Shown here: positions 1-64,000 of the stretch, in pieces | Layout of the letters: the number at the start of each line of letters is the position of its first letter | How positions within the stretch are numbered: the stretch's first letter is position 1 | Source of the DNA: Rhizodiscina lignyota | Taxonomy: Eukaryota; Ascomycota; Dothideomycetes; Aulographales; Rhizodiscinaceae | Assembly: GCA_010015805.1 (NCBI GenBank) | Contig: ML978134.1 | Coordinates: forward strand, 620,001-684,000 | Length of the DNA stretch: 64,000 nucleotides | Direction: 5' to 3' | Notes under the pieces: generated by a model | Told to the model about the DNA's origin: nothing | Databases searched by the model: none | The model's input: the letters and a program-made list of their open reading frames with translations, nothing else | Position numbers and translations under genes: made by a program

Positions 1-729
1 CCCGGGTTTGCGGCGCAGAGCGCCTTCACAGCAGTCGCGATGGCGGAGGAGGGTGTGATTGGAGCGGCGGAACCATTGGAGGGGAGATATGGACTTCTCA
101 CCTGCTTTGGCGATGGCAAGGGTCATTGGACTATGAAGCCTTTGAAACAGCATTGGGAGCTGCTAGGGACGGCAGTAAAACCTTGGCCGGCGTGCCGCTT
201 TGCGCACGGTCAGATCGAGCTCGCCGGGGAGATGGGTGAGAAGAGCCAAGGGAAGCGAGTGAAGAGTCTGACAGTCAAAATGGGACCAAGTCCATACCAA
301 ATCATAGGAGAGCCTGTAGAACACAAACTTCGGCCGAAGAACATTGTCGAGGCGCAGTTCAGCAGCTACTACCAAACAGCCGTTGCTTGGCTGCGAGGCT
401 CAAAGCTGGGCTGGAAGGTCTACGACTTGGTTGGCGACTCTGACGTCTTGGAATTTATAACGAAAATTACCATTGACGTCGACAAGTCGTATGACTTTCT
501 GGAGACGGCTATTGATGTTGAGTATGAGGATGGCTCGAAGGAGAATCGCTTCCTAAAGGCGCCGAAGGGAGAGCAGGTCAACCCCGTGACATGGGAAGGG
601 GAAAAGGAGAAGTTCATGGGTTTCGCTGAAGCCGTTTACGGAGAAAATAGGTGTAAGGAGATATGCGATGTAGTAGGCAAGTTGGAGCAGCATGGGATCA
701 GCGAGCTCATGTCGCTGGTAAGAAAGTGA
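1..729 (+). CDS. MmgE/PrpD family protein, C-terminal part (cut by window edge)
   Basis: The frame is open from base 1 (an in-frame ATG at 40 is probably internal) to a stop at 727-729. The visible product resembles the C-terminal half of the MmgE/PrpD family, which includes 2-methylcitrate dehydratase and cis-aconitate decarboxylase. Family-like stretches are KPWPACRFAHGQIELA, which carries the conserved Cys-Arg-x-x-His region, and a later SPYQIIGEPVEHKLRPKN segment followed by AQFSSYYQTAVAWLRG. Family members are usually about 450-500 residues, so roughly half the gene lies outside the window. Members act on small tricarboxylic acids in propionate, itaconate or related metabolism; the substrate cannot be told from this part. 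No intron is seen in the visible portion. Confidence 0.82.
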   Translation, partial: PGFAAQSAFTAVAMAEEGVIGAAEPLEGRYGLLTCFGDGKGHWTMKPLKQHWELLGTAVKPWPACRFAHGQIELAGEMGEKSQGKRVKSLTVKMGPSPYQIIGEPVEHKLRPKNIVEAQFSSYYQTAVAWLRGSKLGWKVYDLVGDSDVLEFITKITIDVDKSYDFLETAIDVEYEDGSKENRFLKAPKGEQVNPVTWEGEKEKFMGFAEAVYGENRCKEICDVVGKLEQHGISELMSLVRK

Positions 730-1098
730 AAAAGCGCAGACATTGGAAAGAGAAGAGATGTCATCGTCTTTATTGGCGTAACTGGCTCCGTGGAATTTCA
801 AAATTCGTCGATCTCGCGAGGTATCACCACACCAGACTGCTTACCCGCCTGTCCCGGCCCTGTTGAGGACCGGGCATGACGAAGGATCCTGGATACATTC
901 GGAAGATATGCGTGGGCCTCAACTGCCCCGACGATCAGAATATTTATGGGCGCAGGAACTTGAGGGGATCGAATTGCCAGAGGGACATTTGATCAGCATC
1001 TCAACGATTAGTGAACCTTGCATTCCTAGCCGACGTCGCGATCTATTTGGTCGGGAGGGCGTTAGGTAGTTGGCATTCTGCCGCTGGTTCTAGGGAAA
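730..1098. other. Convergent intergenic spacer
   Basis: This stretch lies between the 3' ends of the PrpD-like gene and the HET gene, which point toward each other. It should hold both 3' untranslated regions. Short open frames here have no recognisable features. Confidence 0.5.
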
Positions 1099-2490
1099 TC
1101 ACATGAAGTAACCGCCATTTGGTTTCTCAGCCAGTATAGGCTCTACACCTGGCTGGACCGAACCCCATGGCCCTTTTGTCAGCTCCCATTCATGATCTGT
1201 CAGCCCAAGGTGTGCCCACTTATTGTGTGCGGCCTCTTGATATTGTAAGTGTACGCAGTGGTCAGTGCAAGCCACATGGGCAGCTTCAAGAAATTGTCTG
1301 AACTTGTTTGCAATCCATTCTCCATGCATATGCTGTTCGAAGGCTGTGTACAGCTCGTCGAAGCCAGGACGAATGGTCAGAGCACCATGAAGCTGTCGCC
1401 AGCATCGTTCCATGCTTGCATCATATTTTTCCGGCACCATCGCTTGAGGCAGTTGAAAACAGAATAAATGGACAAGTGATAGGTCCCGAGCCGTCCACTG
1501 GTTCCTGAAGCTCAGGGCGAGGTGCAGAGAGAGGTATCGAACTATGTCCAAGAATAGCTCAGTTGCCTTCATAGAATAGTCGACTTGGAAAGTAATATCT
1601 GAGCCTTGCACGATTGAGAGCAGCCCATAAACCTTGTCTCGTGGATCACTGCATTTGTTAGCATGGAACTGGAGGAGAGCCGTGCGTAGTGGGCTCCTCG
1701 TGCGTGTCGTCGCATATGTGATCAGGTAGTTCACGTGCTTGGGTAAAGGAATTGTCCCAAATGTCCACCGGCGTATTAAGTCAAGATATTCCCAAGGCAT
1801 ATGTATATCGCCGCCATAAACAACAATCTTTGCCGCCAAGAGCAGCTCTTGAACAATCCATAAACGTTCCCAGTAGTCGATGGCAAAGAAACGCTGGACC
1901 GCCGGTTGTATATTGCTCCAGTCGGAAGGGCTCTCGAGTGATCCATACATGCCAGACGGATTATAGGTACCTCGAGAGTGTTTCACCAGATACCGCATGG
2001 TGGTGTCATTCTCCGAGTCGAGCAGCCCTAGCCAGACGATGACTTCGGATGCAGACGAATATATGCCGGACAGCATCATGACTTGTTGATTCTTTTCTGT
2101 CACTGTTTCCTGGTCAATGCACAGCTGATCAATCCAAAGCTCGTCGTGGCACGCTTGAGATCTCTGAAGTATTCTCAAGAAGTTGTATAGGTTTTGCCGC
2201 ACTTGTTTCGTCTTTCCATTGATCAAGATCTCGAAGGACGGAGTTGCGGGGCCCCATGTGTACGACAAAGCACGGTAGGTCGGCCACTTCTGCGTAGTGG
2301 CATCCAAGTCAACGTGACGAATTAAGCATTCGATGGGTCCGTCACCGCTTCCGGAAATTCGTATGAGGCGTATTTGCTTCTTAGAGATACTGAGCGGTTG
2401 GTAGACAAAAACATCTGTATTGGACAAGATCGGACTTTCTGATGCGTGCCCACCGTGCATAGAAAGTGATATTGCAGACATATTGTCCAC
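1099..2490 (-). CDS. HET-domain (heterokaryon incompatibility) protein
   Basis: Single-exon gene of 463 residues. The HET domain (PF06985) starts near residue 70 with YRALSYTWGP and continues through LYNFLRILQ and WIDQLCIDQ (about residue 118) to the MLSGIYSSASEVIVWLGL block. These are the three hallmark blocks of the fungal HET domain, a TIR-like module that triggers cell death in vegetative incompatibility. The C-terminal half has no recognisable partner domain, and the protein is shorter than many HET proteins. Two Met codons lie close together at the start (MDNM), so the start is uncertain by a few residues. It is divergent from the ATPase-NOV gene downstream, about 0.66 kb away. The role in non-self recognition is inferred from the domain only. 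Confidence 0.9.
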   Translation of the reverse strand: MDNMSAISLSMHGGHASESPILSNTDVFVYQPLSISKKQIRLIRISGSGDGPIECLIRHVDLDATTQKWPTYRALSYTWGPATPSFEILINGKTKQVRQNLYNFLRILQRSQACHDELWIDQLCIDQETVTEKNQQVMMLSGIYSSASEVIVWLGLLDSENDTTMRYLVKHSRGTYNPSGMYGSLESPSDWSNIQPAVQRFFAIDYWERLWIVQELLLAAKIVVYGGDIHMPWEYLDLIRRWTFGTIPLPKHVNYLITYATTRTRSPLRTALLQFHANKCSDPRDKVYGLLSIVQGSDITFQVDYSMKATELFLDIVRYLSLHLALSFRNQWTARDLSLVHLFCFQLPQAMVPEKYDASMERCWRQLHGALTIRPGFDELYTAFEQHMHGEWIANKFRQFLEAAHVACTDHCVHLQYQEAAHNKWAHLGLTDHEWELTKGPWGSVQPGVEPILAEKPNGGYFM

Positions 2491-3148
2491 TTTGTGCCCT
2501 CTGCCTGATGGACTGTTGCTTCGGTCACAACAGGACGCTACGACAATAGAGCTTCATAATCGGGAATGATGAAGATGTACGTGAAATCTTCAGGAAAAGA
2601 GGTTGGCAAATGGTGGAGAGCGGGCCGCGGCTTATTATCTGGGTGGCTCCTGAAACACGAGGCGCTCTGTGCTGGAAGTACATCTACAAGGCACTTCAGG
2701 AACAAGTCTGACCACCTTGAGCAGCCAATACCATGGCATTTAGCTCTTCACGAGACTAATGATGTCGACTCGAGCCAGCAGAAACGCGTTCCATCGTGAG
2801 CGCGATGCGCAATCGCTGTTCTATGTTGGTCACCATCCACAATGCACAGAACTGCGCCATATCTACTTAACGTGACACATTTGCCTGCTGCATATATTGA
2901 CTGGATCCTGAGTATCAAGTCTCGGGCGTCTCTAACCCCAGCAGATTGATGGGATGACCTGCTGTGCCGCAATTCTGGCGCCAGCATCCTTGCACGGAGG
3001 CTTGAAGGATTGTGCTCACCTTACACTCTCTCAAACCACTACTTATCGATTATGATCGCAGATACATGACTCTGACCACTTTATCAACCGTTCGTTAAGC
3101 TTCTTCTGCGATTCACCCATGAGAGGGCGACCTGACCAACTTTCATAA
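2491..3148. promoter_or_regulatory. Divergent intergenic region between HET and ATPase-NOV genes
   Basis: 658 bp separate two start codons that face away from each other, so both promoters should lie here. I see no convincing TATA box, uORF or repeat. Small open frames on both strands have no domain signature. Confidence 0.5.
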
Positions 3149-6100
3149 ATGGAAGATGATTCCTTGCAGGCGAATAACATCAAAGAGCTCGAAAAAGGGC
3201 GTGCTTTCATTGATAAGGTCAGGAAGAAGAATGGCGGGCTCACAAAGGCTCAACGAGAGCGTCTGCAGCGTGAAGACCCAGAGATTCTTGAATCGTTCGA
3301 TAACTTGCGCTCCCAATTGAGTTCATCCACGCAACTGTTAGTGTCATACCATAGACGCCTTGAGTCTATTGTGATTGAGTAAATCTTTTAACTATTCGTA
3401 GCCTCGCCGAACAGCTCTATACAAAACCTACACGCTTCGTCTACGAGCTCATTCAAAATGCGGAGGACAACCGCTACGAGAAGACAAACGAACTCCCATG
3501 GCTTGCCTTTACTCTGAAAGAGGACAAGGTCATCATCGACTCGAACGAAGACGGATTCACAGAAGAAGACATCAGCGCAATATGCGCTATCGCTAAAAGC
3601 ACCAAGTCGACACGCCCGGGCTACATTGGAGAGAAGGGCATTGGTTTCAAATCAGTCTTTAATGTTGCGCAAAAGGTACACGTGCAATCTGGGCCTTACT
3701 CTTTCGCATTCGAATACCGGAAAAGTGACAAGGACGACAACGGGCTAGGCATGGTCACACCCTTGAACGAAGATGCTAACAAGCTTCCTGAGCGTGTACG
3801 AACGAGAACGATCCTCTACCTTCTCGAAAATTATGATCGTGAACAACTTTTGCAAGAGCTTTTGGGTCTACCTGACACTCTGCTGCTATTTCTCACCAAG
3901 CTGAGACGCTTGACTCTTCGCTTCAAGGTTCCAGCGCAGGACATAACGGAGATCCAGTACCTCATGCCTTCTCATGTTGACTCAGATCCCGCAAACATTA
4001 CTCGGATCATCAAAACGACATCTGGAAAGAATAGCTCGGAGGTTGTGAGAAGGTTCTACGTCCAGAGGCACCACGTCAGCAACATGCCCGCGGATCCTGC
4101 TCGTAAAATGGTCCACGAAGCTGAAGTTGTTCTGGGCTTCCCCTTAGACGAGAGCAATACGCCTATCATCGAAGACCAGCACGTCTTTGCCTACCTTCCG
4201 CTGAAGAAGGCTGGTTATACGGTGCGTGCTGCACCATTTGTGCTCCCTGGAGTGATAAACGGGTTATAGATGCTGATCAAAAAAATACTTAGTTCCTCAT
4301 TCAGTCGGACTTCATCACCCAGGCCAACCGAGAAGATCTTGCAGACTCTGCATGGAATAGGCGTTTGATTGGAGAAGTGGCCGAAACATTCTGTAGCGCC
4401 GTGATCGACCCGAAGGGATTCCTCAACCACTCCAGACTGCGACACAGTTGGGTTCGCTTTCTTCCAACTTCGCACGTTGCGGATGAATTTTGGGGACGCC
4501 TGAAAGCCAACATAATAACTATGATGCGCGAAAAGCCCGTGTTCTACTCGGCAGATGAATCGCAGTGGCTGCCATCTTCTTTGCGTATCGTTGGCTCAAA
4601 ATTTCGAGATGAAGATGATGAGCCACTCTTGCGCGATCATAAAGGGCTTGCGGATGCGTACATCTCAAGATCATACGATACAGCCGACGACCTACCTGTG
4701 CTTCAACGTGCTCACCAAAAGCAACCCACTGACACATCGGCTGTCTTCAGGATATACTCCCGCTTGCAGAGATATTCCGACGCCACGGACGTAAGTAGTA
4801 TACGGTAAGTTACCCTGCTCCACTTTCATGCAAGCAGTTTTTGACATCTTTGCCATTAGTACAACCTTTAATGATGATCTCGTGCTGCTTCCTCCAGGCG
4901 ACGGCCGAAGTGTCTGCTGTTGGACAAGTGTCCAACATGTCCTTTGGGATGGCCCCGACTGGTATACTTACATGACCTGTCTCAGATCTTTCAACGAGTA
5001 CCGTTCGTTGCAATCCCTGTTCACTGAGGTCCTAGCCCTGAAAGATGCGTCGATACCTCAGTTTCTGGACTTCTTGTGCGAGATCTCTAGGGGAGGAAGT
5101 AGCTCGCCAAATTTGGACAAGGTCACTTCACTGTACGACAAGCTAGGAGAAGCATCAGGCGAAAATAACGCTTCTTCTCCGGAAGCAGTCCGGTAAGTTT
5201 GTAGCTTCTCAGCCACAGCCACTCGACTCTGACTGTGTCAGACTTCGCGTAGAGCAAGAGAAACTTGTCTACTACCCTGGAAGCAAGACCTGGCATGCTC
5301 CATCATCTTGTATATGGGCGCCGGCCAAGGTTCAACTACCAGGCAAAGTCTCTCTTGCTACAGCATACACGAAACAGCGTCGATTCTTCGAGGATGTGCT
5401 GGAAATACCCAAGCCAAGCGTGCACATGCATATTGCTGCTCTCCAGGACCGAGCACGAACGCATCCCAACAAGGCTGCAATCTTTCATGAGATGCAAAAC
5501 ATCTGCGCATTCAGCCCCTCTGCTGATTTGCTACGGGACAAGCTCGCAGATTGTACATGCTTCCCAATTCGGCGACCATCAGGCAAGATTGATTGGATGG
5601 CCAGCGCCGAAGGGTTCGCCATCGCAGATCGCAAAGAGTACGCTTCGATTTTTAGAGACAAAATCGACATTCTCGATTTCTCACTGGATGAGATACATGC
5701 TGTGCGAGCTGTACTTTCGGCGCTTGGCTTGGAAAGGCAGTTCATGTCAAAAGCAGTCAGAGAAGAGACCAAGGTCAAAGATGGAATGCCGCTTGACAGT
5801 CTTACAGCCGATTTGCGCAGCAAGGCCTACGCCATCTGTCGGTAAGTCTTAGCGTGGACACCCGTTCTCTATTTGTCTGTGCTGAAATATAAAGTTTCGC
5901 TGTCCACCTTGGAAGTAGTACTGCTAGGGCTGCCTTTTCAAAGCTCCAGGCTCTTGAAGTGTTTACAAGCGATGGTATTTCGAAGAGTGTGTCTATCACT
6001 CAAAACGGGCGCAGTCGGTCTGTGCAAGTGTCTACGGCCTACTTTCACGTAGTTCAGACCGAAGACCGCTTCAAGCTCTACGTACCCGAAGAATTGCGAC

Positions 6101-7359
6101 GAAGACATGTCTGCCTAGCTCGACAGTTACCTATCAAAATGCTCGAAAGCCTCGGCGTCCCCGACCTGACTTTGGGAGTTGGACTGGGCTCCATCATAAC
6201 AGCATCTAGCCTGTTTGTGGTAGACGCAATTCTCGATGAAGATGGCATCATCAGCCTCCCAGACCTTGGTCGTCCAGAAGAAGAGAGCCAAGATGCACCG
6301 TCGACAGTCAGCTCTTTTGCAGGGATCGCTAGCCCTGACTCTTCAGATGCGAGCGCAAATCGGATAACCCCCGGCCGAAGCCCGACTCTCGAGAGCCACA
6401 ACGTTTCCGAAATAGAAGTCGAGCCAGAAGTCATTGGTAGCCAACCAAGCTCTGTCTCTACATATCGTACAGCAGGACCCCATGCCCAGTACTCTCAAGC
6501 AAGAATCACTCCCATACGAGCGCCGTCCATTAATGAAGTTGATTCAAGCCAGCCGCCTTCGGAACCAATACCAGCGACACCACAACCAGAGGAGCCTGAA
6601 CTCTACGAAGATCTCCTCGATGCTGTCATTAATCAGGCAGCGAGCCTCGGCGGCCTTCCTGTTGCTGGACATCACTTGATATCTACAGATCCCGCGCAGC
6701 TTTGGATCGACACTAGCGTGGCAGTCCGCTCAATGGATCCAGGGGACTATTTGAACAAGATTGGCGCCGCTGGTGAATTATTTGTACGCTCTGCACATTT
6801 AAGGTCGTCCGCAATTCCCACTGATAAACTATAGGTATTCGAACTCCTGAGAAGTCTGGACCTGCCTGATTTTGGCCGTGCACAGTGGCGGAGCACAATC
6901 CGACACCGAGTCCGCGTCCATGGGCTCTACTGTAATTTGCGGCAGTGGACAGGATCGGAGACTGCAGACATTGTTTACCGCGACCGCCAATTGAAACTGA
7001 CGGAAATCCTCATCGAGAATGGGTACCTCTTTCCAACGTCAGGCCAGCCGCCCTTTTCCATTCCTGAAAGCGTTGCCGACTCGGCCTCATGGGAGAGGCG
7101 ACGACCCAAATACTACATCGAAGTGAAGACAACTCCCGGTCCGCTCGACGCGCCATTCTTCTGCAGCGAGGGCCAGGTCCAGAGGATGGAGGATATGAAG
7201 TTCAGGAACGCCCTGCCGTCTAAAATTTACTTGATCGCCAGGGTGTTTGGGCTCGGATCATCTGGCATGGGCGTCAAGTTGTACGTGGATCCTGCGACGA
7301 TGCGAGAGCATGGGCGGCTCAACTTCAGAGGTGGGAAGTATACCGTGACGCCAGGGTGA
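3149..7359 (+). CDS. Sacsin/Hsp90-like ATPase with C-terminal NO VEIN (DUF3883) domain
   Basis: Seven exons: 3149-3336, 3402-4221, 4293-4804, 4860-5192, 5242-5841, about 5895-6783 and 6835-7359, giving about 1288 residues. The exon-6 acceptor is ambiguous between 5894 and 5927; 5894 was chosen because it keeps an AVH stretch expected in this family. After a basic N-terminus comes a GHKL ATPase with an N-box (ELIQNAEDN, residues 77-85), an ATP-lid Asp/Gly box (SNEDGF, 109-114) and a second glycine box (GYIGEKGIGFKSVF, 135-148). A long middle region is followed by a Ser/Pro-rich linker and a C-terminal NOV_C/DUF3883 domain. That domain contains TADIVY (Asp about 1159) and YYIEVKTT (Glu about 1210), a D...ExK layout like PD-(D/E)xK nuclease folds. 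The architecture matches plant NO VEIN and many uncharacterised fungal and bacterial proteins. Its function in fungi is unknown. Confidence 0.85.
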
Positions 7360-7693
7360 GCCACTTCCATACATCGCCATGGATTTAGTCATTTCAGCCA
7401 CTCTTGACCATTGAAGATGATGTCGTGGAACTCATGTAACATTCGAAGAAGCGCTTCTTGTGAAACTCCTTCCAATATATCCTCGAAAATCGTTATTCTT
7501 CGGCCATCTTAATCTCTAGAAGTTGTTATAGTAGCTGATATCAGTCCCGTAACTGATAATCTCGGAAATATCTATAAGAAACGTCTGCGGGGCTTTGGGG
7601 GGGGGTCCGAAACTGGGACGCTAAGTAGAGCCGGAGAGACGCACAGGATGCGCCAAGATATTTTATTATTAGTTAAGTCTTACATAACCATTC
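7360..7693. other. Convergent spacer with G homopolymer
   Basis: The spacer lies between the 3' ends of the ATPase-NOV gene and the flavoenzyme gene. It contains a run of about nine G near 7597-7605. No gene is visible. Confidence 0.45.
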
Positions 7694-10149
7694 TTATAGT
7701 TCTTCTCTCTCCTTCTTGGCAGCCATCTTCCGCGCATGGACTTCCCCCTGAATAGCACCAAGCAAGCCAATATGCCTAGCAAGATCCTGAGGCATATAAT
7801 CTGGCAAACCAACGTACGGATTCCCAGACTCCGCTGTTTCTAGAAGTTGTGCTGCAACCTTAGCATTATCGAGTCTTGCACCTTGACCTGTGAGCCACGA
7901 ATGGACACCATGGACGGCGCTTTCGAGAGCCCCGACTACCCATGCATGATGTGGACTCGCAGCCTCACCGACGATAACGAGATCGCCGGATGGTTCGATG
8001 ATGCGCGGCCAGATTGTGCTGAATTGCTGGGGACGGAAGAAGGCGAATGCGCCCATGGTGTGGGGATCGTGTGTCCAATCATGGGAGTAGTGGTCCATGT
8101 AATTGCATTTGATGGTGTTCTCATAGAACTTTTTGATGTCTTCTTCCTTGCCAGTCGTGGTATGCATACGTGCCAGGTCCCAGAGTAATTGATCTATGAG
8201 CCCCATGCGAGCGTCGTCCGCATTTCTTGCCTTGTGAAGATCGGTGTCGAGCTCGGGATGTTTCCAGTCATAGTCGGGCAGACTGGATATCATAGCGCCC
8301 ATACGTTCGGCATCTTGTTGCCAGCTGTACGAGCAGAGTAGGACTGCGTGTGTATCTGATTTATCTTCGATATTGTACGATGGGTAGACGCAAGTGCGAA
8401 TCATCAAGTCAGAATGGCCGAGACCGCCGGACGTGATTGGCGGCTGAAGACTGTGGATCCACCAGGCTGTCTTGAACTTGATTGCCACCTTGGCAGATGG
8501 GCCGTAGCCTAGCGATCGAGTAGCTTGCTTGGTACCGTAGTTCACCCCCGCAGTGGAAAGATCCATTTGTTGAAGACAGGCTAAGGTGGTCGAATTGAAC
8601 AAGACATTGTACTGCTTGGTTTCTACAGTTGGGTCGCCTGAGCCTTGAGAGTTGGAGACAGTCAGATTGATCCCTTGGTCATTAGGACTGCTCGACGTAT
8701 TATAAGTGCTGATTGCTGTACTTTTCATAGCGTATTGAGGCTTCTGGCCCTGGAGCGGTTTTTCCATTCTCTTGGCAAGTTCTTGTGCACCGCCAAGAAC
8801 GCAGTAGAATGGCCATGGGCCCTTCGATGGATCGTATGCGTAATCGAAGTCCAAGCTTTCGAAAACATTTTCGCTATGAGCTTGATCATACCAATCCATA
8901 CCACTGGAGCAATTAGACTATGATAGCTGCATACGCAGTGTGTTCGTTGGCTTACCCATTGAAAGTCTCCATCCATTCCACCTCATCATATGAATAAGGC
9001 CGACCAGGAAGTGGGGGCGGATCAGAAGAGTTGTCGTCTGACGGAGGAGCACTGTAATGGTTAGCCCAATGTGCTTCGCTTTGAATTAGCGGAGGCGGTA
9101 GGATGGTCCACTGATAATGAACAGAACGATCGAGCACGCACCTGATGAGATACTGACGAGTACTCTGCTCGTCATAGTTCATGAGGTAGGACCAAGCGTC
9201 GTCGTCGCCGTTAATGAATTTGTCGCGCAGGTCTTGGACTGACGTCTGGAAAGCACCTCCTGGATTGTTTCCAAGAAGACTATGAATGAGTTTCAGTCTA
9301 TATTCTTGCCTTTCTCACGAAGTCCACTTACTTGGTGCGGATACCAGTCTGGCCATTCTCATCGAAGCTGAACGCATCGAATGTAGGACTCGACTTCGCG
9401 ATGATGTTGTCTAGATCCCCAAACTGAGTGATATCGTTGTAGTGCCAATACTCTGCTGCGTAGGGGTTCTTCTTGTTATCTGGAGCAGGGTGGTAGATGA
9501 TATTGCCTTGGCCGTCTGTCGCTGGCTTCTTCATGTAGTATGGAACAAGATCACCAATTTCTGCATCGGCCAAGTCCTTGATGTTCATGCCAAGCTTGGC
9601 AAAGAGATCGAATATCCTAAACTTGTTAGTCCAGACGTGACAATCAATCCATTTTTAACATACCTCTGCATGACTGGGTTATTTGGAAATCATGGCTCCC
9701 ACATCGTAATATGTGTGAATGTCTTTATCAAGATCAACAATCTCTAGGAAATTGTACGTGTAGAGACGACCGCCGACTCTGCTCGAATCCGCGGCCTCGA
9801 TGATTTCGTAATCGAAGTGGATCTGGCCGGTACATTCCTGGTTTAGATAGTCAAAGATGAGTGCCGTGAACAAACCAGCCGCACCGGCTCCGACAATGCC
9901 GACTTGAACCGTACTCAAGTCGTTCGAAGTACGTCCTGGGAGTTCGAGTTCGAGCGGTTCGTTTGGGCCGATCTTGTGAAGCCCTCCGTCGAAAAAGGAT
10001 GGAAATCTCGGAACTGACCCGTTATCCTGCTTTCGCTCGCTCTCAAACTTGTCAACCCATCTATTGTGGACCACGTTGGCGCTGTTTCTAGCGACCCGCT
10101 TGGCCCACTCATTGCGAACCGATACAAGATTTTTCTGGGGAGTGGCCAT
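7694..10149 (-). CDS. L-amino-acid oxidase-like flavin amine oxidase, with apparent frameshift
   Basis: Five exons on the minus strand: 10149-9664, 9616-9332, 9279-9142, 9051-8956 and 8903-7694, about 720 residues. Near residue 80 there is a dinucleotide-binding fold (VGIVGAGAAGLFTALIFDYL) followed by an acidic strand end and VGGRLYTYNF. The C-terminal exon holds the FAD-binding GDLVIVGEAASPHHAWVVGA segment of the amine oxidase family (PF01593). Fungal members oxidise L-amino acids or amines to release ammonia and H2O2, often for nitrogen scavenging. Near 9690 the conserved Gly-Ala-Met-Arg-Phe-Pro block is interrupted: after GAM two bases appear to be missing, and the frame meets a stop before the exon-1 donor. 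The downstream exons are otherwise intact with good splice sites. This is either a recent inactivating mutation or a sequence error. There is no signal peptide. Confidence 0.85.
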
Positions 10150-10242
10150 TTCGGCTTAATAATATCAGATGGTTACAGTTGGTAAAGACGTGTGATAATG
10201 TGTTGGGAAATTATGATTATGGAGATTCAGCCGTCATCAATG

Positions 10243-10249
10243 TTATATA
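10243..10249 (-). promoter_or_regulatory. TATA box of the flavoenzyme gene
   Basis: TATATAA reads on the minus strand about 95 bp upstream of the ATG at 10149. The position suits a fungal TATA box, but no transcript data were available. Confidence 0.45.
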
Positions 10250-10557
10250 GCCTTCAAGTTTGAATAGCATGCAAATAGTAAATGCCAAGAGACGTTCAAC
10301 GGTGCAGTCTAGAGATCGGTGAAGGATAAGGTATACTACAACGAGATAGAAAACCTAGGACCTTTTGCCGAGAACCCCATCCAATGAACCTGCCACGATG
10401 GTGATTTTCTCACCACTATGAGAGTCCAGATCTTCAGCTGTTCGGTTAGGTTGTGCCACGAGGCCATCTTTTACTCATTCCCAGCACTGGGATGCAAGGA
10501 CGAGAACTTAAAACACGGGCCGTTCCTGGGGTAGTGACGGGCCGCAATCGCAGAAGG

Positions 10558-10667
10558 TTGCATGAGCTGAAAACTAGCAACTATCTTAGCATTGTGCGTT
10601 CCGATAAAGCCATTTGCATGAGGAGGGCGGTTCGATGGATGTTCAGCTCAACTTTCAGCTCATGCAA
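10558..10667. repeat. Perfect 15-bp inverted repeat, arms 80 bp apart
   Basis: The arm TTGCATGAGCTGAAA at 10558-10572 is exactly reverse-complementary to 10653-10667. I see no target-site duplication next to the arms. It could be a small MITE remnant or paired binding sites. Confidence 0.6.
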
Positions 10668-11202
10668 GCACTGTTCTTCACTCAACCAGGGCGCACCTGC
10701 GGAAAGTCCCTATTGTGCGTCGCTAACGACCTCTGCATGTTCTAGATCATTCTGTTGGTGTGTTTGTGATTAGCAGCAAGAATTTGGGTCTGATGCGAAG
10801 GACCTCCCGAGGTTGAGAGGGATGGTGCACGTGAGTCGGCTTGGCATCGACTCGGAACCTTCTCCACAGCGCCACGCCTTGATTTCCATACTGGCATTCC
10901 TTCTCTCACTCTACATTGCAGCTTTTGGCTCTAGACCGCCATGTTATATACACGCACCATGTTCTCTTTCTCTGCATCTTATTGATTGATGAAGCCGAAG
11001 AGTCTCGACCCCGTTATCCTGTATGAGAGAGACAATACGAGAGAGCTTCTTTCTGGATCTCCTGAGAGGATGGTAGCGGCCTCGATACTTTTGGTTTACC
11101 ATTGGCGATATGCAGATATCGGTTGATTTACCGTACATCACGTCCCGCAGACCCTCAAGAATGGCTGTAGATCTGCTCTATGCGCATACTTCCCATTCAC
11201 TT

Positions 11203-11478
11203 TCACCAAACCCGCCGCCTCATTCTCCTTCTGAGTCTTCTGGCTCCACTAGCAACAGGGAAGTGATAAAAGCGCCGACCGTTCTTGTCATTGGGAATTC
11301 TTGCGTTGTCGGCATCGAAGAGATATCCCCAGATTTTCTTGCGAAGCTCCAGAGGCAGCGGGAAGTTTGCAAGATTACTGTGATTTGAGGAGGAAGCGGT
11401 ATCGGAATCATCGCTCTTGAGGAGATCGACGGCCGTGGTAGAAAGCTTGTGGGGTGACCACTGCTTCGAGCCAGCCAT
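11203..11478 (-). CDS. Hypothetical short protein with 2EXR/F-box-like start
   Basis: The frame from the ATG at 11478 gives about 91 residues beginning MAGSKQWSPHKL. The segment FPLPLELRKKIWGYLFD resembles the opening of many fungal proteins with an F-box-like or 2EXR motif (LPxELRxxIWxYLL), which are usually 200-400 residues long. Here the frame ends soon after in an Arg-rich tail (RRLRRRMRRR), and no good continuation exon was found. It may be a truncated relic or the first exon of a gene whose remainder I cannot place. Confidence 0.35.
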   Translation of the reverse strand: MAGSKQWSPHKLSTTAVDLLKSDDSDTASSSNHSNLANFPLPLELRKKIWGYLFDADNARIPNDKNGRRFYHFPVASGARRLRRRMRRRVW

Positions 11479-11865
11479 AATTACAATTACTGACGGCTTG
11501 AAATTTGGGGGACTTGAAAACGTGAAAAGAACTGGGGTGAGGTGAAAATAAGGTTGAAAGAGAGTTAACTGCCAGGCAGCAAGAGTAGCAGGTCGCAACT
11601 TCCCTTGAGTTGAAGTCCCAGTCGCGCGCCAAGACAGTAAGGCAGTTGCATCGTTAGCACGCCAAGCCTATTGGCTTGAATATTATCGAGCAGTCTATTC
11701 GATGCAAAAATCTCAGTTTTTTCATATTGGAGGCTACTGCATTAAAGCATCCCTCTGCTTAGGAACTTGACTGGCAGGTCGACATATCGAGCCCGACAAA
11801 ATTCCGCCACCTGCTTGCCCAAGCAATCGTATCTGCTCGAGCAGCTTGCACCGCGACTGTAACTG
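11479..11865. other. Intergenic spacer
   Basis: Between the hypothetical ORF start and the 3' end of the AtuA-like gene. Nothing recognisable. Confidence 0.4.
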
Positions 11866-13753
11866 TTAGCTATAATTCCTGTCTTCAAAGGCGCCAGACA
11901 TACTCAAGATGATCATGGAGAAGGAAATGTACTCCGTAAGCGTTTGGAAGCTCGAATCGGTCCTGGCCATGTTAGCAAAGTTTCTAAAGTCAGATACAGG
12001 GGCACGTACAATCTTCTTGCCATTATACTCCTCCGCAAGCAAGTACTTCATCGTCTCGGTGCTGAGCAGGCCCCTCAGCCAGTCCCACTCATCCTTATGC
12101 CGCACCCAGAACCCGACATTGCAGTTGCTGCCCTTGTCTCCGCTCCTCCCATGTACAATCCAGCCCAAAGGTCCACGTACTGTGCGGCCAAACCTTGACA
12201 TATCTACTGATCGAGCAGTCACGTCCTGGCTGGGCTGTTGCTTGGGATATGTCCTTGTGCTGTCCAGCGCCGGAGGTGGTATATCGATTGCTTCTCCACT
12301 TTCGAGGTGGACCTGGTGCTGGATGTCGCTTTGAGGCAAGAGAGTAACCCAATACTCGAATATGGGCTTTGGGAACCCAAGCCTTAAATCCAGATGGCAA
12401 GTCGCGCCTGGGTAACCCTCCATAATCGGATCGACGCAGGGCCTCAAGAACTTCGAGGGAGATAGATCCTTCTGCTCTTTCGCCTGCGCAAATACTCTGA
12501 AGTTCACGGTCGCCTTGTTCTGATTCGTGGGATTGTCAGGGACACTGCCATTCTGCGTGAACTCGAGCATCGTGAACTTGTGGATGTGAGGAGCAAGCAT
12601 CTTCCGCATCTGAGCTTCAATCATGCGGGCTTTCGCATCGATATCAAGGCCTGTAAGGAACCAGTTCATTTCGGCTTGGTAGCCTCCTTTGGCCGTGATA
12701 CCAATCTTGGTCGTCGGAGGAGGCGGAGAGCCTGTGACGCCGCGCAACGCTACTCGATCAGCCCCTAGCTGCTCGAACCAAAGGCCATCCAGGTTCGCGG
12801 TCACATCCTAAGGCTCCTTTATCAGTATGTTTCAAGTATGTAAATGCACGATTTCTTACGCTGTTGAAATACCACGGGCCTTGAATTTCGTATAGCAACT
12901 GGCTTGTACATGTGCCGACAGACACTTCTCCACACTTTCCTTTTTGCTTCGTGATTACAACCTGACCACTTCCATCAATCTCAGCGATTGGATATGCCAT
13001 GTCGTCCCAGCCTTTTGACTCCAAATCTTTGAATCCGGTGTAATTTCCACCAGTAACGTAACTCGAGCACTCAATCAAATGGCCTCCAACAAATGCGTTT
13101 GCGAGCTTATCCAGTTCATGCCTGCCCCAGCCATGCCACCATACTGCGGATGCTATGACTGGACTTGCATCTGAAACGCGCCCGCAAACCACAATATCTG
13201 CTCCTCTTTTGAACGCCTCCACAATACCCAGCCCACCCAGATATGCTTGTGCATATATTGGCTCAAATGTCCAGTCACTCAGGACCTCGCCCGTGCAGAT
13301 ATTCTCGAATTTGGTCCTCCCTTCTTTCACAGCCTTCTGCACGGCAGGGAAGCACTCATCCCCACTGACCCACGCAACACTCAGCTTTAGGCCCTTCTTC
13401 TTGGCCATTTCCCTCACGGCCTCTGCCAATCGCTTCGTGTCACTGGCGCCAGCATTCACGGCGAGCCTGATCTTGTACTTGGCAATGTTCTCTATCGCTG
13501 GTGCAAGGGCTTCGAGGAAGGTAGGTTCGTACGCAGGCACGTCGGGCGAGTCGGTGATGCTACCAGCACGAGCGGTCATGTTGAACTCCGACATCCAGTC
13601 ACCAATTATCACGTCAATTGGGTCGTTTGGAGCGTTAGCTGCAAGCTGAGCCATTGCGAGCCGTCGATCGGTTGCGGCGCCAGAGCAGCCAGCAATCCGT
13701 ATTGGCCTCTTTGCCGCCATATTTGTAGTATCGATATCAATTAGGCTGCTCAA
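11866..13753 (-). CDS. AtuA family protein (acyclic terpene utilisation, DUF1446)
   Basis: Two exons, 13753-12860 and 12807-11866, separated by a 52-nt intron (donor GTAAGA), giving 611 residues. The N-terminal part begins with a glycine-rich strand (IRIAGCSGAATDRR) and continues through VIIGDWMSEFNM, DIVVCGRVSDASP and LIECSSYVTGG, characteristic of PF07287 (AtuA). The C-terminal domain has GWIVHGRSGDKGSNCNVGF, also typical of fungal and bacterial AtuA homologues. In Pseudomonas the atu genes take part in citronellol/geraniol breakdown. The biochemical role of AtuA itself and of the fungal homologues is not established. A downstream in-frame Met (NMAAKRPIR, residue 12) could be the real start. 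No transit or signal peptide is clear. Confidence 0.9.
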
Positions 13754-14473
13754 TGTTAATGTAACAATCTGAGATACAATTGATTTTTACACGAGAAAGG
13801 AGCTTCGCCGTCACGGAGGTCGATACAGTGCTTCTGGAGAAACAAAAGAGACGGTGCGGAGATAATATAAGGAACAGAGCACCGAGCTTGAGGCAATGAA
13901 GGTTCCCATCTTGAAAGCTCCAATTGACCCTGGCCGAGGCTATGCAGCTGGATGCGGAGGTTAGGATTTTGGTCTAGAGAGAGCTTTGCGGAATGTCGGC
14001 TAGCAAGCGGGAGGCGGGATTCCGAACGGGGTAAAGGATAGGGGTGGGCTTGGCATAACAACTCCTGAGTTCTTGACAGCTTCACCAGAACGTGGAATGT
14101 CGAATAAAACGCACAGCATTGATATCATATTCTCTTTTCGAAGTCATAGACGTGTTTTTATATTCAAGAAGGATGGAGGAGTGTGGTCCTTGGCATATAT
14201 TACGTTATCTTTGCACATGGTACGGAGTATCAAGTCGCTGATTCCACATTATAATTATACCTATTTGGAAAAATCCTTCCTTACAAATGAGTGGAGATCA
14301 CTACAAAGTTGTAGTGTACATCACTTTCCTCCTCGATTGGCAAACACTGCAATATCGAAATGAATGTCTGATGCCTTCTCGTCGCAACATCAATCCATGC
14401 CGAGCGCTAATCAAAAACTCACCACAAAATGAATCGTACTTTTATTTCTCTTTCATCTCATCCTTGCTTTTTC
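13754..14473. other. Intergenic region
   Basis: Upstream of the AtuA-like gene and downstream of the Kex2-repeat gene. A hydrophobic-looking plus-strand frame that begins here is the antisense shadow of the His/Asp repeat gene. Nothing else was recognised. Confidence 0.5.
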
Positions 14474-15399
14474 CTAAAAATGTTTTTCATGATGAAACTT
14501 GTCCTTGTCATGATGGCGATGTTCGTCTGCAAATAAATGAGTTAGCTCGGGAAAGATATGAAGATGTGATAGAGATGTCCATTACCATGGTGATCTTCCT
14601 TCTTCCCAAAGTCCTCATTCCGTTTGAAATGTTCCTTGCGGCCGTGGTTACGGTCATGATCGCGGTCATGATCCTTATCGTGGTCATGCTCGTGCTTCTC
14701 TTTCCCAAACTCCTCATTCCTTTTGAAATGTTCCTTACGGCCATGGTCCTTGTTATGGTCCCGATCGTGATCCCGATCGTGGTCGTGGTGGTCCTTGTGC
14801 CTATCAAACGCTTCATCTCTCTTAAAATGATCTTTGTGGCCATGATCATGATCTTTGTGATCTTTGTGATCATCGTGGTGCTTGCCGTCGTGCTCATGCT
14901 TCTCAAAGTCCTCATTTCGCTTAAAGTGATCTTTGTGATCCTTGAACTTCTTCTTATCATCATGGTGCTTTTCTGGGCGGAAGTGATGTTCCTTCTTAAA
15001 ATCCTGCAAATGCTTAGCACCTGAAAAACATGTATGTGCACTCAATTGTATTGGAAGGCAAAAGAGCCGAGACTTACAGGTTCGGCTTCAGCCTCACGCT
15101 TAAAGTGATCCTTATGATCCTTGAATTTCTTCTTATCGTCGTGATGCTTTTCCGGGCGGAAGTGATGTTCTTTCTTAAAATCCTACAAAGACTTAGCACG
15201 TGCACAACTTCTATGTGTGCCAGATTGTATTCAAAGTGGACGATTCGAGACTTACAGGTTCAGCCTCACGCTTGTTCATGTTGATGGCATATTCCACAGC
15301 CCGAGCTTCAACGGCTGCCTGAAGCGCAGCCCCTGGCTCCGGAATGGCAGCTGCTTGAAGCAGCGGAGCGAGGAAGAGTGTAAGAGCAAAGAAACGCAT
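14474..15399 (-). CDS. Secreted His/Asp/Lys-rich Kex2-repeat precursor protein
   Basis: Four exons: 15399-15256, 15182-15078, 15003-14586 and 14526-14474, 239 residues, total in frame. Residues 1-18 are a signal peptide (MRFFALTLFLAPLLQAAA). A short pro-region ends in NKR followed by EAEP (to residue 48). Residues 49-77 and 84-112 are identical 29-residue units starting DFKKEHHFRPEKHHDDKKK and ending DHFKR; between them lies EAEAEP. Next come exact 33-residue units at 113-145, 146-178 and 179-211, each starting N/D-E-D/A/E-F and ending EHFKR or DHFKR, and a final unit at 212-239. KR-ended repeats with EA/EP dipeptides match the Kex2 and Ste13 processing seen in alpha-factor-type precursors. 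The peptides are mostly His, Asp, Lys and Glu, so metal binding is plausible (inference). It lacks the Trp/Cys/Gln-Pro core of ascomycete pheromones. I do not recognise the family. Confidence 0.85.
14899..15255 (-). repeat. Tandem duplication of an exon-intron unit
   Basis: An intron plus the following 29-codon block occurs twice. Introns 15255-15183 (73 nt) and 15077-15004 (74 nt) both begin GTAAGTCTCG and share further sequence near the acceptor (GTGCTAAG). Over 29 codons the coding blocks differ at nine third positions with no amino-acid change. Confidence 0.85.
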
Positions 15400-15544
15400 C
15401 TTGGGTGATGTGTGAAGTTGATGAGGAAAGGAGAAATTAACGTCTGGTGCTGGATAAGAGCGAGAAATAAGTAGGTGGAAGTGAATGTGGCTTCTTGGCT
15501 GGCCTGGATTTTAACTCTGGCTTGGACTTGAGAATCCGTCGAGC

Positions 15545-15552
15545 TTTATATA
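15545..15552 (-). promoter_or_regulatory. TATA box of the Kex2-repeat gene
   Basis: TATATAAA on the minus strand lies about 150 bp upstream of the ATG at 15399. Confidence 0.5.
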
Positions 15553-17663
15553 CATGATTCTCTTTGCTGCTCAAGCTTCATCAACAACTTCCTCTGCCGG
15601 CCGCCCACATCCGCATCCTACTAAGCGGGAGCTGAGGACCTCTGCATAATTCTCGACCCCAAGCACAACAGACTTCTGCTCAAGGCCGTGCAACTTTACA
15701 ATTGCGGATCCTCAGCAACTACCATTCGCTACCTCACGGCGAATCCTTGGGTAGATGGTCGTGAAGCAGTAGGATACCTACATCTCCGCCGCCAACTGAC
15801 GTCGGATGATATCACGAACGCTCTTCGGTTTAAAATGCGAAGCTTAGAAGAAAGCTTGATGCTCAAATACTTCCATGTTAGATTATTGCGTGATTGAAGT
15901 CAACTGGCTGTTCCTGTTTACATGTCTTTGTGTGTTGGCGACCAGATGTCGCCGTTTGCTATTGTGAGGTTCTGGGACCCAGGTACTTGTTCTAAGGACT
16001 GGTATGCAACGTTTCCATGACACAGAAAAACTGAGGAGGTGCTTCCAGCCCTATGCATCTATTTCCAATTTTGGAGTTGTCTTGCGGAACTGTATGGCGA
16101 TCGCCACACAATGCTGGCAAGCACGCAAATGCTACTTACCGCAAACGGACGCCCGTAGTATTCCGAATCGAGAGGAGCCCAGGTTTCCCCACAAAACATG
16201 CACCGAATTTGACTCTCATACCCCTGGTTTATACCTCTCTTGTCTACACAGAAAGGAATAAGTCTGATTTTTCATACAGGCTGTGCACGTGTCTCCAATC
16301 CCAATTCATTTCTCCCGCGGTCGATGGGGTCGCCTCCGTGAACAAAATCGAACCCCGTCATTGAACCACTTTCTGCTCAACTACAACTATATTCTAAAAT
16401 GTTATTGCCCTGAGCTGAGGTCTTTCCCATTCCCCGCTGTTCTCCGCAATTTCGATGAGCTTATGTAATTGATCAACCGGTGACGGCGGCGCGGAATCCC
16501 TCGATGCGTAGCCGGAGCAAAGCTCACCAGTCGAAGTGCTCAATGTAGGGCTTCAATATTGAGCTTCATTAATCCTACCTCAGGCTGACTGCATGGCAGT
16601 ACTTGCTCGACAAGCCGGAATACTGGTCCACGTTGACCGCGTCAGCGTTTCAGCACTCGATCGAATTCTGAGATTATTCGCGCAGCGAGGAAATATTTGT
16701 CAACAAATGCTTATGTCCACCAACGGGCAATACCAGGAGCAAACGTAAAGTTGTACAGCCCCCTGTGATAGGCTAGAGGACTTTGGACTTCACAATTCAT
16801 TGGGCAAGTCGAGAATGGGATCAGGATGAACTGAACGAACCGACCTGGCCAGCGTTCCGGTGAAGTAGCGATCACTTGTGGATGTGCAGATGTGCCTACA
16901 TAGTGGATTCGCCAAGCAAGAATTGCCATGCAATAGCTGGACGCAACAACCTCTTGCGGCTTGTCTTGGTCCGAGAGACGGCCGCTTCAACGAGCCTCAG
17001 CTTGTCAGAGAGACCAGCAACTGCAATCCGGGACACCCGAGATTGTTAATACAAGATCCTAGTCAATCTGGAATACAATGTAGCGACATATGCAGAAATC
17101 ATGAGACAAGACTCCAGTACACAAATGGAGTCCCGCTTCCCGCCAGATGCCTAGCACCGTCGATGATCGCCACCGCGGAGCCCAGGCCTTTGCCTGACTT
17201 ATGGACGGCAGTGCAAGAAGAGCAGATCACAGTGTCAGGCTGCTCGCTGCTGTCCGACTAAGCCAGCCATGCGAAGTAGATCTTCCATTTGGCGGCCGCT
17301 ATCCCAAGTTCAGATTCTGGATGGGTGAACGTTTTGCAGTTTTCGATATTTCTTGACCTTTTCGGGGCTCTTATCCGGTAAGCATCGTGAATATCGGGTT
17401 GTCTTTGTCGGACTCTGACCAGTGCATCAAAAGCATTACCGCGATATACCCGTCGAAGCCATAAGGACGAACGAGATCATTCACATGTGCGTTTGGATCT
17501 CTGGTAAGCATTGCGCATATCAGGAATGCCCATATGTCCTCGAGCTCTCTTCATTGGAGGGTGTCCTTTAGCTATGTTGAGCGAGCACTTGATATTCAGC
17601 GATGGGCTCGGCTTGATGTTCAGCGGCGAGCTCGGTATTGTCAGAGACTCAGTGCGAGCCGCT

Positions 17664-17697
17664 GTCCTCCTCCTCCTCCTCCTCCTCTTCTTCCTCG
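17664..17697. repeat. TCC/CTT microsatellite
   Basis: Seven or more TCC units run into TTC/TTCC, which makes a poly-Arg/poly-Glu-like tract when translated. It is not supported as coding. Confidence 0.6.
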
Positions 17698-18005
17698 TTA
17701 ATAGCAATGCCCTCAACATCACTATTATCAGAGATCTAACCGTGTCGTTCAACGGTAGACTAATGATAATCTCGCTAATCTCACTACCACTATCCATCTT
17801 CGTCTTTGTCGAACGTCCCAGCCTCGATGAGCGGTGTTAATTTAGAAGGATTTGAGGGGCCAATAACAGTCGATAGTACTGTTTCACTGTAGATGGAATA
17901 CTGACAGAATTGAGGGCATACGACGGTCGGGTTGGCTACCACTTGACGCGGAATCGGAGGTCGTAGCTTTCGAGGAGGTCGCAGAGGTCGCAGTCTACCC
18001 AAACC

Positions 18006-20862
18006 TCAGGTGTTCGGATCTATTGATGGTGGCCGACGCAGTTCTCTGTAGACTGCGATAGGTGTGGCAATACACAGCAATACAAGGGAAGCGAATAGGA
18101 GTCGTATTGGTTCCCACTTCGGGGACGGGCCAAATATGCCATCGTACCCAGGCAATCTGAGACTTCGAACAGGCCCAGAAGAATCCTAACATAGCCATTA
18201 GCATATGCTCATCACTTAAGACTAGCACAAAATGAAAGTAACGTACCCAAGTTCCTCCATTGGGGCCTGTCGTCGACAAGCTAGGGGGGCAATCTTCGTC
18301 GCGAGTACCCCAATCGCTCTCTTCTCGGCTCAGCACCAATTCCAGAAGTCCGCCATCTAAGAAGAATGCATGATCGATCCAATTCCGCATGTACGGCTGG
18401 CCATCGAGTGACGCGCTTTGTATATATATCGCTTCGTACTCTGGGTCAAAGTTGACGGTGCGGATCGTGGCTACGTTGCCTGTCTGTGGGTTACGGATGC
18501 TGACTTCGCGGAAGAATGGAGGGAGGATAAGGTAGACGTTCTGTCCGGCATTGGGAAACAAGCCCAGCATGGTCAGAGCCGCAAAGGAGCCCATTGCTCC
18601 GCTATCATCGTTTCCTTTGAGCAAGCGATTAGCAGAATGTCCAACATGAGCTTCAATTCCGTTTGTGGGAAGCGTGGAGTGGGCTTTACCAGGTATTCCC
18701 CCCAACGTATTGTTGAATTGTCTCGGAATATATGTATGTGCGCGTTTCGCCGACAAACCCGGCCGACCTGCATAATGATACAAGAATGGAGTTAGGAAGC
18801 CTTGCTCATCTCCCATTTCCAACAGCCCTGACTCGTGGAAGAAATCGAGACGCTTGATGAAGGAATCACGGCCGCCAAGAGCTTCAATGAGAGAGGCGAT
18901 ATCTCCGGGAACGAAGAAAGTGTATAGCCAGCAGCTGCCCTCGTAGGTTTCGTGGCCGTCCCAAGAAAGAAAGCAACTGTTTGGCTCTAACAATGGTGAA
19001 CACAGCACCGGATCTTGATGTGCCCAGGATCCGTTCGAATGCTTGGGCTGCAAGACACCATCGAAGCCAACACTGTTTCCATTGATCGCTGTACTTTGGT
19101 TGACTTTCAGTAGATTCTTCCAGTTCTCCGACCGCTTCATATATTTCCTGTAGTCTGCTGTTTTATTAAGGCCCTTGGCAATTTGTGCGACAGAGAAGTC
19201 GTTGTAAGCATATTCCACGGTGCGAGAGATACTCCTCGTAAGAGTTCCATATCCCAGGGTGTCATTGTCATGGATTGGAATGTATCCCTTAGTCTTCCAG
19301 CTCACTAACCCCCCACGGCCCTCCCAGCTCCAGCGTTCGGGCTCCTCCTCCGCGTCCTTGAGCACCGCCTCGTAGCCCGCGCTCCAATCTATTCCCTCCT
19401 TTAGACCCTTGACATATGCATCGGCTAGGACCACGTCGGCGTTAGATCCCCCTTGGGTCCACCCTTTGCACAATGACATGCGACAGTCAGGGAGGTAGCC
19501 TTCGTGGGCATAGGTGTCAATCAAGCTTCTAACCATAAGAGTCTGGGCTCGCGGGTCAAGAATGGTTAAGAGCGGGTGCTGAGCGCGGAATGAATCCCAG
19601 ATGCAATAGAATGAATCGTAGTATGGCTCCATGCTGTTCCAGAGTGGATTTTCGCCAGTGTAGTCTTGAGGGCTTAGGAAAGAGCGATAAATGCCACTCC
19701 AAAAGACAGCCTTGAGGTCCCGTGAGACCCCTTGATCATCAGAAACCGAGACCACTTCTAGCTTCTCTCTCCACGCCTGTTGTGCTGTCGCTAACGTGTC
19801 ACCGAAGTCAAAGTTTGGAATTTCTCTCGCCGCATTTCTGCACGCCTGCTCCGTGCCTTTAAAACTTAACCCAACTCGCGCCAGAATTGCATTTTCGCTG
19901 GACGAAAAATCGAATCGAGTGAATGCACCTCGGGGCCTGAATGGATATGAAAACATTCCGCTGCCGTTGTAGAAGCCCAGGGTACCATCAGCAAACGCAC
20001 CCGCGTCGCGGACCGCAGCTCCTGCATAGTCTACGCAGAACGAGAGACGATAGTGCCCTGTACCGAAACTTGGCGTAAAGGTGCCACTTCCGGTGATCCT
20101 GCCCGTCGTTGTATTGTAAGAGAGCTCGGTGTTCCTTTCGGAGCCAGGAAGATCAGTGAGCTCGGTTACAATGACTGGATTGGGATTCCTGGTGGGGCTG
20201 TTCTCAGTTTCCAGAAACGTGAAGCGATAGAGGGCAGTGTGGTTCGACACTGTCATCTCCGCTTTGATTCCGGAATCGAGCGTGATTGCAAAATAGCCAG
20301 GGTAAGCCTCGGCCGAGTCGTCAATCCGCTTGACCGCACGGATATGGATACACTGTTCCAAATCGTCTCCAGGGCAATTGAGTGGAAAGAGGGGGAAATT
20401 CCCCAGTGATGTAGCTCCGCCGGTGCCCGAATCATGCACTAAAATGTTCGTGTAAGTACATTACGGCTTGAGATATACAATGGGGTTTGTACTGTGTGAA
20501 AATCCCTTAATCTCGCTCCGGTCAGAGCCGTAACCGCCTTGGTTTTCTCCTTTTACATCGGCAACAGCTTTTGCCATACCTACACACCAAAGGGATCGAA
20601 CTTAGCAATGGGGATCATCTTTGGAATCAGACATAAGCCGCTCACCGAAGGGTAGGCTTGCGCCAGGGAAGACATGACCTGCCATCAAATCAGAAACTTT
20701 TGACAAGTATGGAGCACAAACGCCGGCGAAGCTGCGGGGATCCGTCTACTTGCCTCCACTAATGGTACCGATCAAAGGATTCACGTAGCTGTAGCCACTC
20801 CCACCACCTAGGACCGCTTGCGGCCCAAAGAGGGTGCAGAGCGAAAAGATGCCCAGCCTCAT
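18006..20862 (-). CDS. GH92 alpha-mannosidase with C-terminal membrane segment
   Basis: Five exons: 20862-20754, 20678-20646, 20579-20493, 20438-18247 and 18185-18006, 866 residues in frame. The first intron (20753-20679) has a GC-AG donor (GCAAGT), supported by restoring the GH92 N-terminal motif YVNPLIGT..GGHVFPGA. A signal peptide (MRLGIFSLCTLFGPQAVLG) precedes it. Further family marks are GMAKAVADV, the FSHMHDSGTGG region across the exon 3/4 junction, SFYCIWDSFR and HPLLTILDP in the catalytic part, and GNDDSGAMGS near the C-terminal half. GH92 enzymes are exo-alpha-mannosidases acting on N-glycans and fungal mannan. The last exon adds 59 residues with a hydrophobic helix at 834-853 followed by RELRR, suggesting a type-I membrane anchor. 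That is unusual for a family whose members are mostly soluble. It is co-oriented with the secreted-protein gene upstream. Confidence 0.92.
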
Positions 20863-21662
20863 GATACATGGAGACGACCGAATGACGGAACAAGGTTACT
20901 GAAGAAACAACGCGCAAAGAAAGCGCTTGAACGTTGAGACGAAGATTGATGCTTCGTGGCATCGAGGTTATGTAAAGGCTTGGAGCAGGTTCCAGCTACA
21001 CGCATTGGCATGCATGGGGCACCCCACACCCCATGTTTCATTTCCGTTAACGGAATAGTCTCATTAAAAATAGATTTGTTTACTTCATCTGAATCATCTC
21101 AGAAATCTCAATCCTATGAAACCACGAACATGGATTTTGCCAATCTACGGTGTACTATCATATGTACATGACATCCACCAGTTAAACAACATCCTAGGCA
21201 TGAGCGAAAGGCTGTGATCTACTCTATGAGGTAACTACATGTATGATTTTGTACTAGGCACAGCGCGTTTCGGGTCGCAGGTCCCCCTTTTGCAACAAAA
21301 TATATTTTGGCCAGCTGGCTCGAGCTTGATATGGCCAACGCTGCTCATCGGGAGATTTACAGAGATTAGGTGACCACGTGCGAGTGGAACTTCCTTGTCT
21401 CGATTCGACACGTCTTGCACACAAACCATCCTCAACCCTTCTACCAAATTTCGATATTATCAAAATATATTCAGGTAAAGAATACGATGAATTTAACTGA
21501 CTGTTATGTGCTAGAATATAAAGCTGGTTTGAAATTGTGACATGTAGAGCAGCGCTGGCAACGCAGCCCCAACCAGGTCCAGAATAATTACTCGGAAACA
21601 GAATATGGGAACATGCTCGATATAAGAAGCAAAATGCTGTTGCGCAGAGGTGTAAAAATCGC
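20863..21662. other. Intergenic region
   Basis: Promoter side of the GH92 gene and 3' side of the next gene. A minus-strand open frame at 21254-21811 is mostly a shadow of the last exon of the secreted-protein gene. No other feature was recognised. Confidence 0.45.
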
Positions 21663-22741
21663 TTAGGGAGGACCACCGGCAGGCCCGCTCTTGTCCCAAT
21701 ACCCTGCGCCTTTGTAGCTGCAAGGCCCAACAACACAGTAATACGAGACACCACCAGCGTTGTTCGCATTGGGCGAATACATGACAAAGGGCCCCCCGGT
21801 AGAGTCTTCATTACAAGTAGTGTCGTAATTGTTCTGGACAGTGTATGCGGTGTCTAAGAAACAGGGTCAGACGATCGATTGGCCGATTGCTATGCTCCGA
21901 AGTTCAAACTTACGCGCTGTCCCGTACCAGATGCACACTGTCTCACCAGTGCCTGCAGTGCACTGATACTCATTGCCTGTTTCCCAGGACTCATCGACGG
22001 AGAAGCCACCGCTGATCCACTCGGTCGCAACGAGGTCGGCGCTCCAGCCGACGCTGAAACTTTGAGAGTCTTCTTGGCCAACCGTACATTGGACGGCAGC
22101 GCCACAGCTTATGGGGCCCTAGCTGTGTCAGTTTAGGTCCAAGAGGGAAGGTATGAGTAACTCACGCTAAGCTGCGAGTCCCAGTAGTTCTGATGCGGAT
22201 TGCCATCGGCGATCATGCTGGTACTTTGGAAGACTGTGCACGCTGGAGGGGCGTCTGTGCGTTTTGATTTCTTCGTGACTGGCTCGGACTTTGGAAAGCC
22301 GTAATGCTTCGGGAAGTGGATCGAGCTTTCAGAGAAACAATCCTCGGTGACATTGGTAGGAATGGAAGTGTAAGAAGTGCCCTTCGATGGGATGCTGCAG
22401 ACTACCTTGGCAAAGTCGCCGTTGTACATCTTAGAGCAGACAATACCTCCAGAGTGGTCGGGCTTCGAGTGCACCTTGTAGTTAGAGGAGCCATAAGTAA
22501 CGGTGCCGGATCCGTCCGCGTCAACGTCGAAGGAGATTGGTTCCTTAGCAAAGTTTCCGTCATCGACCTTGTCGCTGCAGGCCTGGCCGAGAAGAACGGT
22601 CTCATCCCCATTCCACACTTGGAGAGACTTGGCTGAGGAGCCCTTCTCATGCCTCCAAATGACAGAGATGTCGCCGTGCGAGGTAGGAGCCGCAGCCGCC
22701 AGCGGCAGCAAGGTGATCAGGAAAGGAGCGAGAGAATACAT
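21663..22741 (-). CDS. Secreted two-domain cysteine-containing protein, family unknown
   Basis: Three exons: 22741-22166, 22118-21914 and 21853-21663, 323 residues in frame, with introns of 47 and 60 nt. Residues 1-18 are a signal peptide ending AAAAPTSHG. The N-terminal domain (about 24-140) starts ISVIWRHEKG and has several Cys. A basic stretch TKKSKR at 156-161 looks like a Kex2 site that would release the C-terminal domain (about 162-323). That domain has evenly spaced Cys (CTVFQ, SCGAAVQCTVG, EYQCTAGTGETVCIWYGTA, YYCVVGPC) and is rich in Trp, Gly and Ser. I do not recognise the family. Secreted size, cysteines and a processing site make a host-interaction or cell-wall role possible, but nothing in the sequence proves it. 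Confidence 0.8.
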
Positions 22742-24562
22742 GATAAAGGGGAGAAATGAATGTCAGGAAAGAAGAAGAAGTAGTGTTGTGAAGTTGTTTG
22801 GAGATAGGATGAATGAGAGAGAAACGACACATTTATATGTTTCCTGGAGATGGTTTTCATCTTCCAAGATCTTCTCATTACCATAACAAGATGCTATTTT
22901 TACATATCGTCGACAGCAATCTCCACGAGGGGCGGTGCGACGGGTCATTGCAATTGCGATGTGGAGGTCTAGTGTTGATGGTTTGTGCCATAATGGCGTC
23001 CAACACGAGGAGCCGTCTTCACATTCGCGCTTCTGATATGCTTGATTTCTCGAGGCTTAGCAGTAAAGCGGAGCAATTCGAGCGAATCTTATCCGCCATT
23101 CATTTCGGAAACTTTGCGTCGAAACTGTCCATGTAGGGTAGTACACATTGTGGCTGAAAGGCTATGGAAGAGTCCGTGGGAGAGTTCAAGTACGGTAAAG
23201 CTTCACTACTAGGGCCCCATATTAGCATCGGAGGCGTTTCATGCCTTACAATGGAGTCTGCGGGGTCAACCAAATAATGGAAACAGGAAAATATATGTGA
23301 ACGTGAAATCCTGACTGAGAACGAGATATTTGAGAGTGCCTGATGTGGAGCGGGAGCTGAACATGCCAAACCGACTCAGAATAGACCCCAAAGAGAGCAG
23401 CAAAACTACACAAACCATTCCTCCGTAAGGACATGCTCGATCCAGAGAACCGACTCAATGCTGTGGACGTTGGATGACCAGGTTACTCGCGTGCGGCCCA
23501 GAGCAAAAGTTAGGACTCCTAGGTTCGAGCTTGGCATGAAGTTGTTGTGGAGTTGCGCCTCAAAAGCTCGGGACCGAGAGGGCTCTGAGGAGGGTCGGGA
23601 TCAACAGGCACAGTCCTGATTTATCTAGTAGGCCAATCAAGCCCACAAGCCCAGTCGCACGTGGATCTGCGCCTGAATGGGAGGCCTGAGTGCGGCCTGG
23701 CCCAGAGCGTTATACACGATCTTTCCAATGGGAATCCCAGAATATCCATCTCTCATCTCCTCGAATTGGTCAATGTAGTTTAGCGACGTAAAGTACTCTA
23801 AAGCTCCGAAATGAGGTTCTATCTGGAAACACAACTGGGGGCGGAGGTGCACAAAACTTGTCCCTAACGATCAACTTCGGATTATCCGCACGCATAACAT
23901 TCCATCAATCATCACCTGTACAGCCGTCAAAGTAATGCTAGTGTGTTTTCATGGTCAATATCGCTCCGCGAACGGCTTCACAGCAAACGAACTAGCCAAT
24001 CATCGGTGAACCCCCCTGATTATTAGTCGCGCACGAAAATAGAATGTTCCTGCGTCTGGACTCCACTTCCAGAGAGCCTACAGTATCCTAGAGGTCAAGC
24101 TGCTTCAATTTCAGATTGACTTCCGTACCCTCGTTTCAAATGCAAAATCTTCGCATCATCCTCTTCACGAACACACCAGTAGCGGGGACAATTCACGATG
24201 GCAATGAGAATCTACAACGAGCATGATGGCTATCGCTTGATTCGAGTGCCGGGGGTATGAACGCCTTGATTCGCTTTCTTCAAGTGGTATCTGTGTATGT
24301 ACTGTACGCCATTAACCACAGCGCTATGCAGGAAAGCCACGATTTCCCATCTACCGAATTCATATCGACATCAACATCGACAGCACTTGCCGCTTATCGT
24401 ACGTAAGCCAAGCAGAGTGCGGTCTGGCTTCGAAAGAGACGCCGCCCAATAGACCTGGCTAGACAGTCCTGCGGCCGCATCATGAGAGTATTTACAGCCA
24501 TCCAGAACCATCTTTCTTCTCATCTTACCTCTGATGAGTTTCACCTCCTCCTCGTTTCCCCA
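22742..24562. other. 1.8-kb intergenic region without a recognised gene
   Basis: The left end holds the promoter of the secreted-protein gene. The rest shows only short frames below about 110 codons with no domain features, and no repeats that I could see. Confidence 0.45.
22831..22837 (-). promoter_or_regulatory. TATA box of the secreted-protein gene
   Basis: TATAAAT on the minus strand lies about 90 bp upstream of the ATG at 22741, a usual fungal spacing. Confidence 0.5.
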
Positions 24563-27500
24563 TTATCCTCTGGCCAACAAGCTCCTAATCTTCTCCTGCT
24601 CGGCAGCTGAGAGAGACTGGAAGACATCCTCGAAGCCCGGCTTCGCAGCTTGTTCACGGAAGAACTGAATCAGGTACGCCTGCGTTTCGTCATCACGTTG
24701 ACGCTGGGGCATGTCTTCCGCGAAAGCCATGAGTTCTGATAAAGTTTTAGCATGTTCTCAATCATGCAGAGGAAGGGAAGAAGCATACCAGCTTTCGACA
24801 TGCCCAATCCCAAATCTACTATGGGGTTGGGCTCATCTTCCCAATCACCCTCGTCACTGCCCTCATCTACACTACCGGTGCCGTCTTCTACTCCGCCAGC
24901 GCTACCCGCAGAATTATTGCCGATGCGCCTTGCGCTTCCGCTGGCTGACAGCAACTCTTCGACCAGAACCTTGATGACTTTGATCGGCGCAGGAACAGTT
25001 GTGTACTGGTCCGGATGCTCTCGGGCACGGGACCGAGTCATAATGCGGCCAGTTAGCGAAGGGTTGATGATGAGGTCACCCTTCACCATAACTTGAGCGA
25101 GGCGAGGATCATGTAGGTCGTATAGCTTTGAGAGCGCAATGACGCTGATACTCTATGTTAGCGATAGATCCCTGTTCTGAGACCAACTAGTGAAGAGGGA
25201 GCGGCACTCACTTTTGCCTGATCTCATCGTAACCTGCGAAATTAACTGAATTCTCCAGCCATTTCGACATAACCACCTGCAGCCCGTTCTCTGCGTCAAC
25301 TTGCACCTGAGAGAGAAACTCCACAACTTCGCCGGCATTGTGGAGACTCAACCTCGCAAACACGAGAATCAAGCTCTGGATGAATTGTGCGCTTGTCGCA
25401 CTAGCTAACCGCACTGCCACAGCTTTTAGCAGCTGCAGCAAGAACGGGCCGAGCCTCTCGCTCCCGGCCTTCTCGACGACCTCGGCCGCTAGACCGCCCA
25501 CTTCGGCTGCGGCGTTGTCGTCGACAGTCGGTCCCAGAAGTCGATCGATGATGACGAGCACAATTTCAAGCCCAGCTTTGCCAGACTCGGGCTCGTGCCA
25601 CTCGAAGAGCTGTTGATAGTCGTGCATGAGAATGTTCTTCACGCAGGAGGTACATGATTTCAGAAGCTCCTCGTCCGTCGAATAGAGGAGTTGTCGCTGC
25701 AGTTTCGGCATAACTGTAGCGACGAAGCCTTGTGGAAGAGGTTCGGAGCCATGCGTTGCGAGGATGTCCAAAAGCTCTGCAGCAAGATTGGTTAGGGCAT
25801 TCTCCTCGGTCAGCGTACCAACGTCAAAGGCACCAGTCAGCGACGGAAGGACATGACGGCAGAGCTGCATATAAGCATCTGCCCCCGTCGCGGATAGTGT
25901 GCCAACAACTTCTTCAAATGTTTCATCGACGAGACTGATGAGGTTGAAGTTATTGGCACCATGCCTTGCGAGAGTGAAGAGCATGTCGAGCCCAGTTCCC
26001 TGAAGGCATATCGTTGTGTCAAGCAGGATGGCATCGCGAAGCGTTTCGACAAGAGTTGTCATCAGATCCTCACTCTCGGTAAGCTCTTGTAGGTCTTGCG
26101 CTGCCAAGTAATTTGACAGAGCGGAGATGATAGCATTTTGCATCGGCAGCATGACGTCGGGTGTGAGAGCTTGTGAATAGTACTGCATCGCACGAATACA
26201 GGATACTTGGACGACTTCAGATGAATCATTATTGATAGCTTGAAGGGTAGACTCCACGAACGAAGGCGCCGTCGATCTCATAGCATCAACGGCAGCACGT
26301 GTGAGGCTACCGGCGACCAGAAAACCACGAGCCCGAAGGAATTCCTCTTCTTGCTGCATAGCGTGTCGGATGAATTCCGTGAAGGAGAGAGCTGCTTCAG
26401 GGCTGAAGTTCCGATCCAAGTCTCGGAAGTCAATCAGGAGTTGATTGAGCAGGTACAGCGCGGCCTCCTTTAGCTTCCAGTTCTGTTCTGTCGAATAGAG
26501 CGATGCGGCATACGCCAAAAGCCCATCCACTGTAACTTGAGGAATCCATTCAGCAAGTTTGATGACAAGTTCCCCACAGGCACTTCGCGGTGTGTAGTTG
26601 GCAGTCACACTGGTCTCTTCCGAAATGAAGATGTTGACGTCGATGTTCCACAATCCTTCCTCTTCCGTTGTTATCTGCGCATACGCGACAGACATCCGCA
26701 TAACTTCAATCACCCAGCTAGTCTCACCCGCATTCTTTCCTCGTAGCTGTTGCTCGAGCTCTTTGCGAACTGGTGGGGCGCGCAGAATGGCCTGCATGAA
26801 ATCAAGTTCTTCAAGGACTAAGAAATCGAGCGAATACGGCAGGTTGTCGGCGTCTTCTAATCGACCTTGTCGTTGCTCTACAATGAACATTTGGTGATAT
26901 GCGCCTCGAACAGCGGTCAACTCATCCCAGATCGCGGAAAAGAGAACCGTGCTCTGCGGTGCTAGACTTGATGGTAAAACGGATCGTATTCTCATGAGCA
27001 CTTTGACGACTTGATTCTTCAGTGCGGTCATGCCCCGATAATACACAGTAGCGTCATCCTCTTTGCCATCTTCGGTCTCCGGTGGTGGTTCTGGCAGCCT
27101 TGTCTTGAGAATATTCAAGAAGAATGGTACCCAGTGTGAGAGCGCCTCATCAGTGAATGCCTTGACTGCTGCTTTGTGCACTTCCATTACTTGCTCCAGT
27201 ATGTCAAAGCAACCACGGAACACGTGGACAGCTAATGCTCTCAGCGTAGCCTTCCTCGAATCGTTGGCCGCAATGTCAAAAATTGACTTGATCAGCTCTC
27301 TCGCCACGGCAAAGAATTGTTCGTCGTTGAAGCAGTCATCCACAAGCTCGCCCAGTACCTTCAAGGCACCGTGCAGTTGCGCGTCTGAGCCAGTCTGAAT
27401 GACGTGCAGGACAGCAGGGAAAAGTTCTGGCCACTCCTCAGGGAAGTCTGCATTGGCAATCTTGCTGACAACGTAGCTAGCGGCACGTTTTATCTTCTGC

Positions 27501-27811
27501 TCTTCAATATCACTTGTGGCAAGCTCCAGAAGTATGTGCCGCAGTTGTCGCTTATTTTCATCGCTAACGAGTACTTGGCCCTTGAATTCGTCAAACTGAG
27601 GAGTCCACGCAGCTTGTATGAATGTCCGTAGGTACAGCAGCGAGGCTTGTCTAATGTTGACAGGTACTGATTCGTGTGACGCGACCGAGACGAGGCTTAT
27701 AGGGAAGGACGGCTCTGTGTACAGCGCCTGAAGCTGTAATTCGGCGTTCTTGCGGGGCCCTTCAGCCGAGCTCTGGGTCTCGGAAAGAAGGTGTATAACT
27801 TGCTGCTCCAT
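24563..27811 (-). CDS. Importin-9/Kap114-type karyopherin beta
   Basis: Three exons: 27811-25212, 25144-24789 and 24735-24563, 1042 residues, matching the family's roughly 1000-1040. The N-terminus has the importin-beta N-terminal fold (RKNAELQLQALYTEPSFP, ASLLYLRTFIQAAW, RAASYVVSKIANADFPEEWP). The body is HEAT-like helical repeats throughout. Near the C-terminus is an acidic insert (EGSDEGDWEDEP) followed by DLGLGMSKAELMAF and ETQAYLIQFF, both typical of importin-9 and yeast Kap114. The family carries histones H2A-H2B, TBP and other cargo into the nucleus in a RanGTP-dependent way. It is divergent from REV7, with which it shares a 587-bp promoter region. Introns are 67 and 53 nt. Confidence 0.92.
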
Positions 27812-28398
27812 GATGGATCGTGATCTATGAAGCTATTAGCTATAGCAAAGGAATGGTTCGAGATTCCATCAAAGGGCGGTAAGGACCGGCAGAGGAGCGA
27901 CGAGTGAAGCGGGAGGTTTGCTGCCCGAGGAAGAGTCACGTTTGTGCAGCGGTCGAAATAGCTGGGCCGACAAACGCTTTGCGAGGCTGCAAAGTAGAGC
28001 AGAGAAGAGGTGATGGAGTTTGACGCGTCCTCTGATGGTTGAATTTGAGCGAGGCGTTGCAGGGGGAGGGGGAGGTGGAGAGGTTGTTGTGGTTGGATAG
28101 ACGTCAATGCAATATCAGAGGCAGTCTTGGCGCGTCAACAGCTACAAATATTCCGCACGCTAGCGACGCCCGCCGCGTGTTAGCGAAAGAGCTTTGAGCG
28201 CCGGCAGCGGCCGGTGTCGGTGCTGCCCCTCCCCACACTTGGGCACAAGGCAACCAAGATCTGCCATCTGCCCCTCGGTTATTGTTGCCGTAGGTAAGCA
28301 GCCGCCGGAATCGACGCGTCTTCCAACCTTCACGCGTCTTGCTGTCTCTCAGAGTCCACCCCAATGATGGTCGATCCATTGCTGCTTTGCCCTACAAA
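27812..28398. promoter_or_regulatory. Divergent promoter region of importin and REV7 genes
   Basis: 587 bp between two start codons facing away from each other. Pyrimidine-rich tracts are present on the importin side. No TATA box is obvious. Confidence 0.5.
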
Positions 28399-29253
28399 AT
28401 GGAGGACACTTCCGCCAATACGTTGACGTCTCTTACGTACACGTTCACGTCCTTCCTGACCATTTGCGTCCACACGATTCTCTACCAGCGCACCATCTAT
28501 CCTCGCGAATCCTTTCTTACCACTCGCGCCTACGACTTTCCCGTAGCACAGTCACGACATCCGAAAGTATGTCGGTGGATCAGTGATGCGGTGGCCGCGG
28601 TGGAAGCGCAGATGCTACGTGCTAACGACAAAACCGGGGAGGCTGGTGGCTGGGTCGAGAAGATTGTACTCGTAATATTCAGTGAAGAGAGCGAGGTCAT
28701 GGAAAGATATGTTTTCGACGTCTCAAAGCTTCCCCGCGTGCCGGGCAAGGAGATTGAGACTAGATTCATTCGCGAACAAGCCCCAGTTGGAGGCAGTTCG
28801 AAAGCTCCACAACGAGGGCAACCACATTTCATACCTCCATCACAACTCGAGGTTGACCTCGCAGAGCAGCTTCGTGCCAGCCTCTCCCAAATGTCAAATC
28901 TCAACTCCAGACTTGCGCCCCTGCCGAAGAACTGCACGTTTTCGCTCGCAATCGAGCTCTCGGATCCGGCGGACCCACCTGTTGGACACCCACGGCCGTG
29001 GATCCCAGTGGATCCTCGGCTACAGCGATGTGTCGATGAAGGCAACCGTAATGAAAGCACAGAAGAGAAGACAGGCCTGGGGAAGGCTGCAGTTGATGCT
29101 CATAGCAAGAAAACCACACCTGTGAGGAAGGTTGATGCTGGTGAGATGATATTCGAAATGTGGATTGAAGAGGCAAAAGCAAAGTTGGACGGGATGTCCA
29201 AGGAGAACCGACCATCAATCCCAACTTCGCAGCAGAACCTTGGACAAGGCTGA
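28399..29253 (+). CDS. REV7: Rev7/Mad2B HORMA-domain protein
   Basis: Single exon, 284 residues from the ATG at 28399; a longer frame upstream starts only with TTG. The HORMA domain begins LTSLTYTFTSFLTICVHTIL and continues with YQRTIYPRESF, VPIA-like AYDFPVAQSRHPKVCRWI, and WVEKIVLVIF followed by ERYVFDVSKLP. This pattern is typical of Rev7, the accessory subunit of DNA polymerase zeta in translesion synthesis (also called Mad2B). The C-terminus has a low-complexity linker and a short helix (IFEMWIEEAKAKL). It sits head-to-head with the importin gene and convergent with the GNAT gene. Confidence 0.88.
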   Translation: MEDTSANTLTSLTYTFTSFLTICVHTILYQRTIYPRESFLTTRAYDFPVAQSRHPKVCRWISDAVAAVEAQMLRANDKTGEAGGWVEKIVLVIFSEESEVMERYVFDVSKLPRVPGKEIETRFIREQAPVGGSSKAPQRGQPHFIPPSQLEVDLAEQLRASLSQMSNLNSRLAPLPKNCTFSLAIELSDPADPPVGHPRPWIPVDPRLQRCVDEGNRNESTEEKTGLGKAAVDAHSKKTTPVRKVDAGEMIFEMWIEEAKAKLDGMSKENRPSIPTSQQNLGQG

Positions 29254-29364
29254 ACATGACTTTAAACCGCAAATTGTGGCGTATCGCAGCCTCTAAAGAT
29301 CTTGATATTGAACTGTGAACTCTGCTCCTAAGCTTGTCCAATCTACCCCGCACTGGTCACCAAA

Positions 29365-30159
29365 CTAAGGCTTTTGGGCTTCTCGCACGAGCAGCCAATT
29401 CTCAGCGACGTGGTTGTCTTCGATATCCGGATACTTTTTCATATCAATCGGAAATTCGTCCAGCACGACAAAGCCGCACTGCTCGAACATATGCTTTGAA
29501 CTCGGTCTCGCAGGCACGAATGTCCGAGCACCAGCTTCGTCTGCGATTTTGTTGCAGTACTTCGTCAAAAGAGTACCGAGTCCGCGCCTTTGGTAGTCTG
29601 GATCCACCATGGTGCCACGTCGATCTGCGCTGCGTTTAGAAAATTGACATCTCTGTGCGGAGAGCAACGCTCGTAAATACTTACGAAAGTCCTTCTCAGG
29701 ATCGTATCCGTATGGTGCCGCGCATCCGAGAAACGCAAACATCTCCTTCATCAGTCCCTCGTGCATTCCTGGCGCTGGCGGCGGCAAAATCTTTCCACTC
29801 GCCATTTCCTTCTCCTTTTCTGACTGTGGGCCCGCATATTGGAGGCATGTCCATGCGATTATCTTCCTAATCAATGTAGAGATCAGCTTTCGACCATGTC
29901 GACGGGATTCATGCCCAATCTAGCGCATAGTTGATCGTAGATTGACGAACCCGCTCTCATCCTTCACACCGAAGTAGTGGTAATTAGGCCCACTAAAGCC
30001 TTCAATGAAGATATCCTTCATCCATTTGTGTTGGGCTTCACGTGTGACGTTGCGATTTGTTGGTTCCCACAAGTCGTCCGTTTTCCAGGCATCAAGAATG
30101 ATGTCCACGACTCGGTCGCCTTGTGCGTGCCCATCAAATGGAGTGACTGTGTATCCCAT
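29365..30159 (-). CDS. GNAT-family N-acetyltransferase
   Basis: Three exons: 30159-29951, 29866-29685 and 29624-29365, 216 residues. The first donor is GTTCGT, chosen because it restores the GNAT beta-strand ESGKIIAWTCL. Acetyl-CoA binding motif A is clear in exon 3: MVDPDYQRRGLGTLLTKYC (Q-x-x-G-x-G/A form), followed by GARTFVPARPSSKHMFEQCG and a short C-terminal strand. The length fits small fungal GNATs of unknown acceptor substrate. It lies 3' of REV7 (convergent) and downstream of the GH35 gene on the same strand. No targeting signal is seen. Confidence 0.88.
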
Positions 30160-30792
30160 TTTCGAAGCTGAGCTTGGCTTCACGGATAGAGAGTCGAAGA
30201 GAACTCTCAAAGGGTTGGTGAGCGCATCGAGACATCTTAAATATCTCTATTCCACGGACAGTCCAATTCTGCTAAAATAAAATAAGGCAGTTGCTGCGAT
30301 TTGATAGCAGGGGAGTATGTAAGCTTACTTTGCGATGGTCATTACTCCGTATACCTATCAAATAGTTGCCTAAGTAGGTATAGGTAGAACGTCCTGGTAA
30401 CCGAAAAGGGCACAAAATGTTCTAGTCTTCAGCCTCACCATTGGACTTCTTAACTGTTTAACCCTGTATATAAATCGATTTTAGGTTTGCACGGAAAGTG
30501 CTCTTGGAGATTTGAACCTCGAAGGGTTCGAGCAACGTGATGCAGTTGTAAGGATTCAACTTGCCGCGACTGAGAAGTTTATAATTTGAGAACATCCATA
30601 AAAGTCGCTGTGCTGAATGCTTTCTCTCAGCCGCACCTCTTTCCGTTTAGAGATAGATACCGCGCCACAGGACCGAAACGAAATCCAACAGCATTTGTTT
30701 TCAATGATAAGGCTCTCCACATATACGCTCACCACATACACCCCCGGGCCTGGGGTTGGTTCAATGTCGTGTATCAGAAATCACCTCAATTC
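30160..30792. other. Intergenic region between GNAT and GH35 genes
   Basis: 633 bp upstream of the GNAT start. It includes a short TAGGTATAGGTAG run near 30375. No gene is visible. Confidence 0.45.
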
Positions 30793-33700
30793 TTAGTAAG
30801 CGTCCGGGCGCGGCCGCCATGCGGGCATCGGGCTCAGCTCCACTGGCCCGTAGCTCGTTTGAATTAGAGCTGTCGACTCCAGGTGTAAGCCTTCCACTTT
30901 CGCGCCTGTGGAGTTCATCGCCCACAGGGATAACGCGATGTAGTTCGTTCCGTCATAATTGAGGATTCCCTCAGGAACCGGAAATGCCGTCTGCGGCCCA
31001 ATATGATTGACTATCTCGTTCGTCAGTCGAGTCGCGGGATGCGATGTGCAGCAAGAATCCTCACTATACTTCCCAAACTGATATCCATTGACGTACAACT
31101 GGCTGCGGTAGGGGATTCCTGACGAGTTTGTAAATACAAAACTCAGTGGGATATCGTAGCCCTTGGGCATATCCAAATCGAAGGACGCGCTTGTGCGATA
31201 AAGATCAGTACTGTAATTGCTCGGCTTCGGACAAACAACTGATCACTCACAAATAAAAGGATACGCCAGCGTTCGAGACACCCGCTGAAGGACTACCGGA
31301 CGAGAATTTGTCCGTAGGAGGCCCCGGCAGGTGCCAGCCTTGACGCTCTGCAAACATAGCGCCCTCATTCAACGGACCGCGAACTCGATCCTGGTAGTCT
31401 TCTCCGCCGAGATTACCGGTGACCTTCCAAGAGATCTCAGAGGCGGACCGACCCGCAAGTGTGTAGTCCAAGATGCCGCGAGGCATTTTCATCTGATCCA
31501 ATCAGTTTGCGAACAGAAATGAACTCGGAACAGGATACGTACTGTATCTGAGTAGATCGGCCCACTCTCTTCATTCCCCATGTGGTCAATCAGCACCGTC
31601 AAGACATAGGGTTTGCCGCGTGTCAATGGAGGCAAAGTCAGGTTCTGAGTAAAATGCGACTCATCCCCATCTCCGATCCAGGACCCCAGGAAATGCTCAC
31701 CAACCCACACAGATGCGCCATACCCTTCACCGCCTTGAGTCTGGATGGAAAATGCCGACTCCTTTCCGTTGGCAGTGAAATGACCCCTGTAAATCAAGCT
31801 TCCGCCGTTATATCCGTAATCGCTTGAGTACAAGCTGGTAGGCGTTGTCAGGTTTCTGGTCTCGGTATTATTCGTGTACGTATGGTCAGCCTTCGTCCAT
31901 TTCGAATCATCGTATGAGGGTTGGATTTCCGGGAGGCTATCAACCGTCTTCCAGTGCAGAGACAACAGATCCGGAATATGACTCTTAGGAACCTCGAACT
32001 CAACAACAGCCGAGATTGCTCCAGTAGCGTGGCTCTCTTCAAGATGACTCGCGCGTCTGCCATTAAAGGAGAGACCGTCAACTTTGGTAGGCGCACTTAT
32101 CACCTCGAAGGAAGTGGTTGCATTGAGATCGCCAGTCAACGCCAGCATGCCAGTCTTGATATCTGCCGTCCGGAGGAGATAGCCTGCCTTCACGATGACC
32201 GGGTCCGATTTTGAATAACGGCTTCCATCTTCGGCAGGTAAGTCGAGAACCCAATAATTATACGCGGAATTGCGATCTGTACTTGTCAATTTACGCTGCA
32301 GCATGATACAACGATTACACCTTACCAAGGAGATAGATGGTCAGTGAGCCTATGTCAACTATGGCCCGCTGATCACTGACGCGCCATTGGAAGGTTAGCC
32401 TGCCTCCTGCTATTTTGGACTTTCCAATATGCCCTTCAATTATTTTGGGGTGCGCATCTGTCTCCAGTGCTATCTCATGAGTCTCCCCCGGTCCTCCATA
32501 TAAAAGTACAGTCGTCTTTGAACCATAGCTCGTCCTAAGCAAAATCAATAATTGATCATAGCGGGAAGGCTGTTGAACCGTACCATGTGAAGACTTCCGC
32601 GGTGGAGTAAAGCAGCACATGAGAGCCCACAGGATAGTCAATAACGTGCACCTTCACAATTAGCTTTGAGGTTCGCGGGAAAGAGCATGTCTCAAAATTA
32701 GACATATTGTATTGACTTACTTTCGAATCTCGGCCGTTTAGGGTCAAACTCCCGCCCAGCTGCGGAAGCGTCAGGTTTCCAGCGGAGCTCGGAACTCTTA
32801 ATGTATATGGAGTGGTCGCTGTGCTGGTCCAGTCCGTGTGGCGAACGACATAAAAGCTGGTAAGATTAGTCGTAAGAGGAGTTACGTTGATTTCTGAAGT
32901 ATTTGCGTATTCGGATTGGTTTGTCTGGTTGTGAGGTTGTGCAATCAGGTACCCGGGAGAGACCTTAAAGAAGTTCGCTTGAAGCTTGAGTTCCGAGTAC
33001 TTTTCTCGCCAGACCGTACGGTCCTCTTTGATGGGACCCCCGTAGTCATAGCTAGTATAGCCGACAGCAAATCCTAAGTTACCCCAGTTGGTGCCTCCGT
33101 AGCCCTACCCTTTTATTAGATTCCTTCTTAGAGTCAGTCTAGATACTTACCATGTACAGATTGAATATCTTTACACCAAAACTGTAATCGTTTTTGTAGT
33201 ATACTCGTTCAAATTCGTTGTTCAACAAGATCGCACAGTCATCGTATCCTGGCCCACCCCATGGGTCAAAAGAGCCACCTTGGAACTGCTCTGGTCAGCC
33301 TGCTGTGCCACGTACTGTACAAGATAGAACTTGTCGTATACCTCTACGATTGCGTATGGGGTAGAGGGACTTTGCTGTTCATGAACGGCGTAAAAGTCGG
33401 TGGGGAAGTAACTTCCGGTCCAGTTATATGGGTGAGAGCAATCAAAGCCTGTCCAAGAAATCAGTTGTCATTCAGCGCCAGTTCTGCCAGCACTCACCGA
33501 GCGGGTATGAGTCATGGCCGTATATGTCGACTTCCCCAAGACCTGTACCAGGGGCGAAGTATCCGTAGTTCAGACCGTCATTGTTAATAAAAGGTACAAC
33601 GATACCGGCTTTTCGATACGCGTCTTCAACTGCTTGCATGTATGCCTTGTCAAGGACATGTCCGTCCTCTGGATGACTGTACTCGCTGTACGAGAGTCAA

Positions 33701-34538
33701 TTCACGCGAAATTTACGCTGTTGCATAATGCTTACTTCTCCGGTTGGAGTAGGAGGATCGGGCCACCTTTCGTGATTTGCCCTTCAGCCATTATAGGCCC
33801 AATTTTGCTAATGTACCCTTCAACGGCATTTAGAAAATCCGGAGCACTCGTGCGAATATGCCCTCTCGTTCGTTGGATCCATCCCGGGAAGCCTTGACCA
33901 TGATCAGCACATTGTAGCGTTCATGGCTCGGGTCAAAATCGCAAGACCTACCACCTCCGGAGCTCTCCGCATTGATATATGGTCCGGGTCTCTGAAGAGC
34001 ATCAGCAGATCTAGAAGGCCGGGTGACTACCAGAATTTCTCACGGCAAGTAGGTATATGCCGGCATCTTTCGCGGCTTTGAAAAATGGTTCGAACCCAAA
34101 GACACCTTCTGCAGAAAAGTCGCCTTGCTTGCCTTCGAGCAAAGCCCAATCGACGTAGAATGAGACAGTATTGAAGCCAAGAGCTTTGATCTTCTGAAAG
34201 ATGTCAAGCCACAGACCAGGAACTGGCAGTCTGCATTTCATATGAGCATGTAAAGTTTCGAGATTGATTGCAGACACACGTACCGAAATGGATGAAACTC
34301 GCCGCTGTATATCATGAGACGCTCGCCATTGATCATAAGAGAATGCTCATCCCAGGTGACCTTAAAAATTAGGATCTATCATAGCTTTGGGTTTCACATA
34401 TGATTTTCCTAGACATACAATGTTCTGAAGCAAATGTTCTCTCTTCTGCGGGAACAAGCCATGGGTAGAGCGGCCATGCACACCACATGTCCCGAGATGA
34501 AGAAAGACCCAGCACCAAAGAAATGTCACGAAAAGCAT
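30793..34538 (-). CDS. GH35 secreted beta-galactosidase
   Basis: Fourteen exons (34538-34419, 34360-34284, 34230-34044, 33991-33952, 33892-33736, 33685-33498, 33448-33342, 33285-33151, 33104-32721, 32663-32584, 32534-32326, 32276-31543, 31492-31251, 31189-30793) give 1018 residues in frame, the usual length for fungal LacA-type enzymes. Introns are mostly 46-60 nt. A signal peptide ([16 protein letters not shown]) is followed by [20 protein letters not shown] and RLPVPGLW. The acid/base Glu is in QPENEYS (N194-E195, split by intron 5), and the nucleophile Glu is E292 in [13 protein letters not shown], its codon at an exon end. C-terminal jelly-roll domains follow. It releases beta-galactosyl residues from galactans or arabinogalactans. 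It is divergent from the GH43-like gene. The acceptor of intron 13 is a little uncertain (31190 or 31211). Confidence 0.94.
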
Positions 34539-35325
34539 TTCGAACGAATTGATTCACCAACCTGCGATGCCATACCAGCGGACGAAATCTATGTATCATA
34601 CAGACCACAAAAGATCATCAAGGTAGATCCCTTGCGCGTCGGTAATAGCTCGTCCGTCAGTCCATTTATTCTGCGGAGAGAACAGACGTTCAGCAGCACC
34701 ACGCTCATACTAATTCCCCGCATTCTCACAAGAAGATCTTCGTAGGGAAGAAATCTGGCAATGGGACCTGCAGGAGCCAAAGTTGCCATTCTTCTACTTG
34801 AAGAGAAGGTTTGGACGCGTAGCGTGTGGGCGGAAGACGCGCCCAATGGCACCTTACCGATTTCGGTTAAGGGCCACGGATCTCAAGCCACCAGGTTTCC
34901 CAGCCTTTTCAATTTGCTTTCTTTCCTCGAAGAACAGCAACATAGCTTTCCAACCTCATCATTACTAGCTTTGGGTCAATCGCTCATCACTTCGTACAAG
35001 CGGACATATCGTGACACAGCTGTATTCGCGGTACATATCTCTCCCGACCATGTGTAGGAGCGAATCGATCGTCTCGTGCGTACCCAGCATGACCCATGTG
35101 CAAGATTCTCCGCATCATCGGTCGGCAGCGCCTTGTGCACAATAATTCTCTATGGATGATCCCAAGGCAGAGAGTAAGGATCTGCGGGCTATTTCTGACC
35201 GAGTTGCTTCTTCTCCGTTGGGACTGCACTCTAAGTGCGTACAGCTGATATACAACCTCGTTTGCGTAGGTCATTAATTTGTTCCTCAATTGCCAGTCAA
35301 AGCCGTTCCTGGTGACTCTCCAATC
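34539..35325. promoter_or_regulatory. Divergent promoter region of GH35 and GH43-like genes
   Basis: 787 bp between two start codons facing away from each other. It should carry shared regulation of the two glycosidases. I see no certain binding-site array. Open frames on both strands lack features. Confidence 0.5.
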
Positions 35326-37101
35326 ATGTTGATGCTCGTTCCGTTCTTTCTATTATTTACTTTGACCATCTCAACAGAGGTTACTTTGAAACCTTGGAAG
35401 TATCGATTTGATTCGGACGGGAATCTACTCGATGCCCACGATGGCAAGCTATACTACTTTGAAGAAAAGTATTATCTCTATGGAACAGCATACAACTGCG
35501 GGTTTCGTTGGCGAACGGCGAACTTCACGTCGCCATTCTGTGGGTTCAAAAGCTACTCGAGCACGAATATGAAGGTGTGGAAGGATGAGGGCTTCTTATT
35601 CAACGCCAACACGACAGAATGGCAGGGCCGTTGTGCCTATGAAGCTGCATGCTTCCGACCGAAGGTACTCCAAAACCCGAAGACGAAGGAATATATCATG
35701 TGGATGAACGAAGGGGCTGCCGAGTATAGCTACACAACGTTTACTTCCAGCCATCCCACTGGGCCTTTCGTAGAGAAGGCCCAACCAGTGATGGCATATG
35801 CTCGAGGGAGTGAGAGCTATGGAAATGGAGATTTCGGGATCACTATCGGGCCAAACGGGACTGTAAGTGTACATCAACTCGCTGCTCCATGTGCTGATGA
35901 CGAGGAAGGGCTACATTGTCTACGATACCACTCCAGTCGTCTCAACACATGGCTACTTGGAGATTTCGAATATCACGTTTGGGATCGTTCAAGAACTCAG
36001 CGATGATTATACCTCCACAAAGCCGAATTGGATGATAACTGGCAACGTAAACAATATTGAAGCATGGGACATGTTCTATCGAGGTGGCTGGTGGTATCTA
36101 ACGGTGCGTAAGCTGAGCGAAGAAGATATTGTCTGCTGATCTAGATTCAGTTCGGGCATATATGTGGTTACTGCACTGCTACTGATACGTCATACATAAA
36201 GAGCAAAAGTCCGTGGGGACCATGGCTCGAAGAAAATCGCGTCCGTCTCACAAATACCTCCTGCGGTGGTCAAAATACGATGGCGTCCCAGATTCCAACT
36301 AATGCCAATTCGAGCGGACTGCAAGATACGTGGATCATCGGCTCTGACTTGTGGACAGGAGACGTGAATGAAGGCAAAGCGGGCTTGCACTGGGAACCTC
36401 TTCGATTTCTACCCAATGGTGATATCGAACCAATTAGCTGTAATGCGCAAGAGTATCACACAGATATCCCCGTATCTGAATCCCCAGTCAAGGATGTTGT
36501 CGAAGATGCGGCCGTTCACAGTACTACAGGAGATTTTAACTGGAATTGCGGTTTTGGAATCCAGGCGAAGAGCATTCTCTTCCAATTCTTCCAAGCCACC
36601 AAAACAGGAAATGTCACAGAATTTGGCGTCAATGTTGCTCAACAAGCGTAAGCACAATATCGGAACTCTCAGCTTCTCGGGACACTAATTGACGATATAA
36701 GGAACAATGCGGACATGTCGATGAGCCTGATACAGGTCACTAGCAATATAGGCGACCTCTACACCACTCAAGGCCGTACCGACAGTCTCTGGGGCGGTAC
36801 GTACCCAGTTGCCAATATTGGCTGGTCCTTCCCGATGGTTAAGGGACAACCAAACGTCACAGTAACAGAGGTACGAACTACTGTGAACGCTGTGAATGTG
36901 TTCCTAATTGTTTACTAGGGTACATGGTACGGCATACAGCTATCGTCTAGGGCAGCGTCCATTCCATATTGCTATCTCGAGCGGAACACGAGTGCTGAGA
37001 CGGGCGGCACAAGGAGCTTCATGGCCGAGCAACAGCAGGGACGATATCCGCTTACTCCCATACCGGGGAAGGAAATGCGGTTCTATTTGCAAATCGAATA
37101 A
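35326..37101 (+). CDS. GH43-like secreted glycoside hydrolase
   Basis: Five exons: 35326-35862, 35909-36103, 36151-36647, 36702-36870 and 36919-37101, 526 residues in frame, introns 46-54 nt. A signal peptide (MLMLVPFFLLFTLTIST) precedes a five-bladed beta-propeller-type domain. That domain starts with DSDGNLLDAHDGKLYYFEEK and YYLYGTAYNCGF, where the Asp of DAHDG is in the position of the GH43 base. It continues with CFRPKVLQNPKTKEYIMWMN and SYGNGDFGITIG, then GYIVYDTTPVV after the first intron. A C-terminal beta-rich region follows. GH43 enzymes act on arabinan, xylan or galactan; the likeness to exo-1,3-galactanase subfamilies is only by eye. It is divergent from GH35 and upstream of the DUF5703 gene on the same strand. 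Confidence 0.85.
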
Positions 37102-37642
37102 ATCTGATCTGCGAGATATCTCAATTAAATTTTGGTGGTGATACGAAGTATTCGCCAATGTAACGTCGTAACCCAAAAGTTCATCGCATACATCACTGCC
37201 TCCTGGGTATACCACATTGTTCCACTTCGTGTGCTCTGGGGCCTCAGGGTAACTTCATGCCTGCCTCGTAAGGCCCCGGCTCAAGAAAATTCCGCAGTAT
37301 CTCATTTCCCCGCAGAACTAATACGGCGTGCATTTGTTCCTGAACACTTTGGGAAATGATCAGCGAAGCGGAGAAATCGTGCATCTCACGAACCACGGGC
37401 TATGTTTACCGCGATCCATGAGTGATTTGCTCTAGGGTGCGAATATTCTTTACGTTGGTAGTGGAAGCTTCAGGCAAGTCCGCTAACATTAGCACTCCCG
37501 ATGTCATCTGGGAAGTCAATTTGCTCTCAAAATGTCGTCAATGGCAATTCTACTGTCACCTTTACATTATGCTGCGGCTTTGACCAGAGTATCTCAGTTG
37601 GTCCATCTTTTGAACTTTATGGCCTCGAAGTGACTATTAGAA
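37102..37642. other. Spacer with a possible coding relic
   Basis: Between the GH43-like and DUF5703 genes. At about 37440-37635 frame 1 gives GANILYVGSGSF and then a longer stretch including STVTFTLCCGFDQSISVG and FELYGLEVTI, interrupted by a stop. It reads like the end of a beta-sandwich domain but cannot be tied to a full gene. It may be a decayed neighbour. Confidence 0.3.
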
Positions 37643-40149
37643 ATGTTGGCGAGTTTCTTCATCCTCCTTTTAGCTGGTCTGGTCGCGCAATTGGCTATTG
37701 CAATTGAGCTCCCAGAGTCGTACAATGTCGTCTGGACTTCGCAAAGCAGAAACTCTTCGGAATCTATGCCACTTGGTGGTGGTGGCATAGGCGCCAACGT
37801 ATGGGTCGAGAACAGTATGCTACAAGGATCCACAGAGACGTTTGATACATCTAATCTTCCATGCAGGCACTGTTCTACTGTACATCTCAAAGAACGGACT
37901 TTTCGACGACAATAACAGCTTGGTGAAACTCGGCCGTGTACGATTGACGTTAGAGCCAAACCCATTCACCAGCCACTTCTCGCAAACACTACATTTGAAT
38001 GATGGATATATTCAAATCAAAGGGAGAAACAGTGCCACTGTCAAGCTATGGGTGGACGTATTCAATCCGGCCGTCCATGTTGAAATGGATTCTGCTACAC
38101 CAATCTCAGTGGTTGCCGCATATGAGAGCTGGAGGTACCGTGATCGCGCCATGGATTCAAACGAGCAAGGTCAGTACCTCATTTCTGCCACGAAGGATAT
38201 TTCTTACCACATACAGACCAGTCGGACTGGGACGTCTTCCCCGATCTCGATCCAGCTCCTGTCACAAAGGCAGACAATATTAGCTTCTACGACGGCGGCG
38301 TGCGGATGATTCATCGCAATACCGAGAACACGACTTTAGACGTAACCTTCAAAGAGCAAGGCCTGGAGGATCATATCCACGAAGCGTACAATCCTCTTGC
38401 ACACAATACAGTAGGTTTGACCCTCGCAAAGGATTCCTATTCTCTGTTAATCACGAACAGTATGGCATGTGGATGTATTGTCCCGATCTCCGCCCCAATA
38501 ATATATCATCCGGATTTTACGTCAACACGGACTACAAGTCATGGAATCTTGTTTCTACATCTCCGAAGACGAGTTACAAAGTCGTGATAGTTGCTCAACA
38601 GGCGCAATCACCGTCTTTGTCTAATTTCCAGTCTGCTCTCCAGTCAACAATATCTCGAAGCATTAACCAATCGCAAGCACTGACTGCCTCTTGGTGGCAT
38701 AACTTCTGGGACAGAAGCTATATTCTTATCAATGAGGAAGCCGGACCAGAAGATACAGGATTCGTCGTTGGAAAGAATTACCAAATCTTCCGCTACATGC
38801 AGGGCTGCAATTGGGGCAGCGACTGGCCTTTGCGATTCAATGGGGGACTCTTCACCTTCGACCCGGTGTTCGTGAACGAGAATTACAGCTATACACCCGA
38901 CTTTCGTCGATGGACGGGCGGTGTCTTTACTGCACAGAATCAGCGACTGGTGTACTGGCCATTGCTTAAGAGCGGCGATTTTGATCTCATGAAACCTACC
39001 TTCGAGTTCTACAGACGTATCACTGGGACGGCCATGTTGCGTGGAAGAACATATTTCGGCCTCAATGTGTCGGTGTTTACGGAACAGGTAGAATCGTATG
39101 GCCTCCCAAATATGCTTGAATACAACACCGATGTCGAGTTCTACAGCCATCCCCGGAATCCCGGTTTCCCTCGGGGCATAGAATTCAACAGCTGGCTAGA
39201 GTGGCTGCAGGACACAGCGAACGAATTTGCGGATATGATTCTCCAGGCGAACATGTATTCCGGATTCGATGTCACGCCGTACATGGCTTTTATTGAATCA
39301 CAGCTTCGGTGGTATGACCTGTTCTATCAGCAATTCCACAGCACCGTTGATACTTTTAGTCGTGCTGCTGAGCCGCTTAATCTCAGTAGTTCAGGGAATG
39401 GTCCGCTAGTTATTTACCCCGGATCGGGCCAGGAGACGTATAAGTGTGCATACAATCCTGCGTCGACGGTCAGCGGTCTGAGAAAGGTGCTCTCGGATCT
39501 TCTGCAAGTGGCGCCAACATACGCGATTGCCAACCGGAGCTACTATGAAGGCTACCTTCAGCGCGTTCCTGAAACACCTATTCGGTATCAGCAAGGTCAC
39601 ATCTGCATAAGTCCAGCGCAAGCATACACTCGCATTCAGAATGTCGAAATACCCCAACTCTATCCGGTCTTCCCATGGGGCGAATATGGCCTGGGTCAAC
39701 CGAATCTCCAAACAGCGATCAATACGTACCTCTACGACACCGAAACTCAAGCGTTCCACGACCCGGACGTGGGATGGAAGCAAGACCCCATCTGGTTCGC
39801 TCGTATGGGTCTAGTAGCGAATGCAACGAACTCGACGATTTATCGCTGGGCTGATTCTGATGTGTATCGATTCCCGGTATTCAAGGGACCAAACTTCGAT
39901 TGGGCGCCTGATATCAATCATTTTGGGAGTGCATCAATTGCACTACAGGAGATGCTTTTGCAGACTTTCGCGAAGAATAACACACAGATTCGTTTGCTTG
40001 GAGCGTGGCCAGATGAGTGGGATGTCAAGTTCAAACTCCTTGCGCCCATGAACACCACGGTTATTGGAACTGTAAGTCGAGGAAAATTCGATCAGTTGGA
40101 CTTGGCGCCGAGTAATAGAATGAGCGATGTTGTATATAAGCAAGACTGA
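37643..40149 (+). CDS. DUF5703 secreted glycosidase-like protein
   Basis: Four exons: 37643-37814, 37867-38169, 38217-38410 and 38461-40149, 785 residues in frame. A signal peptide (MLASFFILLLAGLVAQLA) is followed by the DUF5703 N-terminal domain with SMPLGGGGIGANVWVE, LLYISKNGLFDD and KLGRVRLTLEPNPF. The last exon encodes an alpha/alpha-barrel-like region with GCNWGSDWPLRFNGGLFTFD, RRWTGGVFTAQNQRLVYWPL and later NHFGSASIALQEMLLQ. This layout resembles six-hairpin glycosidases such as GH95/GH65 relatives. DUF5703 proteins are known mainly from bacterial polysaccharide loci, and their substrate is unknown. Intron 2 has a GTCAGT donor. It is co-directional with the GH43-like gene. Confidence 0.85.
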
Positions 40150-40372
40150 GAGTCACGAAGCAATAAGAACAGACTAAGAAGTTCCTTTGGAGGAAGCACG
40201 TAATTTTCCTACTTACTATGATAGATATCTAAACCAAGATATAACTATTTCTTGATACTTCCAAGGCTGTACTTGGTTATCAGATACGCTATGCCGCTGA
40301 AATGCCCAAACAAGTATATTCAAAAAAGGTCCCGCATATCTCACCGTCGTCTTTTGAAGTACCATAAAATCA

Positions 40373-41680
40373 TCATGCTGGTCCTGCCACGACCTCTTCC
40401 TCGACGCCATTGATCTCTTCTTCTCCACCGCCACTATCACCATTACTCGTAATCGGCATGCCCGTCGCCGCCGCCAATCGCTCCTCCTCTTTCCGCATAC
40501 GAGCGACCTCTGTCTCTCTCCGCATAGCCTCCAGATTCCACACACCATCGTCGTCGTCGTCGTCAGCATCGCTGTCAGAGTCTTGCTGCCAGTCGCCGCG
40601 CTCGAACATCGCTCTGCCCGTCGCTTCCTTCATCTTGTTCGCCTCTTCTTCCGCCGCCTTCTTGTCTAACCGCTCTTTCTTCCATTTGGCAAAGGTGTCG
40701 GGCGTGACAGGTGTGAGAGTACCTGTGAGCTTGTGCCGCTCGGATTCGAGGAAGTCTTCGAGGGTGAGGGTGGCGAGTGGTGATTTGTCCATCAGGGCTT
40801 TCTCGGCGGCGCGTTGTTCTTTTGTTTTTAAGACGAAGCTAGAATGTCTAGCATTAGCCTCCACAGCACAATGACAGCCAGAATTGGGGAATACTTGCCC
40901 TGGAGGTAAAGAGTGTCTGTACATGCACTTATCTCCACCGTTTGGACACGTCCAGAACCATCCATACTTTCCATTCTCAACAGCATCGATGAAGTACTTG
41001 CATACTTTGTCCGTCGTCGTCTTCGGATTCCCATGTTTACTCATTATCACTTTCTGTAGCTTCTCTTCGTCCCAATCCGCCATATCATCCTTCTTCTTCT
41101 CCTCCTCCTCATCCTCCTTTTCTCTTGTATCCGTGTACAGACTCTTCTTCTCGCCCCTACGCTCTACCGCCAAGTCGTGGCTGAATTTGCATTTCTTGCC
41201 CTTCTCACATGCGCCCTTCTTGTAGAACTGGCACACCACTGTCTTCGGGTCGACGCCGAAGGGGACCTTCTGTACCTGCACGGGCTTGAAGAGTTCGGCT
41301 GTCTCCCTGCGCGCGTCCTCGGCGGCTTTCTTCTCCCGCTCGCGCTGCTCCTTCTCGGCATCCTTGCGCTTCTGGTCGGGCGACTTTGCGGACGCGGCTT
41401 GCGCTTGAAGTTGCTTGATTTGTTTCTGTGCGGCGCCTCCTTTTTTCTGCGGGGTAGAGTTGTATGTTAGCATTGCTACTCATTGAGATGTAGCTTCGGA
41501 CAGTGCGCATGAAGAAGCGATGAGTGTACTGGCTAGCAATGTTCAACTCACGTTTTTCATGCCAAAGCTCTGTGATGAAAATTAGCTTTCTGGACATTTC
41601 CACAGAGTCTATAAGTAGCTCACCTTGTCAACAGCAGACTTGTCCGACTTAGCCTTGGGCTGATCTTTCTTTGGCGCCAT
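40373..41680 (-). CDS. TMA46: CCCH zinc-finger DFRP protein (Tma46/ZC3H15)
   Basis: Four exons: 41680-41624, an 18-nt microexon 41569-41552 (SFGMKN), 41446-40899 and 40838-40373, 362 residues. The last intron (40898-40839, 60 nt) has a GC-AG donor (GCAAGT). It is in frame, but its translation interrupts the conserved [14 protein letters not shown] joint, so it should be spliced out. The N-terminus [19 protein letters not shown], a basic helix, a first CCCH finger ([19 protein letters not shown]), a second ([19 protein letters not shown] to CMYRH) and a DFRP-type C-terminus are characteristic of yeast Tma46 and human ZC3H15. That partner of the DRG1/Rbg1 GTPase works with translating ribosomes. 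An acidic tract ([12 protein letters not shown]) lies near the C-terminus. It is divergent from OST4. Confidence 0.93.
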
Positions 41681-42211
41681 GGTGTCGGACGAGAGAGTGA
41701 CTGAGACTGCCGATGCTCGACGATGAGGGAACTTTCAGCAAGTATGATAGTAATAAATGAAAGACCAGGAGCAAGAAAGCAAGCAAGAAAGCTAGTAATG
41801 GTACTCGATGACTCGTCCCGCGGGCGTCCAAGGGTTTGCCGTGAATTGGAGGCTTGAAGATTGTGTCTTTCACCCCACAGCCGCGCTCAAAATGCGGCGT
41901 CATTTCGCCAAGGCCCGGTTTTCCAAATCTGGACAACGAGCAAGCTGTCCACGAGTAGCATCGCAAATCAGACACTACGACGAAGACCGGCGAAATCGAT
42001 CACAATTAATTCACCGGAGCTCGTACGAGAGCTGTCCGCTCTTTTCTATAACTGTGAGCACTCATGGAGGCAGGCATGCCATCGAGAAGCTCAAGAAAGC
42101 TAATGTATACGCAGCTTCATCACCAAACAATATTTGTTACAACTTTCTCAGTTCCAATCGACCTTCGCAGAGTTCAGAGCATCACATACGAAGCACGAAC
42201 ACACAGACACA
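41681..42211. promoter_or_regulatory. Divergent promoter region of TMA46 and OST4
   Basis: 531 bp between divergent start codons. Plus-strand frames here that run into OST4 are taken as 5' leader. Confidence 0.5.
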
Positions 42212-42385
42212 ATGATAACAGACGCCACACTCTACTCTCTTGCGCTCTTTCTCGGTGCCGCAGCCATGCTGCTCATTATCCTCTACCACTTCCTCGAGAT
42301 CAATGCGAAAGACGACAGCAATGCCCCGCTGTCAAAGGAGAGGAAAGCAGATGCGGTGCCAGCTGGTGGGAAAGCCAAGAGCTGA
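42212..42385 (+). CDS. OST4: Oligosaccharyltransferase subunit Ost4
   Basis: 57-residue protein from the ATG at 42212; a longer frame from 42134 adds 26 unrelated residues. It begins MITDATLYSLALFLG, continues AAAMLLIILYHFLEINAKD as a single membrane helix, and ends in a polar tail. This is the typical form of Ost4, a mini-protein of 35-70 residues in the ER oligosaccharyltransferase complex, where it bridges Ost3/6 and Stt3. It is divergent from TMA46 and convergent with the large AT-hook gene. Confidence 0.92.
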   Translation: MITDATLYSLALFLGAAAMLLIILYHFLEINAKDDSNAPLSKERKADAVPAGGKAKS

Positions 42386-42934
42386 GGTGTGGAATGAGTT
42401 GTGGCAGAGAGAAGCGCATGTACAAGAGCAGAACACGTGGAGCTTTGGACCTCTGAAAAGGAGCTGATGGTTCATAACGGGACTTGCAAAAGGCGCATTC
42501 GTGTCGTGTCATGAAAGGGATGCATATGCTGGGGTATCTTTAAACAAACACTCGTACAAATCGCGATTCAAGAAGAATCGCGTAGCTCCACTGATCCAAC
42601 CTCAACATCTCAATCCTCTTCGTCCACAACTCTCTCCTGAATCTCCATCGTCCACAACCCTCCCTTCAACCCTCATCCATTGCACCCATTCAGTGCACTT
42701 GTCCACAGCACCCGTCCACTGCACTCATCCACAACGCTCATCCATTGCAGCCGTTCACTGCATCCGTCCATAGCATCCGTCCACAGCACTCATCCACAAC
42801 GCTCATTCACGACGCCCATCCACAACGCTCATCCACAACGCTCATTCACGACGCCCATCCACAACGCTCATCCACAACGCTCATTCACAGCATTCATCCA
42901 CGACCTTCATCCACGACCCTCATCCACGACCCCC
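42386..42934. other. Convergent spacer holding a minisatellite
   Basis: Lies between the stop codons of OST4 and the AT-hook/C2H2 gene and should contain both 3' untranslated regions. Its right half is the tandem repeat described separately. Confidence 0.6.
42650..42932. repeat. Minisatellite, 13-bp unit with 39-bp higher-order period
   Basis: Units of the type CGCTCATCCACAA (13 bp) with variants ending TTCACGA or CATCCACAA run through the tract. At 42801-42889 three-unit blocks repeat with a period of exactly 39 bp. The tract stops at the stop codon of the minus-strand gene. Confidence 0.85.
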
Positions 42935-45900
42935 TCAATCCTCATCGTCAACAACCATCTCGTCGTCCTCATCATCCATCAAGCCCTGTCTCCTCTTGCC
43001 GTTCGCGAGCGTCACACCATCCCTATCCAATCCAACACCAACCTGTCTCTTCTTCCGTTCCGTATCCTTCTGAGTCTCCAGAGCCGTATGCTCCAGCGTC
43101 TGCTTGCTGACTGGCGGCCTGCCTCTACCGCGCGGTGCGAACGGCGGAGCCGAAGCACCATTCGAAGAACCCAGCGCCTCTCGAATTGATGATCGAGGGG
43201 ATGTCGTGATGCGCGGAGTTACACGTCGACCGTGAGTGTCGCTTAAGTAGGACTCTGACGCCTCGGATTCGTGCGCGTCTGACTTCACATTAATATTCCT
43301 CAACAGCAGGATGTTTGCATACTGGAACTTACCGGAGAGTCCACTTGCCTGTCCATCACCCAGGGTCCACGCGATGGGGTCGAAATGCTCCTTTTCCATA
43401 TGCGCCCACCATTCCGGTTGACTTGCGAAATCCTTTCTGAGCCTCTGCGTCCCGCTGAGTCCAGTTTTGCGGTTCAGGATGGTCACATCCTTGCCACATG
43501 AACCCCAGAGACAATCGAAGCCACCATGCGCAGCCTCCTTCTCATGTGCCTTGGCCACGTGACTGCGCAACGTTTTCAAGTTGTGCAACTCTGCCGTGCA
43601 GTCCTTCCACTTGCAATGATAGACAGTGAACTTTGGCTCCGGGCTCACATTTTCTCTTCGCTTCTCGCGCACTTCGGCGGATTCGGTTGCAGCTTTAGTC
43701 CTATTGGCCAGAGCGATCGTTTGCGGGTTGCCATGAATCGCTTTTCTCCAGCCGACAGGACGGCCTCGCTTCCTAGCCGCCGGCGAACCATCCGCATTTT
43801 GAGCGGCACGGAAAGCAGAATAGCCTGTAACAGGCATGCTCGGTGCTGAAGATGGTGTTTGTCTTGAAATCTGCTTCGATCCTCGCGCGGAAGCCGAGAT
43901 GGGGAGAGCTTCGGAGTTATGTTCCGCCGAATCCGAATCATCTCCTTTGGCTGGTCGCGTGCTGAATGAAGGATAGGCATTGCGAGGCGGTCGGCCTCTG
44001 CCTCTGCCTCTCGTGCCGATGGAATGTGGTCTGTTTGATAGTAAACTGTGGCTTTCTGGCTTCTTTTTCAGCTCACCTCCACCGCCGACTGTACGGCGCA
44101 GGAGAACGCGCGTCTGGAGCTGTTCTGGGCCGTTGTCCTCTTCATCAGCGTCATCCGCATCTACCATGACCGAGTCCTGGTCTTCCGTATCGACTTGTGG
44201 TAGAGGCAAAGGCTCGCCAGGATCAATAAGGTCCCATCGTAGAGTTGCCAAATCTGCCTTTTCGCCAACTTGTGGCAGGTGGCTCCGCACTGTTTCGAGA
44301 TGTGCATTAAGATGGAACATATCCGGGTGCCTGCCTGTTGCGAGCAATACATCCCTTGCAACAGTTCGGACATCATACACTGACCTGCGCAATGCTTTGT
44401 GTCGCTCGATTTGCTCCACAACATTCACACCCCTGAGCTTCTCGCCTGACGTAACGCCTGCCGGTGCTATATGGGGCGGTGGAAGCTGCTGAGGTGCGAA
44501 GCCATGCGCCTGAGGGAGCTGCTGAGGTGCAAAGCCATGGGGCGGAGGCGGAGGTTGTGGTCGGTGGGCTATCAAGGGCTGATTGTAGTTGTAGCCGGGA
44601 CCTTGATACGGGTACGCTGAAGCGGTCGGTGGCGGCCATTGGAATGGTGTTCCTTGGTATGATGGAGGCGGTCCATAACCCATCGAAGGTACTGGCGGGG
44701 CGCCAAAGTATGGCGGCCTCTTCGGTTCTGATTCGTCGTCTGAAAGGCTAGTGAGGTCGACAATGTCGTTGAAGGTGCGCTTTCGTGCGGCCTCTTCTTT
44801 TGAAGCGGGAGGCTTGCTGGGCGACGCAGACCGAGCCACGGCCTCCGGCTTGACCATCTGTGCGACAGGTGCAGCAGGAGTTGTGGGTTTCGAAAGCTGA
44901 TGTGGTGCCGCACCCTGTGCATTTGGGGGGAAATATGGACTTGAGTACTGCCCTGGGGTTCCAGCATCCGTGGGTTGCCATCCGCCGTTCACAAATCGCT
45001 GGACTTGTGCAAGCGTACTCCCAGGCCTTGGGATATGATCTGGAGGAGGTGCTGGAGGCGGAGCTGGAGGAGGAACTGGGGGAGGTACATTACTTCTGCT
45101 AGTTTCGCCTGTAATCTGCCCATTCTTCTGTTGCGCTTCTTGTCTCTCCCTCTTCTCACGCTGGCGTTTCGCAGCAGAATTGACATCGGGGACCGCAGTA
45201 AGGAGTGCACGGGCAAATTGGGCACGATCGATCGATAAGCCACGGCCTTCTAGCCTCTCGCATAGGGTGATGTAAGAGGGGTTCATGTTTAATAATGCAA
45301 GGATGTCTTCAGCCTTTGCCTGTCGCTCTTTGTTCTCTGGCTTGTTGTTTATAAAGTTCGCCGCTGAGTATGCGAGCTGATTCTTCTTTTCAGGCGGCCA
45401 GATTGTCCCCTTATCTGGTGACCTTGGTCTGATACGAGGAGGTGGATTAGCCCGATCCCAAGATGATCCTGCCAGTATCTCTCCAGCTAGCTGAGCTGGG
45501 CCCTTGGCAACTCCCTCCACTGACACGTTCATCCCTATCGGTGCAGGTCCAGGCCTCGGCCGAGGATTCTGCGCAGCCCTACCTGGAGGTTCCGTTGTCG
45601 GACGTGAAGGTGCAGCAACCGGTGGTCGCGATGTTGGTATCGCAGACGCAGGCGTTGGCTCTGGTGGCTGCGCCGAATGAGGTTGCGGCACATTAGTGCT
45701 ATCCTCGCCGCCTGCGTGAGTCATAAACTGGCGAAGTAGCTCAGGATTCTTCGCCTTCATAGCCTTCAGCATGGCAAGCATCTGCGCATCTTCGTCGTCA
45801 TCGTCCGCGCCATCGACCTGCGCCGGCGTTGATTTCTTGCCTTTGCCCTTGGCCTTTGCTTCCTTCGGTTGTTTGGGCTGCTTTGGTGGCTTATCTTTCT

Positions 45901-47038
45901 TCGGTTGCTGCTGCTGCCCGCTTTGCATCGCAGGTTGTTGCAAGCTGTTTGCCTCCTGTTCCCTTTGAGAAGCTGCAGCTTCAGCAGCAGCTTGCTCCGC
46001 TCGTCGCTGCTCCTCTTGCTGCCTCAATTTCTCCTCTTCCCGTCTTCTCTCAGCCTCCTCCATTGCTTTTCTTCTCTCGGCCTCCTCCGATTGCTTTTTA
46101 GCTCGATGTGCTTCTTCAGCGGCTTTCCTTCGCTGATACTCTGGCCAAGGATCGTAGACTTGGCTCGGGTCTACAGTGATTGCCTGGCTCTCCTGTGCAG
46201 ATGTGGTGCCCGCGCTGGCATACGTAGGCGACGGGTTCGTTGGCTGCGATTGATGTGTTATACTAGTCCGACGCTGGTTCTGAGACACGCTTGGAAGAGT
46301 TCGCGCTCTTGGATCGGCGTAGGTAGTAGTGTTAGCGTTTGCAGCACGCTGCGCGGATGCAGTTAAGTTGTGTGCTGCTTGAATTTGAGCTGGACTGGCA
46401 GAACGTTGTACTGTGTTGGCTGATTGGACGCGCTGCGATGGAAATTGGGTATTTGGAAGGCCACTTGTGGTTGGCGATTGAATTGTAGACCGTGCGGCGG
46501 ATCTCATAGAATTTACGCTATCAGGGCGCGATTGCCGCTGCGCTTGGACAGTGGAAGAATTTTGGCCATCATGGGTAGAATATGAGTAGCTGTTGGTCGA
46601 TGTGCTGCCATGTGTTGATGTTGCAGGATATGCGCTCGCCACTTGAGGACTGCTCGTCGCTGTGTCCAATGAGGGGTATTGTGCGGAAGGGTATGTAGAC
46701 GTCTGGTACTGCGCCGCAGCAGCTGGGCTACTCACACCTGCTTGTCTTGACTGTGTTGCATTGCCCAGATTGCTGAGTGTTTCCGCGGCCCGTCCCAAGC
46801 TACTATCATTCGAGTTCAACCCGTACCAACTGTGCGCGTTCGAGTAGCCCGATTGTTGATCGTACGCTTGTTGTTGAGGATATGTCTGGTACGAATTCGA
46901 CGTAGAGGGGGTGCGAGAGTGTTGATAGTGAGGGTCGGATGGTTGATTGTGTGTTTGGTAGTTCGAGTAGGATTGTTGCTGGGACTGCTGTTGTGCTGGT
47001 TGACCGTAGTAATTGGGATAGAAGTCCCCAGGTGCCAT
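42935..47038 (-). CDS. Large AT-hook and C2H2 zinc-finger protein
   Basis: Single exon, 1367 residues. The N-terminal 250 residues are Gln/Asn/Tyr/Ser-rich and likely disordered. Residues of about 295-365 form a charged Glu/Arg/Gln coiled coil (EEAERRKAMEEAERRREEEK). A conserved helical block contains ILALLNMNPSYITLCERL and FARALLTAVPDVN. Three AT-hooks follow (GRGRGRPPRN, RKRGRPVGWRK, RGRGRPPVSK). Between the second and third are C2H2-type fingers (YHCKWKDCTAELHNLKTLRSH and a second FDCLWGSC finger). This looks like a fungal chromatin-associated protein. A link to remodelling complexes is possible but not shown by the sequence. It is head-to-head with RPL26. The acidic tail ends DDEDDEMVVDDED. 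Confidence 0.82.
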   Translation of the reverse strand: MAPGDFYPNYYGQPAQQQSQQQSYSNYQTHNQPSDPHYQHSRTPSTSNSYQTYPQQQAYDQQSGYSNAHSWYGLNSNDSSLGRAAETLSNLGNATQSRQAGVSSPAAAAQYQTSTYPSAQYPSLDTATSSPQVASAYPATSTHGSTSTNSYSYSTHDGQNSSTVQAQRQSRPDSVNSMRSAARSTIQSPTTSGLPNTQFPSQRVQSANTVQRSASPAQIQAAHNLTASAQRAANANTTTYADPRARTLPSVSQNQRRTSITHQSQPTNPSPTYASAGTTSAQESQAITVDPSQVYDPWPEYQRRKAAEEAHRAKKQSEEAERRKAMEEAERRREEEKLRQQEEQRRAEQAAAEAAASQREQEANSLQQPAMQSGQQQQPKKDKPPKQPKQPKEAKAKGKGKKSTPAQVDGADDDDEDAQMLAMLKAMKAKNPELLRQFMTHAGGEDSTNVPQPHSAQPPEPTPASAIPTSRPPVAAPSRPTTEPPGRAAQNPRPRPGPAPIGMNVSVEGVAKGPAQLAGEILAGSSWDRANPPPRIRPRSPDKGTIWPPEKKNQLAYSAANFINNKPENKERQAKAEDILALLNMNPSYITLCERLEGRGLSIDRAQFARALLTAVPDVNSAAKRQREKRERQEAQQKNGQITGETSRSNVPPPVPPPAPPPAPPPDHIPRPGSTLAQVQRFVNGGWQPTDAGTPGQYSSPYFPPNAQGAAPHQLSKPTTPAAPVAQMVKPEAVARSASPSKPPASKEEAARKRTFNDIVDLTSLSDDESEPKRPPYFGAPPVPSMGYGPPPSYQGTPFQWPPPTASAYPYQGPGYNYNQPLIAHRPQPPPPPHGFAPQQLPQAHGFAPQQLPPPHIAPAGVTSGEKLRGVNVVEQIERHKALRRSVYDVRTVARDVLLATGRHPDMFHLNAHLETVRSHLPQVGEKADLATLRWDLIDPGEPLPLPQVDTEDQDSVMVDADDADEEDNGPEQLQTRVLLRRTVGGGGELKKKPESHSLLSNRPHSIGTRGRGRGRPPRNAYPSFSTRPAKGDDSDSAEHNSEALPISASARGSKQISRQTPSSAPSMPVTGYSAFRAAQNADGSPAARKRGRPVGWRKAIHGNPQTIALANRTKAATESAEVREKRRENVSPEPKFTVYHCKWKDCTAELHNLKTLRSHVAKAHEKEAAHGGFDCLWGSCGKDVTILNRKTGLSGTQRLRKDFASQPEWWAHMEKEHFDPIAWTLGDGQASGLSGKFQYANILLLRNINVKSDAHESEASESYLSDTHGRRVTPRITTSPRSSIREALGSSNGASAPPFAPRGRGRPPVSKQTLEHTALETQKDTERKKRQVGVGLDRDGVTLANGKRRQGLMDDEDDEMVVDDED

Positions 47039-47508
47039 TTCTCAAATCTCTCACTCCTGCTATACCCTTCCACCTCCCATGCGACCGCGACCTGAGTCGC
47101 AGGAAAGGTGTAGGAGATGTAGCGTGGCTTGATCAACACTTGAGAGTGAATAACACCAGGGAAAGCGGCACTCAGCAGCCCTTCAACTTTTTCTTGCGCA
47201 ACGATACGACGTGGAATACAGACATAAATCGGTGGCCAGTTGAGCTTGATTGTGGAAAGGTTTTCAGAGTTTGGCTGTCAGGGATTATTGTCGTGTGTTT
47301 CACGGAAAGTTGGTGCGCGTATGATCAGAGAGTGTGATGCTCCACATGCGGAGGTTCAAGTGCTCGCGAGTCGCGACGCATCAACAATCCCTGCTCGTGC
47401 CAAGCCTCGGCAAATCATCGGTCCACACACGACAGAGCAAATTCACCAGCACCCTAGAGACATCAACTCGAGCATCGACAACCTCACCCACCCTTCAATA
47501 CCGCCATA
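47039..47508. promoter_or_regulatory. Divergent promoter region of the AT-hook gene and RPL26
   Basis: 470 bp between divergent start codons, one of them a ribosomal-protein gene. No certain motif was identified. Confidence 0.5.
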
Positions 47509-48073
47509 ATGACGAAGTTGAACAATGGTACGCCCACCCGGACAATGCTGATACGTATATAATTGACATTTAACCTGCAGGTATCGCCTCCTCGCGGAGA
47601 AAGTCGCGCAAAGCGCACTTCGACGCCCCCTCCAGCGTTCGCCGCAATATCATGAGCGCTCCCCTCAGCAAAGAGTTGCGCGAGAAGCACAATGTACGAC
47701 AGCATAAGTCCCTCTTCTCCTTGCTCCTCCTGCCAAAGCTCGACATTTTCCACTACTAGTAACAGTGCGGACAGAATCACTGACTCAAGAGTATCAACAG
47801 GTCCGATCGATCCCCATCCGCAAAGACGATGAAGTCCTCATCATGCGCGGCAGCAACAAGGGCCGTGAGGGCAAAGTCACTTCAGTATACCGCCTCAAAT
47901 ACGTCATCCACGTCGAGCGTGTGTCGAAGGAGAAGTCGAACGGCCAGAGCGTGCCCATCGGTGTCGCCCCGAGCAAGGTGCAGATCACAAAGCTGAAGCT
48001 GGACAAGGACAGGGAGAACATTCTGGAGAGGATAAGCAATGGACGAGAGGTGGTGAAGAAGAGCAAGTCGTAG
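47509..48073 (+). CDS. RPL26: 60S ribosomal protein L26 (uL24)
   Basis: Three exons: a 19-nt first exon 47509-47527 (MTKLNN plus one base), 47581-47693 and 47801-48073, 134 residues. Exon 2 gives [19 protein letters not shown] and [13 protein letters not shown]. Exon 3 gives [20 protein letters not shown], the KOW motif of uL24, and [17 protein letters not shown]. The length matches eukaryotic L26, which binds 25S/5.8S rRNA near the exit tunnel. A tiny first exon and two introns (53 and 107 nt) are usual for fungal ribosomal-protein genes. Confidence 0.95.
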
Positions 48074-48582
48074 AGCGTTTCGAGATGGGGGTAAGGATCG
48101 ATGATGGAGGTTTTCATGGGCTCTGAGACAGCGACAGTTTCCGTTGCCTTTCCTGCACTAGTGGAGTACTTCTAGGGGAGTACAAATACGGTGCTCTCAA
48201 ATCGGCACCAAATGTCACAAGTTTTCAAACATCAGCACATCCACAATCCTGCATGGTCTTTGACCGCTAGATTATCTACTCGGCAGCCGCTTCCAATGGG
48301 TACGCAATGGTTGCAAGAAGTTATACGACTAGCGAAGAGCGAAATTATGGCTTATTCAAAGCTGGAGCCATTCTCGCCTGCAGACTCTACTCGAGACATC
48401 TGTTGATGAACAGAGGAGTTTGATGGTGAGAGACATTCACGAACAAAGTGGTATCTCCTTTTCTTTTAGATTGAGTTGAAATGGATGAGAATGGTATTTG
48501 ACACGCTTTTACTCTGCCCTATGTATTGGTACATGTGCATATTATCACAAGAACAGTGGAGGTGAGAATGTCGGCAGGCCGT
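48074..48582. other. Convergent spacer
   Basis: Between the RPL26 stop and the 3' end of the membrane-protein gene. Nothing else was recognised. Confidence 0.45.
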
Positions 48583-49836
48583 TCACCACCTTTTGCTTCG
48601 CGCGTCTCCACCAAAATCTTTGCCTTGGCGCTCCCGTTCGATCCGAGCATCGAATTCCTTTTGCGCCTCAGTCTTAGCAAGCTGCCGCTCTTCTTCCGCC
48701 GATGAGAAAGAAAAGCTGCCTCCCAAAGTCGACCCTTGGCTCTGCTCACGTTGAGCGCCACCACTCTGCTGTGATGACGGGCCGCTTTGCTCGCTAGAAT
48801 TAACCTGTCTCCGGATTCTTGCCCAAGCTGACTCTGAAGAGGAACTGCTCTGAGCACTTTGGGATCCTTGCGAGGCCGGGGCAGGCTGAGATGTGCTCTC
48901 AAAATCGAAAGAATCTTGCCGGTCTGGTTGCTGTTGGGGCTGTGCATGTGTCTGTCTTGTAGGCGTCCTGTCGCCTTCAGCACGCTGCTGCATCTCGTGC
49001 ACGCGCATCTGCTCGTCACTCAATACGCTGGCATCTGTGCCGCTGCCGAATGAGTCTGTAAAAGCTCCTCCTGTCGGCGACATATCATCAAAATCGTCCC
49101 GGCCTCTCCGATTGGCGGTTGAATTGTGGGGCGCCACTCCATCTGTGTTACCGATATCCACGCCTTCTGAAGTCTCGTGTTGCTGCTGCGGCAGACCTCT
49201 CTTCTGGTTCTCCCGGCGTTTTTGCGCTTCTTCGATTGCATGGGTCATTCTCCTCTGCATCTTCTCGTTGATCTCCTTGAGCCTCTTATCTCTTTGCAAT
49301 GTAGCCATGGCTGTGAGGATAGCAGAGTTCCTAAAGACGAAGTCGCCCAGCAGGCCAAACAGTGTCACATACGGAATAGCACGTAAGGCGTGCCATCCCA
49401 TCCTTGCCATTTGCCCTCTGAGCGCACCAAGCTCATTTGGATTGAATTTCTCCAGGTCCGGCGAATAGAATGGAAATCGGTATTTTGGCGCACCCTTGTA
49501 GCAGAAATATGCACCTACACCTATGCCCGTCACATCACCCCAGGACGACCGAGATAATACCTTGCTGTACATTTCCGCGATGGCCTGGACTTCGTCGCCC
49601 GTGAGTGGTCTTTGCATAAGGCGGGAAGTGCCTGCGCATGTTTCGCTTATCCGGGCGAGGCGGTAGGACTGGCTATAGCCCAGGAGTGGACCTATGATGG
49701 GTGCAGGTTTGGAGAGCGTGGATAGATCAATCGGATAGGCGTTGGTGGCATTGTTGGTTGAATATCGATCCGTGTCTGACGGAGCGGCGTCAGGCTGGAA
49801 GCCGGTAGAGTCGGCTGTGGAGTCTTCGAGAACCAT
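48583..49836 (-). CDS. Conserved fungal membrane protein of unknown function
   Basis: Single exon, 417 residues. A conserved-looking block (about 45-190) runs from PAPIIGPLLGYSQSYRLARI through SETCAGTSRLMQRPLTGDE and two hydrophobic stretches near 101-113 and 150-172 (PYVTLFGLLGDFVF). It is followed by a charged helix (LQRDKRLKEINEKMQRR) that may be coiled coil. The remainder is Gln/Ser/Pro-rich and probably disordered, ending in a Glu/Arg helix. I believe relatives are widespread in Pezizomycotina but cannot name a function. The two helices and basic flank would fit an organelle membrane protein (inference). Confidence 0.75.
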   Translation of the reverse strand: MVLEDSTADSTGFQPDAAPSDTDRYSTNNATNAYPIDLSTLSKPAPIIGPLLGYSQSYRLARISETCAGTSRLMQRPLTGDEVQAIAEMYSKVLSRSSWGDVTGIGVGAYFCYKGAPKYRFPFYSPDLEKFNPNELGALRGQMARMGWHALRAIPYVTLFGLLGDFVFRNSAILTAMATLQRDKRLKEINEKMQRRMTHAIEEAQKRRENQKRGLPQQQHETSEGVDIGNTDGVAPHNSTANRRGRDDFDDMSPTGGAFTDSFGSGTDASVLSDEQMRVHEMQQRAEGDRTPTRQTHAQPQQQPDRQDSFDFESTSQPAPASQGSQSAQSSSSSESAWARIRRQVNSSEQSGPSSQQSGGAQREQSQGSTLGGSFSFSSAEEERQLAKTEAQKEFDARIERERQGKDFGGDARSKRW

Positions 49837-50852
49837 TGCGAATGGCTAGGGTAGCGTGGTGTGGGCAGAGTCGAGGTTGGGATTAAGGATTGCGGCACGG
49901 TCGACGTCGATTTTGTCGCAAAGTTATTGGAGCTGCTGGAGATTGGAGGTAATTGTATCCTGTTACACGACGTCTGCACTCACGGCTGCGCCCAATTGAC
50001 GGCATCAAGCTACGGCAAGGCTATCCAGCATGCAATCGCGGTGGTTTGAGGCAGCATGGACAAGACGAGAAGTGAGCCTGCTGCTGCCACGATGATATGG
50101 GCAGTGTGGAGTACGAGAGGCTAAAGGCCGTTGCCCGTTGACGTAGGCGGACGCGGCGGCTATTGCACCAATGGCCTCGAGGAGGGATTGATCGGTGCAG
50201 GGAGGCAATCTGCACGTTCCCGATCTCGTGCTAAGCGCTCGCTGCAAGGATGGACCAGATGAGTTCGATCGCCGAGTGAAGCGATGGATGCATTGCAACA
50301 AAAGGCGGCGGCCATCGGCCTTCAGCGCTGTGCTGCTGCCCCTTGTCGCCCGCTCTGCCAATTCACCCTCACGCTCTTTCCGATTGCCGCTTCCAGTCAT
50401 TCCTTCATGAGACATGATATATCATATACGAGCAAAGTGTCCGCGCTGACACGTGCAACGCCTGTGTATGGTTCCCCCGCAGTCTTCACGCTGGGCGACC
50501 GACGGGTCACACACGACGACGAGGCCGCCAGGCTGGGACGTCTGGAAAGGCAGTCGCGCTTGACGCCCGTGTTGAAATACCGTCCATGCCCTTCCGTCTC
50601 CCGCGAACCCTTCACTGACCCTCTGCATCGTTTGCTGTTCGAATTAATCTGCGCGTCGTCTCTCAGCATTGTTTCACTCCTTCCTCCCCTCCTCCGCTCC
50701 TTCGCCCGCCCCCGTGATGCAGGCAAGGCCAATAGCAACCTCACGCTCTGGCACTCCAACATCCCGCGGCCACAGGCCAACACTCCTTCAACGTTGCTGT
50801 GTTTTGTATTCACCACTTGTAATTGAGCTCTCTCGACTCTAATTTCTCCGAC
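49837..50852. promoter_or_regulatory. Divergent promoter region
   Basis: About 1 kb between the membrane-protein gene and the RBR ligase gene. It carries pyrimidine-rich stretches near 50680-50710. Overlapping open frames on both strands are unsupported. Confidence 0.45.
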
Positions 50853-53800
50853 ATGGCTGAGGTGGAGCTCCCATCAAGCGACGTCGTTGAAATGGCCTCC
50901 GATTCTGGGTCTGCAGAGCCAGATGCTGAGCTGGAATATAACCAGGCACACATCCCACTTCCTGGTGGCGAGGAATTCGACGACATCTTCTTCCCCAGAG
51001 GTCTCGACAATGCCTTCATGAATCAAAGAAACCCTATTCCAGATGACCTTTGGGAAATGTTTGAGCACCGGCTAGTCCGAACACCAACACCACAAAACCA
51101 AATCCCATTTCAAAGAGCTCCCATGCCTCTTCCCCGATCATCTCCCACTCCACAGTCTCCGCCGACAGAGGAACAGGCAGAAATGGGCCTCCTCCCGGGA
51201 TCAACTTACGACACGCCTATAGACCTTGAAGACATTGATTATACGCCCGTGTTAACGGAGGAAAGTTGCCTGCAGCAAGTGCTTCAAGTCCTTCCAGAAA
51301 TATCTCATCAGCACGTTAGAGATCTCTACAACGAAGCTCCGCCAGCGCCCTTTGAAGGTGAGTCTATCTATTCTTTTCTAATTCACTATCAAATCCCCCT
51401 TTTAGCCACCAGGAGTGAAGCTTCGCTGCCTAGAAGGACTTTTTAAACTACCCAGTTCAAGAAATTTGTTTTTGCAAGTGATGCCCACATTGCCGGCGCG
51501 CCAAGCACAGCTAAGAGAACAGCTACACGACTGACTCCACAAACACTTCGCTAACTTTCTCCCCCAAATTTAGGTGCCGAATGGCTAGCAGCTTTCATTG
51601 GCAACATCGTGGAGAGTGGCAAGTATCCCACTGAGAGAGAGGCTCAGAAAGGTGTCAAGCGGAAGAGAGACGCAGAGCTCTTCAACGAATCTGTAGAGGA
51701 GCAAGACACTGCAGGCAAGGAATATTCGGACGTAGCGTAAGTTAATGGGCGGTTATCGGACCGCCCTCTTCTCCTCAATTTCCACGCGTCGTGCAGCGCA
51801 GCCGTTCTGTTGCCACTCTCATGCAGTTTCACTGCATAGTCTGGAGCAACGGTGACGCAGTCCAACCAGTCATTACTAAACGCATTCCTAGATTCGTGCT
51901 GAGCATGAGGGAGTCTATATACCCCCTGCTACACGAGCGCTTAATCTCTCTGTCACAGAAGCTTAGCTGTCACTATGCGCCCCCTGAATCATTACTTCTT
52001 ACGTTACTCTATTTAGGCTTCAACTCCTCAGTCAGGAGTTTCCAGACCTCATCCAGAAGCACATCAAAAGTCGCCTCGCGACTCTCGTGACACTTTACAA
52101 GACCTACGCCGTTCTGGAAGTAGACAATCAAAACGATACCTTCAAACTGCGGGGTAAAAGCCGCAGAAAGCGTACGAAGATCGACGAATCTGACCTGTCG
52201 CCAACCCCTTCGCCCACTATGTCAAGGCGCCCCGGACTCCTTTCAGAGTTGGCTGGATTTGAGCGGGCCTCTAAAGAGCTACAGGCAGCGCGAAAGAGAA
52301 GAGATCAAGAAGCTGCCAAGAAGCAAGAGGCTGACGCTGTCGCTCGCGCGGAGGAGGAGAATATCCGAAAAGCACAAAAAGAGAATTTGATGCAAGAATG
52401 TGGTTGCTGCTACGGAGACCATCCCTTGAATCGAATGATTGCTTGCAATAACCGCGATGTCGAATCGATACACTGGCTGTGCTATGGCTGCGTCAAGACA
52501 TACGTCGAGACGGAGATTGGCTTGTCTAGGCATAACGTGGTGTGTTTCCACGTCGATGGATGCACTGCATCGTTCAGGCTATCCCAGTTGCGCCTGGCTG
52601 TTCCTTTACCAACGCTTGAGAGGCTCGAGAAACTCCAGCAGCAAGATGATATCCGCCTAGCAAAGGAGGGTGGTGGACTTGAGGGCCTCGAAGAGTGTCC
52701 ATTCTGCGACTTCAAAGCTGACATGGAAGTGCCCAAGGATGAGGATAGAGAGTTCCGCTGCCAAACCGACGGTTGTGGCATTGTGAGCTGTCGGTTCTGC
52801 AAACTCGAAACGCACGTTCCTCTTAGCTGTGAAGAGGCCGCCAAAGACAGAGGCATTAATGCTCGTCATCAGGTTGAGGAAGCCATGACAGAGGCTTTGG
52901 TTCGGTCTTGCAAGTATGCGCCCCTTTCCCTCTGTATTATCCAGTCTCAAAGGCGATGTTACTGACTCGTTCACAGCAAATGCAAGAACAAATTCATCAA
53001 AGAGTTTGGCTGCAACAAGATGACCTGCACAGTCTGCCACAACATTCAGTGCTACGTCTGCTCCCAAAACGTGACTGACTACAACCACTTCGCTGATGGT
53101 GGGCTTTACGGCGGTCCAACGACCCAGCGCAGGAAGTGTCCTCTCAACGACGATGTCAATATCCGACACGAAAACGAGGTGAAAATGGCTGAAGAAGAGG
53201 CACTGAAGAAAGTCCGCGAGGAGCATCCAGATCTCACAGAGGAAGAGCTGAAAATCAAGGTCTCAGACGAGGTCAAGGCCGCTGAGCGAGGCAGGAGGAA
53301 CATGTTCGCCGGTGGACATCCTTTGGGTGCTTACGCCAATGTTGTTTTGGGACAGGGTGCCCCTTTCCTGTTCGCTGACGTTCATGCTCCTGGACCACAC
53401 CGACCGCCGCCTTTGCCCCCTAATGCGGGCGAGATAAGGGTGATGCATCGAGCTCCGCCAGAGCATAGATGGGCGATGCAGGCTGTGGGACAACAAGCCG
53501 CACCACAAAGACCTCATAGAAATGGCCATGGTCCGCCACCACCGCGACCAGTACCATATCATGGCCCGCCACCACCGATGAATGACTTCCCGCAACGAGA
53601 CTTCGACTATCAGTTGGCATTGCTGGATGCAAACCAACGGAGACAACAGCAGCTCGCCGAACAGCAGGCGCTATTCAGGAACGAACTTGATCGTCCTGCA
53701 TTTGGAGTTGTTAGAGAGCAGCAGCAACTGGAGCAGGAAGTGCAGCACTTAGAGCGGTTGCAGCAGGGGCGGCAGGCACGGCAGCACCTGTTACAGCAGG

Positions 53801-54192
53801 CGCAACAACACGCACATCAGGCGGTACAGCAGGCACACCAGCAGGCACAACAAGCGCATCAGCAGGCACAACAAGCGCACCAGCAGGCGCAGCAGGCGCA
53901 ACAGCGAGCCGCACAGCACCAGGAAATGCAATTCCCGCAGTTCAACTACGCCCCGATGGCGGCTCCGGCCTATGTCCCTGGTGTGGGATATCACATCCGC
54001 GGCGCCGCTGATGCCGCTGGGGCGCCTCCGAGACCATACCCTGGTATTCCCGCGTATGGCAACCAAGCGCATTCAGCGCGAATACCTGTTAGATTCGCCC
54101 CTCCTCCTGCCATCAATCGCAACGGCACAGTAAATAGAGATGCATGGCTTGAAGATGATGCTTGGCTTAAAGACCTGGAAGACTTCGAATGA
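50853..54192 (+). CDS. RBR-type E3 ubiquitin ligase, RNF216/TRIAD3-like
   Basis: Four exons: 50853-51357, 51574-51736, 52017-52913 and 52977-54192, about 926 residues; intron 2 is long for this window (280 nt). The N-terminus is acidic and Pro-rich. A middle helical region (LQLLSQEFPDLIQKHIKSRL) resembles the RNF216 family. RING1 starts at Cys351 (CGCCYGDHPLNRMIAC, then HWLCYGCVKTYVETEIG and VVCFHVDGC). An IBR with CPFCDFKADM and a CGIVSCRFCKLETH segment follows, then RING2 at about 520-550 (CNKCKNKFIKEFGCNKMTC to CYVC), which contains the catalytic Cys. RBR ligases pass ubiquitin through a RING2 cysteine thioester. The C-terminal 250 residues are Pro-rich and then Gln/Ala/His repeats (AHQQAQQ) before an acidic end. 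Confidence 0.9.
53755..53930 (+). repeat. In-frame Gln/Ala/His codon repeat
   Basis: A CAGCAGGCACAACAAGCGCA-type unit repeats with 21- to 24-nt spacing inside the RBR ligase gene and encodes QQAQQAH repeats. It is likely length-variable between strains. Confidence 0.75.
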
Positions 54193-54915
54193 GCTGGGCT
54201 GGAGGGGATCTTGTCCTCCAATTGCCGATTACTTCACATTATCTACGCACAAACGGAAGAGATTACTTCGACACAGGACAACGGTACGAAATCAACAAAT
54301 CGACGGAATCATGCACTCAAAATTGGAATTGCCTGGGTTTTAATTTGCTTTTAAGGGCAGGCGGCGGGGTCAGTAAACGGCACTGGAGCGTGGAGCGCTT
54401 ACGGTCCCTTCCACTTGCATGGGATTGAGGAAAGATAATGAGCCCCTTTCTTGCTTCAGCATGGCGGCCTTTTCTTTCATTCACTGTGAAACAGTATGAT
54501 GTCTTTTGCTCATTATGACTTTATAGTTCGCTAGGATACCCAATTCCGAGAGCTAAGATCGTCGGTTCGACGACACATTCACTTAATCATGAGTGCTGTT
54601 GATGTAACTTCATTACACACGATTGAGATTTCAATGACGGACCAAATGTGCGTCCGACACCTCGATAGCAGAACACATCTAGATGCATGGTTTCCCGTTC
54701 TTCTGTGATCCCGTTCTCCTCCACTCCATCATGTCTTGGGCCCTGGATTGATGCGGAGATACGACCTCAATCGTGCAGCAACAATAGAAAGCTGCCTCGC
54801 GTATGGTTCAACAATATTTCGGAATTGACCTTGCGGGTGGTCATTCTCTTTCAAGAAGATCTGATGCTCCAAAATCGTGACACCTGAACGTATGATGCCA
54901 AGTGGAACACACGTT
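54193..54915. other. Convergent spacer
   Basis: Between the RBR ligase and RRP42 3' ends. Nothing recognisable. Confidence 0.45.
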
Positions 54916-56159
54916 TCATACGCCAGTAAATCCCTCCAAAGCAGCCATGACCTCCTCACCGACACCGCCTTTCTCAATCACTGCCTTGACAATCTTGCCC
55001 ATTGTCGCTCTCTTGATCCCTCCTCTTGGCGGTGTCCACACGCCTTCCGCCTCCATGCCTTCTCTCGCTGCCAGGAACTCTACGCTCGAGACAGGTGCCG
55101 CACCGCCAGTCGCCGAATTGAGAGAATTTGGCACACCAAGCTGTGTCAGCCGCGACGGTGGATCGACGGTGCGAACCGCCAGGAGTTGTAAAGGTCTGCT
55201 GTTGCTCTTCGGAGTGACATTCAGCCTAACGCCTCCCTCTACGTCCATGAACGACTCGTCTTCTCCGGGCTCATTCGACGCAGACGCCACTTCTCCTGCG
55301 GACACGGCAAGCACGCCCTCTGCGGCTGCTAGTTCCTCCTTGCTTGGGTCGAAAAGGATGTTGTCGCCGACGGTGACGACAAGCAGGGTGATCGGCGGCT
55401 TGTCAATTCGGTCTTTGGAATCTTTGCGGAAGGGGTACAGATATGTTGAGGCCTCCCAGTCGTCGTCGAAGAGCGGGTCTTCGTCGCCTTCGGAGATCAG
55501 TCGCGGGAGGCGGGCGGAGAGGAGAGCAAGGTGCATCGTTAGGGACAGGAGGGGGAGGGGGTATGATAGTGGTGGTGACAGCAAGAGGATCTGGACATGG
55601 CAGATTAGCTGAAGCGTCCAACATGAACTATTTGACCGTCCCACGGCTGGTGCACTGGGTAGCTTACGTCGATATACAGCTTCCAGTGAAATCTGCTGTT
55701 GATCCACAGCCTATCTCTTAACCTCCCACTCGCGACCAATGCCTCTCCCAGCATCTGCGAGAGAAACACAGGCAGAGCATCATCGTCTCTGTAGCCAGGC
55801 ACATCAACCGCAATCTCAACCCAGCTGCTCTTCCCCCTCCCTCGTCCCTGGCCCTCAGCCGCGTCATTCGCCTCATCGTCTTCATCTCCCATAGCCGCGT
55901 CGATCAAGCCCTCCCTAATCGCCCCGACCGCTCTGGATCTCTCCTTCTCCACCTCGGCCTTCACGCCCACAATTGCCTCTGCTCCATCGCTGAAGCACAC
56001 CCTCGCACTGCCGTTTGCATTCGGCAGTATCTCCGTCTCTGCAACCAGCGGTCGGAACTGGCGCGCGCCGCGACCATCAGGCCGGACTGGTGGATGGAGC
56101 GAAAGCGAGGCGTGCAGGTAGGAGAGCTCGGCGGGGGAGAGGAGGGTTGGCGGCGCCAT
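54916..56159 (-). CDS. RRP42: Exosome complex subunit Rrp42
   Basis: Two exons, 56159-55668 and 55590-54916, 388 residues, with a 77-nt intron (GTAAGC donor). The RNase PH fold starts at about residue 24: PVRPDGRGARQFRPLVAETE, LPNANGSARVCFSDG and EAIVGVKAEVEK. After a low-complexity insert, SSWVEIAVDVPG and LWINSRFHWKLYID precede the intron. Exon 2 has MHLALLSARLPRL, KPPITLLVVTVGDNILFDPS and RLTQLGVPNS. The RPDGR and NGSARV motifs point to Rrp42 (EXOSC7), a non-catalytic ring subunit of the RNA exosome in nucleus and cytoplasm. It is somewhat longer than the yeast protein because of two acidic inserts. Confidence 0.9.
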
Positions 56160-57294
56160 TGAGGGATTTGACGCCCTGGAGACGAGGTTGGGTTTCGAGG
56201 TTTAGGGCCGCCGAGAGAGTTGGAGAGGGGTGAAGTTTGGGACGGGGCCAATAGAGCATTTATGCGCGTCGAGGATGAAGCTAGAACGTGCGGTGGTGGA
56301 CGTGGTGTTTACGTCACCAATTCTGAAGGTCGGTTCTGATGCTTCAATTCCAGGTGAAATTATTATAGGCTGTGAAGTGTGCAATACGGGATCTAGAATT
56401 TATGCGGATGTTTACTCTAGCGAGCCAGCCTGCGAAAAAGCTTCAGAACAACGTATAGTAGCCCTGCAAAGCTGGAGAGAGTCGAAATTTCGATCTCCAA
56501 TTCTCAATTCCAGGCCCTCAATTTTCAGAATATGCTAATTTTAGGGGTTTCGCACTAATAGACGCGGCCTTGGCAGGGCAGCAGTGAAGAATTAAGAAGT
56601 CTACATAATCCTATGGAAACAGTAGCTTCAATCTAGACTTCAACTCTCAGATCGGCCAGAACCGGGCAGAAATGGACTTAGAAGTGCGCAGGTAAACACT
56701 GCGTGATGTATTGCGCTTGTCGGCAGGCAACGACAGCGACATGTAGTTGCAGTGCAGATTCCAGAGTACGATAGAGTGGAGCTGTTGCCTGGCTGTTGTG
56801 CCTCCACCCATCTCAGCACTCCGCGGAGTCGTTTCCGCGGCAGAGCCGCAATCAATGCAGCTGCGTTGCCGCTCTGCGGCGCCTTGACTGGCTAATATTT
56901 CCTGCTTCAATCTCGTCGTGCTGCAGCATATCGTATTTCGGGACTTCGCTTCGAGCACTAACATGCTCAACCACCCTTGCCATCGCACCCCTTGCCACCA
57001 TCTATACCCTATAGCGAGGTCGGGCATGCGAATCAACCTTTGAAGCGTGGCTAGAGCCAAGCATGTGTATTACCTTTACCATATAAGGCTAGCACTGGTG
57101 CTGTATTGATGAGTAAGGCGCCAAAGGAGGGTGTCATGTGGGATGTCAAGGGTGAATGGGCACGCTACCCCCAGAAAGCTGTGAAACGATATTTCCATAT
57201 TGGGATTGGCATCTGCAGGCATCTCGCACACCGTCCCACCTCGCGTGCCAGTCCACAACCACTCGTTACACCGTTACACATATCTTGGCCGATC

Positions 57295-57410
57295 GTCTTG
57301 CCCGCGCCTCTTCCCGCTCATCTAGCCCGCGCGTCTTGCCCGTCTTCCTCGCCTGTCTTGCCCGCGCGTTTTGCCCGTGCGTCCTGCAAGCGCGTCTCGG
57401 CCGGGCGTCG
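57295..57410. repeat. Short GC-rich tandem-like repeat
   Basis: A unit close to CTTGCCCGCGCGTCTTGCCCG recurs several times with drift. It keeps plus and minus frames open (Arg/Ala-rich translations), so those frames are not evidence of genes. Confidence 0.5.
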
Positions 57411-58468
57411 CATTCGCATACCTCTTCAGCAAATGCCCCTTCGGGGCCATGCGCGCCGCCGAATATGGTCTGAGCTAGGGATTGCAACCGAGTTTTCAGT
57501 AGTAGGAGACAATCTCAGTTTAGAGCCCTATGCTCTCCAAGTTGTTATACTGAAGTCCTTTGGTGTATGCCCAACAGACGTAGTGCTATCGCGCGCTAAA
57601 GGGAAGGCATCGGCCAGGTGGCTTGCCAAGCTGACTGTGCTCCTCGTGGGCAAATCCCTATTTACGAACTCCTTCTCTAGGTCAGTTATATCCCGCGCCA
57701 TAAAAGCTTAAAATGCATAAGCTGGTGGGAGGATCGCTCAGAACGACAAGGGGCAGTGCCTCTGTGCTCGAAATATGCTGTATCACTCTCCGTCTATCCA
57801 ACGATGTTGCAACATGTGCCCATGTTCCATTCAGGATGTGAAGCACAGCATATCCTATTCAAGCCATGCGAAGCCGTTCATTCTTCGCTTCCAAAGAAGA
57901 GTTATGCAAGTGTTGCTGCATGGTCGGCATGCCAGGATCTGCGGAGGAGCCGACTGGACAACAGCCACACATCCATGTGACCACATCTTACAGTCGTTTA
58001 CGACACAGTCGTCCAAGAATTTATCGTTTTTTTTTTGATATTCGAACGAGCGGAGTAACTCCGAAAGAGTGGGTCATGGGGCGTCGTAGTAATTCGTTGC
58101 ATCGAAATGGCGAGATCATCCCTGACGATCTGTAAATCAGCTTCCGGCGTCATCCGTACGTTTTAATCGTCATAGACATTGAATCATAACGAACTTACCT
58201 ATATGCATGCGATGTTGATGTTGTTAAGAAATGATGGCAGCTCACAGCATCAGAGGTGCCTTCTATGCTCGGGGCAAAGTTCAAAATCCGTGGACACGTG
58301 AAAATTCGAGCCTGGGAATTCTGCAGCCTTGTCCTCAATCTGGTAAATCTGATAACGATTAAACGATTTAAGTTCCGGCACCCTGCAAGGCAAGAATGGG
58401 TTATTCAACATACCTGTCTCTTATTTGACAATTTTGATGTCGACCCCAATTCACTTGTTTTTGTAGCC

Positions 58469-58771
58469 TCAATGCTCTCGAGGGCCTAGATACACTCCCT
58501 CATAATGGCGTAGTCCCTCTAGCTGGCCGCGAAGCCTCAGTTTCACCTCCACAGCTGCGAATCCAGCAAGAGGATGATAGGGCCCAAAGCCACAAGAGTA
58601 ACAGCATGCCGGCGACTGTTGCCCATCAGTGGTGTCCTCAAGTGCTCGTCGCACACGCCAATTCAGCCGAGAGACGACATTATCCCAAACTCGCAGCCTG
58701 TCGAATCGCTCCCGCCATTCCCGGTTTTCGAAGATGACGCTCCAGATATAGCTGCGGAGCTGGCGAGGCAT
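58469..58771 (-). other. Unassigned 100-codon open frame
   Basis: The translation begins MPRQLRSYIWSVIFENREW and has a protein-like composition rather than low complexity. It has no start context, intron signals or family match that I can name. It could be a fragment of a decayed gene or chance. Confidence 0.2.
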
Positions 58772-59551
58772 GGTCGCCAGGTGAGGAGGAGGAAGCAGAG
58801 GACAACAACACGAGAAAGGAGCTCACATCCCACGATGAACAGTAAAAATTAAAGTACCCGAGCGGCCGGAGCCAAACCAGCGACGGTAAAGGGATGAAAT
58901 AGCTCGGTTTAAGCTGTTACTTTTATGAGGCAATTTACTTATATCTCTAGAAGCGAGATAAGGGCAAATTGAATCTTGACGTCGACTATCTCGTTGATGA
59001 ACAGGCGCCTCAGCCACAGGGGACTCGGCGTGTCGGCCCTGCTATTGTAGTACTGGTCGTACTCGACGCCGACGCAATGTAACAAAGGAGATGGAACGTG
59101 ACCTTCAGAATAATAATCATGCCGGCAGGCAAATAGTCACCAACGAGCGAGGGCTCGCAAGTGGAATGTCGTCCTTCGCCCGAATGCCCACACCAATGGA
59201 ATTAGCATTACCGGTATACAGTGCAGGCTAAGCAAAAGTCCAGGTTCGTCCAGAATAGACCCGGTCGCCGCAAGTCGGAGGTCGCTGCAAGTCCACAACG
59301 GCGATCTGAGGGGAACTGGACTGGCCTAGTCTAGTGTGACTTTAACCTCATTTAGCGGTGCTGCTTATCCTATCGTATTCGATAGGCGTTGGTTGGTGGT
59401 TTGGTGGCGTTAGGACGTGAGGTCGATTTTCGTGGAGGTTTAGACCCCTTCCCAAACGGCTATCACAACCGCCCCACAAAAGGGCCGATACCAATGGAAC
59501 AAAGCAACAGCAAATTTAAATATCCAATCAGGTCTATGGAAGTCGGTCCAA

Positions 59552-59625
59552 ACCAGATGAGACCAGGACTCCTGTTACTTCTCAGTCAAGATCATATCCG
59601 GATTTGCTGCTTGGTCTGATCTGGT
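59552..59625. repeat. 14-bp inverted repeat with 46-bp loop
   Basis: ACCAGATGAGACCA (59552-59565) pairs with TGGTCTGATCTGGT (59612-59625) at 13 of 14 positions. No clear terminal duplication. Confidence 0.5.
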
Positions 59626-60629
59626 CGGGCTAGCCCTGGACTGGACTGGCAGGTTGCCAACTCTGTGCGCACAGAGGTGCATTACGCACGCGACCATAAG
59701 AATATCAGCAGCTAGACAAATGCAGTCCATGATCCAGAGCGGGCAAGAACGAAGACGTTGCTCCGGAACTGGCACAAGAGGTCGCTAGCTGAGCACGCCG
59801 GTGGGTTTCTCATTGCTCTCCATGTTCTTCGTTCTTTTGACTTTTGAACCTCCACAAAATCAGCATCAGGGATGATGTAAATATCGATCTCCGGCTGCGA
59901 CAGCGCCGTCTGTGAGTATCGATAATATCATCGCAGGCCGCGCTGTACGATGCTTTGAAATGCTATCAGCCGGCAGGAACTGCAGCGCCGTCACCGCTGT
60001 CGGATCCTATGCTTTAATAAAGAAACATCCGAGTACTTTAACTGGTTATCGTCGAATATTCTGGATGATACGTGGTAGATGCAGGTTCAACGCGCGACAG
60101 TATATTGTACGGTGATCTCGTTGGCATCGATAATATTTATCACCATCAGCGAGAATTTGCTGTAGAGAACGTATCTGGAGTAATAATTCGACAGGCTAGG
60201 CGTAGAGTTGAAAGAGTTTGGGAACGAGAGAGACAAAAGGGGGTGAAGAAGGTCGGTAATGCCGGCGTGGATGTCATCGTACGATATGACGTAACTACAT
60301 TCGTTTGCTCTCACCTCTCTATCTCAATTCTATACAAATCACATAGGAATATAGACACTCGCTATAACCTATTTTAGCGTCAATTCAAACTTACAATACT
60401 ATTCGACGCGGCTATGATTTAGTCTCCCTATACCTTTCCTCAAATTGTTAGCTCCCGTCAAACAGCGACCTCCAACCTCAGTACACCACCCTAAATCACC
60501 ATCAACGCCTTCAACAAGCTATACAGGAAGTGCCGAAAGTGATCTGCCATCGACTGCTTTCCCAGCTGGTCGATCTCCCAGTATAGATAGGACCAAGCCA
60601 ACTAGTATTCGAGGTTCCAGCGCTCTGCT

Positions 60630-60870
60630 CAACTCTTGGGGAAGGCCTTTTGACTCGGAAAAAGGCCCCTTGGTCGCGTTGAGATCAGGCTAGTAAGATG
60701 GCAGATACTCCAGGACATAGCCGTGAGCTTATATTGCCTCTCTCACTCCTGTGCTGCGACGAAATGACGCGTTATCCCGGACAGTCACTGATCTCGGAGC
60801 AGGAAACGGCTGGCAGTACGACAACAACTCGTCAAGCGAGGCCTCACGAATCTCCTCCGTAATTAGGCAT
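60630..60870 (-). mobile_element. Tc1/mariner (IS630-like) DDE transposase relic
   Basis: On the minus strand one frame gives SLDELLSYCQPFPAPRSV, then VRDNASFRRSTGVREAI, a TAA stop, AHGYVLEYLPSY, a TAG stop and PDLNATKG. This follows the order of the fungal Tc1/mariner DDE_3 domain: ...DNASFH..., then LEYLPPYSPDLNP, with the second and third catalytic Asp positions (DN and PDLN) still present. Two stops and a diverged C-terminal end show it is dead. Only about 80 codons are recognisable, and the N-terminal part and the terminal repeats were not located. The stop-generating changes are of the C-to-T kind expected from repeat-induced point mutation. Confidence 0.75.
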
Positions 60871-61297
60871 CCCTAGCCTCCAGTTCGAGCAGTCCGCGGA
60901 ACTCCTTCCCATCTCAATTGTGCTCTACAGGCTTGAACTGTAAATGAGTCCAATCTACTCCGTACCTCCCCTACAATCGCGTCACCGCTACAGCCGCAGT
61001 ACGATACAGCATTATCGCATTGTGACAACTCTGTGTTGATAGCCAGACATATTTAGCGCTATTTTGATAGGAAATACGCGTTGACGGCTGCGAGGTAGGT
61101 CTTCGAGGTTACTATTTACGTTCACTCGCGGTCACAAAAAGTTTTCGAAACATCAGGACGACGATAGTATACGTATTCTTGGCATTAGGGGGTGATGTCG
61201 ACTTTTCAGGAGGCTGTACGATGTAAATCAGTAGAGACGGCTAACTGCTCACAGCTACGATTTTACGTGGAAAATCCGGTTTGCCGCGCCGAAACGA

Positions 61298-61343
61298 GAT
61301 CGAACATCGAACATCGAAAATTGAAAATCGAAAATCGAAAAAA
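61298..61343. repeat. ATCGAAA/ATCGAAC short tandem repeat
   Basis: About six copies of a 7- to 8-bp unit, ending 20 bp before the MITE. Confidence 0.65.
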
Positions 61344-61363
61344 TGTTGACTGTAACGTCCGTA

Positions 61364-61523
61364 CAGTGGTTCGACACGTCGGGTCTCGCCCGCCTAGTGT
61401 GATGCCACACGCTTCGCCAAAACTTGGTAATTTTGGAAAATACAATACCCCACAAGTTGCTGTATTTGGGCAAAGCGTGCGACTTCTCGCTACCAGGGAG
61501 CGTACCGACGTGTCCACCCACTG
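61364..61523. mobile_element. 160-bp Tc1/mariner-type MITE
   Basis: The left end begins CAGTGGTTCGACACGTCGGG and the right end, read on the opposite strand, begins CAGTGGGTGGACACGTCGGT. Similarity between the two ends continues inward with drift for about 50 bp (to an ACACGCTT/GCACGCTT block). Both ends are flanked by TA (61362-61363 and 61524-61525), the target-site duplication of Tc1/mariner elements. The length and lack of a coding frame fit a non-autonomous MITE. The nearby transposase relic belongs to the same superfamily, but I cannot show that it shares these ends. Confidence 0.75.
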
Positions 61524-63771
61524 TATCATGGCTGTCAAAGGAGCTGCATGGGAGCAATGCGACTATGACAGCGCCAAGCGGACCTTCTTCGAATCACAAT
61601 ACTTCCGAACAGAAGAGTAATTCTCTCCGAAATCTCTCTCTGAACCTCACCACCGGATTCAAGGTATCACCAAGCTTACAGACGATCACGGGTACGATAG
61701 CCATCCCCACGAAACAGTAAAAAAGAGACGTCGCTTGAGATTCGAGCATCCCGTCACATCCAGCTCTTCGATATGCGTCGTCCAAGGAGTTTGTCGCGCA
61801 AGATTCCGGCGAAAACGCTTGCAGGTGGTTACACACAAACCATCTGGATTCCCATTGCTCCCTCACCGTCTCTTGCGTGCCGATCCGCTGCGGCTGGGTC
61901 CAACAGGATGCGGCCTTAGATGAGCTGAGCTTCTTTCTCCTGCAGGCTCTCCAGTAATCCCCTTCACCTGGACATCTCATTCGTTACCGTTTTCAGGAAA
62001 TGAGAACATATCTGGGGAGCATGCCGCACATCCTCAATTGAAACGACCATAGGCGAAGCACCGATGATGCTAGCGATCGCTGCATCCCTGGCACGTCAGC
62101 TGCATAAGCGCACCTCATCGAGAACGAACAATTATCTCTCTCAGCCGCGCTAACTTCTGTCACTTGAAGATAGACATATTGCCAACCTCGAACACCCAAT
62201 CCACAGTCCAGGAACGTGGAGAGCTTCGCATGCGAGGAATGCGCGTTCCCACGTCCATGCCAGCTCTACCTGCATTGAGGATCGGTTGTCAGTGCAGCGA
62301 ACGCCACGCTTCTTCTCAGGCCGGTTCAAGTTTCTGTGACAGCGCCGGGTTGCTCCCCTTCACAGGATGACAGCACCCACGCCATGCCATGCTATTCACC
62401 CATTCACGTGGGATACGCAGGTGCACATGGACTCGCAGACCACAGGCTGCCTAGAGAACTCTCCTGAGATGGCATTGTGCAACTTGTCATGCAATTTGTC
62501 CTTGAGACAGAAGGGAAGTGGCGCTCGCTCGTCATGTCCCGCTTGCGATGGCCTGGCATGCGTCAACTAGTCGCTACTCACGACCATCGCCCTTAGGATG
62601 CCGACTGGGAGATCTATGCTTAAAGCAACCCCACAATTTGAGCACGGCCAACTATCCAGTTCGCGAGCCAGTCTCTGCAAACGTTTCTCTAATCACAGAT
62701 CTAGGACGGCTTGGGTAAATTAGTCGAGACCGTATCCCAAATTGACGGATGCGGCAATCTCCCAGAAATCGCCGTCTTCAGCATTCCACCGCAAAGGCTC
62801 TCATACAAATACTGACCCGTGACGCTTAGACAAAGAAGTTCTTTCTAAACTCCTCATCTCTAAGAGATTTTGCAGAAAAGGACTTTGGGAGAACGGAGCC
62901 AGGAAAAAGAAGAGCTTATTGCACTTGCATAGCGCGTCTTCATTGACAGCACTAACGTGGACGCGCAAGTTTCTTGTGCTGCCATACCAGAACAAAGGGG
63001 CAACCAGTGCTTTCCACGCGACTTAGTGGAGAGGAATGGAAGAGGCTAAACAGCCTGAGACATCGAACACCAGGCAACTTGCAACAGAGGCAGCTGTCGT
63101 TGCAAAGCCATAACGACTTCAAGCGGGTTCGAAGTGGGAGCAATTCCTCTTCCACCAACGATTGCTGCGCAGCACACATCTGCTGCGTCTGCATTGACCC
63201 ACTGCTTGTTCAGGAACAACCTCACGGCTGTTCGCAAAACAAGGTCCGTTCACCTTCCCGCTTGACGGTTCTCACGTCTTGCATTTTCCCCATTACCCTT
63301 CGCTAGCTTGGTCGGCCTTTGGAGAAGCTTCTCTTGTCCCGCTGCATCTTCGCGAGACACTGGAGCAAGCAGCCACAAGCTAGCAGCCGCACCAAAGAAT
63401 CTGAGACCAACTAAAACATATCCAGATAAGAATAAAACATACCGTTATCCTTCCAGGCTGTTGGAACACCTGCAGAATTTGGAACCGATTTCCAGAAAGG
63501 TTCCTTAAACGGCTGAGTGCGCTGTCTGCACTGCTAGACGACTACGATCAGTGCCTGTCTCCGTTCGATATTTCCAACTCCGCAATTCTCATCGACGGAT
63601 CGTCGCACTTGCAATACGATATCTTCGACATCTCAGAGTCTATCTTCACGACCCTGTCCTTCGATTGCAACCTCGGTCCGCACCAATCCTCCTCACAACC
63701 TCCTAAGTACCAGCCTTACCGACCGTGACCTTCGTCACCATCGCACGTCATTATCGTTGATAGCAGAAGCG

Positions 63772-64000
63772 ATGACATCTGTTACTCCACAGTCTCCACC
63801 ATCAGGCTCCGGAACAACAGAATTGCAGTACAACCTCCACCATCTTGTCGCGCACAACGCTACGACGCCACCTTACGACCATCCTCCTGACGCAAAATAT
63901 CTACGATCACACCCAGCATCATCCCAGTTCAGTTCGCCACAACCAGCCGAAATGTCTGTCGTGCAGGATCCGTACCTGACGCCGGGGTATGGACAGTACC
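63772..64000 (+). CDS. 5' part of an unidentified gene (runs off window)
   Basis: From the ATG at 63772 the frame stays open to the last base (76 codons). It reads MTSVTPQSPPSGSGTTELQY and later YLTPGYGQY, rich in Pro, Ser, His and Tyr. This composition is common at the disordered N-terminus of fungal transcription factors, but no domain is visible yet. The preceding 250 bp are pyrimidine-rich and AT-moderate, as expected for a long leader. The identity needs the sequence beyond the window. Confidence 0.5.
   Translation, partial: MTSVTPQSPPSGSGTTELQYNLHHLVAHNATTPPYDHPPDAKYLRSHPASSQFSSPQPAEMSVVQDPYLTPGYGQY

Follow-up and report, generated by a model that had tools for sequence, protein, structure and literature searches.

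A predicted repeat precursor gene on the minus strand

Within the window (the whole 64,000-nt stretch of DNA analyzed here), the minus strand from 15399 to 14474 carries a predicted precursor gene of four exons, with its ATG at 15399, its TAG stop codon at 14476-14474, and a 239-residue product that contains six KR sites and six core peptides. The frame is open once three predicted GT-AG introns, whose lengths of 73, 74, and 59 nt are not divisible by 3, are removed. The introns begin with GTAAGT, GTAAGT, and GTAATG and end with TAG, CAG, and CAG, each carries a branch-like site (CTAAG or CTAAC) toward its 3′ end, and an AATAAA lies ∼27 nt past the stop codon. The predicted features, in transcript order, are as follows:

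15545-15552 (-): TATA-like TATATAAA, lying ∼150 nt before the ATG; weak, a single match versus 0.57 expected by chance in 1 kb
15256-15399 (-): exon 1; encodes the signal peptide (MRFFALTLFLAPLLQAAA) and pro-region, then the first Kex2 site (NKR) and the EAEP spacer
15268-15273 (-): KR of the NKR site in exon 1
15256-15267 (-): spacer EAEP, exon 1
15183-15255 (-): intron 1; phase 0, GTAAGT..TAG, branch-like GTGCTAAG
15078-15182 (-): exon 2; 105 nt, symmetrical phase 0-0 cassette
15102-15182 (-): core 1 (DFKK..DHF), exon 2
15096-15101 (-): KR after core 1, exon 2
15078-15095 (-): spacer EAEAEP, exon 2
15004-15077 (-): intron 2; phase 0, homologous to intron 1
14586-15003 (-): exon 3; cores 2 to 5 with their KR sites and the start of core 6
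14923-15003 (-): core 2, then KR at 14917-14922
14824-14916 (-): core 3 (NEDF..HF), then KR at 14818-14823
14725-14817 (-): core 4 (DEAF..HF), then KR at 14719-14724
14626-14718 (-): core 5 (NEEF..HF), then KR at 14620-14625
14586-14619 (-): start of core 6, at the end of exon 3
14527-14585 (-): intron 3; GTAATG..TTTGCAG, CTAAC branch-like site
14474-14526 (-): exon 4; end of core 6 (..KFHHEKHF, 14477-14526) and stop codon TAG (14474-14476)

The KR pairs occupy product residues 43, 76, 111, 144, 177, and 210; one stands in an NKR context and five in an FKR context, every FKR being HFKR. The spacer after the first KR is EAEP and that after the second is EAEAEP; the other four cores have no spacer. 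With the KR counted and these spacers excluded, the units are 29, 29, 33, 33, 33, and 28 residues long. An initial annotation of this DNA had given the same span, the same six sites, and the same unit lengths, all of which match the predicted gene exactly; the EAEP and EAEAEP that it placed after two of the sites are those of the first and second KR. Its signal peptide also stands by inspection and hydropathy, the basis of the call made here, since residues 3 to 18 have a mean hydropathy of 1.9 and are followed by QAAA, a signal-peptide-like N terminus. Tandem Repeats Finder reports a period of 99 nt (33 codons) in two rows, 14603-14784 (1.8 copies) and 14606-14848 (2.5 copies).

Exon 2 consists of exactly one core, its KR, and the EAEAEP spacer, and because it is in phase 0 on both sides, its skipping or duplication would keep the frame. 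The positions of introns 1 and 2 coincide with the predicted end point of Ste13 trimming (between EAEP and DFKK). Removal of the predicted intron 3 lets core 6 continue to an HF that directly precedes the stop codon. After spacer removal, cores 1 and 2 are two copies of the 27-mer DFKKEHHFRPEKHHDDKKKFKDHKDHF (class A); cores 3 to 6 (class B, 28 to 31 residues) are NEDFEKHEHDGKHHDDHKDHKDHDHGHKDHF, DEAFDRHKDHHDHDRDHDRDHNKDHGRKEHF, NEEFGKEKHEHDHDKDHDRDHDRNHGRKEHF, and NEDFGKKEDHHDEHRHHDKDKFHHEKHF, respectively. The single peptide set envisaged in the initial annotation thus gives way to two core classes.

Composition and charge of the cores

Ten amino acids (C, I, L, M, Q, S, T, V, W, and Y) are absent from the 175 predicted mature core residues. 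Among the 185 residues past the first KR (KR removed, spacers kept), H makes up 24.3%, D 20.5%, K 17.8%, and E 12.4%. The cores had been described as all His/Asp/Lys/Glu, which is right in that these four residues dominate and too narrow in that F, R, G, and N recur regularly in the cores as well. The histidine share reaches 32% in core 3 (10/31) and 29% in core 6 (8/28). Because Tyr, Trp, Cys, Ser, and Thr are absent, the usual sites of cyclization, disulfide formation, and O-glycosylation are missing. The cores are expected to be disordered.

Net charges computed with textbook pKa values are +2.7 for class A and −4.7, −3.0, −3.1, and −2.0 for the four class B peptides at pH 7, and +8.2 for class A and +4.3, +4.3, +3.6, and +5.4 for class B at pH 5. 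Residue order was compared with that of shuffled sequences. DH dyads are enriched (18 versus 9.9 on average, with at least as many in 5 of 5,000 shuffles), a count that includes core 1 together with its copy, core 2, and to which short tandem duplication may contribute. Opposite-charge neighbors are also enriched (35 versus 26.6; 103 of 5,000 shuffles), and same-charge pairs are depleted (18 versus 26.1; 121 of 5,000). Histidine pairs do not exceed what composition predicts in these shuffles, with HH at 9 versus a mean of 10.3, HxH at 7 versus 9.9, HxHxH at 2 versus 2.0 (one each in cores 3 and 5), and HxxH near chance; HxxxH stands at 13 versus 9.2, a count reached by 435 of 5,000 shuffles.

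Predicted cleavage sites kept through codon turnover

When the secreted part of the product was shuffled, six bare KR pairs appeared in 1,162 of 20,000 shuffles and five HFKR in none of 20,000. Since six KR are common in shuffles and five HFKR never arise, the KR count is weak evidence, and the signal lies in KR placement. The arginine codons of the six KR sites are, in order, CGT, CGT, CGA, AGA, AGG, and CGG (five different codons), and the six core-ending HF pairs draw on both His codons and both Phe codons; at neither the KR nor the HF positions is there any amino acid change across the repeats. Five cores end in HF-KR and core 6 ends in HF-stop. As the stop codon directly follows the sixth HF, at the point where the other cores have KR, the encoded C terminus matches the ends that Kex1 trimming would give the other five cores. 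The last repeat of the yeast α-pheromone precursor likewise ends without KR. Retention of KR through synonymous recoding, the HF-stop end, and the spacers bear out the Kex2-repeat precursor reading of the initial annotation, and it is very probable that this is a real gene encoding a well-supported Kex2 repeat precursor, with cleavage as a prediction. A recent microsatellite expansion was rejected because His, Asp, Lys, and Arg codons are intermixed along the whole sequence.

The same conserved sites bear on the proposal that the product remains an uncleaved protein, or yields a condensing mixture of oppositely charged peptides, and serves as an extracellular hydrophilin, a pH-driven coacervate, or a wall coat. 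The low-complexity, charged sequence would suit such a role, as would, at pH 7, a class A charge of +2.7 opposed to class B charges between −2.0 and −4.7, the enrichment of opposite-charge neighbors, and the depletion of same-charge pairs. However, an uncleaved protein would need neither KR and HF pairs that persist through synonymous turnover nor an HF-stop end, and we judge this alternative improbable.

Relation to known Kex2-processed precursors and genomic neighborhood

KEX2-processed repeat proteins (KEPs) are defined by a signal peptide, repeats, and KEX2 sites; their repeats range in size from 3 to 352 residues, and some members carry XA/XP spacers (PMC6339444). On the strength of its predicted product, the locus is a KEP by this sequence definition. 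An N-terminal signal peptide is present by inspection; six cores with six KR sites compare with the at least three repeats, separated by KEX2 sites, that are called for; and against a required repeat share of at least 15%, the cores make up 175 of 239 residues, a looser count than the published one of minimal motif times copies. KEPs share with the precursor the signal peptide, repeated cores, inter-repeat KR, XA/XP spacers (in some), and products that are often linear. The precursor differs in a core alphabet that lacks ten amino acids, in having two core classes, and in carrying one core per exon in the duplicated part. The initial annotation correctly placed the gene among KEP-type precursors, but the class is broader than it implied: the catalog lists 7,878 KEPs in 838 types, 2,560 without homologs (PMC7329392). 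Another report describes linear KEP peptides in mushrooms, the expression of KEPs in Pichia pastoris, and kep knockouts without a visible phenotype (PMC9769878).

The annotated view that this is not a mating pheromone is supported, and α-pheromone membership was rejected: the cores are 27 to 31 residues long, versus 9 to 24 for α-pheromones, and contain neither W nor C. The α-pheromone trait of XA/XP Ste13 spacers is found after two of the six KR sites. In ascomycete α-pheromone precursors, too, KR is followed by EA/EP dipeptides; in the present gene, this applies to two of the six cores only.

Dikaritin precursors (ustiloxin, phomopsin, and asperipin) share the Kex2 repeat layout, and the locus could accordingly be read as a RiPP precursor of this type, with cores cyclized by UstYa (DUF3328) proteins. 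The cores here are long and highly charged; those of dikaritins are shorter. Besides the shared layout, the reading draws on KEP types G-3 and G-8, which have HH motifs and lie mostly near DUF3328 genes (57/64 and 45/49, respectively, in the catalog [PMC7329392]). No core contains Tyr or Trp, though, and the Pfam matches listed for 143 ORFs of the window include no DUF3328. HxxHC, a UstYa-type motif, occurs once in the 464 ORFs of at least 60 residues, in an ORF at 24702-24971 (+) that overlaps another ORF and lies outside the set scanned with Pfam. Dikaritin membership was therefore rejected for want of Tyr (and Trp) in the cores and of a UstYa/DUF3328 match in the scanned ORFs, and a cyclized product is very unlikely.

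These Pfam results cover 143 of 145 ORFs chosen from the 464 of at least 60 residues, with exons of 75 residues or more included; one of the Pfam lists consists of the best 25 families, the weakest with an E value of 0.0017. The nearest Pfam-supported genes are as follows:

11869-13786 (-): AtuA-type, two ORFs
17998-20460 (-): glycosyl hydrolase 92

One flank of the precursor gene spans about 14 kb within the window, and among the matches listed for the 143 window ORFs, there is no DUF3328, peptidase, receptor, or metal transporter. By their taxonomic distribution, the short introns and a HET-domain gene elsewhere in the window point to a filamentous fungus, probably an ascomycete. Of 12 promoter patterns, including those for ZafA, Zap1, Mac1, and SreA, none is clearly above chance in the 1 kb searched (PacC, 1 versus 0.77; CCAAT, 3 versus 2.1).

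Pattern searches gave 3 matches in IMG/VR and 95 in GTDB genomes, none confirmed, in collections that are not fungal. Among the matches listed from the open-access literature, there is no Kex2 repeat peptide rich in His and Asp, a result that argues only weakly for the absence of such peptides. A His-rich motif (motif 19) is reported in four Rhizophagus secreted proteins, in a passage that is silent on Kex2 cleavage (PMC5293756).

Apparent purifying selection on class A and a looser constraint on class B

Cores 1 and 2, each taken with its KR (29 codons, 87 nt), differ at nine positions, all of them third codon positions and all synonymous. If the differences are treated as independent, the probability that all nine would be synonymous by chance is 1.6e-8 to 8.7e-6 for transition weights from 1 to 8, which correspond to synonymous fractions between 0.14 and 0.27. 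When the six frames were compared for these cores, zero nonsynonymous differences were found in the predicted frame only. Two other frames are free of stops: that on the same strand has eight nonsynonymous differences, and the antisense one has nine. One further antisense frame has seven synonymous differences and one nonsynonymous difference but contains stops.

This comparison also speaks to the possibility that the true gene lies on the opposite strand and that the KR repeat is its shadow, the candidate being the longest intronless ATG ORF that overlaps the locus:

14287-15024 (+): 245-codon ATG ORF antisense to the repeat gene; mistakable for a membrane protein gene

In the frame of this ORF, the nine repeat differences are all nonsynonymous, and the plus-strand membrane protein reading was rejected. 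Its hydrophobic runs are the expected complement of His, Asp, and Lys codons, and it is on the minus strand that matching splice sites occur together with a signal peptide and the HF-stop end. A plus-strand gene is thus extremely improbable.

Introns 1 and 2 are identical in 55 of 76 aligned columns (∼72%), with an alignment score of 30.5 versus a maximum of 18.5 among 500 shuffles. Because the introns that precede cores 1 and 2 are homologous, the duplication seems to have taken in an intron along with the exon, long enough ago for silent sites to have diverged. The arrangement is as follows:

15004-15255: exon-plus-intron duplication within the precursor gene; two homologous introns flank an in-frame, one-peptide cassette exon

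Since the differences between the two cores are all synonymous and the preceding introns are only ∼72% identical, the class A peptide sequence appears to be under purifying selection. Like the gene structure (with predicted introns) and the cleavage-site conservation, this amino acid conservation is read from the DNA itself.

Class B differs in this respect. Cores 4 and 5 are separated by about 15.5 nonsynonymous changes at a synonymous divergence similar to that of cores 1 and 2 (pS 0.74 against 0.76), cores 3 and 4 by 27.5 (pS 0.81), and cores 3 and 5 by 24 (pS 1.0). Fisher's test of cores 1/2 versus 4/5 gives a P value of 0.0046 or 0.0019, according to rounding, for a within-gene comparison with few changes, pS near saturation, and an ungapped class B alignment. 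As cores 1 and 2 show no amino acid change and cores 4 and 5 show many, two constraint regimes are suggested: class A appears to be held residue by residue, and class B appears to keep a narrow alphabet, an xExF start, and an HF end, a contrast that the initial annotation had not drawn. One gene would then combine two unchanged copies with four internally variable peptides whose alphabet and ends are kept.

Such a division could also be expected of a KEP that serves mainly in signaling, with the DFKK 27-mer as the ligand of an own or foreign receptor and the His/Asp cores either coreleased or drifting as spacers. The absence of amino acid change among the nine differences of cores 1 and 2, versus ∼15.5 nonsynonymous changes in cores 4 and 5, agrees with this idea; EA/EP spacers precede only the two class A copies, and exon 2 is an in-frame, one-peptide cassette. 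At 27 residues, however, the peptide is longer than the 9 to 24 given for α-pheromones (PMC6339444), and it has no W or C. The narrow alphabet, xExF start, and HF end shared by cores 3 to 6 are, moreover, unlike free drift. We therefore see signaling as the main function as rather unlikely, though a serious contender.

Proposed release of metal-binding peptides

The reading that we favor, tentatively, is that of a KEP precursor whose class B peptides act as extracellular metal ligands and whose class A peptide has a more specific signal or binding role. Processing, secretion, metal binding, and the roles of the two classes are inferred as follows. The precursor would enter the secretory pathway, where Kex2 would cut after each KR and Kex1 would strip the KR to leave cores ending in HF. 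A Ste13-type dipeptidase would remove the EA/EP dipeptides that precede cores 1 and 2. Linear peptides would result, namely, two copies of the basic class A 27-mer and four different His/Asp-rich 28- to 31-mers of class B. The latter would most likely be disordered, pH-switched extracellular ligands for divalent metals (Zn, Cu, and Ni), and class A would carry the more sequence-specific signal or binding role.

Among the functions listed in the initial annotation, metal capture is thus the one that we judge most plausible for the His/Asp-rich cores, with the histidine pairs and promoter sites counting against it. In its favor, DH dyads are enriched, the class B net charge moves from between −2.0 and −4.7 at pH 7 to between +3.6 and +5.4 at pH 5, and HxHxHxxD-type peptides of a Candida zinc transporter bind Zn2+ and Cu2+ (PMC8773511). 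Given that HH, HxH, HxHxH, and HxxH are all near chance, the case rests on histidine density and not on a special histidine motif. The 1-kb promoter contains no ZafA, Zap1, Mac1, or SreA-like site, and the Pfam matches listed for the window ORFs include no metal-transporter family. The strong constraint on class A exceeds what a ligand defined by composition alone needs.

The closest functional parallels are the Pra1/Aspf2 zincophores and the His-rich loops of ZIP transporters, which likewise present secreted or external, unstructured stretches of His and acidic residues, HxHxH being found here in two cores. These are large single proteins, unlike the short cores of the present precursor. The best zinc site of Aspf2 comprises two Cys and two His (PMC9780748); the cores have no Cys, which counts against the metal reading. 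With the precursor as the query, no Pfam family was matched at an E value of 0.1 and no PDB chain at an E value of 1, and no homology to Pra1/Aspf2 was seen in these searches.

Histidine-rich peptides are also known for antimicrobial activity, and the cores could be histatin-like peptides that become cationic at acid pH and are possibly assisted by zinc. Histatins, clavanin, and shepherins come from animals and plants, are not Asp-rich, and are not known to be released from a Kex2 repeat array. The likeness is compositional only: they are short, His-rich, secreted peptides that a review of zinc and antimicrobial peptides discusses (PMC10004757), and cores 3 and 6 reach His shares of 32% and 29%, with every core acquiring a strong positive charge below pH 6. 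At pH 7, however, class B carries a net negative charge, and it has almost no hydrophobic residue besides Phe, so that weak membrane activity is expected. For other KEP peptides, one study reports no specific function in tests that included bacterial growth inhibition (PMC9769878). An antimicrobial role is, in our estimate, unlikely.

A bolder version of the metal-binding proposal, which we offer as a doubtful speculation, is a ribosomal peptide metallophore system. Mixed His/Asp peptides would capture divalent metals outside the cell and release them on acidification, and class A would be a sequence-locked partner for marking, delivering, or sensing the ligands once they are loaded. If true, this would be a new KEP function and a gene-encoded counterpart of siderophores. 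Even the simpler case, in which the peptides bind metals, would give fungi a gene-encoded peptide route to metal capture. The extreme, readable composition of the cores makes for a testable prediction, that of metal and pH dependence, in a group where most of the thousands of cataloged members have no known function (PMC9769878).

Other features of the window

Further observations were made elsewhere in the window:

1102-2553 (-): HET-domain gene, adjoining the ORF at 3379-4266 (+), which has a partial sacsin/HATPase match
22133-22762 (-): second secreted-looking ORF (MYSLAPFLITLLPLAAAAPTS...), with no Pfam family at an E value of 0.1
33165-63999: 2 of 74 scanned ORFs match DUF5703_N, with a best E value of 7.1e-40
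42609-42934: tandem repeats that overlap one another (periods, 13, 26, 28, 39, and 65 nt)

The tandem repeats at 42609-42934 lie just past the stop end (42938) of a 1,368-codon ORF at 42938-47041 (-).
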